47,752 bases of DNA from Thermodesulfobacteriota bacterium (GCA_028282925.1 JANQGV010000313.1:1-47752), one strand, 5' to 3'. Numbered from the stretch's first letter, positions 1 through 47,752 are shown. Made by a program: numbers and translations. The notes: a model not told the origin generated them from the sequence alone.

Positions 1-782
1 CATCGCTGATAGGCAAGGCCCAGGTTGTAATGAAACTGGGGGCTGTCCTGGTCCGGCTCCGATGCCATCAAAGAGCGCAGTTGCTGGAAGACCTCGTCCG
101 GGTTCATCCCCTCAGAGGTCCCCTGCCCCTCCGAATCCTCCTCTCCGGCAACGGTTGAAATGTTGATGGTGATATCATCTTCATCCAGTGCCGAAGCAAG
201 GTCAAAAAAGCCCTCGGCTGCAACACCGTCCAGGGCATCCTTTCCGGTATTCTTTTTCTCCTCAACGAGCTCCCATTTATCTTTAGGGCCGGCCCTGAGG
301 GTTTCTTCCTCCGAAATATCCTTGTTTTTATAAAACTTTGCAACTTTTATCTTGAAAAATTCATTATTTGGGTCGATCTCGCGTATTTTCTGCAAGACCT
401 GGGCTGCCTCAAACCGCATTTCCTTTTCATAATAATGATTTGCCAGCTTTTCAAGCACGGCAACACCGTCTCCCACAAAGCCGTTACGCAAATGCAGGTT
501 CGCAAGTTCGGTATAAATTGAAACCTCATCCGGATTTATACTTATAGCATGATTGTAAATGGCAACCGCTATCTGAAAAAGCCTCTTTTCCTGATACGCC
601 CGGGCCGCCAGCAAATATTCCTGAATTGCTTCATATTTCTTGTCGTTTTCAAGGTACAACTCGGCAATCTTGACATGTATTCTCAGGTCACTAGGATTCT
701 CTTCGGCAGCCTTCTGGTATTTTTCCAGTGTTTCTTTAAATTTATCTTGAGGGGTCTGCCTTTTAAATAAAGATAATTTCAT
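1..782 (-). CDS. TPR-repeat protein (C-terminus beyond left edge)
   Basis: An open frame runs from an ATG at 782 leftward off the window; about 260 codons are visible and no stop is reached. The protein begins MKLSLFKRQTPQDKFKETL and is cytoplasmic in appearance, with no signal peptide. It contains helical repeats of TPR type: a block near residues 15-60 (NPSDLRIHVKIAELYLENDK), another near 65-100 (INPDEVSIYTELANLHLRNG), one near 115-145, and a new repeat beginning at the cut edge (FHYNLGLAYQ). An acidic linker near residues 170-235 separates the last two blocks. TPR arrays usually serve as protein-protein interfaces; no partner can be named. There is no clear Shine-Dalgarno sequence. Confidence is high that it is a real gene and low for any specific role. 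Confidence 0.8.
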   Translation of the reverse strand, partial: MKLSLFKRQTPQDKFKETLEKYQKAAEENPSDLRIHVKIAELYLENDKKYEAIQEYLLAARAYQEKRLFQIAVAIYNHAISINPDEVSIYTELANLHLRNGFVGDGVAVLEKLANHYYEKEMRFEAAQVLQKIREIDPNNEFFKIKVAKFYKNKDISEEETLRAGPKDKWELVEEKKNTGKDALDGVAAEGFFDLASALDEDDITINISTVAGEEDSEGQGTSEGMNPDEVFQQLRSLMASEPDQDSPQFHYNLGLAYQR

Positions 783-1142
783 ATTCGCAGTAAAAAAATA
801 CAAATTAAAGCAAATTCAAACACTTAAGCTCAACAGGAAATACTGACATGTAGCTGCCCTGTGCTACTGTAAGCTCTGGCCGCAGTGTAATGCCGGACCT
901 ACTATATATCGTAAAAAAACCATATTTCTTGATGATTTCATGCAATTTTTTACCGGCAATGAGCAAATATATCGCAAATGTATAAATTTTTAAAGGTATT
1001 TTCAATGATAATTATTGACCTGCCGGGCGTTTTCAGCTATTTTCTTTATTTTACCTCTGAATGAAAAAAGGTAACTATTTTAAAATCTATACACTTTTCT
1101 TAAATTCTCACATATATTTAACATGTAATTATCCATAATGCC
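783..1142. other. AT-rich intergenic region between divergent genes
   Basis: This 360-base stretch separates the leftward TPR gene from the rightward lipoprotein gene. It is clearly richer in A and T than the flanking genes. The short frames inside it show no family features. The only element I can support is the plus-strand promoter-like pair at 1015-1043. Confidence 0.5.
1015..1043 (+). promoter_or_regulatory. Candidate sigma-70 promoter for the lipoprotein gene
   Basis: TTGACC at 1015-1020 and TATTTT at 1038-1043 are separated by 17 bases. The pair lies about 100 bases upstream of the ATG at 1143. The -35 box is good and the -10 box is moderate. Confidence 0.4.
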
Positions 1143-1739
1143 ATGAAAAAAACAGCTCGTTCCACCGGTACAACCCTCTATCTGCTGCTTGCCGCAACAC
1201 TCATAGCGACATACGGCTGCGGGGCCAAAAAAGCCACAAAAACGCAGGAACAGCAAGAAACATATCACGTTCGCAAAACCGAAGGTTCTTCCCCTACAAG
1301 GCTGATCACAGATTACAGCGGCATGCAGCAACATGATATTGTTTCATGGTTTTGGATAAAACCCGGCGTATCCCTTTCCCACTGCATGAACGGAAAACTG
1401 TATCCACTGCAAAACCACACCGAGATTCAACACTCCTGGGCTGAAAAAAAAATCGGAAAAACCCTGAAAGAACTGTTCTCCTCTGCCGACGACCACGCCT
1501 CGGCCGGAATCGGGATCAAAGTCGCCATTGTCGAACTGGTACCGCGACAGGGCATGCTCAAACGCTGGTTCCCGGAGATTCTTGATTTCCCGTATATCGA
1601 AATCGAGATCATATTTTATGAAGAGATGTCAAAAAAAGTGCTCTGCAAAGTGGCCCATTATGCCAAGCATGAGGAATTCGACAAAACCGTTGAACAGATG
1701 ACCTCAGACTTACAGGAGTTCTTCAAAAAAGAATCATAA
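1143..1739 (+). CDS. Putative lipoprotein of unknown function
   Basis: A 198-residue protein starting MKKTARSTGTTLYLLLAAT. The N-terminus has a basic stretch, a hydrophobic core and a Cys at residue 26 preceded by T-Y-G, an imperfect lipobox, so lipidation is likely but not certain. The rest is a soluble, mixed-charge domain with no motif I recognise. It ends with a Lys/Glu-rich helix near residues 175-198. It is followed after 29 bases by trpF on the same strand and may be co-transcribed with it. The ATG at 1143 lacks an obvious Shine-Dalgarno sequence. The start was chosen because it gives an intact signal sequence. Confidence 0.7.
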   Translation: MKKTARSTGTTLYLLLAATLIATYGCGAKKATKTQEQQETYHVRKTEGSSPTRLITDYSGMQQHDIVSWFWIKPGVSLSHCMNGKLYPLQNHTEIQHSWAEKKIGKTLKELFSSADDHASAGIGIKVAIVELVPRQGMLKRWFPEILDFPYIEIEIIFYEEMSKKVLCKVAHYAKHEEFDKTVEQMTSDLQEFFKKES

Positions 1740-1768
1740 CAGGATTCTGAGCCCCCATTGACAGCACC

Positions 1769-2431
1769 ATGCAAACACATGTAAAAATATGCGGCATTAC
1801 CAACACGGATGACGCCCGGACCGTTGCAGCGGCCGGTGCCGATTATCTGGGAATAATAGTGGATATTGAAGGCTCACCGCGGTCTGTATCCATTCAAACG
1901 GCTTGTACCATTAAAAACAGCTCAGGCATCCCGGTTGTTCTGCTTGTGGAAAAAACATGTCCGGACATCATTCAGATTGCCTCGACCGTCAAGCCCTATG
2001 GCCTGCAATTAATAGGGAACTATACGCCGGAAGAAACAGCCGGACTTAAACACAAGCTTGGCTGCGCTGTCTGGAAAACCGTCAGGGTTCCCCGTGAAAA
2101 ATGCACTGCCGCGTCTTTCGAAGCATTGCATTCCGAGGTGGAAAACCATTGCCGGTCCGGTATCGACGCAGTCATCCTTGATACCATGGTGGAAAAACAG
2201 AAGGGCGGAACCGGCTGCATATGCGACTGGGACACCGCCGAAAAGCTGGTGAACGTAGCGCCTGTTCCGGTTTTCCTGGCCGGAGGCATCACACCGGAAA
2301 ACGTTCTCGAAGCGGTAAAAAAAGTGCGTCCCTTCGGCATTGATCTCAGCAGCGGTGTCGAACTGCAACCGGGGAAAAAAGATCCGGAAAAGGTTACCCG
2401 GCTGCTTAAGGCAGTCAAACAAACTCTCTAG
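1769..2431 (+). CDS. trpF: Phosphoribosylanthranilate isomerase
   Basis: A 220-residue TIM-barrel enzyme that isomerises N-(5-phosphoribosyl)anthranilate to the 1-deoxyribulose form, the third step of tryptophan synthesis. It opens with the family motif VKICGIT, placing the catalytic general-base Cys at residue 8. The general acid is probably Asp138, in VILDT just before the conserved GGTG motif. The phosphate-binding end is present as LAGGITPENV and IDLSSGVE. Length is normal for the family. Two positions are unusual: the strand-1 region reads YLGIIVDIEGSPRSVS rather than the common GFVFYPKSPR type, and CDW replaces the usual FDW after GGTG. No other trp gene is in the window, so trpF is separated from any trp operon here. 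Confidence 0.9.
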   Translation: MQTHVKICGITNTDDARTVAAAGADYLGIIVDIEGSPRSVSIQTACTIKNSSGIPVVLLVEKTCPDIIQIASTVKPYGLQLIGNYTPEETAGLKHKLGCAVWKTVRVPREKCTAASFEALHSEVENHCRSGIDAVILDTMVEKQKGGTGCICDWDTAEKLVNVAPVPVFLAGGITPENVLEAVKKVRPFGIDLSSGVELQPGKKDPEKVTRLLKAVKQTL

Positions 2432-2456
2432 GCGTTTGTCGGAATACCTACTTAAT

Positions 2457-2547
2457 GGGAGGCTGTCGCATCACCGTATAAAACGCATGGGGCATACGTA
2501 GAATGAGGGCGGATGCAACATCGGACATGGGCGTTTTCCAGCCGCCC
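2457..2547. repeat. Imperfect palindromic intergenic element upstream of secA
   Basis: The ends form an inverted repeat: GGGAGGCTG at 2457-2465 and CAGCCGCCC at 2539-2547, with one mismatch. A second inner pair is AAAACGCATG at 2480-2489 against CATGGGCGTTTT at 2526-2537. The words AGGCTGTCG, GAATGAGG and ATGGGCGTT also occur in the element at 31060-31182. This suggests a degenerate copy of the same dispersed repeat. Confidence 0.4.
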
Positions 2548-2562
2548 CACAAGCGTTACTCC

Positions 2563-2591
2563 TTGCATGGCGCCCCAATATCAGCTATAGT
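2563..2591 (+). promoter_or_regulatory. Candidate sigma-70 promoter for secA
   Basis: TTGCAT at 2563-2568 and TATAGT at 2586-2591 are spaced by 17 bases. The predicted transcript starts about 50 bases before the secA start codon. Confidence 0.5.
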
Positions 2592-2647
2592 GCTGTAAAC
2601 CCATCGGGGAATCCTAAAACGCAGTATCATCTCAGGAGAATGAAACG

Positions 2648-5578
2648 TTGTTAGTATCACTCATAAAAAAAGCATTCGGAACAGCCAATACTCGTGAAAT
2701 CAAGCAACTGCAGCCCATCATCAACCGGATCAATGAACTTGAGCCGGAAATGCAGCAAAAAAGCGATGATGAGCTGCAAGCCATGACCCCCGATTTTCGC
2801 AACCGCCTGCAGGAAGGGGCCGACCTGGACGACATTCTTCCGGAAGCCTTTGCCTGTGTCAGGGAAGTATCCCGCCGTGTTCTGGACATGCGGCATTTTG
2901 ATGTACAGCTCATCGGCGGAATAGCCCTCCATCAGGGCAAAATCGCTGAAATGGCTACCGGTGAAGGTAAAACACTGGTTGCCACACTACCGGCGTATCT
3001 GAACGGTTTGACCGGCGACGGCGTTCATATCATAACGGTTAATGATTACCTGGCAAAGCGTGACCGGGACTGGATGGGTCAGATTTTTGAATTCCTCGGC
3101 TTGACCGTAGATGTCATCCACCACAACGTGACTCCGGAGGAACGCAAGCAGGCCTACCAGGCCGACATCACCTACGGCACCAATACCGAATTCGGTTTTG
3201 ACTACCTGCGGGACAATATGTCAATCGACGCCGGGATGCAGGTACAGAGCAAACATAATTTCGCAATCGTCGATGAGGTGGACAGTATCCTCATCGATGA
3301 AGCCCGCACCCCGCTGATCATTTCGGGCCCGGTGGAACGCATCGGGAAAAATTATTTTACGGAATTCAAGAACCACATCGATCGACTGATGCGCAGCCAG
3401 AACAGCCTTGTGGGCACCTACATGAACGAGGCCGAAAAGCTGCTGGAAGAGGAAAAAGAGTATGAAGCCGGGGTTAAACTGTTGCAGGTCAAGCGCGGCA
3501 CCCCGAAAAACAAACGGTTTCTTAAAATAATCAAAGACGGTCCGCTGAAGAAAATGGTCGACCAGATCGAACTCGACTATATCCGGGACAAAAAGCTGGG
3601 CGATCTGGACGCCGAACTGTTTTTCAGCATAGAAGAGCGCTCGAACACGGTCGACCTCTCCGACAAGGGGCGCCAGGCGCTTTCACCCAACGACCCGAAC
3701 CTTTTTGTCCTGCCTGATCTCAGCATGTCGGACGATTTCAAGGATCTTAGCGAAGAAGAGCGCCTGAAGAAACAGCAACAGCTTGAAAAAGAGTTTTCCG
3801 AAAAGAGCGAAAAACTGCAAAGCATCTCCCAGTTGCTGAAAGCATACTCGCTTTTCGAAAAAGACATCAACTATGTTGTTGCCGAAGGAAAAGTACAGAT
3901 TGTAGACGAATTCACCGGCCGCCTGCTTCCGGGTCGACGCTACAGCGACGGACTGCACCAGGCCATTGAAGCCAAAGAGGGGGTACGCATTGAGGGCGAA
4001 ACCCAGACCCTGGCTGCTATCACCATCCAGAACTATTTCAGGATGTATGACAAGCTGGCAGGCATGACCGGTACGGCCGAGACCGAGGCTCCTGAATTCC
4101 TGAAAATCTACAAGCTCAAAGTGCTGGTTATCCCCACCAACAAACCGGTGAGGCGGCATGATTATTCCGACATGGTTTTCAAAACAAAAAAAGAGAAATA
4201 TCGGGCCATCATCCGGGAAATTGAAAAAATGAACGAAATCGGGCGTCCTGTTCTGGTAGGCACCGTTTCCGTTGAAAGCTCGGAGTTGTTGAGCCGCATG
4301 ATACCCAAACGCATTAAACATTCCGTACTGAACGCCAAGCGCCATAAGGAAGAGGCCGAAATCGTGGCCCGTGCAGGCCAGGCCGGGGCCGTAACGATCG
4401 CCACCAACATGGCCGGTCGCGGAACCGACATCAAGCTGGGGCCCGGGGTCATCAAGTGCGGGCAATGCTGCTACAACTGCGAAGTTGAAAAAACGCAGGG
4501 GTGCAGCCGGTGTCCTGATCCGGACAAAAACGGTTCCAAGAAAACCGACTGTCATAAAGACATTCCCTGCGGGCTGCACATTGTCGGTACCGAGCGCCAT
4601 GAATCCCGCCGCATCGACCGGCAGTTGCGCGGCCGCTCGGCCCGCCAGGGCGACCCCGGCTCCTCACGTTTTTTCCTGTCGCTGGAAGACGACCTGCTCA
4701 GGATATTCGGTGCCGAGCGCATTTCAAAAATCATGGACCGCTTCGGCATGGAGGAAGACGAGCCCATTGAGCACAAACTGATAACCCGTGCTATCGAAAA
4801 CGCCCAGACCCGTGTGGAAACCCACAACTTTGAAATACGAAAGCACCTGCTCGAGTATGACGATGTCATGAATAAGCAGCGGGAAATCATCTACGAGCTG
4901 CGCAACCGGGCCCTGCATGACACATCGCTTGAAGACCTGGTGGAAGAGTACACCCAGGATCTTGCAGCCGACTTCATCGACGGGTTCTTCAACCCCGATA
5001 TTCCCCCTGAAGAAATCGACATGAAAGGCTTCAAAGAAGCCGTTTTCATGCAGTTTTCAACCCCGCTGTGGACTTCCGATGAGGAGTTGCTGCAAATGAA
5101 AAATGAAGAGCTTGAGCAGCATGTGCTTGACGCTCTTACAAAAACCTATAAAAATAAGGAAGAGCAGTTCGGTTACGACATGCTGCACCAGCTCGAACGC
5201 TGGATGTACCTGCGGGTACTGGATGAATTATGGAAAGACAATCTCCTTGACATGGATCATTTGCGGGAAGGCATCGGCCTGCGCGGATACGCCCAGCAGG
5301 ACCCGTTGCGGGAATACCAGAAAGAGGCCTACTCTCTTTTTCTGAAAATGATCGACAAACTGAAAAGAGAGTTTATCGAAAAGCTGTTCATGGTGCAGAA
5401 GGTTGAGCAGGAAGAGCTGGAGCACACCGAACAGCCGAAACCCCAGCAGTTTGTGTTGAGCCGGGGCGAAGAAGCGGGCCAGAAAAAACCGACGGTGCGC
5501 AAGGACAAGAAGGTGGGCCGCAATGATCCCTGCCCGTGCGGCAGCGGCAAAAAGTACAAAAAGTGTTGCGGCGCTTAA
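2648..5578 (+). CDS. secA: Protein translocase ATPase SecA
   Basis: SecA is the cytoplasmic motor that drives preproteins through SecYEG. The 976-residue product has the Walker A region MATGEGKT, the DEAD-type box VDEVDSILIDEARTP, NBD2 motifs TNMAGRGTDIKLG and ERHESRRIDRQLRGR, the helical scaffold (LDELWKDNLLDMDHLREGI) and a C-terminal zinc-binding SEC-C tail, CPCGSGKKYKKCC. It is longer than the usual 840-900 residues for two reasons: an expanded charged segment around residues 240-400, and a Cys-rich insertion at residues 604-641 with eight cysteines (604, 607, 608, 611, 619, 622, 635, 641). The start is TTG at 2648. It has AGGAGAA at 2634-2640 at proper spacing, and the frame begins with the normal SecA N-terminus (LVSLIKKAFG). 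No in-frame ATG fits as well. Confidence 0.97.
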   Translation: MLVSLIKKAFGTANTREIKQLQPIINRINELEPEMQQKSDDELQAMTPDFRNRLQEGADLDDILPEAFACVREVSRRVLDMRHFDVQLIGGIALHQGKIAEMATGEGKTLVATLPAYLNGLTGDGVHIITVNDYLAKRDRDWMGQIFEFLGLTVDVIHHNVTPEERKQAYQADITYGTNTEFGFDYLRDNMSIDAGMQVQSKHNFAIVDEVDSILIDEARTPLIISGPVERIGKNYFTEFKNHIDRLMRSQNSLVGTYMNEAEKLLEEEKEYEAGVKLLQVKRGTPKNKRFLKIIKDGPLKKMVDQIELDYIRDKKLGDLDAELFFSIEERSNTVDLSDKGRQALSPNDPNLFVLPDLSMSDDFKDLSEEERLKKQQQLEKEFSEKSEKLQSISQLLKAYSLFEKDINYVVAEGKVQIVDEFTGRLLPGRRYSDGLHQAIEAKEGVRIEGETQTLAAITIQNYFRMYDKLAGMTGTAETEAPEFLKIYKLKVLVIPTNKPVRRHDYSDMVFKTKKEKYRAIIREIEKMNEIGRPVLVGTVSVESSELLSRMIPKRIKHSVLNAKRHKEEAEIVARAGQAGAVTIATNMAGRGTDIKLGPGVIKCGQCCYNCEVEKTQGCSRCPDPDKNGSKKTDCHKDIPCGLHIVGTERHESRRIDRQLRGRSARQGDPGSSRFFLSLEDDLLRIFGAERISKIMDRFGMEEDEPIEHKLITRAIENAQTRVETHNFEIRKHLLEYDDVMNKQREIIYELRNRALHDTSLEDLVEEYTQDLAADFIDGFFNPDIPPEEIDMKGFKEAVFMQFSTPLWTSDEELLQMKNEELEQHVLDALTKTYKNKEEQFGYDMLHQLERWMYLRVLDELWKDNLLDMDHLREGIGLRGYAQQDPLREYQKEAYSLFLKMIDKLKREFIEKLFMVQKVEQEELEHTEQPKPQQFVLSRGEEAGQKKPTVRKDKKVGRNDPCPCGSGKKYKKCCGA

Positions 5579-5641
5579 TAGTCCCCCTATACCGGCGGAG
5601 ACTGCAACCCCCAGGCACAACAATCTGAAAAAGTATGTATT

Positions 5642-6841
5642 ATGAAATCATTTCCCATTAACGAAGGAGTTCCCGGGTTCCTTTTTGCAGGAATCTCTGC
5701 GGGCATAAAAGAAAAAGGCCTCAAAGACCTGGGTTTGATTATCGGCGAAAGCACGTGTACCGCGGCGGGTGTATTCACGAAGAACCGTGTCAAGGCCGCT
5801 CCGGTTACCGTTTGCCGCCGCCGGGTCGCAAAGGGCGTCATACGGTCCGTACTGGTCAACAGCGGTAATGCCAATGCCTGTACCGGTACTTCGGGCATAG
5901 AGGCGGCACGCGCCGCCTGTTCCGCCGTAGCATCTGAAATCGGCGTCAGAGATACCCTCGTGGCACCCTGCTCTACCGGTGTTATCGGGGTGCCGCTGCC
6001 GGATTCGACAATTGTGCAGGCGGTTCCCCGCCTGGTCCACGCTGCGGCCCCCGGCAACATCCCGGATTTTGCCGAAGCGATTTTAACGACCGACACCTGC
6101 ACCAAAATCGTTCCACTCAGGGAGCAGGTTGCGGGTGATACCATCAAAGTCTGCGGTGTTGCCAAAGGATCCGGCATGATTATGCCCGACATGGCCACCA
6201 TGCTGGCGTTTGTTGCCGTCGGCGTGCCTGTTGATGCGGCCCTGCTTAAAAAACTGTTGAAAACACATGTTGAAACGACCTTTAACCGCATATCGGTGGA
6301 CGGAGACATGAGCACCAACGATTGCGTGCTTCTGCTGGCCTCCGGCATGCCCGGTAAAACCGTAACAAGTTTCCGCAGCAAAGCCGGCAGGGTCCTTGAC
6401 GAAATGATACATGAAACCATGAGCAGGCTGGCGCGCATGATTGTTGTCGACGGAGAGGGGGCCACAAAGCTCATTACCGTCAACGTGGTCAACGCCGCAT
6501 CCCGGTCCGACGCCCTTAAGGCCGCCCGGCAGGTGGCAAACTCGTGCCTGGTCAAAACCGCTTTCTTCGGTGAAGATTACAACTGGGGCCGTATTCTGGG
6601 TGCTCTCGGCAGTTCAGGAGCCCGTTTTGAGATGGAACGGGTTGCGCTCTTTTTCAACGGCATTCAGGGTGTGCGCAACGGACAGGCTTTGACACAACAT
6701 CTCAAAAAACTGCACAAAACCGTTACAAAAAAAGAGATCGAACTGCGCATCGACCTGAACGCAGGCACGCAAAGCTGCACCTATACCACCTGCGACCTCA
6801 GTTACGAATACATAAAAATCAACGCTGATTACACCACCTGA
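5642..6841 (+). CDS. argJ: Bifunctional ornithine acetyltransferase / N-acetylglutamate synthase
   Basis: ArgJ moves the acetyl group from N-acetylornithine to glutamate in the cyclic arginine pathway and may also use acetyl-CoA. The 399-residue precursor is normal in length. It carries the self-cleavage site KGSGMIMPDMATMLAF; the new N-terminal nucleophile should be Thr186. The site differs from the common form by MPDMATML instead of APNMATML, but the cleaved Ala-Thr bond is kept. Other family blocks are ICVNSGNAN-like LVNSGNANACTG near residue 78, DGDMSTNDC and FFGEDYNWGR, and the C-terminal half ends in YTTCDLSYEYIKINADY. It lies 63 bases after secA on the same strand. The ribosome site is weak. 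Confidence 0.95.
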   Translation: MKSFPINEGVPGFLFAGISAGIKEKGLKDLGLIIGESTCTAAGVFTKNRVKAAPVTVCRRRVAKGVIRSVLVNSGNANACTGTSGIEAARAACSAVASEIGVRDTLVAPCSTGVIGVPLPDSTIVQAVPRLVHAAAPGNIPDFAEAILTTDTCTKIVPLREQVAGDTIKVCGVAKGSGMIMPDMATMLAFVAVGVPVDAALLKKLLKTHVETTFNRISVDGDMSTNDCVLLLASGMPGKTVTSFRSKAGRVLDEMIHETMSRLARMIVVDGEGATKLITVNVVNAASRSDALKAARQVANSCLVKTAFFGEDYNWGRILGALGSSGARFEMERVALFFNGIQGVRNGQALTQHLKKLHKTVTKKEIELRIDLNAGTQSCTYTTCDLSYEYIKINADYTT

Positions 6842-6982
6842 GCACCGGCTGGGAGACGATCATTGGCACAGGGAGGTTGGTGGACCCGTCAGGAGAATGA
6901 GTGCTGAAGCCGGACGGGAAGATCGTTTCCTTGGTTTCCAGAAAGGCCGCCGACCAGGCCCGAATCAAGCGAGGATTTGGGC

Positions 6983-7807
6983 CTAGGACTCACCCGGGTC
7001 CTTTTTCCCGTCTGAAAGGCGCAGTACGATATCACCGAAGTAATACGCATTTTTAATGACCCCCTTCAGCGGCACAAGCCTGTCCGTAAACCAGCCTGAT
7101 ATCCGTTTGCTGCGCACCTCACTGATATGCCGGCTCATGGAAGCCTCGGCATAGTAAGCTGCCGCTGGTCTGCGGGGCGCTTTTTTTCCATCAAACACCA
7201 GGGAGATATATGCCTTCTTCTCGTTAACCAGCACGGGAATGGTAAGCCGACATTCAGGCTGCACAACGCCGAAGCAGCCCAGTCGCAGGTTATAAAAAGC
7301 GGTCAGGATGTCGTCGACCGCTTCCCCCTCAACCTTGCGGGTTTTTCGCAACGGTTTTCCGCCGTACCCCTCCCGTATAACGGTATAGGTTCCCTGGTCA
7401 TACTGGTAGTGTATGGTTTTAGTGCGTTTCGCATCACCCTTAATAAAGCTTTCCTGAAACGTCAACGGACGGAACCGCTTTTGTTTCCGATCATACTCCA
7501 TGGTGCTTTTCATAATGCCCCGCCGCTTACCCATCAGCATTCGCAGCATGCCTGCTGAGCGAGCCTCAAAAACCGCTTCATACGTATCGTCTTTTTTCCG
7601 TGTACAGGCAAGGGTGCCCACCGCCGCTTTTCGGAACAGCCAGAAAGAAATTGTATAGACAAGGCTCTCCTCACAAAATAACGATGCATTATCCGACACC
7701 TCTTGAATACCTTGTGGTGACGGCATCGATGAAAACGCAGGGGATGCACAGATGAAGAGGGTGCACACAACTATCGCTGCTGCTATGGTCTGTTTTATAA
7801 AAACCAT
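6983..7807 (-). CDS. DUF3108-type exported protein
   Basis: The gene encodes 274 residues from the ATG at 7807. An upstream ATG at 7900 would add 31 residues that break the signal sequence, so 7807 is preferred; GGTGAG lies just before it. The N-terminus MVFIKQTIAAAIVVCTLFIC is a signal peptide ending near ASPAFSS. The mature part resembles DUF3108 proteins: an opening strand (LVYTISFWLFRKAAVGTLAC), an antiparallel beta-rich body, and a late block VDDILTAFYNLR followed by a second strand set. The family is periplasmic or envelope-associated and its role is not settled. It is the last gene of a minus-strand group behind the histidine kinase. A stem at 6956-6984 overlaps the stop codon but lacks a U tract. 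Confidence 0.7.
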   Translation of the reverse strand: MVFIKQTIAAAIVVCTLFICASPAFSSMPSPQGIQEVSDNASLFCEESLVYTISFWLFRKAAVGTLACTRKKDDTYEAVFEARSAGMLRMLMGKRRGIMKSTMEYDRKQKRFRPLTFQESFIKGDAKRTKTIHYQYDQGTYTVIREGYGGKPLRKTRKVEGEAVDDILTAFYNLRLGCFGVVQPECRLTIPVLVNEKKAYISLVFDGKKAPRRPAAAYYAEASMSRHISEVRSKRISGWFTDRLVPLKGVIKNAYYFGDIVLRLSDGKKDPGES

Positions 7808-7992
7808 ACTCACCGCTGCACGATATAACGGCCATACACGGATCCGTCGTAGTACAACCGGGAAAAAATAAGAACGAACGCAGAAGGCCGGGCTGAACAA
7901 AACAGAAACCGTTCAGGTTTTCCGAAGCATACCAAAAAGGGCAGCATGTAGGCGAGCGTTTCCGGCATGGTAGATTCAATACAAGACAGCCG

Positions 7993-9234
7993 TTATGTGG
8001 ATTTCTTTTTGCTTGGCACCAGAAAGAAGAAACGGCTCCCCTTGGTTTCCGGACATTCAACGGTAATGCGACCGCCGTGGGCCTCGACCGCCATCTTACA
8101 GAACGCCAGCCCGAGACCGGTGGTATAGGTACGCCCGTCGGATTTCTTATCCAACTGTTTGTATTTGTTGAAAATCATCTCACGGGACTCTTCCGGAATA
8201 CCGGGGCCTTCGTCCTCGACAAAAAATTCAATGGCGCCCGTTACTATCTCCCGGTATCCAACCGTAATCGTTCCGCCTGTCGGAGAATACTGGATGGCAT
8301 TGGTCAGAAGATTCTGCAAAACCCGCGTCAGCAACGACCGGTCGCCGGTACAGGCACCGGTTGTTTCCGGAAAGTCCTCCTGAAACGTCAAGTCGCGCGA
8401 CTTTACCGATACCAGCAGCCCGGCCAGAGAATCCTTGATCAGCCCACCGGGATCTATCTGTTCATGCATCAGTTCAAGCCGGCCCTCTTCAAGCCGGGCA
8501 ATGTCCAACAGGTTGGACACCATGTTGAAAAGCGTATTGCAGCCGGCCTGGGCTGTTTCAACAAAAGCAAGGTTTTCGTTTTCGGTCAGGGTATATGAAA
8601 GAATATCCAGATTGGCCACAATCTCTGAAATAGGGCCTTTCAAATCATGTATCAGCATGTTGAACAGATCTGTTCTGAGTTTTTCCAGCTTCCTGAGTTC
8701 GAGGTTCTTCTTTTGCAGGGTCTTTTTTTTCTTTTGCAGGGATTCGGCCAACCTGTGGTTCTCTAGGGCAATAATAACATGTCCCATAATATGCAGCAGA
8801 ATGTCCCTCTCTGCCGCTGCAAACCTGTCGGATCCTATTTTTTCGGTAACATTGATGACCCCGATAACCTTATTGTTATTGATCAACGGCACCAGGAAAA
8901 AAGCATCACCTTTATAATGCCGGAACCGTTTGATGGCGATATCGCACTGGCTTGAGCTGTCGACGTACAACGGCTTTTTGTTCTTTACCACCCAGGACGA
9001 AGGAGAATCGACATCGAGGCTTTGCTGAACACCGACTATTTCGGGATTGGTGGACGCCACCACTTCAAGAGTTTTGCTGTTTTTAAAAAGCATGATGGAA
9101 CTCTTGTTTACCTGCATACACTCTGTAATGGCCATCAGGATCCTGTTCAGCTTTATCCCGAATTCAAGCCGCCTGTCATTGGCAATATCTGCTATTGAAC
9201 CAAGCACATCAAGCATAGACCGTTCTGGAGACAC
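7993..9234 (-). CDS. GAF-domain sensor histidine kinase
   Basis: A soluble hybrid-free histidine kinase without membrane segments. Residues about 20-165 form a GAF sensor domain (KSSIMLFKNSKTLEVVAST, then FFLVPLINNNKVIGVINV). A Lys-rich coiled coil follows, then the dimerisation box FNMLIHDLKGPISEIV with phospho-accepting His196. The ATPase domain has the N box (LLTRVLQNLLTNAIQYSP), G1 (DEGPGIP), the F box region (IFNKYKQ) and G2 (TTGLGLAFCK). The GTG at 9234 is chosen because AAAGGAGG sits six bases before it. An ATG two codons earlier at 9240 touches that GGAGG and is the alternative; an in-frame GTG at 9276 has no ribosome site. The receiver-TPR protein lies just upstream and is the likely partner. 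Confidence 0.88.
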   Translation of the reverse strand: MSPERSMLDVLGSIADIANDRRLEFGIKLNRILMAITECMQVNKSSIMLFKNSKTLEVVASTNPEIVGVQQSLDVDSPSSWVVKNKKPLYVDSSSQCDIAIKRFRHYKGDAFFLVPLINNNKVIGVINVTEKIGSDRFAAAERDILLHIMGHVIIALENHRLAESLQKKKKTLQKKNLELRKLEKLRTDLFNMLIHDLKGPISEIVANLDILSYTLTENENLAFVETAQAGCNTLFNMVSNLLDIARLEEGRLELMHEQIDPGGLIKDSLAGLLVSVKSRDLTFQEDFPETTGACTGDRSLLTRVLQNLLTNAIQYSPTGGTITVGYREIVTGAIEFFVEDEGPGIPEESREMIFNKYKQLDKKSDGRTYTTGLGLAFCKMAVEAHGGRITVECPETKGSRFFFLVPSKKKST

Positions 9235-9383
9235 TTCCATCCTCCTTTCAAGCACGTCAGAGAAAAAACGTTGCACAGTTCAAAAAAACTCTCTAACAAC
9301 TTCCGACATTCAGCGTTTGTGCCCGTACGCCGTGATACAACGCAACTCATACTCTCCAGGCATCGTCACAGCCGTTGCACCTA

Positions 9384-10526
9384 CTAAATACACTGCCGCA
9401 ACAGTTTTGTCGCCTCTTGATTGTCCGGGTCGATTTTCAGTACATCTTTCAAGGGCCTCTCGGCCCGTATCAGCATTCCCTGTGAAATATAGGCCCGGGC
9501 AAGCTGCATCTTTACATCGATATTGTTCTGTTCAAGCCGCTCTGCCTCCTGCAGGTAAAACACCTTATCATCGTCACTATCACACATGCAACCCAGCTTG
9601 TAATAGATATCTGCCTTGGGCGGCCCCATTTCCAGCACACCTTTGAGCAACTTGGATGCATAGTCCCGGGCATCCTGTTCCACACAGTAATTGGCGACCT
9701 CCTCCTTGACCGCAAGGGGGTCTCTTGCCAGTTCAAAAACCTTATTAAAAACCGGGATGGCTTTGTCGACCATGTTTTTCCGTACAAGAATCTTGCCCAG
9801 ATTAAGTCCCCGCTCATAATGCCTCGGACTGATGGCGACGGCTTTGGCAAAATATTTCATGGCCTTGTCGATATCGTCCTGATTCAGGTACAGGTCGCCC
9901 AGATGATTAAAGGCAATAACATCGATCTTGTTCATCTCCGCCGCCTTCAACAGGTACTGCTCAGCCCGTTGCACATCCCCCTTCTGCATATGATACTCAC
10001 CCAGATCACGCAGAGGTCTGGATGAGTTGGTATTGGCCTCGATTGCCAGACCGGCTTCCTGTATGGCGGAATCAAGATCACCACCTTCCGCAAACTGGGC
10101 TGCTTTTCTCAGGTGTTGTGTCATGGGAGTGGGGTTGTTGGCTTTTTCGATAACCTGGGGAACTTTTTCTTTAAGCAGGTTAACGGTAATCGGCTTGAGA
10201 AGATAGGCGTCTATGTCGGATTCGGCGGCATTGGTGATAAATTCCTGCTCGGCGTGGCCGGTAATCATAATGACCGGCATATCCCGGAGTTCCTTGTCGT
10301 TTCGTATAATACCGATCAGTTCAAGCCCGGTAATACCTGGCATGTTGTTATCGAGCATTGCCAGGTCATACATACCTTCCTTCAGGGCTTTAAGAGCATC
10401 TTCCCCGTTGTTGACATAATTGAATTTTTTACCAAACTTCAGGATCCGCATGATGCCTCTGATAGAGTTATACATATTCTCCATATCATCAGCAATCAAC
10501 ACCGACATTTCCCGAATATCTATCAT
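9384..10526 (-). CDS. Response regulator with receiver and C-terminal TPR array
   Basis: A 380-residue protein. Residues 5-125 are a receiver domain with acidic pair Asp13/Asp14, phosphorylated Asp59 (AMLDNNMPG), Thr89 (VIMITGHAE) and Lys111 (LLKPI). Residues about 135-380 hold TPR repeats, for example PLRDLGEYHMQKGDVQRAEQ, VIAFNHLGDLYLNQDDIDKA and KMQLARAYISQGMLIRAERP. There is no DNA-binding or catalytic output domain, so output is probably through protein binding. The start has AAGGAGAG eight bases upstream. It lies between a small PD-(D/E)XK-like gene (27-base gap) and the GAF histidine kinase (149-base gap), all on the minus strand, which suggests one signalling unit. Confidence 0.88.
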   Translation of the reverse strand: MIDIREMSVLIADDMENMYNSIRGIMRILKFGKKFNYVNNGEDALKALKEGMYDLAMLDNNMPGITGLELIGIIRNDKELRDMPVIMITGHAEQEFITNAAESDIDAYLLKPITVNLLKEKVPQVIEKANNPTPMTQHLRKAAQFAEGGDLDSAIQEAGLAIEANTNSSRPLRDLGEYHMQKGDVQRAEQYLLKAAEMNKIDVIAFNHLGDLYLNQDDIDKAMKYFAKAVAISPRHYERGLNLGKILVRKNMVDKAIPVFNKVFELARDPLAVKEEVANYCVEQDARDYASKLLKGVLEMGPPKADIYYKLGCMCDSDDDKVFYLQEAERLEQNNIDVKMQLARAYISQGMLIRAERPLKDVLKIDPDNQEATKLLRQCI

Positions 10527-10553
10527 TCCGGTCTCTCCTTCTGCTTGAGGATG

Positions 10554-10931
10554 TTATACCTCCATAAGGTATGCTTCCAGCCCAAGCTCCTTGAGCCTGT
10601 TCTTGACGTCATCAACCGACCCTTTGGGAAAAACAACATAAAACATGGCTTTGTTGACGTCCGCATACGAGGCAAACAGTTTCCACTGGTCAGCGGTATG
10701 CTCATCATTGATTGAATCTTTTGTTTCAACTTCAAAAATTCGGAAATCGTCATCGCTACGGGCGGTTACGTCGGGTAAATACCCTTCGCCGGAGGACTCC
10801 CATATGATTCTGCGGGGCTGCTTGAAGCCCTGCAGGTCTGCCCGGACATCTTTATAACCTTTTCCGACCAGGATTTTAGCTACATACTCAACCATCCGGT
10901 CATGTTCAATCTGGCTGCTGCGATTTGCCAT
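10554..10931 (-). CDS. Small protein resembling the PD-(D/E)XK nuclease fold
   Basis: A 125-residue protein with a good ribosome site (AGGAGAGG) before the ATG at 10931. The layout suggests a minimal restriction-endonuclease-like fold: an N-terminal helix (EHDRMVEYVAKILVGKGYK), then YLPDVTA with Pro53-Asp54, a strand with IFEVETKDS (Glu67, Glu69), and a helix with Gln82-Trp83 (ADQWKLFASYA). The usual catalytic Lys of E-x-K is replaced by Glu69 here, although Lys71 is close. Activity is therefore uncertain, and it may only bind DNA or serve another role. It is the first gene of the minus-strand group with the response regulator and kinase. The assignment rests on motif order only. Confidence 0.6.
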   Translation of the reverse strand: MANRSSQIEHDRMVEYVAKILVGKGYKDVRADLQGFKQPRRIIWESSGEGYLPDVTARSDDDFRIFEVETKDSINDEHTADQWKLFASYADVNKAMFYVVFPKGSVDDVKNRLKELGLEAYLMEV

Positions 10932-11015
10932 CTGTATCCTCTCCTATTTCGGTACAAATAAGTATATCTTTTATAAATAAATAAAAAAATGACGAATTAT
11001 ACCATAATCAGTTCC

Positions 11016-11044
11016 TTGACTCTTAAGCCGGTCTCCCCTATAAT
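11016..11044 (+). promoter_or_regulatory. Near-consensus sigma-70 promoter
   Basis: TTGACT at 11016-11021 and a perfect TATAAT at 11039-11044 are 17 bases apart. It points at the small membrane protein gene starting at 11090. A minus-strand TATAAT is also seen at 10996-11001, without a good -35 box, and could serve the divergent gene at 10931. Confidence 0.7.
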
Positions 11045-11089
11045 GCGTATTAATAGAAGACGTGATTTCAACAAAAAAAGAAAGTCCGC

Positions 11090-11284
11090 ATGGCATTAAA
11101 GAAAAATATTCAGACTGCAAGTTACGCTTGTGCTACATGTACTATTATCTTCGGCATGTTTTTGGTAATATTTACAAAATTATTCGACAACCGCCTGCCG
11201 GTTTTTCCGGAGTGGCTGCCCCTCGTAATCCTGCCGCCCTTGTGTGTCTATCTTGTTTTGCGTGACCCTGAAAACGCAGACTAA
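11090..11284 (+). CDS. Small two-helix membrane protein
   Basis: A 64-residue protein, MALKKNIQTASYACATCTII onward. Two hydrophobic stretches, about residues 13-31 and 43-58, look like membrane helices separated by a short loop with PEW. The tail RDPENAD is polar. A strong promoter at 11016-11044 drives it, and AGAAAG precedes the ATG. I do not recognise a family. An overlapping frame from 11062 is rejected because it lacks a membrane or domain pattern. Confidence 0.55.
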   Translation: MALKKNIQTASYACATCTIIFGMFLVIFTKLFDNRLPVFPEWLPLVILPPLCVYLVLRDPENAD

Positions 11285-11318
11285 CGCGGATGCGTCCATC
11301 CCCAAAAAGCGGCCCCTT

Positions 11319-11564
11319 TTATTCTGGAACCATCAAGGCCCATGAATCGAACATACCATTATAGCGCAGTACATATTCCCGATTGTCGCTGCCCCGGATT
11401 TTAAAATAGTCCAGATACGACTTCCCCGGCCCGGGACTGCCCTCGTACCACCTGTCAATGATTTCCGTTACCTCAATCAGACATCCTTGGTAACGAAAAC
11501 GCAGGGGCCGTTCATTGGCCCTATAGCCCGAATATGCCGAAACATCAACAGACTCAAATCTCAT
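11319..11564 (-). CDS. Small hypothetical protein, 81 residues
   Basis: The ATG at 11564 is preceded by CCGGAG with five bases between, which favours it over an upstream ATG at 11627. The protein starts MRFESVDVSAYSGYRANERP. It is rich in aromatic and charged residues arranged as alternating beta strands: RFRYQGCLIEVTEIIDRWYE, then YLDYFKIRGSDNREYVLRYN, and DSWALM at the end. There is no signal or membrane segment, so it is probably a small cytoplasmic beta-rich protein. I cannot give it a function. It is followed by no minus-strand gene and stands alone. Confidence 0.6.
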   Translation of the reverse strand: MRFESVDVSAYSGYRANERPLRFRYQGCLIEVTEIIDRWYEGSPGPGKSYLDYFKIRGSDNREYVLRYNGMFDSWALMVPE

Positions 11565-11719
11565 GACGACTCCGGGAACCTGAAGCATGCTGCGCGCGGG
11601 GAAAACAGTGCTGCACCGACGCTGCATGATTGATATAGTTCATCACTGCGTAATTGTAAAGGTAAGATGTCTTAACCGGCACATACCACCTCGATATTTA
11701 AGGATGGTAGTATCCTGTT

Positions 11720-11748
11720 TTCAGAAAACCGTTTTTTTGGTATATACT
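11720..11748 (+). promoter_or_regulatory. Candidate promoter for the methyltransferase gene
   Basis: TTCAGA at 11720-11725 and TATACT at 11743-11748 have 17-base spacing. The ATG follows at 11775 with GGAG just upstream of it. Confidence 0.4.
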
Positions 11749-11774
11749 GAAAAACAAAAACATTCGGAGACGGT

Positions 11775-12329
11775 ATGTCTGAACGAGAATGGGAGTCCAG
11801 ATATCAACAAAAAGAGTTGTCGGACATTCCACAGCCGGCCCTGCTCCTCCAACAAAACAGCCGTCTGCTCACCGGCGGTGGAAACGCCCTTGATATTGCC
11901 ATGGGCATGGGCCACAATGCCGTGTATCTGGCCTCCCGTGGATACCGGGTTACCGGCGTAGACAGGGCCGGACCGGCAATTACCCTTGCCGAAAAGCACG
12001 CCGAACTCCAGGGAGTTACCCTCAACGCCGTTGAGGCCGATATGCTCGTATTTCCCATTGAAGAAAACAGCTACGATCTGATAATCAACTTCTATTTCCT
12101 GGAAAGATCGCTGCTGGGTGCGATACAAAAGGGATTAAAGCAGAACGGTCTTCTTTTTTTCGAAACCTATACGGTTGAGCAGCCCCGTTTCGGACCCCCG
12201 CATAACCCCGATCACCTTCTAGAGAAAAATGAACTCATCGAGTCGTTTTTGGGCCTGTTCATCCTGTTTTATCATGAACGCATTCAGAATGGAAAGGCCA
12301 TAGCCTCTCTTATCGCCCGCAAAGTTTGA
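11775..12329 (+). CDS. SAM-dependent methyltransferase, class I (TehB-like)
   Basis: A 184-residue cytoplasmic protein with the Rossmann-type SAM fold. Motif I is ALDIAMGMGHNAVYLASRGY near residues 38-57, close to the usual LDlGcGxGrnA form but with Met in place of Cys. The acidic residue after strand 2 is VTGVDRAG. Motif for the adenine side is VEADMLVFP, and post-motif strand 4 is YDLIINFYFLERSL. The end has the FFETYT strand typical of small TehB/UbiE-like enzymes. The substrate cannot be read from the sequence; relatives detoxify or modify small molecules. It is a single gene with its own likely promoter and converges with pepA. Confidence 0.8.
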   Translation: MSEREWESRYQQKELSDIPQPALLLQQNSRLLTGGGNALDIAMGMGHNAVYLASRGYRVTGVDRAGPAITLAEKHAELQGVTLNAVEADMLVFPIEENSYDLIINFYFLERSLLGAIQKGLKQNGLLFFETYTVEQPRFGPPHNPDHLLEKNELIESFLGLFILFYHERIQNGKAIASLIARKV

Positions 12330-12351
12330 AGGGGCCGCATCCTCGTTGCCG

Positions 12352-13863
12352 TCAGGACTGCCATTTTTCCAGCATGTGTATCAGCAGCCGTACGCCGACT
12401 CCGGTCGCCCCCTTGGGTACATGGGGCCTGTTTTTCTTCGACCAGGCTGTTCCGGCAATGTCCATGTGCGCCCAGGCGGTATTTTCCGGCACAAACTCCC
12501 TGAGGAAACACCCCGCCGTTATGGTTCCGGCCGGACGCCCGCCTACATTTTTCAGATCGGCAATATCACTCTTAATAAGCTCACCGTAGCAGTCCCACAG
12601 CGGCAACTGCCATACCCGGTCCCCGGTTGCTTCACCGGCTGTACACAGTTTGTCGACCAGCGCCTGGTCGTTACCCATTACGGCCGTTGCATCATTACCA
12701 AGTGCAATAACACAGGCACCGGTCAGGGTTGCCAGATCAACAATTGCATCCGGCTTGTAGCGCCGGGAATAGGACAGGGCATCGGCCAAAACCAGACGCC
12801 CTTCTGCATCAGTGGAAATAATTTCAATGGTCTTACCGGACATGGCGGTGACCACGTCTCCCGGTTTAAGGGCGTGACCGCTGGGAAGATTTTCCGTAGA
12901 CGGCACAAGCCCCACAACATGCAGGGGCAGACGCATTCGGGCACAAGTCTGCATGGCTCCCAGCACTGCGGCACCGCCGGACATGTCGTATTTCATCTCC
13001 TCCATGTTCGCCGCAGGCTTTAATGAAATCCCGCCGCTGTCGAAGGTAATGGCCTTACCGATCAGAACAACCGTCGGGACGTTCTTTTTCAGCCGCGGGC
13101 GGTGTTCAAGGACAATAAAGCGGGCCGGCTCGTCGGTACCCTGGGCGACGCTCAAAAAAGAACCCATACCCAGCTTTTCAGCCTGTTTTTCATCAAGTAC
13201 TTTACAGGCAAGGCCGTACTTTTTTGCCATTGATCTGGCAACCGAAGCAAGATACCGGGGTGTTGCACTGTTGCCCGGATGCGATACCAGATCCCTGGCT
13301 AAACACACCCCCTGGACTACGCATTCTGCCCGTTTAATTTCGGCCCGGACGACTTTCATATCGGCGGGACTGCCTCCGGCCATGGTTATACGCTTTATAT
13401 GATTATTTCCGTTATCATTCCCGGACGATTTGTATTCCCGGAAAACATAGAGACCCATCCCCATACCCTCGAGTATCGCCCTTACCCGCTCCTGCAGGCC
13501 GAACCCCCTGGAATGCCCGAAGGATACCGGCAGGCACAGTGATGCCAGTCCCATATCCCGGGTAAAACGGGCGGCACCGGCACCTGCCTCACGAAGCCTG
13601 TCTAAGGAATACTCCTCTTTTTTCCCAAGGCCCACAAGCAGAAGCCGGGACGTTTTCAGGCCGGCTTGCGGGTACAGCAAAAAGGTTTGGTTCGGCTTTG
13701 CTTTAAAATCGCCCCGGGACACCACTTTTTTAATCATCCCGCCGCAGGCTTTATCAACAGCGGCCACGTCATCGGAAAGTCTTTTCTGGTCCTGAAAAAG
13801 ACCGACTGCCAGCAACTCATCACGGCACTCTGCAATGTGCTCATCATTAATACTTATTTTCAT
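12352..13863 (-). CDS. pepA: Leucyl aminopeptidase, M17 family
   Basis: A cytosolic hexameric dinuclear-metal aminopeptidase, 503 residues, normal length. The metal ligands of the family are present: Lys270 and Asp275 in GKAITFDSGG, Asp293 in KYDMSGG, and Asp352 and Glu354 in STDAEGRL. Catalytic Lys282 and Arg356 are also present. The signature is normally NTDAEGRL; here Ser350 replaces Asn, and the metal-binding loop has GKAITF instead of GKGITF. These are mild changes and activity is expected. A good ribosome site (AGGAGA) precedes the ATG. Some M17 proteins also bind DNA; nothing here decides that. It stands alone and converges with the methyltransferase. Confidence 0.95.
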   Translation of the reverse strand: MKISINDEHIAECRDELLAVGLFQDQKRLSDDVAAVDKACGGMIKKVVSRGDFKAKPNQTFLLYPQAGLKTSRLLLVGLGKKEEYSLDRLREAGAGAARFTRDMGLASLCLPVSFGHSRGFGLQERVRAILEGMGMGLYVFREYKSSGNDNGNNHIKRITMAGGSPADMKVVRAEIKRAECVVQGVCLARDLVSHPGNSATPRYLASVARSMAKKYGLACKVLDEKQAEKLGMGSFLSVAQGTDEPARFIVLEHRPRLKKNVPTVVLIGKAITFDSGGISLKPAANMEEMKYDMSGGAAVLGAMQTCARMRLPLHVVGLVPSTENLPSGHALKPGDVVTAMSGKTIEIISTDAEGRLVLADALSYSRRYKPDAIVDLATLTGACVIALGNDATAVMGNDQALVDKLCTAGEATGDRVWQLPLWDCYGELIKSDIADLKNVGGRPAGTITAGCFLREFVPENTAWAHMDIAGTAWSKKNRPHVPKGATGVGVRLLIHMLEKWQS

Positions 13864-13885
13864 GGGTCATTCTCCTCACAACTAT

Positions 13886-13914
13886 ATCATATGGATTCAA
13901 AACACCACTGTGTA
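13886..13914 (-). promoter_or_regulatory. Candidate promoter for pepA
   Basis: On the minus strand, TACACA (13909-13914) and TATGAT (13886-13891) have a 17-base spacer. The predicted start lies about 15-20 bases before the ATG at 13863. Confidence 0.4.
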
Positions 13915-13999
13915 TGGGGGTTCTTATGCTTCATACGTTAGTACATCTCATTGTGTAAGTCAATGGGCCTGCTCTCGTCACTAAGGGCGAATCCGCAAT

Positions 14000-14025
14000 A
14001 AAAAAGCCCCTCAAAACCAGGGGCT
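14000..14025 (-). terminator. Rho-independent terminator after the RND gene
   Basis: A stem AGCCCCT/AGGGGCT (14005-14011 with 14019-14025) and a 7-base loop. On the minus strand it is followed by a run of six T. It ends the minus-strand unit whose last gene stops at 14055. Confidence 0.8.
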
Positions 14026-14054
14026 CACAAAAGGATTCCGCAACTATCTTTCTT

Positions 14055-16532
14055 TTACTGTTTCCTTCGCAAAATGAAGGCGGGTTTACAAAGTGCAATA
14101 CAACTGGGAATAATCAGCACAGCACCCAGCATATTGAATAAAAGAATAATGGCAAGCAGCAGCCCCATCAGGGCCTGAAACATCATTTTCGACATAAACC
14201 AGAACACAATACCGCACACAAGCGTTGTGGCAATGTAAACAATCGCCTTACCGGTGGTTCCCAATGCCCGACAGATTGCATCATTCAGATTTCCGGTTTG
14301 CCTGAATTCTTCCACAATACGACTCACAAGGTAGATACCATAGTCCACACCCAGTCCGATTCCTACCGACGAAACCGGCAGTGTTGCCGTGGTCAGGGGC
14401 AGCGGTGGATTGTTCAATACCATAAAGGTGAATGCCAGCACATTGGAGAGAATAAGGGGGACCGTGATAATCAGGCCAGCGAACAGGGATTTAAAAATCA
14501 CCGTACAGAGAACGAACACGGTCAGCAATGCCAGGATAAACGTCCATATCTGGTACAGGGTCAGGGCTTCATTAATGCCGGCCTGTACGCCCACGGCACC
14601 TCCGGCAAGGCGGTAGTGCACGTTAGGCGGTGCTCCATAGGCTGAGCCGATATCCTCGAGGGGCGGCTTCTCCGGCATCGGCGGCGGCTGTTCACGGAAA
14701 AAGCCGTCCAGCCAGTATACAAATTTGTCGAACCCGTGCCGCTCAACATCCTGCACCCGTTTACCGAAGGGCGATTCATTGCGGATATAGTCGTTCACCC
14801 TGTCGATAACGATTTTTATGGTTTCAGCGGTTTTGTCACGGCAGAAAATGATAACATTGGTCATCATGTCCTCATTGTCGATAAAGCGGTCGAAACCTCC
14901 CGGCCCGGCCGAATCGATCACCGTTCGGAACAGCAGCATCAGCTGCGTGTCTTCCGAAGGCACAAACTGCCAGTTCAGGTCGTTATCTCTCACCGCCCGG
15001 TTGCGCGCCGGGATCGACCCCAGCACGGACAGGGTCGAAATAACCCGCATATCAGGGGTGCGCTTCATGTAGCGTGAGAAGTTTAAAACATCGCGCAGTA
15101 CCGCCGGATACCCGATTGCCTGCTGACGGTCGCCTTCTACCACGATAAAGAGCGGATTCAGCATGGGCATGGCAAAGGTTATCCGGAATGAGTCTACATT
15201 ATAGCGGTGCCAGGGCCACAAAATTTCCGAGCCGGGCACGGCATTGCCGATGGTAATGTCGTTCACATGGGTGCTTCCCCACACGAGCAATACCAGAGAA
15301 CACCCCAGGGTTGCATACTTGCCCCATGATACCACCCAGCGCCCGGTAGCGTGCAACAGCCGGTCGAGCAGCCCGTCGCCTTCTTTGGCGGTCTTAATCG
15401 GCATGTACGACAACAAAATCGGCACGAGAATCATGGCAATAACAACCGTAGCAAAAGCCCAGAACGCGCACGACAGGCAAATTTTCTGCAAAATCGGTAT
15501 CGGGGTCAGGGCAATGACGATAATACCGGATGCGTCCGTAATGATACCGGCGAACCCGGGAACAAACAGGTGCTCGATCACGCTCTTGCAGGCCGGCTTG
15601 ACGTCACCCAGCAGGTAAGCTTCCTCCTTATAGCGCTTGATGACCTGTACCGAATGGGAAGCCGCCATGGCGGCAATCAAAAAAGGGAAAACCAGCACCA
15701 GCGGGTCAAGGTTGAAGCCCAGCAGGCTTAAAAAGCCCAGCCCCCAGATCGCGCTGATTCCGGCAGCCACTATCGGCAGCAGCATTCCGCGCTTCGAACG
15801 AAAATAGATCAGGAACACAACCATCATGGCAATAACCGTAACCGCCAGGATCTTGAGCACATCGCCCACATAACTGTCGATATATCCCAGGTGCATGGGC
15901 TCACCGGCTATGGCAATGATGTGGTCCTTGTTTTCATACCGGGCGCGCAATTCCCGCAATTGCTGAAATACCACCCGGTAGTCGATCTCATCTTCAAAAA
16001 AATCGACCATCACAAGGGTTTTCCTGCTGTCGAGGGATACCAGCGACGGATAACACATGGGATTGCCGTAAACAATGCTGCGCAACTCTTCGATTGCTTC
16101 CCTGGTTTTAGGCACATGGGGGTACATTACGCTTTTGATGGACATACCCTCGGAACTCATCTTTACATTTTTAACCTTGTTGCTGGCCAGGGAAAGGATT
16201 TTAAACCGGTCCACCCCCTGGAGCTGCAGGCAATCCATGGTGATTGCCTTGACCCTGCTCAGGGTCTCATAATTAAAAATATCATCATAGGAGCCGCCGT
16301 CTTTCCGATCCCGCACCTGTATCATTATCAGCACCTGGTTGGCGCCGCCGAATGTATTGCGAACCTCATCGTGCAGCTTGATGTAGGCGTGATTGCGGGG
16401 CAAAAGATCGGAAAAAACCGTTTTAACCGTCAACCGGGTTACGGCCTGATACAGAAAAAAGGCCGTTAAAAGCATAATGGCGATGAGAATAATGAGCCGC
16501 TTCTCAATTATTATTTCAGCAAAACGTTTCAT
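14055..16532 (-). CDS. RND/MMPL-family transporter
   Basis: An 825-residue inner-membrane protein from the ATG at 16532. An upstream ATG at 16607 would prepend a polar, non-conserved stretch. The fold is RND-like: one helix near residues 12-30, a large periplasmic domain to about residue 225, a helix bundle about 230-420, a second periplasmic domain to about 655, and a second bundle to the end (VPLILSNVLAFTFMVLNN, VSSVGIGLGVDYGIYL). The motif GVDYGIYL matches MMPL and hopanoid-type RND proteins, which move lipids or hydrophobic compounds using the proton gradient. GAGG lies 13 bases before the ATG. It is the last gene after the DUF1302, DUF1329 and YCF48-like genes, a recurring neighbourhood, and is closed by the terminator at 14000-14025. 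Confidence 0.88.
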   Translation of the reverse strand: MKRFAEIIIEKRLIILIAIMLLTAFFLYQAVTRLTVKTVFSDLLPRNHAYIKLHDEVRNTFGGANQVLIMIQVRDRKDGGSYDDIFNYETLSRVKAITMDCLQLQGVDRFKILSLASNKVKNVKMSSEGMSIKSVMYPHVPKTREAIEELRSIVYGNPMCYPSLVSLDSRKTLVMVDFFEDEIDYRVVFQQLRELRARYENKDHIIAIAGEPMHLGYIDSYVGDVLKILAVTVIAMMVVFLIYFRSKRGMLLPIVAAGISAIWGLGFLSLLGFNLDPLVLVFPFLIAAMAASHSVQVIKRYKEEAYLLGDVKPACKSVIEHLFVPGFAGIITDASGIIVIALTPIPILQKICLSCAFWAFATVVIAMILVPILLSYMPIKTAKEGDGLLDRLLHATGRWVVSWGKYATLGCSLVLLVWGSTHVNDITIGNAVPGSEILWPWHRYNVDSFRITFAMPMLNPLFIVVEGDRQQAIGYPAVLRDVLNFSRYMKRTPDMRVISTLSVLGSIPARNRAVRDNDLNWQFVPSEDTQLMLLFRTVIDSAGPGGFDRFIDNEDMMTNVIIFCRDKTAETIKIVIDRVNDYIRNESPFGKRVQDVERHGFDKFVYWLDGFFREQPPPMPEKPPLEDIGSAYGAPPNVHYRLAGGAVGVQAGINEALTLYQIWTFILALLTVFVLCTVIFKSLFAGLIITVPLILSNVLAFTFMVLNNPPLPLTTATLPVSSVGIGLGVDYGIYLVSRIVEEFRQTGNLNDAICRALGTTGKAIVYIATTLVCGIVFWFMSKMMFQALMGLLLAIILLFNMLGAVLIIPSCIALCKPAFILRRKQ

Positions 16533-16563
16533 AGTAGTACCGCTGCCTCCTCTTATTAACCGT

Positions 16564-17649
16564 CTATTCTGTCCCGCCGCCGAATTCAAGTGCCTTGGGC
16601 ATTTCAAAAAAGGTCATGGCATAGGAAAGTCCCGAATAAAATTCCCAGGTTGTTCCTCCATCCGCAGTATGCACCACCGTTCCCGAGGCTCCAACCACCC
16701 AGCCGTTATCAGGGCTGCTGAAAAAAACGTCCCGGAAAGAAAACTTCGACTTAATCACCCCCTCCAGGCTGCGCCAGGTGTCGCCGCCGTCTTCAGACAC
16801 AACGTAGGCCCCCTTGTCCCCTACGGCATAGCCCCTGTCGCCCTTCACAAAAATGGTCTGCAAGGTCAGGTCTGTCCCGGTCGAAAGAATGTCCCAAGAC
16901 CGCCCGCCATTTTCTGTTTTAAGGACTACTCCGTCGATACCACAGGCCCACCCTTTTTTGTGATCAAGGAACTGGACACTGAACAGGGACGGCCGGGGGT
17001 TAACCAGTTCGTCTTCCAGGTTTTCACGCTCAAAAGCCTTGGGCATCTGCACGTTCCAGGTGGCCCCGGCATCGGTCGTGTGCAGAATGGTCCCCCGCTC
17101 CCCAACGATCCAGCCCGTCATCCGGTCCACAAAGCAGACATGATTATAAATTTTGTCGTTCTCCTCACCCTGCGGCTTCCATGTCCTGCCTCCGTCGCCG
17201 GTATGCAGGATGGTGCTCCATTCTCCGACTGCCCAGCCGTTATCAGGGTCGGCAAAAGCAATGCCGAACAAATGTCTCCGGGTACCGGAATCCTGCCTGG
17301 TCCAGGTTGCGCCGCCGTCGGTGGTATGCAGAATAACACCGTAAATACCCACAATCCAGCCGACCTTTTCATTGAGAAAGATGCCGTCTATCAGAATCGG
17401 CTCTTTTACCCCCGATTCCTGCCGTTTCCAGGTTGCACCGCCGTCTGCCGAATGAAAAATAACGCCGTAATTACCGGTCAGCCAGATATGGCGGTCATCC
17501 GGGGCGATTATTCCATGCAGATTCTCGGGGGTGATGCTTTTAATATCGGGTGGTTTCATCTTCTGACGCGATTTTGTGCAGCCGCACAACAGCCCGGCTG
17601 CGCAGCATACAACAAGCAGCATTCGAAACACATTACATAGTCGTGGCAT
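16564..17649 (-). CDS. YCF48/HCF136-like beta-propeller lipoprotein
   Basis: A 361-residue protein from the ATG at 17649, which has GGGGAGA upstream and restores a clean signal sequence. The lipobox is LLCGC with Cys24, so it is probably membrane-anchored. The mature part has at least six repeats with the pattern G-W-x-V-G-x-x-G-x-I-x-x-T-x-D-G-G-x-T-W, for example GWIVGIYGVILHTTDGGATW and GWVVGASGTVVHTADGGTTW. This is the YCF48/BNR type propeller known from photosystem II assembly factors. In non-phototrophs such proteins sit beside DUF1302, DUF1329 and RND genes, as here. The precise role is unknown; a periplasmic adaptor for the transport set is a reasonable inference. Confidence 0.88.
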   Translation of the reverse strand: MPRLCNVFRMLLVVCCAAGLLCGCTKSRQKMKPPDIKSITPENLHGIIAPDDRHIWLTGNYGVIFHSADGGATWKRQESGVKEPILIDGIFLNEKVGWIVGIYGVILHTTDGGATWTRQDSGTRRHLFGIAFADPDNGWAVGEWSTILHTGDGGRTWKPQGEENDKIYNHVCFVDRMTGWIVGERGTILHTTDAGATWNVQMPKAFERENLEDELVNPRPSLFSVQFLDHKKGWACGIDGVVLKTENGGRSWDILSTGTDLTLQTIFVKGDRGYAVGDKGAYVVSEDGGDTWRSLEGVIKSKFSFRDVFFSSPDNGWVVGASGTVVHTADGGTTWEFYSGLSYAMTFFEMPKALEFGGGTE

Positions 17650-17724
17650 GTATCTTCTCCCCTGGTGTCGACGTCCCACGCCGGGCATCTCAAACCGGAA
17701 AAGCACCGGCGCGTGAACAGCGCA

Positions 17725-18996
17725 TCAATATGTTTTTTGCAGGTTGCTGAGGGTGAAAATATTTGGATTCACGTCAATCCCGATCCCCTTAACATCCATC
17801 TTTGTAAACCCGGAATGGGTACGCTGCAAATCCTGCATGGTAAAGCCCACAAAGAAATTTTTCATTTCTCCTTTTGCGGTCTTTATATCATTGGTATGAT
17901 GGGTAAAACATTTCCAGTAGCGGCCTAATTGGTCATACATTTCCTGCCAGTGAATAATGTAGGACTCGGGATCGATATACCACACTCGCTTACTGTAGAT
18001 GTAGTCGGGGTCCTTGTTAACGGCTTCAATGACCAGGGTATTACAGCGCTCGAAGGTATACCCGTTGGCCAGGGCCTGTCCCGGTCGCCGGGTCACGACC
18101 GACATGTCCTGGTGGCGGGAAAGCAGCATCTCCTTTTTGCCTTTATAGGTATAGGTATTGCGGCTGATATGCCCGTCCCACTGGTTGCCGTCGTCATAGA
18201 TCTGGTCGGTTCCGTCGATGGCATTGGTCCGTTCGGCGGTGGAAAGTCTCCTGATCCGCCTAAACTGGGCATAGTACAAATAGGAGATATCGGGTTTGTC
18301 GTAATCGATAAACCGCATGGTGATGAAGCGGGTGTTGTTCATTTCCGGAGGTAAATACATGTGCATGAACTGCCCCTTCATGTACCCCTTTGGATTTTTG
18401 GCAATTGCCGGGCGCGGATCCACATCGACCCGGTGCACAAAATACATCTCCGTAAATTCCTGTTTGGCAACCCGGTCGGACTTGGTCCGGGGGTTGATAT
18501 TGGGAGACCACCACAGCATTTTATACGTATCGCCCCGGGTCTGCATGTCCACATTATAGGCAACTTCAAAGCCGGTCTTGGGGCTGGGGAACGGCATCCC
18601 GGCAATATTGGTGTAATTGACGATCTTACCCTCGGCATCGGTTTTCACCAGGGGGGCATATTTTCTGGTTGCCTCGATCATGCCCTGTGTTTCATTGATG
18701 CGCTTATAGGGTCCGATATAGAAATAGTATCCTTCTTCCGGGGCATACCACTTCTCCTCATTTTTGAACAAATCGAGCCAGGGCTCAGGCAAAAATTCAG
18801 CTACCTGGTCGATAGAGTCTTTGGTTATCTTTTTGCCGACCCAGGCCTTCTCCCACTCCCTGACCTGTGCCAGTTCTTCCGGGGTGTAGGCGGCAACCGG
18901 AAACACAACTTCACCGGCCACGGCGGTGAATGCCGTCAGCAACACCACGGCTACGGCTGTCGTAAAAAGTATGCTCCAGCGTTGTTTCACCATCAT
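17725..18996 (-). CDS. DUF1329 outer-membrane-associated protein
   Basis: A 423-residue exported protein. The signal peptide covers about residues 1-28 (VVLLTAFTAVAG). The mature part is the DUF1329 type, related in shape to LolA/LolB-like half-barrels: FPEAAYTPEELA-like opening, MPFPSPKTGFEVAYNVDM in the middle, and RVWYIDPESYIIHWQEMYDQ and FVGFTMQDLQRTHSG near the end. In Marinobacter the DUF1329 protein AupB works with the DUF1302 protein AupA in hydrocarbon assimilation; I transfer only the association, not the substrate. AAGGAGGG precedes the ATG with five bases between. It is 33 bases after the DUF1302 gene and is clearly in one operon with it. Confidence 0.9.
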   Translation of the reverse strand: MMVKQRWSILFTTAVAVVLLTAFTAVAGEVVFPVAAYTPEELAQVREWEKAWVGKKITKDSIDQVAEFLPEPWLDLFKNEEKWYAPEEGYYFYIGPYKRINETQGMIEATRKYAPLVKTDAEGKIVNYTNIAGMPFPSPKTGFEVAYNVDMQTRGDTYKMLWWSPNINPRTKSDRVAKQEFTEMYFVHRVDVDPRPAIAKNPKGYMKGQFMHMYLPPEMNNTRFITMRFIDYDKPDISYLYYAQFRRIRRLSTAERTNAIDGTDQIYDDGNQWDGHISRNTYTYKGKKEMLLSRHQDMSVVTRRPGQALANGYTFERCNTLVIEAVNKDPDYIYSKRVWYIDPESYIIHWQEMYDQLGRYWKCFTHHTNDIKTAKGEMKNFFVGFTMQDLQRTHSGFTKMDVKGIGIDVNPNIFTLSNLQKTY

Positions 18997-19029
18997 ATAT
19001 TCCCTCCTTTTTATGAAAAATTCATGTTC

Positions 19030-20592
19030 TTAAAACTCATAGCGCAATCTTAAAATGATGCTGTCTTTGGACGACGAGACCCGCGAAGCATATCTGAAGC
19101 GCCGCTTGCCGCCCCCGTAGGCCACATACGCAAGGTCGGCGCGCCAGTGGATACCTGGAAAAACATAGGTAAGGGACGGAACCGCCATCCACTTGCCGAT
19201 CCGCAGGTAATAGTTACCGGTAAAGACGAACACAAACGACTGGTTAAGCAGGTCCTGCTGCATAAACAGGATTATCGAGTCGGTGGAGGAATCTTTATAG
19301 TAGTGGTTCCGGTCGCCCACCACCAGGTCGCGGTCGTGATTGAATATTTTTTCCCAGAAGTAGGTAACGCTGATATCAAGCATCCGGCCGGTGCCGATAT
19401 TTTCGGTAAACCATGGAATAGTGAATTTCTTACTGCACTGCAGGGCCGCGCCCAGGGCATCGCGGCGGGTCCAGTCATACACCGCGCCGCTGTCGCCGTC
19501 GGTGCCTTTGTTCATGGGGCTGCCGATTTCATAAAACCACTCAAGTCTCCAGACCGTGCTGAACAATTTCTCACTATAGGTCTGGGCCGTCCCACCGATG
19601 GTCTGATAGCGCTTGAATTTAAACACCCGTCCACCGTTCCACTCACCCACATCCGGGGTGCGTCCGTTGATGCCGGCCTGAATGTATATCAGGGTATAGG
19701 GGGTGACCCGGTAGGGATTTGCCACAGGGCCGTCGGAGCGGGCGTTGTAATACAGCAGGGTCCAGTCGATGTCCCAGGTATAGCCCCGGACCCTGAAGCC
19801 CAGTTCCCAGTTGTCCCAGCCCCAGTTATGGGCATCTCGGCTCCAGCGTTCCCGTTGCCAGTGATAAATCCCGAACCCGATACCGAAGGGATTAACCTGG
19901 TGTATCGGACTGCCGTAATGGGTTCCTTCATAGGGCAGTTCAATATTGCGGTAATGCCCCGGGTTGAAAATAAATTCAAACAGCAGGCTGCCGGGAAGTT
20001 CGGACTGGTAAAACCCCCGGATCATCCAGAGGCCCATCTTGACCTCTTCCCAGGTATCGACCCCGGGTGTGCCGCGGCGAAGATCAAGAGGGTTGACCAC
20101 GTCGGCCACCCGTTGCATATCCAACTGCCCCCAGATGACGATTTGCTTGCCGATACGAAGCTGCCAGGGACCCTTGATAATGTCGATGTAGGCTTCCGTC
20201 AGGATGTCATCGTCGAAGTGCCTGGGGTGCACATAGTCCTTGCGGTCGTTATGGGCCATGTGCCGGCCGAGGTTGTCATCGATGCGGGGCGCTTTTTCCC
20301 ACCACCATTTCACTCCGCCGAAAAGCCGGATGGTGGTTTCGCCCTTGTTATATACCGTGTAAAGCGCTTCAAAAAGGACGCTGGTTTGGAGAAAATCAAG
20401 GCTGGTATCGCGGTACTGTTTTTCGCGGTCAAGCATCGCGGTTCTGATGTAGGCGGTCTCCTTGACAAAACCGCTGATGATCAGTTTGCCGTCCATAAAC
20501 TCCGAAGAAGCCTGAGCAGGAATACAAAAAAACAGGGATAATAAAAGTGCCGCAAGGAAGGTTGTGGTTGTGGATGTACGGTTGTTTTTCAT
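19030..20592 (-). CDS. DUF1302 outer-membrane beta-barrel protein
   Basis: A 520-residue protein from the ATG at 20592, which has AAGGAGGG upstream; an earlier ATG at 20649 lacks these features. A signal peptide ends near QASS (residue 30). The rest alternates aromatic and polar residues in many beta strands and ends with Phe (LRLRYEF), the usual signal for outer-membrane assembly. Family blocks include LRIGKQIVIWGQLD followed by VVNPLDLRRG. Relatives such as AupA are placed in the outer membrane and linked to hydrophobic-compound uptake. It is the first gene of the four-gene set 20592-14055. The 307-base gap in front may hold its own promoter or carry transcription through from the nitrogenase-like operon. 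Confidence 0.9.
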   Translation of the reverse strand: MKNNRTSTTTTFLAALLLSLFFCIPAQASSEFMDGKLIISGFVKETAYIRTAMLDREKQYRDTSLDFLQTSVLFEALYTVYNKGETTIRLFGGVKWWWEKAPRIDDNLGRHMAHNDRKDYVHPRHFDDDILTEAYIDIIKGPWQLRIGKQIVIWGQLDMQRVADVVNPLDLRRGTPGVDTWEEVKMGLWMIRGFYQSELPGSLLFEFIFNPGHYRNIELPYEGTHYGSPIHQVNPFGIGFGIYHWQRERWSRDAHNWGWDNWELGFRVRGYTWDIDWTLLYYNARSDGPVANPYRVTPYTLIYIQAGINGRTPDVGEWNGGRVFKFKRYQTIGGTAQTYSEKLFSTVWRLEWFYEIGSPMNKGTDGDSGAVYDWTRRDALGAALQCSKKFTIPWFTENIGTGRMLDISVTYFWEKIFNHDRDLVVGDRNHYYKDSSTDSIILFMQQDLLNQSFVFVFTGNYYLRIGKWMAVPSLTYVFPGIHWRADLAYVAYGGGKRRFRYASRVSSSKDSIILRLRYEF

Positions 20593-20899
20593 ACATTCCC
20601 TCCTTTTAAAAGTAACGACCCGCAGGTCTGCCCAAGCCGCACGCGACATTCACTATAGAGCGTTCGACTTGATCCCGGATGGTATATATGCATCAATAAC
20701 ACGGGAAAACAGCACATGCTGCGATTTCCCGGCTATGTTTCACATGCACAACGTACCGGACAGAAAGAGAATGTATTTTGCTGGAAAGTACAGAGGTTAC
20801 ATCTTCAACATGAATTCAAAACAACAACAAGTAAGTAGTATTACTTAAAAGCATACCACACTTAAAACATGAGTGCAATCGCCGGGACAGTTGTGTCGA
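20593..20899. other. Structured intergenic region before the DUF1302 set
   Basis: No gene is visible in these 307 bases. Two inverted repeats stand out. The first is CGGGAAA (20702-20708) with TTTCCCG (20725-20731), enclosing CAGCA/TGCTG (20710-20714 and 20717-20721). The second is TAAGTA (20832-20837) and TACTTA (20842-20847) around GTAT. Neither is followed by a T run on the minus strand, so they look like regulatory sites or a processing stem more than a terminator. I found no convincing -35/-10 pair. Confidence 0.4.
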
Positions 20900-22633
20900 C
20901 TACATACCCAGTTCTTTACGAAAAGCCTCCACAATACTGCCTGTAATTTTTTCATATCCGTGGTCCCGGGCATAATCCTCGGTGCCCGAAACCGCCGCCT
21001 GCCTGAAGGGAGACGGTACCAGTTCAAGCATCTGCTTGGCATCATCCTCCCACGGCATGCCGAATGCAAGACTGTCGACCGGTATCTCCTCGTCATCCTC
21101 TGCCGCGGGCTCAGGAGAAGACTCACCGTTGTCTTCAAAAACGGCTGAAAACTTAGCCTTGAACTTTGTGGGGGTGTATTTATCGGATACTTCCTGAATA
21201 ATCCCGACCGTAACATTTGAACCCCGCTCTTTGGCGGTCTGCTCGGCCACCTGGTGCAGTTTTTTCACCGCTGTTGAGCGCACAAAGTGCGGAATCATTT
21301 CCGAAACCTTCATCAGGGCTTCTTCCGCCGCAATGTCCCAGGGAACCGCCCCGGTGGAAATGGGTCCGGTCATTTCCCCCTTTGTTTCCAGAAATATCCC
21401 CATGTAGACCTCATTCACAAGGGACTGGATCAGATACTTCGCACCCCGGAACCCCATGAAGGGACAGTTTTCCGTGCTGAGATACCCGATGGTAGGGATA
21501 TCGGCGAAAATAAAGTTCTGAAAACCCTGGTCCATGCTGATTTTTTTATCGTAAAAGTTGCCGAATATGGCCATGGGGGCCGTTGCAACAAAGGCTTCGC
21601 CCTTCTCTTCGATGGTGGGGGACACCAGCACCCGGCCGCAGACCTCTTTGACCCGTTCTGCAGCCTGATCGCTGCTCACCGAGCAAAGCACATTGGTAAC
21701 ACCGGCTTCAGCGGCAAAAAACTCGCTGATACCGACGGCATAGGTATTGTTGTTGTCAAAAGAGAGTGCCGCGCTCATTTCAAAGGTTACGGTAAAAAAC
21801 ATGTTCGAGCGGGCAAAGTTTATGGCGCTCTGCATCTCCTCCCGCACAAATGCGGTATCGCTCAGAGAGAAAAACCCGGCGATTTTCTCAAGCCAGCGGG
21901 CTGAACTTTCAAACCCGATGGGGAGAATATCGTCCATATAGGGCATGCCGAAACGTTTTTCCATCTCTTTGGCCACCTCCACGCCGCAGTCAAACGGATA
22001 CATGCACACATTCAGGCCTGCCCGGGGCGCCCGCTGTATTTCTTCGATAGTGGCCCCGGCCGTCATAACCGTGTTGACGGTGACGCCGATTCCGGCCAGC
22101 ATTCGCTTCAGCTCGCACACATCGGCCATCCAGTTAAACGTCGAATAGGTCGGGCCGATGAGGTTGACACTGTTCGGCAGCGTATCAGCCTCGGTTTGCA
22201 TGATGTCCAGCAGCTTTAAGAGTGCTGCATCCTTGCCGTCGGTAGCAGTTCCGCCGATGGGGGGTCGAACGATGACCGTGTTTTGGAACCCGACCTTATT
22301 TGCAACTCCTTCAACATCATCCTGGGTCACTTCAACCGACGGGGCCGTAATGACGATAATGGCAGTAGGATCTTTTTTGATTACTTTGTGCACCACCTCT
22401 TCAAGCTTGTCTTCGGCACCCTGCATAACATCGGCATAGGACAGATTGGTGGAATAAAGCTCGGCGGTCCAGTCGTTTACCAGAACATTCACGTGCTGGT
22501 TGATAGAGCATCCGGGCGGTGCATGAAATATCGTGCGTGCATCCGTGATGCCCATTGCCGCCCAAAGCGCCCCTTCAAAGGCCGAGGGCGTGTGAATTTC
22601 CTGCATTCTGAAATCTTTCGCATCACCAGCCAT
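20900..22633 (-). CDS. Nitrogenase-like component 1 subunit, BchB/ChlB type with PCP_red tail
   Basis: A 577-residue catalytic subunit. The ATG at 22633 is chosen because GGAGG lies six bases upstream and it begins just after the preceding stop; an earlier ATG would overlap that gene. The N-terminal 430 residues are a nitrogenase MoFe-type fold: HAPPGCSINQ near residue 42, ITAPSVEVTQDDV, and NCPFMGFRGAKYLIQSLVNE. The last 45 residues (LVPSPFRQAAVSGTEDYARD) match the C-terminal PCP_red domain of protochlorophyllide reductase subunit B. Cys42 falls where BchB has its cluster ligand Asp36; the other two ligand positions carry no Cys, as in BchB. An acidic linker (residues about 490-525) precedes the tail. 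No pigment gene is nearby, so the substrate is unknown. It is the last gene of the MarR-headed operon. Confidence 0.85.
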   Translation of the reverse strand: MAGDAKDFRMQEIHTPSAFEGALWAAMGITDARTIFHAPPGCSINQHVNVLVNDWTAELYSTNLSYADVMQGAEDKLEEVVHKVIKKDPTAIIVITAPSVEVTQDDVEGVANKVGFQNTVIVRPPIGGTATDGKDAALLKLLDIMQTEADTLPNSVNLIGPTYSTFNWMADVCELKRMLAGIGVTVNTVMTAGATIEEIQRAPRAGLNVCMYPFDCGVEVAKEMEKRFGMPYMDDILPIGFESSARWLEKIAGFFSLSDTAFVREEMQSAINFARSNMFFTVTFEMSAALSFDNNNTYAVGISEFFAAEAGVTNVLCSVSSDQAAERVKEVCGRVLVSPTIEEKGEAFVATAPMAIFGNFYDKKISMDQGFQNFIFADIPTIGYLSTENCPFMGFRGAKYLIQSLVNEVYMGIFLETKGEMTGPISTGAVPWDIAAEEALMKVSEMIPHFVRSTAVKKLHQVAEQTAKERGSNVTVGIIQEVSDKYTPTKFKAKFSAVFEDNGESSPEPAAEDDEEIPVDSLAFGMPWEDDAKQMLELVPSPFRQAAVSGTEDYARDHGYEKITGSIVEAFRKELGM

Positions 22634-22635
22634 GT

Positions 22636-23871
22636 TCATCCTCCATACTGTTCCATTAAGGTTTGCCACTTTTCATATACCGGCTGCTTCAGATTTGCAA
22701 AAAAATTGGCTCCAAGATCAAGGGCATAATCGTAGCCGTATTCGGTAAGATACAGCATATTGATAACGGTGGGGACAAAGCGCTTCATGGATTCAACCTG
22801 GGCCTGAAATTCAACAGCTACGACCGTTGGATTGATATCGTCAATGACGTCTTCGATGGTATCAAAATCATCCTCGATAAACGTCACCCCATAACGTTCC
22901 TGCATGATCTTTTTTTCCTGCTTGTAAAAGGCGTTCTTCATACAGGGAACCACGTGGACCTCGGCGCCGAATTCAGCCATGATTTTTCCTATGGATACTT
23001 CATTGGCCGGGCCGGTCACCAGGAGCATCCGCACCTTTTTTTCGGCAAACGATTTCCGAATTGTGTCCAGTTCCGGCTGTACCCGCTTTTCTTCCGCATC
23101 CACCAGATCGTGCAGTTTCTGGTTATTATGCCGGTCGGCCACCGCCCGCAGGAAATTGGACGTGCCCTGGATGCCGGCCGGAATTTCGATAAAGCGGCTT
23201 TCAATACCGTGACGGTCATGAAGCTTTTTGCAGGTCAAATGGTTGGTGATATGTATGGAATAGACGCTTTCGGCGCAGGCGATTTTTTCCATTTCATTGA
23301 TATGCGGAGCCGGAAACACGAATGTCTGCATGCCGGCTTTTTTCAGGTATACCTCGATGGCGGCCATATTGCCTGCATCCTGGCCGGTCCGGCCGACAAT
23401 GCCCACCGATCCGGCAACCTTCTCCTGCTCAGGGAATGCCCTCACAAGGGCCGCCCAGGAGGTATCTGATCCCAACGGCATTGACCGGGGATAGTTGAAC
23501 CCCGTATTACAGTACACGACCTTCAGGTCCGGCACTTCTTCCTGAAGCTCCATAATAACACCGTCTACATCCTCGCCGATCAACTGGGGCACACAGGTGT
23601 TGATGATAAACACATAACGGGGCTTGTATTTGTTGTAGAGGTTGACGATCTGCTGCTTCAGGCTCTGCTCGCCTCCGAAAATAACATCGCTTTTGTTGAT
23701 GAGCGTTCCGGCGGTAACAAGCTGGGCCGGCCGGCACGACATGGACCCTACCTGGTTCTGGTATAAACAGGGTTGGGGGCCGTGCAGTAGCGGCACAACA
23801 CCTTCAATTTTGCCCAGGCTTGCCAGGGCCTGGATGGTTGAACAGCAATGCTCATAGCTCTTCAATGGCAT
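22636..23871 (-). CDS. Nitrogenase-like component 1 subunit, NifD/NifK/BchN type
   Basis: A 411-residue subunit from the ATG at 23871, with GGGAGGT upstream. Three Cys fit the bridging-cluster ligands: Cys10 (EHCCST), Cys35 (LHGPQPC) and Cys93 (INTCVPQLIGEDVDG). Their spacing of 25 and 58 residues equals that of NifK Cys70, Cys95 and Cys153. Other typical blocks are GIVGRTGQDAGN and KPVYEKW near the end. It should pair with the BchB-like subunit encoded just downstream to form the component receiving electrons from the NifH-like proteins. No nifB, nifE or nifN is in the window, so an iron-molybdenum-type cofactor is not indicated. The upstream NifH-like gene stops 17 bases before this start. 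Confidence 0.87.
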   Translation of the reverse strand: MPLKSYEHCCSTIQALASLGKIEGVVPLLHGPQPCLYQNQVGSMSCRPAQLVTAGTLINKSDVIFGGEQSLKQQIVNLYNKYKPRYVFIINTCVPQLIGEDVDGVIMELQEEVPDLKVVYCNTGFNYPRSMPLGSDTSWAALVRAFPEQEKVAGSVGIVGRTGQDAGNMAAIEVYLKKAGMQTFVFPAPHINEMEKIACAESVYSIHITNHLTCKKLHDRHGIESRFIEIPAGIQGTSNFLRAVADRHNNQKLHDLVDAEEKRVQPELDTIRKSFAEKKVRMLLVTGPANEVSIGKIMAEFGAEVHVVPCMKNAFYKQEKKIMQERYGVTFIEDDFDTIEDVIDDINPTVVAVEFQAQVESMKRFVPTVINMLYLTEYGYDYALDLGANFFANLKQPVYEKWQTLMEQYGG

Positions 23872-23888
23872 GTTACTACCTCCCGCAT

Positions 23889-24740
23889 TTAGTTGGTTGC
23901 GTCTTTTTCCCTGGACCACCAGGCATGCAGCTCTTCAAAGCTCATGGACGTGGGCACCGTATAGCTGTTGTTGTCCCATATGGCATCCGCCAAATTCCTG
24001 AACGCATCGCATTCGGGCGAATCGGGATAGAGCTGAAACAGGGTCACCCCTTTGCCCGAACACTCCTTAATCCTCTCACTGTAAGGAATAAACCCCACAA
24101 TCCGGCTTCCCAGCTTTTGTGCCCCTTCGGATAGAACATGCTCCTCGTTGGCCATTTCACGCAGGTTACCGATAATGCCTCCCAGCCTGGCGCCGGAACG
24201 GGCATTAAATCGGGCTACCGCCTTGCATATATTGGAAGCCGCAAACAGCACCTCCAGCTCGCCGCTGCTCACGATATATATCTCATTTGCATGGCCTTCA
24301 CGAATGGGCATCGAGAATCCGCCGCAGACGACATCACCCAGCACATCATACAAAACAACATCAAGCTGGAGGTTCTCGAATACATTGAGATGCCGCAGTG
24401 TTTCAATGGCTTCAACAACGCCCTTGCCGCCACAGCCCAGCCCCGGATCAGGCCCCCCGCTTTCGGCACAAAAGATGTGCCCTGAGCACTCTCCACTCAG
24501 GGGGCTTTCCAGCACGACTTCATCCCTGGTAACGGATTGCACCTTAAAATCTTTTTTTCGCAGGGTGCCTAAAATAGTCGGCGGCATTTTCCCCCGGAGC
24601 AACAGTCTTGTGCTGTCGTGCTTGGGATCACAGCCCACATGCAACACTTTCAGCCCCTTGGCCGCCAGGGCAAACGAAATATGGGAGGAAACCATGGATT
24701 TCCCGATACCGCCTTTACCATAAATAGCCATCTGCCGCAC
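23889..24740 (-). CDS. NifH/BchL-like Fe protein, copy 1
   Basis: A 283-residue ATPase and electron donor. The start is GTG at 24740, with AGGAGA seven bases upstream; an ATG three codons later is too far from that site. The P-loop is YGKGGIGKSM, with Met16 in place of the usual Thr. Switch I is GCDPKHDSTR as in NifH. The ligands for the subunit-bridging [4Fe-4S] cluster are Cys103 (DPGLGCGGKGV) and Cys139 (DVLGDVVCGGFSMP), matching NifH Cys97 and Cys132. It is a paralogue of the gene immediately upstream, with 75 bases between. A single homodimeric Fe protein is usual, so the pair may form distinct donors or a heterodimer. Confidence 0.9.
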   Translation of the reverse strand: MRQMAIYGKGGIGKSMVSSHISFALAAKGLKVLHVGCDPKHDSTRLLLRGKMPPTILGTLRKKDFKVQSVTRDEVVLESPLSGECSGHIFCAESGGPDPGLGCGGKGVVEAIETLRHLNVFENLQLDVVLYDVLGDVVCGGFSMPIREGHANEIYIVSSGELEVLFAASNICKAVARFNARSGARLGGIIGNLREMANEEHVLSEGAQKLGSRIVGFIPYSERIKECSGKGVTLFQLYPDSPECDAFRNLADAIWDNNSYTVPTSMSFEELHAWWSREKDATN

Positions 24741-24815
24741 AACTGTTTCTCCTGAGCTATAGGTTTACTCTCTGCCTTTCATCAGGTGCATGTTGCTGCC
24801 GCCCGTATAACCGCA

Positions 24816-25655
24816 TTAATCAAGATACGGCAACCACCACTCGTAAAGCTGTTCAAAATCAATATTATTGGGAATAATCATCTCTGTGTTCGCAAAAACG
24901 GCCTCACCGATGCCGCGATATACCTCAACCTCATCGGAATCCGGCGCACCAAAAAACACCGTCTCTCCCTTTCCGCCGCACTCCTTGACAACTTGGCTGA
25001 AGGGTATCATGCCGATGATGCGGGTACCCAACGTACCGGCAAAATCACGGACCATCTTCTGCTCGTTTTTCACCCGCCGCAGATTCACGATCAGGCCTCC
25101 AAGCTTAGAGCCTGAACGTTTTTCAAACCGCCGGATCGCTTTGGAAACATTGGTAACCTGGTACAGGGCCTCAAACTCCCCGCTGGTCACCACATAGGTC
25201 TCACGGGCATACCCCTGCCGGATAGGCATCGAAAAGCCCCCGCATACCACGTCTCCAAGTATGTCGTAGATAACGACATCTATGGCAAGCTCCTTGAAAA
25301 TGTCACAGCGGGTCAGGGTTTCAATCGCCTCCACCACCCCTTTTCCGCCACAACCGACGCCCGGCTCCGGCCCCCCGCTTTCAGCACAAAATATTTTCCC
25401 CCCGTCGGGAAATTCGAGGGGGGACTCGGCAATGATATCTTCCGGGATTATGTCTTCATACTCAAAATCATGGACACGAAGCACATCCAGAATGGTCGGC
25501 GGAAAATCGGGCAGCAACAGGTAGGTACTGTCGTTTTTCGGACTGCAGCCCACCTGCAACACCTTCAGTCCGCGCCGGGCAAATGTACATGACAGGTGCG
25601 ATGCTACTGTAGACTTTCCTATCCCCCCTTTGCCGTAGATAGCTATCTGGCGCAT
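24816..25655 (-). CDS. NifH/BchL-like Fe protein, copy 2
   Basis: A 279-residue paralogue of the next gene downstream. The P-loop YGKGGIGKST is canonical. Switch I reads GCSPKNDSTY: Ser38 replaces the Asp equivalent to NifH Asp39, while the Lys and second Asp are kept. Cluster ligands are Cys102 (EPGVGCGGKGV) and Cys138 (DILGDVVCGGFSMP). The protein should bind MgATP and a bridging [4Fe-4S] cluster and pass electrons to component 1. GGAAGGA precedes the ATG. It follows marR by 17 bases and is the first structural gene of the operon. Whether the Ser lowers ATP turnover cannot be judged from sequence. Confidence 0.9.
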   Translation of the reverse strand: MRQIAIYGKGGIGKSTVASHLSCTFARRGLKVLQVGCSPKNDSTYLLLPDFPPTILDVLRVHDFEYEDIIPEDIIAESPLEFPDGGKIFCAESGGPEPGVGCGGKGVVEAIETLTRCDIFKELAIDVVIYDILGDVVCGGFSMPIRQGYARETYVVTSGEFEALYQVTNVSKAIRRFEKRSGSKLGGLIVNLRRVKNEQKMVRDFAGTLGTRIIGMIPFSQVVKECGGKGETVFFGAPDSDEVEVYRGIGEAVFANTEMIIPNNIDFEQLYEWWLPYLD

Positions 25656-25672
25656 TGCGTCCTTCCCCCGAA

Positions 25673-26158
25673 TCAGTCGATTGTCACCTTCTGTAAAATC
25701 GTTGATACTTTTTTCAGAGATTTCACCAGCTCATCCTGGTCTGCATCGTTGAGTTTGCTGAAAACATCACACAGCTCACGGCGGCGTTTGGAGATAAACT
25801 CCTCGTGCAGGGTACGGCCCTTTTCCGTCAGGCGTACATTGACCACCCGCCGGTCGCTGGCATTGCGTACCCGTTCCAGAAATCCGGCCTGTTCCAGGCG
25901 GTCGACCATCTCCGTCATACTGGGCATTTTCACCAGGGCATTCTTGCTTAACTCACCCATGCTGTACTCGCGGTCTTCATGGAAAGCAGACAGCGCTTTC
26001 AACTGCGAGACACTGATACTCTGCACCCCAACGGCGGTAGTGTCGTCCTTGACACCCTTTACCAGTTTGTTGAATATCTGGATAAAGAGATTGCGCACCT
26101 CAACCATGTTTTGTTCAATATCCATCACTCTTTTATTGGTAACGCTTTTTCCGGTCAT
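25673..26158 (-). CDS. MarR-family transcriptional regulator
   Basis: A 161-residue winged-helix protein. The N-terminal helices (VRNLFIQIFNKLVKGVK) form the dimer interface. The core has SQLKALSAF, YSMGELSKNALVKMPSMTEM as helix-turn-helix, VDRLEQAGFLERVRNASDRR leading into the wing, and VNVRLTEKG. The Asp-Arg-Arg of the wing is the MarR hallmark. GGGAG lies five bases before the ATG. It is the first gene of the nitrogenase-like operon. A perfect palindrome overlaps the -10 box of its own promoter (26227-26248), so self-repression relieved by a small ligand is the likely mode. MarR ligands are often phenolic or otherwise aromatic; that is family knowledge, not evidence from this gene. Confidence 0.92.
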   Translation of the reverse strand: MTGKSVTNKRVMDIEQNMVEVRNLFIQIFNKLVKGVKDDTTAVGVQSISVSQLKALSAFHEDREYSMGELSKNALVKMPSMTEMVDRLEQAGFLERVRNASDRRVVNVRLTEKGRTLHEEFISKRRRELCDVFSKLNDADQDELVKSLKKVSTILQKVTID

Positions 26159-26226
26159 GCTGTCTCCCTTTCCGAAATCATTTTATTGCCTGAAGTGCAT
26201 CATGGCCCGCAAATCATTAGGTATAG

Positions 26227-26248
26227 AATATTTAGGAATCTAAATATT
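26227..26248. promoter_or_regulatory. Probable MarR operator (perfect palindrome)
   Basis: Arms AATATTTAG (26227-26235) and CTAAATATT (26240-26248) are exact inverted repeats around GAAT. The left/right TTAG-N4-CTAA core is the kind of site MarR dimers bind. It overlaps the -10 box at 26244-26249 of the promoter reading into marR. Confidence 0.75.
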
Positions 26249-26271
26249 ATACATCCACAAAAATCTGTCAA
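26244..26271 (-). promoter_or_regulatory. Sigma-70 promoter of the marR/nitrogenase-like operon
   Basis: On the minus strand, a perfect TTGACA (26266-26271) and TAATAT (26244-26249) are 16 bases apart. A TATAAT is also readable with a too-short 14-base spacer. The leader to the ATG at 26158 is about 80 bases. Confidence 0.7.
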
Positions 26272-26342
26272 GGTTTTTTTAAAAGATATACAAAGACAGG
26301 TGTAAACCGGGACTTACCGGTTGAATTCCGGCTGAAGCCCAA

Positions 26343-26987
26343 TCAGTAGCCCCGTTCTTTATCGGGCCAAATCACTTTATGCAATTGTATATTAAGACGC
26401 ACGTCCAGTCCGTCTTCAAGAATCCATGCAGCCAGTTCGGCAGGGTCAAGGACACCGCTGACCGGCGACATGTGCACAGCCCCGGTCTTTTGCCTCCTTC
26501 GGATATCCATGATCATGTTTTTTGCGTACTCGTAGTCCTGCCGGCCGGCAATGACGCATTTTATTTCATCACGCCCGGACAGCATGGCCGGCACTGCAAC
26601 GTTATTCCGCTCCGATTCACCGCTTGAAGGGCATTTAATATCAACCACCCTGACACATCGCTCGTCCACCCCGGAAATATCAACGCTGCCGTTCGTCTCC
26701 AGAAAAACGGTGTAGCCTTGCTCAAGCAACCTGCGTATCAGCAGCGGAGTGTCCTCCTGCATGAGCGGTTCACCCCCGGTTACAGTGACGAAAGAGCATC
26801 CATACTGCTCAACATCGGCCAGAATGCGGTCTATTGAGTATTGCTCACCCTCTTCATAGGCATACGTCGTATCACAATACCGGCACCTGAGGTTACACCC
26901 GCTCAAGCGAATAAAAACGCAGGGAGAACCGGCACGGGAGGCCTCCCCCTGAATGCTGTAAAAAATTTCGTTGATTTTGAGCGTCAT
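26343..26987 (-). CDS. queE: 7-carboxy-7-deazaguanine synthase (radical SAM)
   Basis: A 214-residue radical SAM enzyme that contracts 6-carboxytetrahydropterin to 7-carboxy-7-deazaguanine in preQ0/queuosine synthesis. The N-terminus KINEIFYSIQGEASRAGSPC is typical. The cluster motif is CNLRCRYCDT (C-x3-C-x2-C). The SAM-binding GGEPLMQ follows near residue 70, and VDIKCPSSGE and LNIQLHKVIWP complete the family pattern. Length is normal for the short QueE type. There is no obvious Shine-Dalgarno before the ATG at 26987, but it is the first Met and fits family starts. It is a single gene upstream of marR, with 184 bases between. A hairpin AACCGG/CCGGTT at 26305-26322 lies after its stop but lacks a strong U tract. 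Confidence 0.93.
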   Translation of the reverse strand: MTLKINEIFYSIQGEASRAGSPCVFIRLSGCNLRCRYCDTTYAYEEGEQYSIDRILADVEQYGCSFVTVTGGEPLMQEDTPLLIRRLLEQGYTVFLETNGSVDISGVDERCVRVVDIKCPSSGESERNNVAVPAMLSGRDEIKCVIAGRQDYEYAKNMIMDIRRRQKTGAVHMSPVSGVLDPAELAAWILEDGLDVRLNIQLHKVIWPDKERGY

Positions 26988-27052
26988 AACCGGCTGTAAG
27001 AATAAAAACTATTCACGCCCCGGGGCTTACAACAGTATATACAGAAGTTCTT

Positions 27053-27341
27053 AATAAAAGCTTTTACTTTTGATTAGTTACGGGCTTTCTTATTCCCATT
27101 GCAACGCAGCCGAGTGCAGCGATTTCAGGAGGGAAAAGGGTCGACATGTTTGAGCCCCGTTTTTCGGGGGCGAGTTTGTTGACCCGCCGACTGAAATCGT
27201 GCCGCGAGGGTATCCCGCCGCTTACGGCGGGACAAGTTGCAGGCGCCCTTTCTTTCCCCCCTTTCTTTGGGGCGAACAAAGAAAGGGGGTAGAAGACGCG
27301 TAGCGTCTTATAAACGTATTCTTCTAGAATCAATAAAAGCT
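27053..27341. repeat. Structured mobile-looking intergenic element with flanking direct repeats
   Basis: The 425 bases between queE and the DUF362 gene hold no gene but a highly folded segment. AATAAAAGCT occurs at 27053-27062 and again at 27332-27341, as a possible target duplication. Between them lie nested inverted repeats: CGATTTCAG/CTGAAATCG (27120-27128, 27191-27199), GGGTCGAC/GTTGACCC inside it, and CCCCG/CGGGG around TTTTT. Then come TCCCGCCG/CGGCGGGA (27213-27220, 27225-27232), a 13-base stem CCCCCTTTCTTTG/CAAAGAAAGGGGG (27257-27269, 27277-27289), and AAGACGC/GCGTCTT (27293-27309). No transposase is present, so it would be a non-autonomous element. An 89-codon minus-strand frame inside is Pro/Lys/Arg-rich and looks like a by-product of the repeat. 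Confidence 0.6.
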
Positions 27342-27412
27342 ATTAAGATGACGAACTAGAAGCTTCGTTAAAAAATGCACCAACCGTGTGCCCCTCTGTC
27401 TTCGTAGACACT

Positions 27413-28507
27413 CTACTTCGGGCACTTGGCGAAAAGCTGCCCCCAGGGAGACTCCTGCATCCATTTTTTCACAACCGGAACACCCTTGGATGTGTACCAG
27501 AATTTATCATGGTAAAACTCGGATGCAAAAATAAAGATATTGACCAGGGGTGTTTGAAAAAACAGCTTCTGGAGGTGCTTTAATGGTGAATCATGCCACA
27601 ACAGCCGCCCTGCGCCGGTTGCCAGATTTACGCCGACTTCAAATTGCCAGTTTTCTTCGGCGGCGGCGATGTCGCCGACAATTTCGATATCGGCCGGGTC
27701 GCCGATCCCCAGTCCATGGTCATGGGACAGGGCGATACAGGGAAGATCCCTCCAGTTGAAACCCATCATCTTTGCAGCAACCGAATCAATGGCCACCTGA
27801 TCGGCCGAGGCGAGGATGATATTTTTGTCATGGGGCCTGACGGTGCGCGGGCCGGGTCCGGAACCGGCTGTAGTTCCATCCATGGTGGCAAACATGCCCG
27901 AATGGATCTCTTTACCGATGGCCAGCAGATCCACCAGGGTTTCGTGTATCCAGGTGTGGGTATAATGCCTGTGGTAATTCAAAAGACCGCCGAAGGCGTT
28001 TTTCAATGCCCCGGTATACGTTGTATACGAGTGGGTTTTGACAGTCGGCATATGAATGATATTTTTCCCCTGAAAAAAATCGGGGATCCTGATCCCTTCC
28101 GGGAATATCTTGTGCAGCGCCAGGGTCTTGAATTTCGGGGTATACTCAATCCAGCGCATATGTTCATCTTTAAAATTAAACAGCACCGGTATATTGAATT
28201 TATCGTATACCGGCTTGAATTTCAGGTCTTCCTCACCCTTTTCCGGTATGGTTACCACCGTATGGTTGTGTACGGTCACAAGATCCTTAACACCGGCATC
28301 ATGCAGTCCCAGGATCGTTCCCTCAAGCTGCCATGGCGTGGTATTGACCCCCGGAAATACATTATGCCAGGTGATGTTATCTTTCAAAATGGTCTGTGCA
28401 CCGGCATCGAGGGCCTGGCTGGCCCCTGCCAGGTCACACAATTTCCGGTAATCGTCAATGACCGTCTCGGGTTTTGTCCGCAGTACTGCTACCTTTGCCT
28501 TTGCCAT
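27413..28507 (-). CDS. DUF362 domain protein
   Basis: A 364-residue protein, MAKAKVAVLRTKPETVIDDY onward, with AAGGAGT before the ATG. The DUF362 fold is recognised by the N-terminal strand and helix with KDNITWHN, the block IHMPTVKTHSYTTYTGALKN with NAFGGL, and a late segment LASADQVAIDSVAAKMMGF. Some relatives carry a C-terminal ferredoxin domain with eight Cys; this one has only a few scattered Cys, so that domain is absent. The family is common in anaerobes and its chemistry is not established. It is a single gene. A TATAAT-like box at 28598-28603 on the minus strand could be its -10, with a poor -35. Confidence 0.85.
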   Translation of the reverse strand: MAKAKVAVLRTKPETVIDDYRKLCDLAGASQALDAGAQTILKDNITWHNVFPGVNTTPWQLEGTILGLHDAGVKDLVTVHNHTVVTIPEKGEEDLKFKPVYDKFNIPVLFNFKDEHMRWIEYTPKFKTLALHKIFPEGIRIPDFFQGKNIIHMPTVKTHSYTTYTGALKNAFGGLLNYHRHYTHTWIHETLVDLLAIGKEIHSGMFATMDGTTAGSGPGPRTVRPHDKNIILASADQVAIDSVAAKMMGFNWRDLPCIALSHDHGLGIGDPADIEIVGDIAAAEENWQFEVGVNLATGAGRLLWHDSPLKHLQKLFFQTPLVNIFIFASEFYHDKFWYTSKGVPVVKKWMQESPWGQLFAKCPK

Positions 28508-28620
28508 ACGTTTACTCCTTATTGTATCAAGAGAGTTGAGTTCCCATCCTTCCGATACACCCGGTCGGCACCGGTACCGGAGGGTAAAAGTGAGGGCATT
28601 ATACTACATTCCTGAACATA

Positions 28621-28656
28621 AGAAAACCCCGGTACAACGTTGGATTATACCGGGGT
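28621..28656 (-). terminator. Rho-independent terminator after the HU gene
   Basis: A 9-base stem ACCCCGGTA (28626-28634) with TACCGGGGT (28648-28656). On the minus strand it is followed by TTTTCTT. It lies 32 bases after the HU stop codon. Confidence 0.75.
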
Positions 28657-28687
28657 CACAATACTCGTTTCAATGATCAAGCATGCT

Positions 28688-28990
28688 TTATTTAGGCGGA
28701 ATAATGGAATCTTTGCATGCCTTGGCAATTCTAAATTTAACAACCGTTTTGGCTTTAATCTTGATCTCTTCACCGGTAAGAGGATTGCGGCCTTTGCGGG
28801 CTTTACGTTTCTGCAGAACCAGTTTTCCGAACCCAGGGAGAGCAAAGCTGCCTTTCTTTTTTGTTTCCTTGGAAGCGATTGTGCTCAGGGTTTCAAAAAA
28901 GGCGTTCACTTCCTTTTTTGTCATTTCCAGTTTCTCGGCAAGTTCTCCAACCAACTGGGACTTTGTCATGGGTTTTGCATCCTTTGCCAT
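28688..28990 (-). CDS. HU/IHF-family DNA-binding protein
   Basis: A 100-residue nucleoid protein that binds and bends DNA as a dimer. The N-terminal helices are MTKSQLVGELAEKLEMTKKE and VNAFFETLSTIASKE. The saddle strands contain ALPGFGKLVLQKRKARKGRN followed by PLTGEEIKI, with the DNA-intercalating Pro in the N-P-x-T-G motif. It has a short N-terminal extension (MAKDAKP) and a tail KDSIIPPK, making it slightly longer than E. coli HU. A very strong ribosome site, GGAGGAGG, precedes the ATG, in keeping with an abundant protein. It is a single gene with its own terminator. Confidence 0.95.
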   Translation of the reverse strand: MAKDAKPMTKSQLVGELAEKLEMTKKEVNAFFETLSTIASKETKKKGSFALPGFGKLVLQKRKARKGRNPLTGEEIKIKAKTVVKFRIAKACKDSIIPPK

Positions 28991-29213
28991 AGAGTACCTC
29001 CTCCTGCAAACATTGGGTTAAAAGTAAGGTTTATGTAGGCAAATATCAATACTTCCTGTCTGAATGTCAGGACAATACTATAAAAACGAAACTGGTTTAG
29101 CAAGCAAAAAATTAAGAATATTTAAATTTTTTTTTTTTGTGCCGATACGATTCAGTATGATATAACGGCGCTAAACGGCGTGTCCATCAAAACCATACTT
29201 CATTGGGGGAACC

Positions 29214-30314
29214 ATGGAAAACACGAACATCAAAAAAATAGGTATTCTTACCGGCGGCGGCGACTGTCCGGGGCTCAATGCAGTCATCCGGGCGGCGGTA
29301 AAAACGGCAATACTGCAATACGGCTGGAAAGTGACCGGCATACAAGACGGTTTTGAGGGTCTGCTGGTAGACGGGAAAGCCCGTCCGCTACTCTTTGACC
29401 ATGTCAAGGACATTCTCGACAAAGGCGGCACCATCCTGGGGTCCTCCAATCGAGCCAATCCTTTTGAATACAAATTCAAAGTCCATGGAAAGCTCGTCAC
29501 CGAGGACCGCTCTCCCATCCTCCTTGAGAAGCTGCAATCAATGGAGATAGATGCCCTGATGGTCATCGGCGGCGACGGCACCCTGTCCATTGCCCACCGG
29601 CTCCATGGGCTGGGCGTTCCAATTGTCGGTGTGCCGAAAACCATCGATAATGACCTGGCATCAACGGACATCACCTTTGGTTTTGATACCGCCATCAATA
29701 CGGCCACCGACGCTCTGGATAAAATACGCACCACGGCCGAAAGTCACCACCGTGTTATGGTTGTGGAAGTGATGGGTCGTTATGCGGGCTGGATAGCCCT
29801 GCAGGCAGGCATTGCCAGCGGGGCCGATATTATTTTAATACCCGAAATGCCGTTCAAACTGGAAAAAATCTATGAAATCATCAAAGAGCGGGTGCGTACC
29901 GGCCGCCACTCCAGCATCATTGTCGTAGCCGAGGGGGCCAACCCGGAAGGCGGTGAAATGGTCATTAAAAAAATTGTGGAGGATAGCGCCGACGCCATCC
30001 GCCTTGGCGGAATCGGTGAAATCCTGGCCGATAAAATTTCAAGCGAAATCCATGTAGAATCCAGGGAAACGGTTTTGGGGCACATTCAGCGGGGCGGCAC
30101 CCCCAGCGCCTTTGACAGAATTCTGTCGACCCGGCTGGGAGTCGGCGCCGTAAAACTGCTGGCTGAAGGTAATTTCGGGCGCATGGTCTGTTTACGGACA
30201 CCCCACATAGATTCCGTACCGCTGGAAGACGCCATATCACAACTGAAAAAAGTGGATCCGGATTCCGAGGTGGTGCAGGCGGCCAAAGCAATCGGCGTAA
30301 GCTTCGGAATATAG
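29214..30314 (+). CDS. pfkA: 6-phosphofructokinase with mixed ATP/PPi signature
   Basis: A 366-residue cytosolic glycolytic enzyme that phosphorylates fructose 6-phosphate. It has GGGDCPGLN at the start, the phosphoryl donor site GGDGT with Gly122 at the position of E. coli Gly104, and the substrate motif PKTIDND with Lys142 at the position of E. coli Gly124. Gly at the first site points to ATP. Lys at the second is shared with PPi-dependent and mixed-clade enzymes. Predicted donor is therefore ATP, with moderate certainty. MGRYAGW and the HIQRGGTPSAFDR block are also present. A long perfect terminator follows. The gene is monocistronic. Confidence 0.93.
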   Translation: MENTNIKKIGILTGGGDCPGLNAVIRAAVKTAILQYGWKVTGIQDGFEGLLVDGKARPLLFDHVKDILDKGGTILGSSNRANPFEYKFKVHGKLVTEDRSPILLEKLQSMEIDALMVIGGDGTLSIAHRLHGLGVPIVGVPKTIDNDLASTDITFGFDTAINTATDALDKIRTTAESHHRVMVVEVMGRYAGWIALQAGIASGADIILIPEMPFKLEKIYEIIKERVRTGRHSSIIVVAEGANPEGGEMVIKKIVEDSADAIRLGGIGEILADKISSEIHVESRETVLGHIQRGGTPSAFDRILSTRLGVGAVKLLAEGNFGRMVCLRTPHIDSVPLEDAISQLKKVDPDSEVVQAAKAIGVSFGI

Positions 30315-30340
30315 CAGGACAAAACACCATGGATATATGT

Positions 30341-30378
30341 AAGCCCGGGCGGGAACATGGTCCCGCCCGGGCTTTTTT
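30341..30378 (+). terminator. Strong Rho-independent terminator after pfk
   Basis: A perfect 14-base stem (30341-30354 with 30361-30374) and a 6-base loop, with TTTTTT at 30373-30378. It is oriented for plus-strand transcription from pfk. On the minus strand it lacks a T run, so it is not bidirectional. Confidence 0.9.
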
Positions 30379-30425
30379 GTACCGGAAATCTCAGATGGCA
30401 AAATTGCGTCTCAAAAAGGTGTTAT

Positions 30426-30854
30426 TTACAAGTTGTAAAGTTCCGCATCGTCAAGAATCGAGAGATGTGAGACGGACAGCACTTTCAACGCCTCAGGCAT
30501 TTCCTCCACATCCAGAATCATGACCGCCCGTTTTTTGTCCTGGATGACGAAGCCGTAGGCATCTTCAACGTTAATATCCTTTGAAGCAAACGCATTTGCT
30601 ATGGTGTGGAGTCCGCCCGGATGGTCGTCCATCAGCACGGCGATGACCTCCCGGGAATAGGCCGTCAGGCCCTTGCTTCGCAACAGTTCTATGGTTTTCT
30701 GAGGAGCGTCGACAATGAGCTTGATAATGCCGAAACCCTGGGACGTTGCAATGGTTATTGCCCGCATATTGATCCGGGCTTCTTGTAAAATCCTGGTTAT
30801 GCGCTCCAGCCTGCCGGGCTTGTTCTCCGCGAATATGCACACCTGCTGAGCCAT
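30426..30854 (-). CDS. Tandem ACT-domain protein, copy 1
   Basis: A 142-residue protein from the ATG at 30854, which has AAGGGGG upstream. An earlier ATG at 30911 is rejected because it adds a non-conserved leader. Two ACT domains follow each other: MAQQVCIFAENKPGRLERIT at residues 1-70, and IAVLMDDHPGGLHTIANAFA at about 70-142. ACT domains bind amino acids and regulate partner proteins. It is a paralogue of the ACT protein at 38547-38978, which lies inside the ior/paaK/liv operon. This copy is separated from that operon's end by a 348-base gap, but it lies on the same strand. It has no catalytic domain and probably acts as an amino-acid sensor. Confidence 0.87.
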   Translation of the reverse strand: MAQQVCIFAENKPGRLERITRILQEARINMRAITIATSQGFGIIKLIVDAPQKTIELLRSKGLTAYSREVIAVLMDDHPGGLHTIANAFASKDINVEDAYGFVIQDKKRAVMILDVEEMPEALKVLSVSHLSILDDAELYNL

Positions 30855-31202
30855 AATGCACCCCCTTGGTAAATAATTATGATAGCCGTATACACGCACA
30901 CCCGTATTCACCTAACAGTATAGGATATTTATATGGGCTATTCACTACATGGGGGATGAAAAACTCTCTTTAAAGTGGATGATCACATCCCAGGATAGTT
31001 CATTGAAAGAAACGATTGCATATTAGAACCGAGGAGTCTTGCAAATTAATCGTACCGAAAGGCTGTCGAAGAATGCCCAGATACAAGGCGCGTGCCTTCC
31101 TGAGGAATGAGGTGTGCTTTATTGCACATCGCAGTGACGAAGGAGGCGCGCAACACCGTAGATGGGCGTTATACGGCAGTCTCCCTGCATCTCCACAGCC
31201 TT
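30855..31202. other. Intergenic region with repeat element
   Basis: No gene is supported in these 348 bases. The right part holds the inverted-repeat element at 31060-31182. The left part is AT-rich and shows no clear promoter or hairpin. The long upstream operon ends at 31203 without a recognisable terminator, so its transcript may run into this region. Confidence 0.5.
31060..31182. repeat. Dispersed intergenic repeat with imperfect terminal inverted repeats
   Basis: The ends are AGGCTGTCGAAGAATGCCCA at 31060-31079 and TGGGCGTTATACGGCAGTCT at 31163-31182, which match as inverted repeats at 15 of 20 positions. The inside contains TTCCTGAGGAA and a GCGCGCAACACC block. I recall similar sequences scattered between genes of deltaproteobacteria, but this was not checked. 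Short frames on both strands here are by-products of the repeat. The shorter element at 2457-2547 shares several words with it. Confidence 0.55.
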
Positions 31203-32507
31203 CTAGCCCCATTGATGTCGGTTGTCTATGACCCTCACCGCCTTGCCTTCACTCTTTGGCAGACTGTCGGGCTCAACCAGGTCGACTTTCGGCGTAATAA
31301 GAATTTCAGAGCGCAGGCGCTCTATGATCGTCTTTTTAAGATGGTCAAGCTGTTGCATTTCACCGGTGAACACTTCGCCGGAAATCTCGACCTTGACCGT
31401 CATATGGTCGTTGAAGTCCTTACGGTCCAGCACAATCTGGTAATTCGACCCGACCTCGGGGATCGACATCAAAACCTTCTCGATCTGCACCGGATACATG
31501 TTGACCCCTTTGACAATCAGCATATCATCGGTGCGGCCTTTAATGCGGGTGATTTTCCGGTGTGTCCTGCCGCAGGCACACGGCTCGGTATACACACAGG
31601 CCAGGTCCTTTGACCGGTAGCGTAGAATGGGCATTCCTTCACGCTTCAGGGTGGTAAACACCAGTTCCCCCTCCTCCCCGTCCTTCACCGGCTTGAGGGT
31701 ATCGGGGTTTACCACTTCAAGGATATAGCTGTCTTCCCAGACATGCATCCCGTCTTTTTCCGTACACTCAAAGGCAACACCCGGACCGTTCATCTCGGAC
31801 AGCCCGTATGAATTATAGGCCGTAACACCCAGGGCGTCCTCTATCCGCTGCCGGATTTCTTCAGAATGCGGCTCAGCACCCAAAAAGGCCATACGGATAT
31901 GCAGATCCTTACGGGGATCTATATGCAATTCCTGGAGCGATTTTATAAAATGCAGGGCATAGCTGGGTATAATATGCAGAACCGTGCTTTCAAACTCCTG
32001 CATCAGCATGATCTGCCGCTGGGTATTGCCCGGACCGGCCGGAATGACCAGCGCCCCGAGCCGTTCAGCACCGTAGTGAAAACCGATGCCCCCGGTAAAC
32101 AGCCCGTAGCCCATCATGTTCTGAAAGACGTCGCTTGCCCGCACGCCGGTCATATACATGCAGCGGGCTATAAGTCCGGCCCATTCTGCAATATCATTGC
32201 CGGTATGAAAAATAACCGTGGGCCTACCGGTTGTTCCCGAGGAAGAATGCAGGCGCACAAGCTGCTCTTTGGATACCGCCACAAGTCCGTAGGGGTAGTT
32301 ATCGCGCAAGAGGTCTTTGGTCATAAAGGGAATCCGGCCCAGATCGTCAAGGGTTGTGATCGATTCGGGAGTTATACCTTCCTCTTTAAAAATCCTGCCG
32401 TAATATGGAGAACTTCCGGCCTGCCGTATGCTTTTTTGCAGCAGTTGCACCTGCAGCGCTTCAAGCTCATCCCGACCCATTGTTTCTGTTTCTTTATCCC
32501 AGTACAT
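31203..32507 (-). CDS. paaK: Phenylacetate-CoA ligase family enzyme
   Basis: A 434-residue adenylate-forming enzyme that activates an aryl acid with ATP and CoA. The ATP-binding P-loop is intact: LHSSSGTTGRPTVIF. The A5 region YNSYGLSEMNGPG, A8 region LRYRSKDL with CACGRT and the hinge GRTDDMLIVKGVNMYP, and the C-terminal SEGKAVRVID with the catalytic Lys are all present. Length matches PaaK. The four-Cys-like CACG motif is typical of anaerobic PaaK enzymes. It is the last gene of the operon that begins with iorA, 12 bases after the degenerate paralogue. Phenylacetate, indoleacetate or a related acid are all possible substrates. Confidence 0.9.
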   Translation of the reverse strand: MYWDKETETMGRDELEALQVQLLQKSIRQAGSSPYYGRIFKEEGITPESITTLDDLGRIPFMTKDLLRDNYPYGLVAVSKEQLVRLHSSSGTTGRPTVIFHTGNDIAEWAGLIARCMYMTGVRASDVFQNMMGYGLFTGGIGFHYGAERLGALVIPAGPGNTQRQIMLMQEFESTVLHIIPSYALHFIKSLQELHIDPRKDLHIRMAFLGAEPHSEEIRQRIEDALGVTAYNSYGLSEMNGPGVAFECTEKDGMHVWEDSYILEVVNPDTLKPVKDGEEGELVFTTLKREGMPILRYRSKDLACVYTEPCACGRTHRKITRIKGRTDDMLIVKGVNMYPVQIEKVLMSIPEVGSNYQIVLDRKDFNDHMTVKVEISGEVFTGEMQQLDHLKKTIIERLRSEILITPKVDLVEPDSLPKSEGKAVRVIDNRHQWG

Positions 32508-32519
32508 CTCATATACTCC

Positions 32520-33821
32520 TTACAGCTCTCTGCTGTCCACAATCTTGGGTGACTTCTTCAGGGATTCCTCAAGGCTTTTGCGCTCCATCAGTTTGACATC
32601 GACCCTGACGTTCAGCCGTCGACCAAGGGCAGTGCGCACCTTTTCCACAAACGATTCCTGCAGTCTAAGCTCGTCGAAAAATATATTTTCCGATACGGCG
32701 ACATTGACGACCAGGTGGTCGCGGTTGTTCTCGCGCCGAACGATAACCTGGTAGTGCGGTTCACAGCCTTCGATTTCCAGAAGAACTTTTTCAATCTGAT
32801 GCGGATCAACATTAATCCCCTTGATGATAATCAAATCGTCGGTCCGGCGTTCAATCCGTTTCATCCGCACCATGGTGCGGCCGCAGGCACACGTACCGTA
32901 ATCAAGGCTGGTGATGTCGCCGGTACGGTAACGCACCAGCGGAAATGCCTCGCGGGTCAGGGTTGTCAGTACCAGTTCGCCGGTTTTTCCCGGCGGCAGG
33001 GATTCACCTGTTTCAGGATCGATTATCTCCGGCAGCACATGGTCTTCAACGATATGCAGCCCCTGTTTTTCCCGGCATTCACCCGCAATACCCGGCCCCA
33101 TCAATTCGCTGACGCCGTAATTATCGAAAGCCTCGATATAAAGCCGCTCCTGAATATCCGCCCGGGTCTTATCGGACCAGATCTCACCACCAAACAGTCC
33201 TTTTTTGAGCATCATCTGCTTGGGGTCGATCCCCATCTCCTCCAGGGTATCGGCAAGAAACAGGGCGTAGGAGGGGGTTGAAACCAACACGGTTGTGCGA
33301 TAATCCTGCATGATGCGGATCTGTTTTTCGGTGTTTTCGCTGGAGGCCGGAATAACGGATGCGCCGATTTTTTCGGCACCGTGATGCAGCCCGAATGCAC
33401 CGGTAAAAAGCCCGTAATGAAAAGACACCTGTATTACATCGTCCCGTGAAGCCCCGCCGGAAAGCAAGAAGCGGGCAACAAGGTCACTCCATGTTTTCAG
33501 ATCATGGGCCGTATACCCCACAACGGTGGGAGTATCTATGGTATCGGTGGTGGTGTGGATGCGGACCACTTCCCGCAACGGCACGGCAAACATACCGTAG
33601 GGATAATTTTTTTCAAGGTCCTTCTTCGTCGTAAAAGGCAGTTTTGTAAAGGCATCCAGCGAACCGACATCCTCCGGCACGATACGCTCTCCGTCAAAAA
33701 GCGCCCGGTAAAACGCAACGTTTTTATATACACGGTTTATGACCGACTGAAGACGCTCAAGCTGCAGTTGCTCGAGGTCTTCCCTGGGACAACATTCGGA
33801 TTGTTCTTCCCAATAAGCCAT
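32520..33821 (-). CDS. PaaK-like protein with degenerate ATP-binding loop
   Basis: A 433-residue paralogue of the two PaaK enzymes of the same operon. The frame is intact and the fold motifs YGVSELMGPG, VRYRTGDITSL, CACGRT and RRTDDLIIIKGINVDP are kept. The P-loop is not: where the paralogues read SSGTTGKP or SSGTTGRP, residues 90-97 read TTTDTIDTP-like, losing both Gly and the Lys. The C-terminal motif SEGKAQRV reads SLKKSPKI; its Lys still aligns. This may be an enzyme that no longer adenylates, or one acting in complex with a neighbour. It lies 10 bases from livF and 12 from the intact paaK. Confidence 0.88.
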   Translation of the reverse strand: MAYWEEQSECCPREDLEQLQLERLQSVINRVYKNVAFYRALFDGERIVPEDVGSLDAFTKLPFTTKKDLEKNYPYGMFAVPLREVVRIHTTTDTIDTPTVVGYTAHDLKTWSDLVARFLLSGGASRDDVIQVSFHYGLFTGAFGLHHGAEKIGASVIPASSENTEKQIRIMQDYRTTVLVSTPSYALFLADTLEEMGIDPKQMMLKKGLFGGEIWSDKTRADIQERLYIEAFDNYGVSELMGPGIAGECREKQGLHIVEDHVLPEIIDPETGESLPPGKTGELVLTTLTREAFPLVRYRTGDITSLDYGTCACGRTMVRMKRIERRTDDLIIIKGINVDPHQIEKVLLEIEGCEPHYQVIVRRENNRDHLVVNVAVSENIFFDELRLQESFVEKVRTALGRRLNVRVDVKLMERKSLEESLKKSPKIVDSREL

Positions 33822-33831
33822 GCTGTTTCTC

Positions 33832-34569
33832 CTATTCCCAGATTGGTTTTTTCTGTTTGCCTAAATAGGCCCGTTGAACTTCTTTATTTTCCAGAAGATC
33901 GCGGGAGTTGCCTTCCAGCATAATTTTTCCCGTTTCCATAACATAGCCGCGGTCGGCATACTTGAGGGCCACCCGGGCGTTCTGTTCCACAACGAACAGC
34001 GTTGTTTTCTGCGTGTCACGCAAGCGGGCGATGGTTTTGAATATCTCGCTGATAATCAGCGGTGCCAGCCCCATTGACGGCTCATCCAGAATCAACAGTT
34101 TCGGACGGCACATGAGGGCCCGGCCCATGGCAAGCATCTGCTGCTCACCCCCGCTCAGGGTTCCGGCATACTGCCGTTCACGCTCCTTCAGGCGCGGAAA
34201 AAGAGCATAAACCGTTTCCAGATCCTTCTGTATCTCTTTCTTGTTCTCTTTGCCGTAGCGGGTGTAGGCCCCCAGGCGCAGGTTGTCCTCTACGCTGAGC
34301 GGTGCAAAAAGCTGCCTGCCTTCCGGCACCTGTGAAATCCCCTGCTGCACGATCCGGTCAGGGCTCATATTTGATATATCAGTTCCATTATAGAGAATTG
34401 CGCCGCTTTTTGCACCTACGATACCGGAAATCGAATTGAGCATCGTCGATTTTCCGGCCCCGTTGGCGCCGATGAGCGTAACCATCTCCCCTTCCTGAAT
34501 ATGGAGAGATATATTCTTCAGAACGTGGATTTCCCCGTAATACGTATTGAGATTTTGCAGACGCAGCAT
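33832..34569 (-). CDS. livF: Branched-chain amino acid ABC transporter ATPase LivF
   Basis: A 245-residue cytoplasmic ATPase of the high-affinity hydrophobic amino acid importer. Walker A is GANGAGKST, the Q-loop region QGISQVPEGRQLF, the signature LSGGEQQMLAMGRALM, Walker B LLILDEPSMGL and the switch His is replaced at the usual site by VVEQNAR, as is normal for LivF. The start is the ATG at 34569 without a clear ribosome site. It follows livG by 62 bases. Together with LivG it drives the LivHM permease. Its position between livG and two paaK genes points to amino or aryl acids as operon substrates. Confidence 0.95.
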   Translation of the reverse strand: MLRLQNLNTYYGEIHVLKNISLHIQEGEMVTLIGANGAGKSTMLNSISGIVGAKSGAILYNGTDISNMSPDRIVQQGISQVPEGRQLFAPLSVEDNLRLGAYTRYGKENKKEIQKDLETVYALFPRLKERERQYAGTLSGGEQQMLAMGRALMCRPKLLILDEPSMGLAPLIISEIFKTIARLRDTQKTTLFVVEQNARVALKYADRGYVMETGKIMLEGNSRDLLENKEVQRAYLGKQKKPIWE

Positions 34570-34631
34570 AGAATGTTGCTTACATAAAAAAGGTTAATGC
34601 ATGAACACAAAACCGGTTTCACCGGAGATCG

Positions 34632-35399
34632 TTATCCTTCCTCTCCGAGGTAAACGGCGATCACCTCCGGGTTGGCCTGAATTTCGGCCGGTGAACCCAC
34701 GGCGATTTTTTCACCGAAATTGATAACCAGGATGTCATCGGATATATCCATCACCAGTTCCATATCATGCTCAACAATGATAACGGTAATGCCCCGTTGC
34801 TGTATCGACCGGATCAACTCCGCCAGCATCCTGGTTTCCTGGGTATTGAGACCTGCTGCAGGTTCATCCAGCAGCAACACCCGCGGTTCGGATGCCAGGG
34901 CCCGGGCTACTTCAAGAAGCCGCTGATTCCCGATGGGAATACTGGCTGCGGCCACGGCGGCCAGGTCCAGCAACCCCACCGTCTCAAGGCATGACAGGGC
35001 ATGGTCCCTGATCTGCTTTTCTTCACGCCGTGCCCGGGGCAGTGTCAGGGCCGAACTGAACAGCCCTGCCGATGTCCTGGTATGCCGGCCCACCATCACA
35101 TTCTCAAGCACCGACATATTGCCGAATATCTCTGCGTTCTGAAAGGTGCGCCCGATCCCGAGCTTTGCGATATCATGGCTTTTTTGGCCGGTTATCACCT
35201 GGTTATTGAGAGAAATTGTTCCCGTATCCGGCGGCAAAAAACCGCTCAACACATTGATCAGGGTTGTTTTACCGGCGCCGTTCGGGCCGATGATGGCATG
35301 GATCGCACCCTCCTGAACCGCAAAGCTCAAGTCCTTCAGGGCCGTGATGCCTCCGAACTCTTTTGTAATGTCGGCCGCTTTCAGAATTGCATCAGGCAT
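34632..35399 (-). CDS. livG: Branched-chain amino acid ABC transporter ATPase LivG
   Basis: A 255-residue ATPase with Walker A GPNGAGKTT, Q-loop LGIGRTFQNAEIF, Walker B VLLLDEPAAGLN and switch His in VIIVEHDMELVM. The signature loop is unusual, IPIGNQRLLEVARALA, where family members mostly have LSYGQQRRLEIARALA; the Gly and Gln are kept. Length is normal for LivG. The start codon overlaps the end of livM by 8 bases, so translation is coupled. Confidence 0.95.
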   Translation of the reverse strand: MPDAILKAADITKEFGGITALKDLSFAVQEGAIHAIIGPNGAGKTTLINVLSGFLPPDTGTISLNNQVITGQKSHDIAKLGIGRTFQNAEIFGNMSVLENVMVGRHTRTSAGLFSSALTLPRARREEKQIRDHALSCLETVGLLDLAAVAAASIPIGNQRLLEVARALASEPRVLLLDEPAAGLNTQETRMLAELIRSIQQRGITVIIVEHDMELVMDISDDILVINFGEKIAVGSPAEIQANPEVIAVYLGEEG

Positions 35400-36357
35400 C
35401 GCCGCGTTTCCCCGCTTTTTTTACACATTTTGCATACAGCATCTCTGCCCCCCGTGTCAATCCTCCAGGGAGAAACATGACCATCCCCAGTAAAATACAC
35501 CCGTAAATAAGCATATCATAATCTTCAAAGTAGCTCAGCATCTCCGGCAGCACCGTTAAAATCGCCGATCCCAGCACACAGCCCCACAGATGCCCCATAC
35601 CGCCCACCACAACCATGGTCACCAGACGTATGGAAAACATCAGATCGCTTGTCTGGGGGCTGATAAAGGTCACAAAATGGGCATACAGCACACCGGCCAG
35701 GGCTGCATAGGCCGCGCTCAGCACAAAAACCTTCACCTTCAGGTCGGCCACATTAACTCCCATGGCGCTGGCGGCCTGCTCGCTGCCGTGCAGGGAACGC
35801 AGAGCCCTGCCCATGCGGGAATGAACGATATTGCGCGTCACCACAAACAACAGGATAAAAATGCACCAAACCAGGATATAAAATTTCAGGTCGGAATCAA
35901 AAAAGAATTCACCCACCCGGAATTCGGGAATTGCGGCTATGCCGGAAGGCCCGCCGGTAAAATCGACCGTGGCATTCAGGAAAATATAAACGATTTCGCC
36001 GAAGGCCAGGGTTCCCATGGCAAGATAATGGCCTTTCAGACGCAGGCAGGGTATGCCGATGATATAGGCCACCACCACTGCCAGGGCGATTGCGCACCCA
36101 CCCGACAGAAAAAAGTTCACATTGTACTGGGAGGTTAAAATACCTGAGGTATAGGCACCGATGGCATAAAAAGCGGCATGACCGAGTGATATTTGCCCGG
36201 CATACCCCATCAGCAGATTGAGACCCATGGTGGCGATACTGTAAATACCCACAAAAACCAGGATGCTCAGAAAATACGGATCTTCAACGAAAAACGGAAT
36301 TCCGGCAAGCAACAGTACAAACAGCAGTAAGGAGGAATAGTTTCTGACAAAACGCAT
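35392..36357 (-). CDS. livM: Branched-chain amino acid ABC transporter permease LivM
   Basis: A 321-residue inner-membrane permease with about eight to ten hydrophobic segments. The ATG at 36357 is chosen: it lies four bases after livH and has AAGGAA upstream. A GTG at 36396 would overlap livH by 35 bases and lacks a ribosome site. Family blocks are GLNLLMGYAGQISLGHAAFY near residue 50, GHYLAMGTLAFGEIVYIFL near 105, the cytoplasmic EAA-like loop GRALRSLHGSEQAASAMGVN, and MVVVGGMGHLWGCVLGSAIL. The protein pairs with LivH. Confidence 0.93.
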   Translation of the reverse strand: MRFVRNYSSLLLFVLLLAGIPFFVEDPYFLSILVFVGIYSIATMGLNLLMGYAGQISLGHAAFYAIGAYTSGILTSQYNVNFFLSGGCAIALAVVVAYIIGIPCLRLKGHYLAMGTLAFGEIVYIFLNATVDFTGGPSGIAAIPEFRVGEFFFDSDLKFYILVWCIFILLFVVTRNIVHSRMGRALRSLHGSEQAASAMGVNVADLKVKVFVLSAAYAALAGVLYAHFVTFISPQTSDLMFSIRLVTMVVVGGMGHLWGCVLGSAILTVLPEMLSYFEDYDMLIYGCILLGMVMFLPGGLTRGAEMLYAKCVKKAGKRGDA

Positions 36358-36361
36358 CGGA

Positions 36362-37255
36362 CTAGAATTCCTTGAGTTTGCTTGCTTCACTGACACCGAA
36401 CAGGCCGCTGGGCTTGATGATCAGCACGATTAAGAGAATCAAGAGTGCAATACCGTCTTTATACCCGGAAGAGATAAATCCGGCGCCGAACGACTCCAGA
36501 ATACCGATCAGGAGCCCTGCAACAACCGCTCCGACGCCGTTGCCGAGCCCTCCCAGCACAGCCGCACAGAACCCTTTCAGGGCCAGCATGGCACCCCGGT
36601 CATACTCCATGAGAACCATGGGCGTAAAAACAATACCGGCCACAGCGCCGATCCCGGCACTCAGGGCAAAGGAAAGCAGAACGATGCGCCTGACATTGAT
36701 GCCCACCAGGCTCGCAGCGGTGGGATTAACCGAACAGGCACGCATGGCTTTACCGACCATGGTAAAGTTGAAGAAAACGGCCAGGAGAGTCACAATAACC
36801 GCCAGCACGGCGATAATCCAAAGGGTCTGGGGCAAAATAGTTGCGCCCATAAACTCAATCGGCTCCTCACCGGAAATGTGGGGCAGCGTATGGGTCTCCT
36901 TACCCCAAATCAACATCGCACTGCCTTTAAAAATAATCGATCCGGCAAGGGTGATAATAATCAAAATTAATACTGATGGTTTTTTCAGGGGGTAAATTGC
37001 CAGGCGCTCAAACAGCGCTCCGATCACGGTAACAATGGCCACCGTCAGGATAAAGGCCAGGGGCATGGGAAGATTGACCATGGTGGTCAGCCATACCATG
37101 ACCATACCTCCCAGCATAACAAACTCACCCTGGGCAAAGTTGATAATACCGGTTGAATTATAAATAATATTAAAGCCCAGGCCGACCATGGCATAAATAC
37201 TGCCGATGGTAATGCCGGTAAATAAAAACTGTACGATCTGGCTGGAAAGTGTCAT
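36362..37255 (-). CDS. livH: Branched-chain amino acid ABC transporter permease LivH
   Basis: A 297-residue inner-membrane permease of normal length. It has GSIYAMVGLGFNIIYNSTGI followed by NFAQGEFVMLGG near the N-terminus, several transmembrane segments, the EAA-like loop KAMRACSVNPTAASLVGINV near residue 190, and LKGFCAAVLGGLGNGVGAVV near 230. These are the standard LivH blocks. It lies after livK with a terminator-like stem in the gap (37300-37342), so its expression is probably lower than that of livK. The ribosome site is weak (GGAA). Confidence 0.94.
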   Translation of the reverse strand: MTLSSQIVQFLFTGITIGSIYAMVGLGFNIIYNSTGIINFAQGEFVMLGGMVMVWLTTMVNLPMPLAFILTVAIVTVIGALFERLAIYPLKKPSVLILIIITLAGSIIFKGSAMLIWGKETHTLPHISGEEPIEFMGATILPQTLWIIAVLAVIVTLLAVFFNFTMVGKAMRACSVNPTAASLVGINVRRIVLLSFALSAGIGAVAGIVFTPMVLMEYDRGAMLALKGFCAAVLGGLGNGVGAVVAGLLIGILESFGAGFISSGYKDGIALLILLIVLIIKPSGLFGVSEASKLKEF

Positions 37256-37299
37256 CGTCTATTCCAAAGTATAGTGCACCGTTCCGGTCTGCGAGAATC

Positions 37300-37342
37300 A
37301 AAAAAGGCTAAACCCCGCAAACAGCCAGCAGGTTTAGCCTTT
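37300..37342 (-). terminator. Terminator or attenuator between livK and livH
   Basis: A 12-base stem AAAGGCTAAACC (37303-37314) with GGTTTAGCCTTT (37331-37342). On the minus strand it is followed by a run of six T. It sits inside the operon after the binding-protein gene, where partial termination would favour LivK over the membrane parts. Confidence 0.8.
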
Positions 37343-37365
37343 CATGGTTTTGATATGAAAGCCTG

Positions 37366-38505
37366 CTATTTGGCGACAACGAAGTTGCCGTCTTTTACCA
37401 TCAGCATTTCAAAAGCGGTTTTATCAAGGCCGACATGGTCGGTCGCGGAAAAGTTAAAGATACCGCCCGTTCCCACAAAGCCTTTTTTATTTTCAATATA
37501 GTCTCTGATTTTTGCTTTGTCGTCTCCAACCGCTTTCAGGGCCTCGACAACCAGCATAATGGCATCGAAGGCATGACCGCCGAATGTGCTGGCATCGGCC
37601 TTGAATTTGGTTTCATAGTCTTTCTTGTATTTTGCCAGCAGTGCCTTCTGGGGATTATCGTCCGGCAGGGTATCGACAGCCAGCAACCGGCCGGCCGGAC
37701 ACATGACTCCGTCGGCGGCGGCACCGGCGGTCCGGGCGTATTTTACATTACCGAAACCGTGGCTCTGGAACAGGGGAATCTTTATTCCCAACTGGCTTCT
37801 GTTTTTGATAACCGTGGTCTGGGCCGGAACGATAGACCAGTTGACAATGGCCTGGGCCTTCGTGGCTTTAATCTTTGTAAGCTGGGCCGTCATGTCCGTA
37901 TCTTTGGGGCCGTAGGTTTCATCGGCCACAATGGTCATACCGTATTCAGCGGCAAGCTTTTTCAGTTGGTCGCGGCCGGCTTTGCCGAAGCCGGTGGTGC
38001 CTGACATGATGGCGATTTTGTCGATCTTCATCTCCTGACATTTTTCATAAATCCTGCGAACGGCATCCGCATCGCTCTGGGGCGTTTTAAAAACCCATTT
38101 CTTAACCGGTTTGATGATGGCTTCAGCCGCGGCACAGGAAATAAGGGGCACTTTGTACCGCTCGGCAATGGGAACAACCGCCATGGTGGTTCCGCTGCGG
38201 GAAGGGCCCACTATCGCACATACCTTCTCACGGGTAATGAGCTTCTTCACCGCCAGAACGGTTTTTGCTTCTTCGCCCACGGTATCTTCCACAATAATTT
38301 CCAGCGGACGTCCGTTGATGCCGCCATTGGCGTTGATCTCTTCCTCGATCATTTTGACCGTATTCTTTTCAGGCTCACCCAGCCAGGATGCCGGCCCGGT
38401 TACCGCAAACACGGCTCCCACTTTATAGGGCTCTGCCGCCCCGGCTACCGAAACAAACCCAAACAGTATGACTGCTGCAAGTACGAATAATGCTGAACTC
38501 TTCAT
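37366..38505 (-). CDS. livK: Branched-chain amino acid ABC transporter substrate-binding protein
   Basis: A 379-residue periplasmic binding protein from the ATG at 38505, preceded by AAGGGGG; an upstream start at 38547 would spoil the signal peptide. The signal covers about residues 1-24 (VSVAGA). The mature protein has PYKVGAVFAVTGPASWLGEP, the ligand-contact stretch AIVGPSRSGTTMAVVPIAE, and DAIMLVVEALKAVGDD, all typical of LivJ/K type-I folds. Ligands of this family include leucine, other hydrophobic amino acids and aromatic acids; the identity here cannot be read. It is followed by an attenuator and livHMGF. Confidence 0.93.
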   Translation of the reverse strand: MKSSALFVLAAVILFGFVSVAGAAEPYKVGAVFAVTGPASWLGEPEKNTVKMIEEEINANGGINGRPLEIIVEDTVGEEAKTVLAVKKLITREKVCAIVGPSRSGTTMAVVPIAERYKVPLISCAAAEAIIKPVKKWVFKTPQSDADAVRRIYEKCQEMKIDKIAIMSGTTGFGKAGRDQLKKLAAEYGMTIVADETYGPKDTDMTAQLTKIKATKAQAIVNWSIVPAQTTVIKNRSQLGIKIPLFQSHGFGNVKYARTAGAAADGVMCPAGRLLAVDTLPDDNPQKALLAKYKKDYETKFKADASTFGGHAFDAIMLVVEALKAVGDDKAKIRDYIENKKGFVGTGGIFNFSATDHVGLDKTAFEMLMVKDGNFVVAK

Positions 38506-38546
38506 TGTATTCCCCCTTCTGTATGATTTTGGCTTTAAACAGCACA

Positions 38547-38978
38547 CTAGAGACTGTATACGTTACTGCCGTTGACTATGGTAATTCCGTTTGAAGTGAG
38601 CACCTGGATGGCACGGTCGTTTTCATCAAACCGGAAAACGATCAGGGCATTATTGGAACTGCGTTCCACAAAAGCATACATATATTCAACATTGAGGCCC
38701 TCGCGTTCCAGGATATCCAGAATGGACGCCAGTCCTCCGGGAGAGTCCGGTACCTCTATTGCAACCACTTCGGTCTTACTGACCGTAAAGTCGTTGGCCT
38801 TAAGCACTTCAACCGCCTTGTCGTTGTCATTGACGATAATCCGCAGTATCCCGAAGTCGGATGAATCGGCAATCGAAAGTGCCCGGATATTCACACCGGC
38901 GTTTCCCAGCACACGCGTTACCTCAGAAAGCCTTCCCGACTTGTTTTCCACAAAAACCGATATTTGTTCTACCTTCAT
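38547..38978 (-). CDS. Tandem ACT-domain protein, copy 2
   Basis: A 143-residue protein made of two ACT domains: [20 protein letters not shown] at residues 1-68 and [20 protein letters not shown] at about 70-140. AAGGAGG precedes the ATG. It lies between paaK and livK in the ior-paaK-liv operon. ACT proteins of this size occur beside phenylacetate-CoA ligase genes in anaerobes, and probably sense an amino acid. It is a paralogue of the protein at 30426-30854, which shares the ENK-GRL and PGGL motifs. Confidence 0.9.
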
Positions 38979-39011
38979 AGCAGGCCTCCTTCTGTAGAAG
39001 AGAATAGCTCC

Positions 39012-40316
39012 TTAGATGCTTCTTTTATCGATGACCCTCTGGGCCTTACCTTCGCTGCGCGGAATCGACTTCGGTTCCACCAGCTTGCATCGACAGGTAG
39101 TCCCGATTGTTTCCTTAATATCATTAGTGACTTTCCGCTCGAGTGATTCAAGCTGCTTGACTTCATCGGAGAATATTTTTTCGTTCACCTCGACCCGGAC
39201 CTCCAGGGTATCCAGGGTCCCCTCACGGTCGACAATAAGCTGATAGTGCGGCTCAATGCCTTCGATGTCCATCAGGACGCTTTCGATCTGCGACGGAAAG
39301 ACGTTGACGCCCCGGATAATGAGCATATCGTCACTTCTGCCGGTGATGCGCTCCATGCGCTTGAACGTTCTGCCGCACACGCAGGGTGTTGGGTTCAGGC
39401 TGGTGATATCCCTGGTGCGGTAACGGATCACCGGGAACGCCTCCTTGGTGATGGAGGTAAAAACAAGCTCGCCTTTTTCTCCGTCCGGCAGGACCTCGCC
39501 TGTTTCGGGATCTATGATTTCAGGAATAAAATGATCTTCAAAAACGTGCAGGCCCGATTTTGCCTCAAGACACCCGCTGGAAACACCGGGACCGATCACT
39601 TCGGTCAGCCCGTAAATATCTACGGCATCCAGATTGAAGATCTTTTCCAGTTGATCACGCATTTTCTCCGACCAGGGCTCGGCCCCGAAACAGCCGGCCC
39701 TGATATTGAAATCCACGGCCGGATCAAAACCCATGTCCTTGGCCACATCGGCCAGATGCAGCAGGTAGGACGGAGTACAGGTTATGGCGGTGGGCGCAAA
39801 ATCTTTCATAATGGTTATCTGTCGCTTTGTATTACCGCCTGAAATGGGAATGACCGATGCGCCGATTTTTTCAGCACCGTAATGGGCCCCCAGGCCGCCG
39901 GTAAACAGGCCGTAGCCATAGGCATTATGGACGATATCTCCCCGGTGAATGCCGGCGCAGGTCAGGGTACGCGCCATGAGCTCCGCCCATGTATCGATAT
40001 CCCGTTTTGTATAGCCGACCACGATGGGCTTGCCGGTGGTGCCGGAAGAGCCGTGCACGCGCACAACCCGGGACATGGGCACGCTGAACAGACCGAACGG
40101 ATAGTTGTCCCGCAGGTCGTTTTTAACCGTAAAGGGCAGTTTCTGCAGGTCGGACAGGCTTTTTATATCGGCAGGAGTGACACCCTGTTCATCAAATTTC
40201 TTTTTGTAAAAGGGAACGTTTACATACACACGTTCAACGGTTGCCTGCAGGCGTTTCAACTGCAGGGCTTCCAGGGCCTCCCGCGGCAGGGTTTCGAATT
40301 CCTCGTTCCAAATCAT
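39012..40316 (-). CDS. paaK: Phenylacetate-CoA ligase
   Basis: A 434-residue AMP-forming ligase with all core motifs: P-loop [15 protein letters not shown] near residue 90, A5 [13 protein letters not shown]8 [11 protein letters not shown], the CVCGRT cluster-like motif, hinge [16 protein letters not shown], and catalytic Lys in [11 protein letters not shown]. It activates aryl acids such as phenylacetate or indoleacetate. GGAGGT precedes the ATG. It lies 18 bases after iorB, so the arylacetyl-CoA made by IorAB and the acid-CoA pair handled here are functionally linked. Confidence 0.94.
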
Positions 40317-40334
40317 GCATATACCTCCGTAGTG

Positions 40335-40919
40335 TTATTGCTGTCGGCCGATGGTGAAGGCGCGTATATTCAGGTCAACCAGCTTCGCGGGCAGCATGGC
40401 TGCGATAGCCTCGTGCCACAGTTTTTCGTCAACATCCAGATGCCGCGACAGTGCGCCGCAAAAGGCTATATTGAGGGCTTTGACATTACCGGCTTCTTTG
40501 GCGATATCAAAGGCATTGACCAGCTCAAACCGGTCATAGCGCGCCTTCAGAAGGTCCGGGATATTGTCGGGGTAGTCGTCGATACCGATGGTTACCGACG
40601 GGGGCAGTATCTTCTGCTTATTCACCAGCAGCACCGCGTCTTTACGCAGCACTCCCAGGTAGCGCATGGTCTCGATCTGTTCGAAGGAAAACAGAATATC
40701 GACCTCGCCTTCCTGAATAATCGGGGAATACACCTTCGGCCCGAAACGCACATGGCTGTTGACGCTGCCGCCCCGCTGGGCCATACCATGTACTTCGCTT
40801 TTTTTCACATCAAAACCGGCCCGCATCATCACTTCCGACACGATTTCACTGGCAAGGATAACGCCCTGCCCGCCGACACCAACCATGAGAATATTCTTTA
40901 CGGTTTCCATCCTGCTCAC
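40335..40919 (-). CDS. iorB: Indolepyruvate:ferredoxin oxidoreductase beta subunit
   Basis: A 194-residue subunit of the cytoplasmic 2-oxoacid oxidoreductase family. It has the gamma-domain pattern NILMVGVGGQGVILASEIVS near residue 9, then SEVHGMAQRGGSVNSHVRFG, and FSFEQIETMRYL. These are the IorB hallmarks. The start is the GTG at 40919, which overlaps the iorA stop as GTGA, favouring translational coupling. The alternative is an ATG at 40910 with AGG touching it. It works with IorA to convert aryl pyruvates to arylacetyl-CoA, reducing ferredoxin. Confidence 0.93.
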   Translation of the reverse strand: MSRMETVKNILMVGVGGQGVILASEIVSEVMMRAGFDVKKSEVHGMAQRGGSVNSHVRFGPKVYSPIIQEGEVDILFSFEQIETMRYLGVLRKDAVLLVNKQKILPPSVTIGIDDYPDNIPDLLKARYDRFELVNAFDIAKEAGNVKALNIAFCGALSRHLDVDEKLWHEAIAAMLPAKLVDLNIRAFTIGRQQ

Positions 40920-42676
40920 TTTTTCTCGATAATTGCTTCTTTTTTACACAACTGGGCACATACGGTACAACCGTTGCACAAATTCGGGCTGATAAAGGCT
41001 TTGCCCTTATCCTCACCCTTACGCCATTCAATAGCCGGGCAACCGACCTGCAGGCAGGCCTTGCACCCGATACATGCCTCGTCATTGACCATATATATGT
41101 GTGAAGCCGCTTTCTTGTCCCCCCGCCGGTGCAGCACACAGGGTTCTTCGGAAATGATAACCGACGGCTCCAGACGGTTGACCTCTTCCGTTATCACTTC
41201 CTCAAGCTCCTGCAGGTCGAACGGATTGACCACCTTGATGTGGTCGATCCCCAGGGCGGCGCACAATGTACGATAATTAACGCTCTTGGTCTCTTCGCCC
41301 CGGATGGTGTACCCCGTGCCGGGGTGTTCCTGACGGCCGGTCATGGCAGTCGTCCGGTTATCGAGGATCATCACCGTGCAGGCGCCCTTGTTATAGGCAA
41401 TATCCAGCAGACCGGTAATGCCTGAATGCAGAAACGTTGAGTCGCCGATAACGGCAACCGCTTTGCCGGCAGCCTCGTTTTTCATTGCTTTTGCAATACC
41501 CATTGCATTGCCGATACTGGCTCCCATGCAGATACAGGTATCCATGGCCTGCAGCGGCGGCAGAGCACCCAGGGTATAGCAACCGATATCGCCGGTCACA
41601 AAGACCTTCATTTTCTTCAGGGTATAGAACACGCCGCGATGGGGGCAGCCGGGACACATATTCGGCGGACGGGGAGGCAAATACTCCAGCAGCGGCTCTT
41701 CCCGGGCAGCCGGGGCTGCGCCGCCGATCCCCTTCGCCGCAGTTGTGGGGCTGAACTCGCCGCACAGAGGGAAAACGTCTTTGCCGATGATGTCGATTCC
41801 CAGCGCCTTTATCTGGTCTTCAAAGAATGGGTCCAGTTCTTCAAAGGCATACAGCTTGTCAACCTTGGATGCAAACTGCCGGATCTTCTCAATCGGCAGA
41901 GGATGGACCATGCCGAGCTTCAGGAATGAATACCCGGGGAAAGCCTCTTTGGCGTATTGATAATTGACACCGCTGGTTATGATGCCGCATGCCGTGTCCT
42001 GCAGTTCAACCACATTCTGGGCGAAGTTTTCGGCATAGCCGGCCAGCTTCACCATCCGCTCTTCCACCAGGGGATGCCGGGCCCGGGCGTTTTTGGGAAG
42101 CATCACATATTTTTGCGGCTGCTTTTCCAGTTGCTCGGGGACCGTTGGTTTTTCAGGGTCAAACTGCTCCACAACCCCCTTGGCATGGGCGATACGGGTT
42201 GTAATCCGCACAAACACAGGGGTGTCGAACTGCTCGCTTATTTCAAACCCAAGTTTGATAAAATCCTTGGCCTCCTGGCTGTCGGAGGGTTCGAGCATGG
42301 GAATTTTGGCAAACCGGGCGTAGTTCCGGTTGTCCTGCTCGTTTTGCGAACTGTGCATTTCCGGGTCGTCGGCCGTAATAATCACGAGGCCTCCCCGCAC
42401 ACCGGTATACGCTGCGGTAAAAAGAGGGTCGGCCGCCACATTTACGCCCACGTGCTTCATGCAGGCCAGGGCCCGTCCGCCGGCAATCGAGGCTCCGGTT
42501 GCGACCTCGAGCGCCACTTTTTCGTTGGGTGCCCACTCGGCATAGATGTCTTCATACTGTACGACATTTTCCAGAATTTCCGTGCTGGGCGTGCCGGGGT
42601 AGGCTGCGGCCACGCTGACTCCCGCCTCAAACGCGCCGCGCGCAATTGCTTCGTTTCCAGATAAGAGAACCTTCAT
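40916..42676 (-). CDS. iorA: Indolepyruvate:ferredoxin oxidoreductase alpha subunit
   Basis: A 586-residue thiamine-diphosphate enzyme of normal length. It has the pyrimidine-binding half (SGNEAIARGAFEAGVSVAAA, YPGTPSTEI), the PP-binding half with GDIGCYTLG, GDSTFLHSGI and LDNRTTAMTG, and MCPGCPHRG. The C-terminus has two [4Fe-4S] ferredoxin motifs, CIGCKACLQVGCP and CNGCTVCAQLC. AGGAAGAAGG precedes the ATG. It oxidatively decarboxylates indole-, phenyl- or hydroxyphenyl-pyruvate, from tryptophan, phenylalanine or tyrosine transamination. It is the first gene of the long operon. Only a short gap with the porin terminator separates it from the porin gene, and I see no clear promoter there. Confidence 0.96.
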   Translation of the reverse strand: MKVLLSGNEAIARGAFEAGVSVAAAYPGTPSTEILENVVQYEDIYAEWAPNEKVALEVATGASIAGGRALACMKHVGVNVAADPLFTAAYTGVRGGLVIITADDPEMHSSQNEQDNRNYARFAKIPMLEPSDSQEAKDFIKLGFEISEQFDTPVFVRITTRIAHAKGVVEQFDPEKPTVPEQLEKQPQKYVMLPKNARARHPLVEERMVKLAGYAENFAQNVVELQDTACGIITSGVNYQYAKEAFPGYSFLKLGMVHPLPIEKIRQFASKVDKLYAFEELDPFFEDQIKALGIDIIGKDVFPLCGEFSPTTAAKGIGGAAPAAREEPLLEYLPPRPPNMCPGCPHRGVFYTLKKMKVFVTGDIGCYTLGALPPLQAMDTCICMGASIGNAMGIAKAMKNEAAGKAVAVIGDSTFLHSGITGLLDIAYNKGACTVMILDNRTTAMTGRQEHPGTGYTIRGEETKSVNYRTLCAALGIDHIKVVNPFDLQELEEVITEEVNRLEPSVIISEEPCVLHRRGDKKAASHIYMVNDEACIGCKACLQVGCPAIEWRKGEDKGKAFISPNLCNGCTVCAQLCKKEAIIEKK

Positions 42677-42696
42677 TGTTGCCTTCTTCCTGAGTG

Positions 42697-42728
42697 AAAA
42701 AAGGGGTGATAGAAAAACTCACCCCTTT
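42697..42728 (-). terminator. Rho-independent terminator upstream of the porin stop region
   Basis: A 10-base stem AAAGGGGTGA (42700-42709) with TCACCCCTTT (42719-42728), followed on the minus strand by six T. It lies 24 bases after the stop of the porin gene at 42752. Any readthrough would enter iorA. Confidence 0.8.
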
Positions 42729-42751
42729 CAAAGAATAACCTTTATACGGTG

Positions 42752-44134
42752 TTAGTAAAAAAGAATCAACTCCACAAATCCGTAGTTATCATCAACATGG
42801 TGGGCGCCGCTCGGGGCGTTTTCCATATTGATATAATACTCGAAGTACAGCTTCGCCCGACGGTGTAAGTGATAGATAATAAGGGGAGTGATCTGCCGCT
42901 TGTCCCAGGCGCCGCTTCCCGACATATCCCTAACACGATGCTGGTCATAATCGGTCTGGGCATAGCGCAGATAAAAATCCATCTTGAATTTCGGCAGTTT
43001 GTATCCACCCATAACATACCACATTCTGGCATTCATATTAGAAATCTCAGCCTGAATATATTCGGCCTTCACAACAAAAGGTCCTTTGTTGAACGTCAGG
43101 TCAAGACCGTACATCATGTGCTCGTCGTCGGTGGACATGGTGCGCATGATGTCGTTACCCATGATATTGTTGAACACGGCCAGGTCGGGAGCACCCAGTT
43201 TCTGGCGGAAAAATGAAACGCCCATATTGAGGCTGTCCATACACTGGTAGCCGAGACGCATACTGAAGGCCTTGTTGTTGTCGTCATCCAGGTTCAACTG
43301 GCCGGTTCTCAGCAGCCTACTTGCCTTGGCATCCTTCCAGTTGTTCGAGCGCACATCGCCGCCGTTACGGGTGGTTCCCCATCCGGCCAGGCTCCAGCCG
43401 TTAAAAAGAGCAAAGTTTGCGGTGAGTTTTTTCCATGTGGTCAGGTACTGGATACCGGTAATACGGGACTGAGAGGTGCTGCGGTAGAACAGACCGTAGT
43501 CACTGGTTACACGGCCGCGGGAACCGCCTGCCGGGGTGATGCCGAAGGCCCAGTTTCTGGCCTTACCGACGAGCAGCTTACCTTTGATGGGGCCGATATT
43601 GAGGTTGCGGAACTCCGCAAACGCACTTTCAATAAAGGGGTTGGGTCCGGCCCATCCGCGGTACCGGCGAAACGTGCCTGCATCTGCTGCGTTGCGGCTC
43701 GGGTGCCACCAGATATGGAATTCGCCGGAGATATTCTCACTGACGTCATAGCGCAGATTGAACGCGATCTCGGTTACATCGAAGGAATTGTGCTGATCCT
43801 GGCCTTCCCACCAGCGCGAACGCACGTAACCGCCGACTTTGATATGGCCGAACTTACGCTGCAAATCGTCAAGAATTTTAAACTTTCCGGAAACCTCGGC
43901 AACCTTTTCTTCGGCCTCCTGAGCGGCTGCTTCTGCCCGCTGCTGGGCGGACGTTGCGTCGCTCTGGGCTTTTTTCAACTGCTTCTGAAGCGTCTGCATC
44001 TTCTTCTGCATCTGCTGCATCTGTTTCTGCAGGTCTGCTATCTGGGTTTCAACGCTTGCAGAAAAGGCCGTTGCGGGAAAAATCAAACAAAATACAAATA
44101 CAACTGTCGCACCTACTGTAAGAAGTTTCTTCAT
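42752..44134 (-). CDS. Outer-membrane porin with N-terminal coiled coil, copy 1
   Basis: A 460-residue exported protein from the ATG at 44134; an earlier frame start at 44188 would hide the signal. The signal peptide (MKKLLTVGATVVFVFCLIFP) ends near SAS. Residues about 27-85 are a Gln/Lys-rich coiled coil (DLQKQMQQMQKKMQTLQKQL) with an Ala-rich continuation. The rest is a beta-barrel of alternating aromatic and polar strands ending with ELILFY, whose final Tyr suits outer-membrane insertion. This layout is common in deltaproteobacterial porins. A TTGACA-type promoter lies upstream and a terminator follows. Substrate is unknown. Confidence 0.87.
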   Translation of the reverse strand: MKKLLTVGATVVFVFCLIFPATAFSASVETQIADLQKQMQQMQKKMQTLQKQLKKAQSDATSAQQRAEAAAQEAEEKVAEVSGKFKILDDLQRKFGHIKVGGYVRSRWWEGQDQHNSFDVTEIAFNLRYDVSENISGEFHIWWHPSRNAADAGTFRRYRGWAGPNPFIESAFAEFRNLNIGPIKGKLLVGKARNWAFGITPAGGSRGRVTSDYGLFYRSTSQSRITGIQYLTTWKKLTANFALFNGWSLAGWGTTRNGGDVRSNNWKDAKASRLLRTGQLNLDDDNNKAFSMRLGYQCMDSLNMGVSFFRQKLGAPDLAVFNNIMGNDIMRTMSTDDEHMMYGLDLTFNKGPFVVKAEYIQAEISNMNARMWYVMGGYKLPKFKMDFYLRYAQTDYDQHRVRDMSGSGAWDKRQITPLIIYHLHRRAKLYFEYYINMENAPSGAHHVDDNYGFVELILFY

Positions 44135-44202
44135 TTGCTCCCCTTTTCCTAAGGTTAACATTTGCTCCCCGGTAACGCATATCGACACTATAAATTATTG
44201 AA

Positions 44203-44231
44203 TTTCTATAATATAACGGTTGGACTGTCAA
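44203..44231 (-). promoter_or_regulatory. Sigma-70 promoter of porin copy 1
   Basis: On the minus strand, perfect TTGACA (44226-44231) and TAGAAA (44203-44208), spacer 17 bases. TATAGA is also readable with 15 bases. The leader to the ATG is about 60 bases. The -35 is embedded in TGCTTGACAG, as in the promoter of the second porin. Confidence 0.6.
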
Positions 44232-44313
44232 GCACTAATTTACCATGTACCCATAATTCCATATTTCCTGAAAGCCCGTCCCTGCCCCGTAAAAAAGGCC
44301 CGGCGGGACAAAC

Positions 44314-44342
44314 AAAAAAAGGCCCGCTCATGTGAGCGGGCC
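44314..44342 (-). terminator. Rho-independent terminator of porin copy 2
   Basis: A 10-base GC-rich stem GGCCCGCTCA (44321-44330) with TGAGCGGGCC (44333-44342). On the minus strand it is followed by seven T (44314-44320). It lies 33 bases after the stop at 44376. Confidence 0.9.
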
Positions 44343-44375
44343 CTGTAATGTACTGAAGCAATAGCGTCCGGGGTA

Positions 44376-45746
44376 CTAGAACATATACGCAGTTGAGAAG
44401 GTAAACCGCATACCATTGTCCGAATCGCTGAACCGTTCGGTTTCAAGATACATAACCTCAACACCCATTTTCACGGCACTGGTCACGGAATACCAGGAAT
44501 TGAAGAAATACATTTCGTTTTTCGTGAACTGGCGATTGTTCAGGAAACCCTTCATGTTCTTCATATCGCTCTTGTTGGGATCATCCACACCGTAGCCGAG
44601 GGAGAAATTCAGCTTGGGAGAAGCCTTGTAGGTCAGGCTGACGAAACCGCCCCGGGACCGAATGGTATCGGGGTCGCGGTGAATTGTGGAAAGGCTGTTG
44701 TCGTAGGGGTTAACACCCATATCATAGCGCAGGAATTCACGGTCAAGCCCTTCGCCGATCCAGGGCTCTGCCTTGAGGGTGAATTTCCCGAAAACCAGCT
44801 TGAGTTCCAGGGCCAACAACCAGCGATCTACGTCTTTTTTCTTGTTAAAATTATTCCTGACTTCGGAGTTATTAAATCCGAATCCCAGAGCCAGCAGACC
44901 GCCCTTACCGAGGATACCGTTCTTGTAGGACAGCTTAGCAATTCCCCAGGGACGGGTACCTTCGGCGGTGCTGATACGTCTGTGCCGCATGGCGGACAGG
45001 AGCAACTCAAAATTGTCGCCCACCTGTTTCCTCAGAGTAACCTGGGGCACACGCCACCAGAGGTTACCGGCGGCAGCCATAACACCGAAATCGATGGTTG
45101 AGGGGTTCAGGGATGCGATAGGAATCCAGTCCTGACCGACCAGGAGGCTGGCTTTCCAGTTGTCATTGGTGATTTTTACGTAACCGAGGCGCATACGGGG
45201 AATCAGGTTGTTGCCGGCGTTGGTTCCGTAGAAATCCATTTCAATCCGGGCTTCGCTCAGCCACTCGTTGTCACGGCGGGCGACTTTCAGGCCGAAGCGG
45301 GTGTCGCGGGGATTGAAGTTGGTGGAATCGTTCTCATTGCTGCCGATACCCACGGCACCGAGGAAGTCGTTATAGTTACGAAAATCAGCCGTGTCATATT
45401 GCAGGTCGACTTTTACGCGACCGTAAATCTGCATGTCATACTTGCCCATAACCGCTCTCAGGCCTTTGGATGCCAGACCTGCGGACGCCTTGAGTTCTTC
45501 GATCTCTTTGCGGTCGGTCTCAACCATCTGTTTCAGTTCGCTGACCGAAGCTTTTTCCTGCCGGTCTTTATCGACCATTCCGCGCAACTCACTGTTTTCC
45601 TTTTTCAGTTGTTTGATCTCTTTTTCCATTTGCTCCAGTCGCTTCAGAATATCGGAATCAGAGGCACCGGCAAATGAAGGTACGAGGAGTAAAGCAGCCG
45701 CACATACAGCAATCGGTAGTGCAATTAATTTCTTGGATAACTTCAT
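44376..45746 (-). CDS. Outer-membrane porin with N-terminal coiled coil, copy 2
   Basis: A 456-residue exported protein. The ATG at 45746 has AAGGA eight bases upstream; an in-frame TTG two codons earlier is less likely. The signal peptide ends near FAGA. Residues about 30-90 form a charged coiled coil (LKRLEQMEKEIKQLKKENSE), followed by a beta-barrel ending FSTAYMF with terminal Phe. The barrel differs in detail from the neighbouring porin, which has a shorter Gln-rich coil. Its own promoter and terminator mark it as monocistronic. The coiled coil may reach the peptidoglycan or form trimers. Substrate is unknown. Confidence 0.88.
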   Translation of the reverse strand: MKLSKKLIALPIAVCAAALLLVPSFAGASDSDILKRLEQMEKEIKQLKKENSELRGMVDKDRQEKASVSELKQMVETDRKEIEELKASAGLASKGLRAVMGKYDMQIYGRVKVDLQYDTADFRNYNDFLGAVGIGSNENDSTNFNPRDTRFGLKVARRDNEWLSEARIEMDFYGTNAGNNLIPRMRLGYVKITNDNWKASLLVGQDWIPIASLNPSTIDFGVMAAAGNLWWRVPQVTLRKQVGDNFELLLSAMRHRRISTAEGTRPWGIAKLSYKNGILGKGGLLALGFGFNNSEVRNNFNKKKDVDRWLLALELKLVFGKFTLKAEPWIGEGLDREFLRYDMGVNPYDNSLSTIHRDPDTIRSRGGFVSLTYKASPKLNFSLGYGVDDPNKSDMKNMKGFLNNRQFTKNEMYFFNSWYSVTSAVKMGVEVMYLETERFSDSDNGMRFTFSTAYMF

Positions 45747-45905
45747 GAACAATGTCCTTCCTTACTCGTATTTATTTGATTCTTCATGTATTTTCTAACT
45801 AACGTGTTTAAATCTCCTCCCAATTAAAACCCCTCATCACCCCCTTTAAATTAGTATTGTATTTATCATAATTAGATCAATTTACATTTATTTTATAATT
45901 TGAGA

Positions 45906-45934
45906 ATCATATAAGGTGTGCCGAAAACTGTCAA
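45906..45934 (-). promoter_or_regulatory. Strong sigma-70 promoter of porin copy 2
   Basis: On the minus strand, TTGACA (45929-45934) and TATGAT (45906-45911) are 17 bases apart. The -35 box lies in TGCTTGACAG, a match to the promoter of porin copy 1. Confidence 0.75.
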
Positions 45935-45962
45935 GCAAAAATTTAATATTTTTCAAACAATT

Positions 45963-45992
45963 ATGACAATTTACAGACAAGTGCACTACAAT
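45963..45992 (+). promoter_or_regulatory. Candidate promoter for the FG-GAP protein
   Basis: ATGACA at 45963-45968 and TACAAT at 45987-45992 have an 18-base spacer. The gene starts at 46084. Confidence 0.35.
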
Positions 45993-46083
45993 ACTTTTTA
46001 ACTTTACACTTTGTCGTTTTTTGTGTATGTGAAATACCTTAACCCTTAAACCGCTCATTAAAAACTTTACTGCGAAAAAACAT

Positions 46084-47752
46084 ATGAAAAAAATAGTATA
46101 CGCTGCATGTCTACTGTTGCTGGTTCTGTTAAACACTGCCGGGGAAATACATGCCCGGGAAGTAAAAATCGCCATTTTCCCCTTTTCCGTCAACTCAGGA
46201 GAAGACTTGAGTTTTGTTCAGAACGGCATAGCCGCGCTGCTTCCGTCGCGGATTACCGTACCCGGCAGCATTGCCGTAATCGACCGGCATACCATTACAA
46301 AATCACTTAAAAAGAAGATCACCGACTATGCTCCGGCCGAAATACAAGCCCTTGCACTGGGGCTTGGCGCCGATTTTTTCCTGACCGGAAGTATCACGAA
46401 AATAGGCAAAAACATCAGTATTGACGGCCTTCTCACGGATATTGTGGACGATAACCGCCAAACACCCGTCTATCTCCAGAGTATGGGGATGGATGACATT
46501 ATACCCGGACTGACGGACTTTGCCGGCACCATAAAAAAAGAGATCCAGGTAGGGCAGGTCCCCGCAGACAGGCCCACTGCAGGAACTGCCGCCGTTGCAG
46601 AACCGGAACCATACACCGACGATACGGCAACCGCCTACACCGAGCCCGAACCGGATACCATATCCGAGACCCCCCTTGAGGAAACCGAAAGACCACGGAC
46701 GAACAGATACAAAAGGCGTAAAAAAACGCCGCCCCCTCCGGCGTTCAAAGGATACAAACCGCTGTTTGCCGCAACACCCTACATGACCACTGCAGTGAAG
46801 GATCGTCCCCTGCAGTGCCTGGCCGTGGGTGACATCGACGGCGACGGACAGCTGGAACTGCTGGCATCGAGCCTGGAATCGGTCCTGATCTACAAAATCA
46901 CCGGCACAAGCATGTCCCTCAGTGACACCATAAAGACCGACATGGACGAAAACATCGTCTCCATTGACGCCGCCGACATCAACGGCAACGGCAAGGACGA
47001 AATATACGTCTCGAGCTACGAAGGCCACCATGCCAATTCCTTCGTCATCGAACACACCGGAAAAGAGTTCAAGCCCATTGCCGAAAATCAGAAGTGGTTT
47101 TTCAGATTATACATTAACGACGAAGAAGCCAAACTCATCGGGCAGCAGACCGATCTTGCCAACCCGTTTTCAGGCCAGACCTTCCGTTTCGACTGGCGCA
47201 AAGACGAGCTTGTGTCGCGCGAGGAAATCATCCTTCCGGGCAGTATGCCGATCTACGGATTCACCGAAGGAGACATTGATGAAGACGGACGCAAAGAATA
47301 CCTGTCCTTTTACAAAGGCCTGTTCAGTTCACAGTACCGCCTGCAAATGTTTTCCTATACCGGCCGGACCGAATGGCGCGACCCCCAGAACCTGGGTGGG
47401 TCGCCGAAATACTTCTCCCGCATCATGGTAGGCGAGGATATCGAACAGCAGGAATACATCCCCATGCGCGTCATCTGCGAGGACATCAACTATGACGGCG
47501 TTCTCGAAGTCATCGTCTCCCGCAATGCCAAAAAGGGAAAAAGCATATTCGACAAGCTGGTGGATTATAATCGCGGTGAAGTGCTGTGCCTGCACTGGGA
47601 CGGTGCCGACTTGGTGCAAAACTGGACAACCGGCTGGTTGAACGATTTCGTTACCGACTATATACTGGCTGATATCGACGGCGATGAAAAGGCGGAACTG
47701 GTTGCCTTGTCCGTAGCCGATGAGGACTTTTTCGGTAAGGCGATCAATACGA
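46084..47752 (+). CDS. Secreted FG-GAP/VCBS-repeat protein (C-terminus beyond right edge)
   Basis: An open frame of 556 codons from the ATG at 46084 continues past the window. A signal peptide covers about residues 1-25 (MKKIVYAACLLLLVLLNTAG, then EIHA). Residues 26-150 form a compact domain starting EVKIAIFPFSVNSGEDLS, which resembles the N-terminal fold of TolB- or FlgO-like periplasmic proteins. A Pro/Glu/Thr-rich linker (about 155-220) follows. The rest carries calcium-binding propeller repeats of FG-GAP/VCBS type: DIDGDGQLEL, DINGNGKDEI, DIDEDGRKEY, DINYDGVLEV and DIDGDEKAEL. Such propellers sit in the periplasm or at the cell surface and bind partners. I cannot name its function. The ribosome site is weak. 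Confidence 0.85.
   Translation, partial: MKKIVYAACLLLLVLLNTAGEIHAREVKIAIFPFSVNSGEDLSFVQNGIAALLPSRITVPGSIAVIDRHTITKSLKKKITDYAPAEIQALALGLGADFFLTGSITKIGKNISIDGLLTDIVDDNRQTPVYLQSMGMDDIIPGLTDFAGTIKKEIQVGQVPADRPTAGTAAVAEPEPYTDDTATAYTEPEPDTISETPLEETERPRTNRYKRRKKTPPPPAFKGYKPLFAATPYMTTAVKDRPLQCLAVGDIDGDGQLELLASSLESVLIYKITGTSMSLSDTIKTDMDENIVSIDAADINGNGKDEIYVSSYEGHHANSFVIEHTGKEFKPIAENQKWFFRLYINDEEAKLIGQQTDLANPFSGQTFRFDWRKDELVSREEIILPGSMPIYGFTEGDIDEDGRKEYLSFYKGLFSSQYRLQMFSYTGRTEWRDPQNLGGSPKYFSRIMVGEDIEQQEYIPMRVICEDINYDGVLEVIVSRNAKKGKSIFDKLVDYNRGEVLCLHWDGADLVQNWTTGWLNDFVTDYILADIDGDEKAELVALSVADEDFFGKAINT

Follow-up and report, generated by a model that had tools for sequence, protein, structure and literature searches.

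A nitrogenase-like enzyme family with a probable COR-like, all-cysteine bridging cluster in a Thermodesulfobacteriota genome

Two questions are raised by a nitrogenase-like gene pair of a Thermodesulfobacteriota bacterium: which residues hold the iron-sulfur cluster between its two catalytic subunits, and what does this cluster reduce? The window, i.e. the whole stretch of DNA that was analysed, comprises 47,752 nt (GCA_028282925.1 JANQGV010000313.1:1-47752), and the pair fills positions 20900-23871 of the minus strand exactly, from the stop of the B gene through the start of the N gene. In DPOR, the corresponding cluster is held by three cysteines of BchN and Asp36 of BchB, with Asp274 acting as the proton donor (PMC12518044), and the lowered potential of DPOR has been attributed to this (Cys)3Asp ligation (PMC4157233). 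A preliminary description of the locus predicted that a cysteine replaces Asp36, and expected from this swap a potential unlike that of DPOR and possibly another substrate.

The pair belongs to a row of minus-strand genes, in which MarR, H1, H2, N and B (26158 to 20900) are followed by genes for DUF1302, DUF1329/LolA-like, Ycf48-like and MMPL/RND proteins:

25673..26158, minus strand, MarR-type regulator at the operon head (PF01047)
24816..25655, minus strand, H1, NifH-like ATP-dependent reductase (PF00142 7e-82)
23889..24740, minus strand, H2, NifH-like ATP-dependent reductase (PF00142 1.5e-90)
22636..23871, minus strand, N-like (D/K-type) catalytic subunit, 411 aa (Pfam 2.2e-54)
20900..22633, minus strand, B-like catalytic subunit, 577 aa from ATG 22633 (PF00148 5.7e-60, C-terminal PCP_red 5.8e-15)
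19030..20592, minus strand, DUF1302 outer-membrane protein, AmeA-type (PF06980 1e-13; AAGGAGG ribosome-binding site before ATG 20592)
17725..18996, minus strand, DUF1329/LolA-like periplasmic protein, AmeB-type (PF07044 2.6e-41)
16564..17706, minus strand, Ycf48/BNR-repeat protein, AmeC-type (PF14870 1.2e-42)
14055..16607, minus strand, MMPL/RND inner-membrane transporter, AmeD-type (PF03176 9.6e-24)

The N and B genes abut, the ATG of B lying 3 nt past the end of N, and both have a good ribosome-binding site (GGAGG ahead of ATG). H1 and H2 each carry a P-loop and both cluster cysteines; a NifH-like ATPase of this kind together with a PF00148 pair makes up a two-component nitrogenase-like system. 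A promoter-like match (TTGACA-16-TAATAT, 26271-26244) lies near the MarR gene, and the operon is probably under the control of this regulator. A terminator-like hairpin (14026-14004) follows the RND gene. B and the DUF1302 gene are separated by some 307 bp, a distance that counts against the proposal made below; no minus-strand terminator-like match was found in it.

The pair was scored with the NCBIfam equivalog models for DPOR, COR, Cfb and Nif, and all scores were far below cut-off. B reached 171.9 bits against DPOR_BchB (cut-off 490) and 136.3 bits against BchZ (cut-off 529), N reached 60 bits against BchN (cut-off 420) and 21 bits against BchY (cut-off 425), and the BchX scores of H2 and H1 were 178.5 and 158.8 (cut-off 331). 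By HMM, N was closest to NifE, and H1 and H2 gave their best or near-best scores, again below cut-off, to the CfbC and NifH models. AlphaFold2 single-chain models, one each for B and N, were built from homologue alignments (mean pLDDT 79 and 80, respectively). Each of the 14 best Foldseek matches of B in the PDB was a DPOR BchB/ChlB chain (TMt 0.71-0.84), and B shares with DPOR the C-terminal PCP_red domain; N matched MarD, NifK, NifE/N and BchB chains. In the tree, N and B form separate well-supported family clades; it does not fix the position of these relative to BchNB and BchYZ, nor does it tell BchZ from BchB as the closer relative of B (support 46-82).

The enzyme is carried by 11 of 17 genomes of the window's class, and the genome of the window has a single N/B pair and no other PF00148 gene. 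The order H1-H2-N-B is kept in most deltaproteobacterial and in all three gammaproteobacterial loci with the upstream side covered, and a MarR gene often precedes H1 in the deltaproteobacterial ones; an Omnitrophota locus (L031) has one NifH-like gene. We take the pair to be the catalytic part of a nitrogenase-like reductase from an unnamed family, which is served by two NifH-like reductases in tandem. Around the Omnitrophota locus and its neighbours, three radical SAM/SPASM proteins surround N-B, and the genome has no PF05996 gene. Some copies of the enzyme appear to be decaying, as suggested by an in-frame TAA in the B gene of one genome (G274, L011/L023), split B and N genes in another (G253, L030 and L024), and the remnant of a B gene between an OYE gene and a DUF1302 gene in the locus L039.

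The row of DUF1302, DUF1329, Ycf48/COG4447 and RND genes downstream of B is the same four-gene module (AmeABCD) that has been described as an efflux system from Castellaniella monoterpene metabolism (PMC6394551). B is adjacent to a DUF1302 gene in the window and in two further loci (L017 and L052). As the operon, probably MarR-controlled, runs into this module, the substrate is most likely hydrophobic and moved across the envelope.

A link to tetrapyrroles is suggested by the wider context. The genome of the window has 15 DUF1302 genes and 14 genes of PF05996 (ferredoxin-dependent bilin reductase-like, FDBR), a family found over cut-off in 12 of the 395 genomes of the phylum, including 10 of 11 enzyme carriers, although this co-occurrence is confounded by shared ancestry within one class. 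Pairs of PF05996 and DUF1302 genes within 10 kb number 15 against 3.4 expected, which is 4-5 times chance (P ~3e-6, the pairs not being independent). All three gammaproteobacterial carriers also have FDBR-like genes, two to three each, which gives the link some independent support. Four PF05996-DUF1302 clusters of the window's genome were read, and each contained parts of the module and FDBR-like genes; some also encoded an OYE protein (67-71% identical to that of L039), NAD_binding_10, a flavin reductase, a CPOX-like protein or a chlorophyllase/PETase-type lipoprotein. In one related locus (L021) an NAD_binding_10 gene lies directly downstream of B and an FDBR gene two genes downstream, and in another (L029) a chelatase pair, FeoB and an FDBR gene follow. 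Single adjacencies to FDBR genes are weak evidence, given how many of them these genomes carry. The 47.7 kb contig itself contains no FDBR-like gene, and the CPOX-like neighbour in L027 was not counted because the FDBR profile gave no match to it.

Several other features of these regions were observed. The PF05996 expansion in the non-phototrophic genome of the window (G000; e.g. L079, G000:C76:1-20000, and L110-L113) includes four copies within 18 kb on one contig (C76), and in one of the genes (L079, 2694-3674) a ferredoxin-like domain is fused to the N-terminus. The L112 locus of this genome contains an FDBR-DUF1302-DUF1329-OYE cluster, which encodes a predicted lipoprotein with a chlorophyllase/PETase-like hydrolase domain (9340-11982) and a flavin reductase whose C-terminus matches PCP_red weakly (4023-4928). 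At 12453-15717 of L029, a second N copy without an adjacent B is followed by two CbiX/ferrochelatase-like genes and FeoB.

Taken as a whole, the evidence leans slightly towards an ATP-driven, COR-like C=C reductase of a hydrophobic, probably tetrapyrrole-derived substrate. One or both NifH-like ATPases would hand electrons one at a time to a [4Fe-4S] cluster that bridges the two subunits, which would be held in a COR-like layout by Cys10, Cys35 and Cys93 of N and Cys42 of B. The cluster would then reduce a conjugated C=C bond directly, the substrate being placed in the cavity between N and B and no FeMo-type cofactor being involved. Most economically, the enzyme would do as a reductase for its own operon what FDBR-like and OYE enzymes do for the other modules. 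The genes, their alignment, the fold, the conservation, the lack of nifB and of a reaction centre, and the gene context were observed, and from these we infer the cluster type and electron path, together with the substrate class and the direction of transport. As the substrate we favour a product of chlorophyll, haem or bilin breakdown, at about an even chance, because tetrapyrrole families recur in the context and B is nearest to tetrapyrrole reductases.

With the same cluster and electron path, the substrate might instead be a terpenoid, steroid, polycyclic or lignin-derived molecule, likewise hydrophobic and unsaturated, for which the FDBR-like and OYE enzymes would serve as generic reductases. 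Terpenoids, steroids and polycyclics are the main rivals to a tetrapyrrole, and this explanation is quite possible, if on the lower side of an even chance. The Ame module is known from monoterpene and not from tetrapyrrole metabolism, only this module follows B in the window, and the OYE protein of L039 gives much the same score for bilirubin reductase as for bile-acid BaiCD. Against this, B is closest to tetrapyrrole reductases in both profile and fold and has kept PCP_red, and chelatase, FDBR and chlorophyllase-like neighbours are found in related loci and module paralogues. A more specific version of the tetrapyrrole reading, which we offer more tentatively still, is that the enzyme serves reductive tetrapyrrole breakdown in non-phototrophic anaerobes carrying some 7-17 FDBR-like genes, and that the fourth ligand in this one fold forms a natural series of Asp, Cys and Tyr. 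We know of no earlier enzyme of this kind in tetrapyrrole catabolism rather than synthesis.

The predicted ligation of the cluster depends on the following codons:

23842..23844, minus strand, N Cys10, predicted ligand, invariant
23767..23769, minus strand, N Cys35, predicted ligand, invariant
23734..23736, minus strand, N Cys46, extra family-specific conserved cysteine (xxCRP motif in most)
23593..23595, minus strand, N Cys93, predicted ligand, invariant
22508..22510, minus strand, B Cys42, predicted fourth ligand, aligned in the column of Asp36 of DPOR

The three cysteines at positions 10, 35 and 93 of the D/K-like subunit, with the spacing of 25 and 58 given in the preliminary description, were borne out with ATG starts supported by ribosome-binding sites; N also has Cys9. 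They are invariant in 15 of 15 N rows, one of which is BchY-like. A MAFFT alignment that took in other nitrogenase-like pairs besides BchN/B (Tateyamaria), BchY/Z (Sulfitobacter) and NifE/N placed Cys42 of B, in the motif HAPPGC, in one column with the BchB Asp36 (HAPQGD), the cysteines of BchZ and BchY, N Cys35 and the middle cysteine of NifE/N, as had been proposed, and a HMMER alignment to the solved DPOR chains gave the same placement. Also as described earlier, B has no cysteine at the other two nitrogenase positions, where Ser and Pro are found. A DGPVGC motif was found again in BchZ-like matches of several other genomes.

Cys42 is invariant in the 11 class-level B homologues aligned and is present in 16 of 19 family copies, namely 14 deltaproteobacterial and two Omnitrophota ones, the latter at 37% identity. 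The remaining three, from gammaproteobacterial genomes (L026, L027 and L028), have Tyr instead (HSAPGYYFN), while Cys10, Cys35, Cys46 and Cys93 of N are kept. These B homologues have 508-525 aa and match the query only to about residue 512-529; they are thus some 60-70 residues shorter, and the PCP_red region is apparently missing. In a Sporomusa homologue the fourth-ligand position is occupied by His. The position therefore varies across the fold: DPOR has Asp, COR and the bulk of this family have Cys, one clade has Tyr and the Sporomusa homologue has His. The Tyr of the gammaproteobacterial clade indicates that a thiolate is not essential to the family here.

In the B model, a strand (32-37) is followed by a helix (40-52), and Cys42 lies near the helix start, as expected for a ligand position. 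In the N model, Cys35 precedes a helix (36-45) and Cys93 starts another (93-98); the cluster loop at 34-66 is poorly predicted in the single chain, which is what would be expected of an interface region. From homology, the thiolates of N Cys10, Cys35 and Cys93 and of B Cys42 are predicted to converge.

The presence of Tyr in three homologues that conserve N Cys46 might mean that the fourth ligand is not Cys42. The cluster would then be a site-differentiated one with three cysteines, or would be completed by Cys46 of N or by another residue, with Cys42 as a leftover. This is rather improbable given the retention of Cys42 in the distant Omnitrophota copies and in the great majority of the family, and its location in the column of known or inferred ligands of DPOR and COR. 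As a fourth ligand, Cys46 itself was rejected; it stands 11 residues past Cys35, at the far end of the predicted helix 36-45, in a low-confidence region of the model. Cys46 is conserved in all family members and missing from BchY (Tyr), BchN (Phe) and NifE; it probably faces the substrate and not the cluster, and may be a substrate-site residue.

The four-cysteine ligation thus remains the preferred assignment. Reportedly, Kiesel et al. (2015) assigned four cysteines of BchY and BchZ as the cluster ligands of COR. In our alignment, the BchY cysteines have the same spacing of 25 and 58 as those of N, and BchZ has its cysteine in the Cys42 column. Sequence, fold and conservation are best accounted for by the predicted bridging [4Fe-4S] cluster with 3+1 cysteine ligation; four cysteines probably hold it, an arrangement that had been inferred before for COR. 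All-cysteine ligation is therefore a COR-like trait in an unnamed family and not a new cluster type; what is new and testable is the family, the paired reductases, the variable fourth ligand and the catabolic/transport context. The potential may well differ from that of DPOR, as was expected, and a higher value for an all-cysteine cluster is a fair expectation, since in DPOR the lowered potential has been put down to the Asp ligand.

Of the suggestion that the substrate differs, one part holds and one does not. A substrate other than protochlorophyllide is supported on other grounds: the DPOR Asp274 column in B contains Thr, Ser, Ala, Pro, Gly or Asn and no Asp (the local alignment being uncertain by a few residues), none of the 15 carriers, including the genome of the window, has a reaction-centre gene, none of them has BchM over cut-off (only generic methyltransferases below it), and the context is catabolic or transport-like. 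The Cys swap alone does not point to a new substrate class, since COR, which acts on a tetrapyrrole, has the same four cysteine columns, a 1+3 cysteine cluster was proposed for IsrDK (PMC11423573), and gammaproteobacterial members have Tyr.

Two further explanations fare much worse. A methylthio-alkane-reductase or nitrogenase-like enzyme that carries both a P-cluster and the [Fe8S9C] cofactor would agree with the similarity of N to MarD and NifK by structure and to NifE by HMM. It is very improbable, and a P-cluster or FeMo-type enzyme was rejected, because B lacks two of the three P-cluster cysteines, leaving four over the two subunits where a P-cluster has six, and no nifB was found over cut-off in the 16 genomes searched, most of which gave no match at all and that of the window only fragments far below cut-off. 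Least probable of all is a DPOR or COR of (bacterio)chlorophyll biosynthesis gained by transfer, to which the bit scores of B against DPOR_BchB and BchZ might point but which is contradicted by their distance from the curated cut-offs, the absence of Asp274, the separate clade in the tree and the lack of reaction-centre genes and of BchM over cut-off, on which last two grounds pigment biosynthesis was rejected.

The anaerobic fate of chlorophyll-type carbon is poorly known. If the proposal is true, ATP-driven nitrogenase-like reduction would extend beyond pigment, F430 and sulfur metabolism to the catabolism of hydrophobic conjugated molecules in anaerobes, and would provide an enzymatic route into chlorophyll-type carbon. 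The effect of the ligand on the potential is directly testable, owing to the natural series of Asp (DPOR), Cys (this family and COR), Tyr (gammaproteobacteria) and His (Sporomusa).

Among known systems, COR (BchXYZ) has the same arrangement of three cysteines on one subunit (25/58) and one on the other, in the same columns, and the same ATP-dependent two-component design with no FeMo-type cofactor. The family differs from it by two NifH-like genes, PCP_red on B, an N that is only weakly BchY-like (21 bits), the absence of photosynthesis genes and a linkage to a transport module. With DPOR it shares the fold of B (TMt about 0.8), the PCP_red domain and three cysteines on the N-type subunit, but has Cys for Asp36, lacks the Asp274 proton donor and scores far below the equivalog cut-offs. 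The resemblance to CfbCD (Ni-sirohydrochlorin a,c-diamide reductase) lies in H1 and H2, whose top or nearly top scores are those to the CfbC and NifH models; the two distinct catalytic subunits contrast with the CfbD homodimer, and the scores are below cut-off. The isethionate (IsrHDK) and methylthio-alkane (MarHDK) reductases have a similar nitrogenase-like H/D/K layout, and IsrDK a proposed 1+3 arrangement of cysteines (PMC11423573); in Isr the polarity is reversed, with three cysteines on K and one on D, and the P-cluster and [Fe8S9C] cofactor of MAR contrast with the absence of NifB. Finally, the module of Castellaniella defragrans (AmeABCD) likewise consists of one each of DUF1302, DUF1329/LolA-like, COG4447/Ycf48-like and RND proteins, but in the window it lies directly downstream of a nitrogenase-like reductase.
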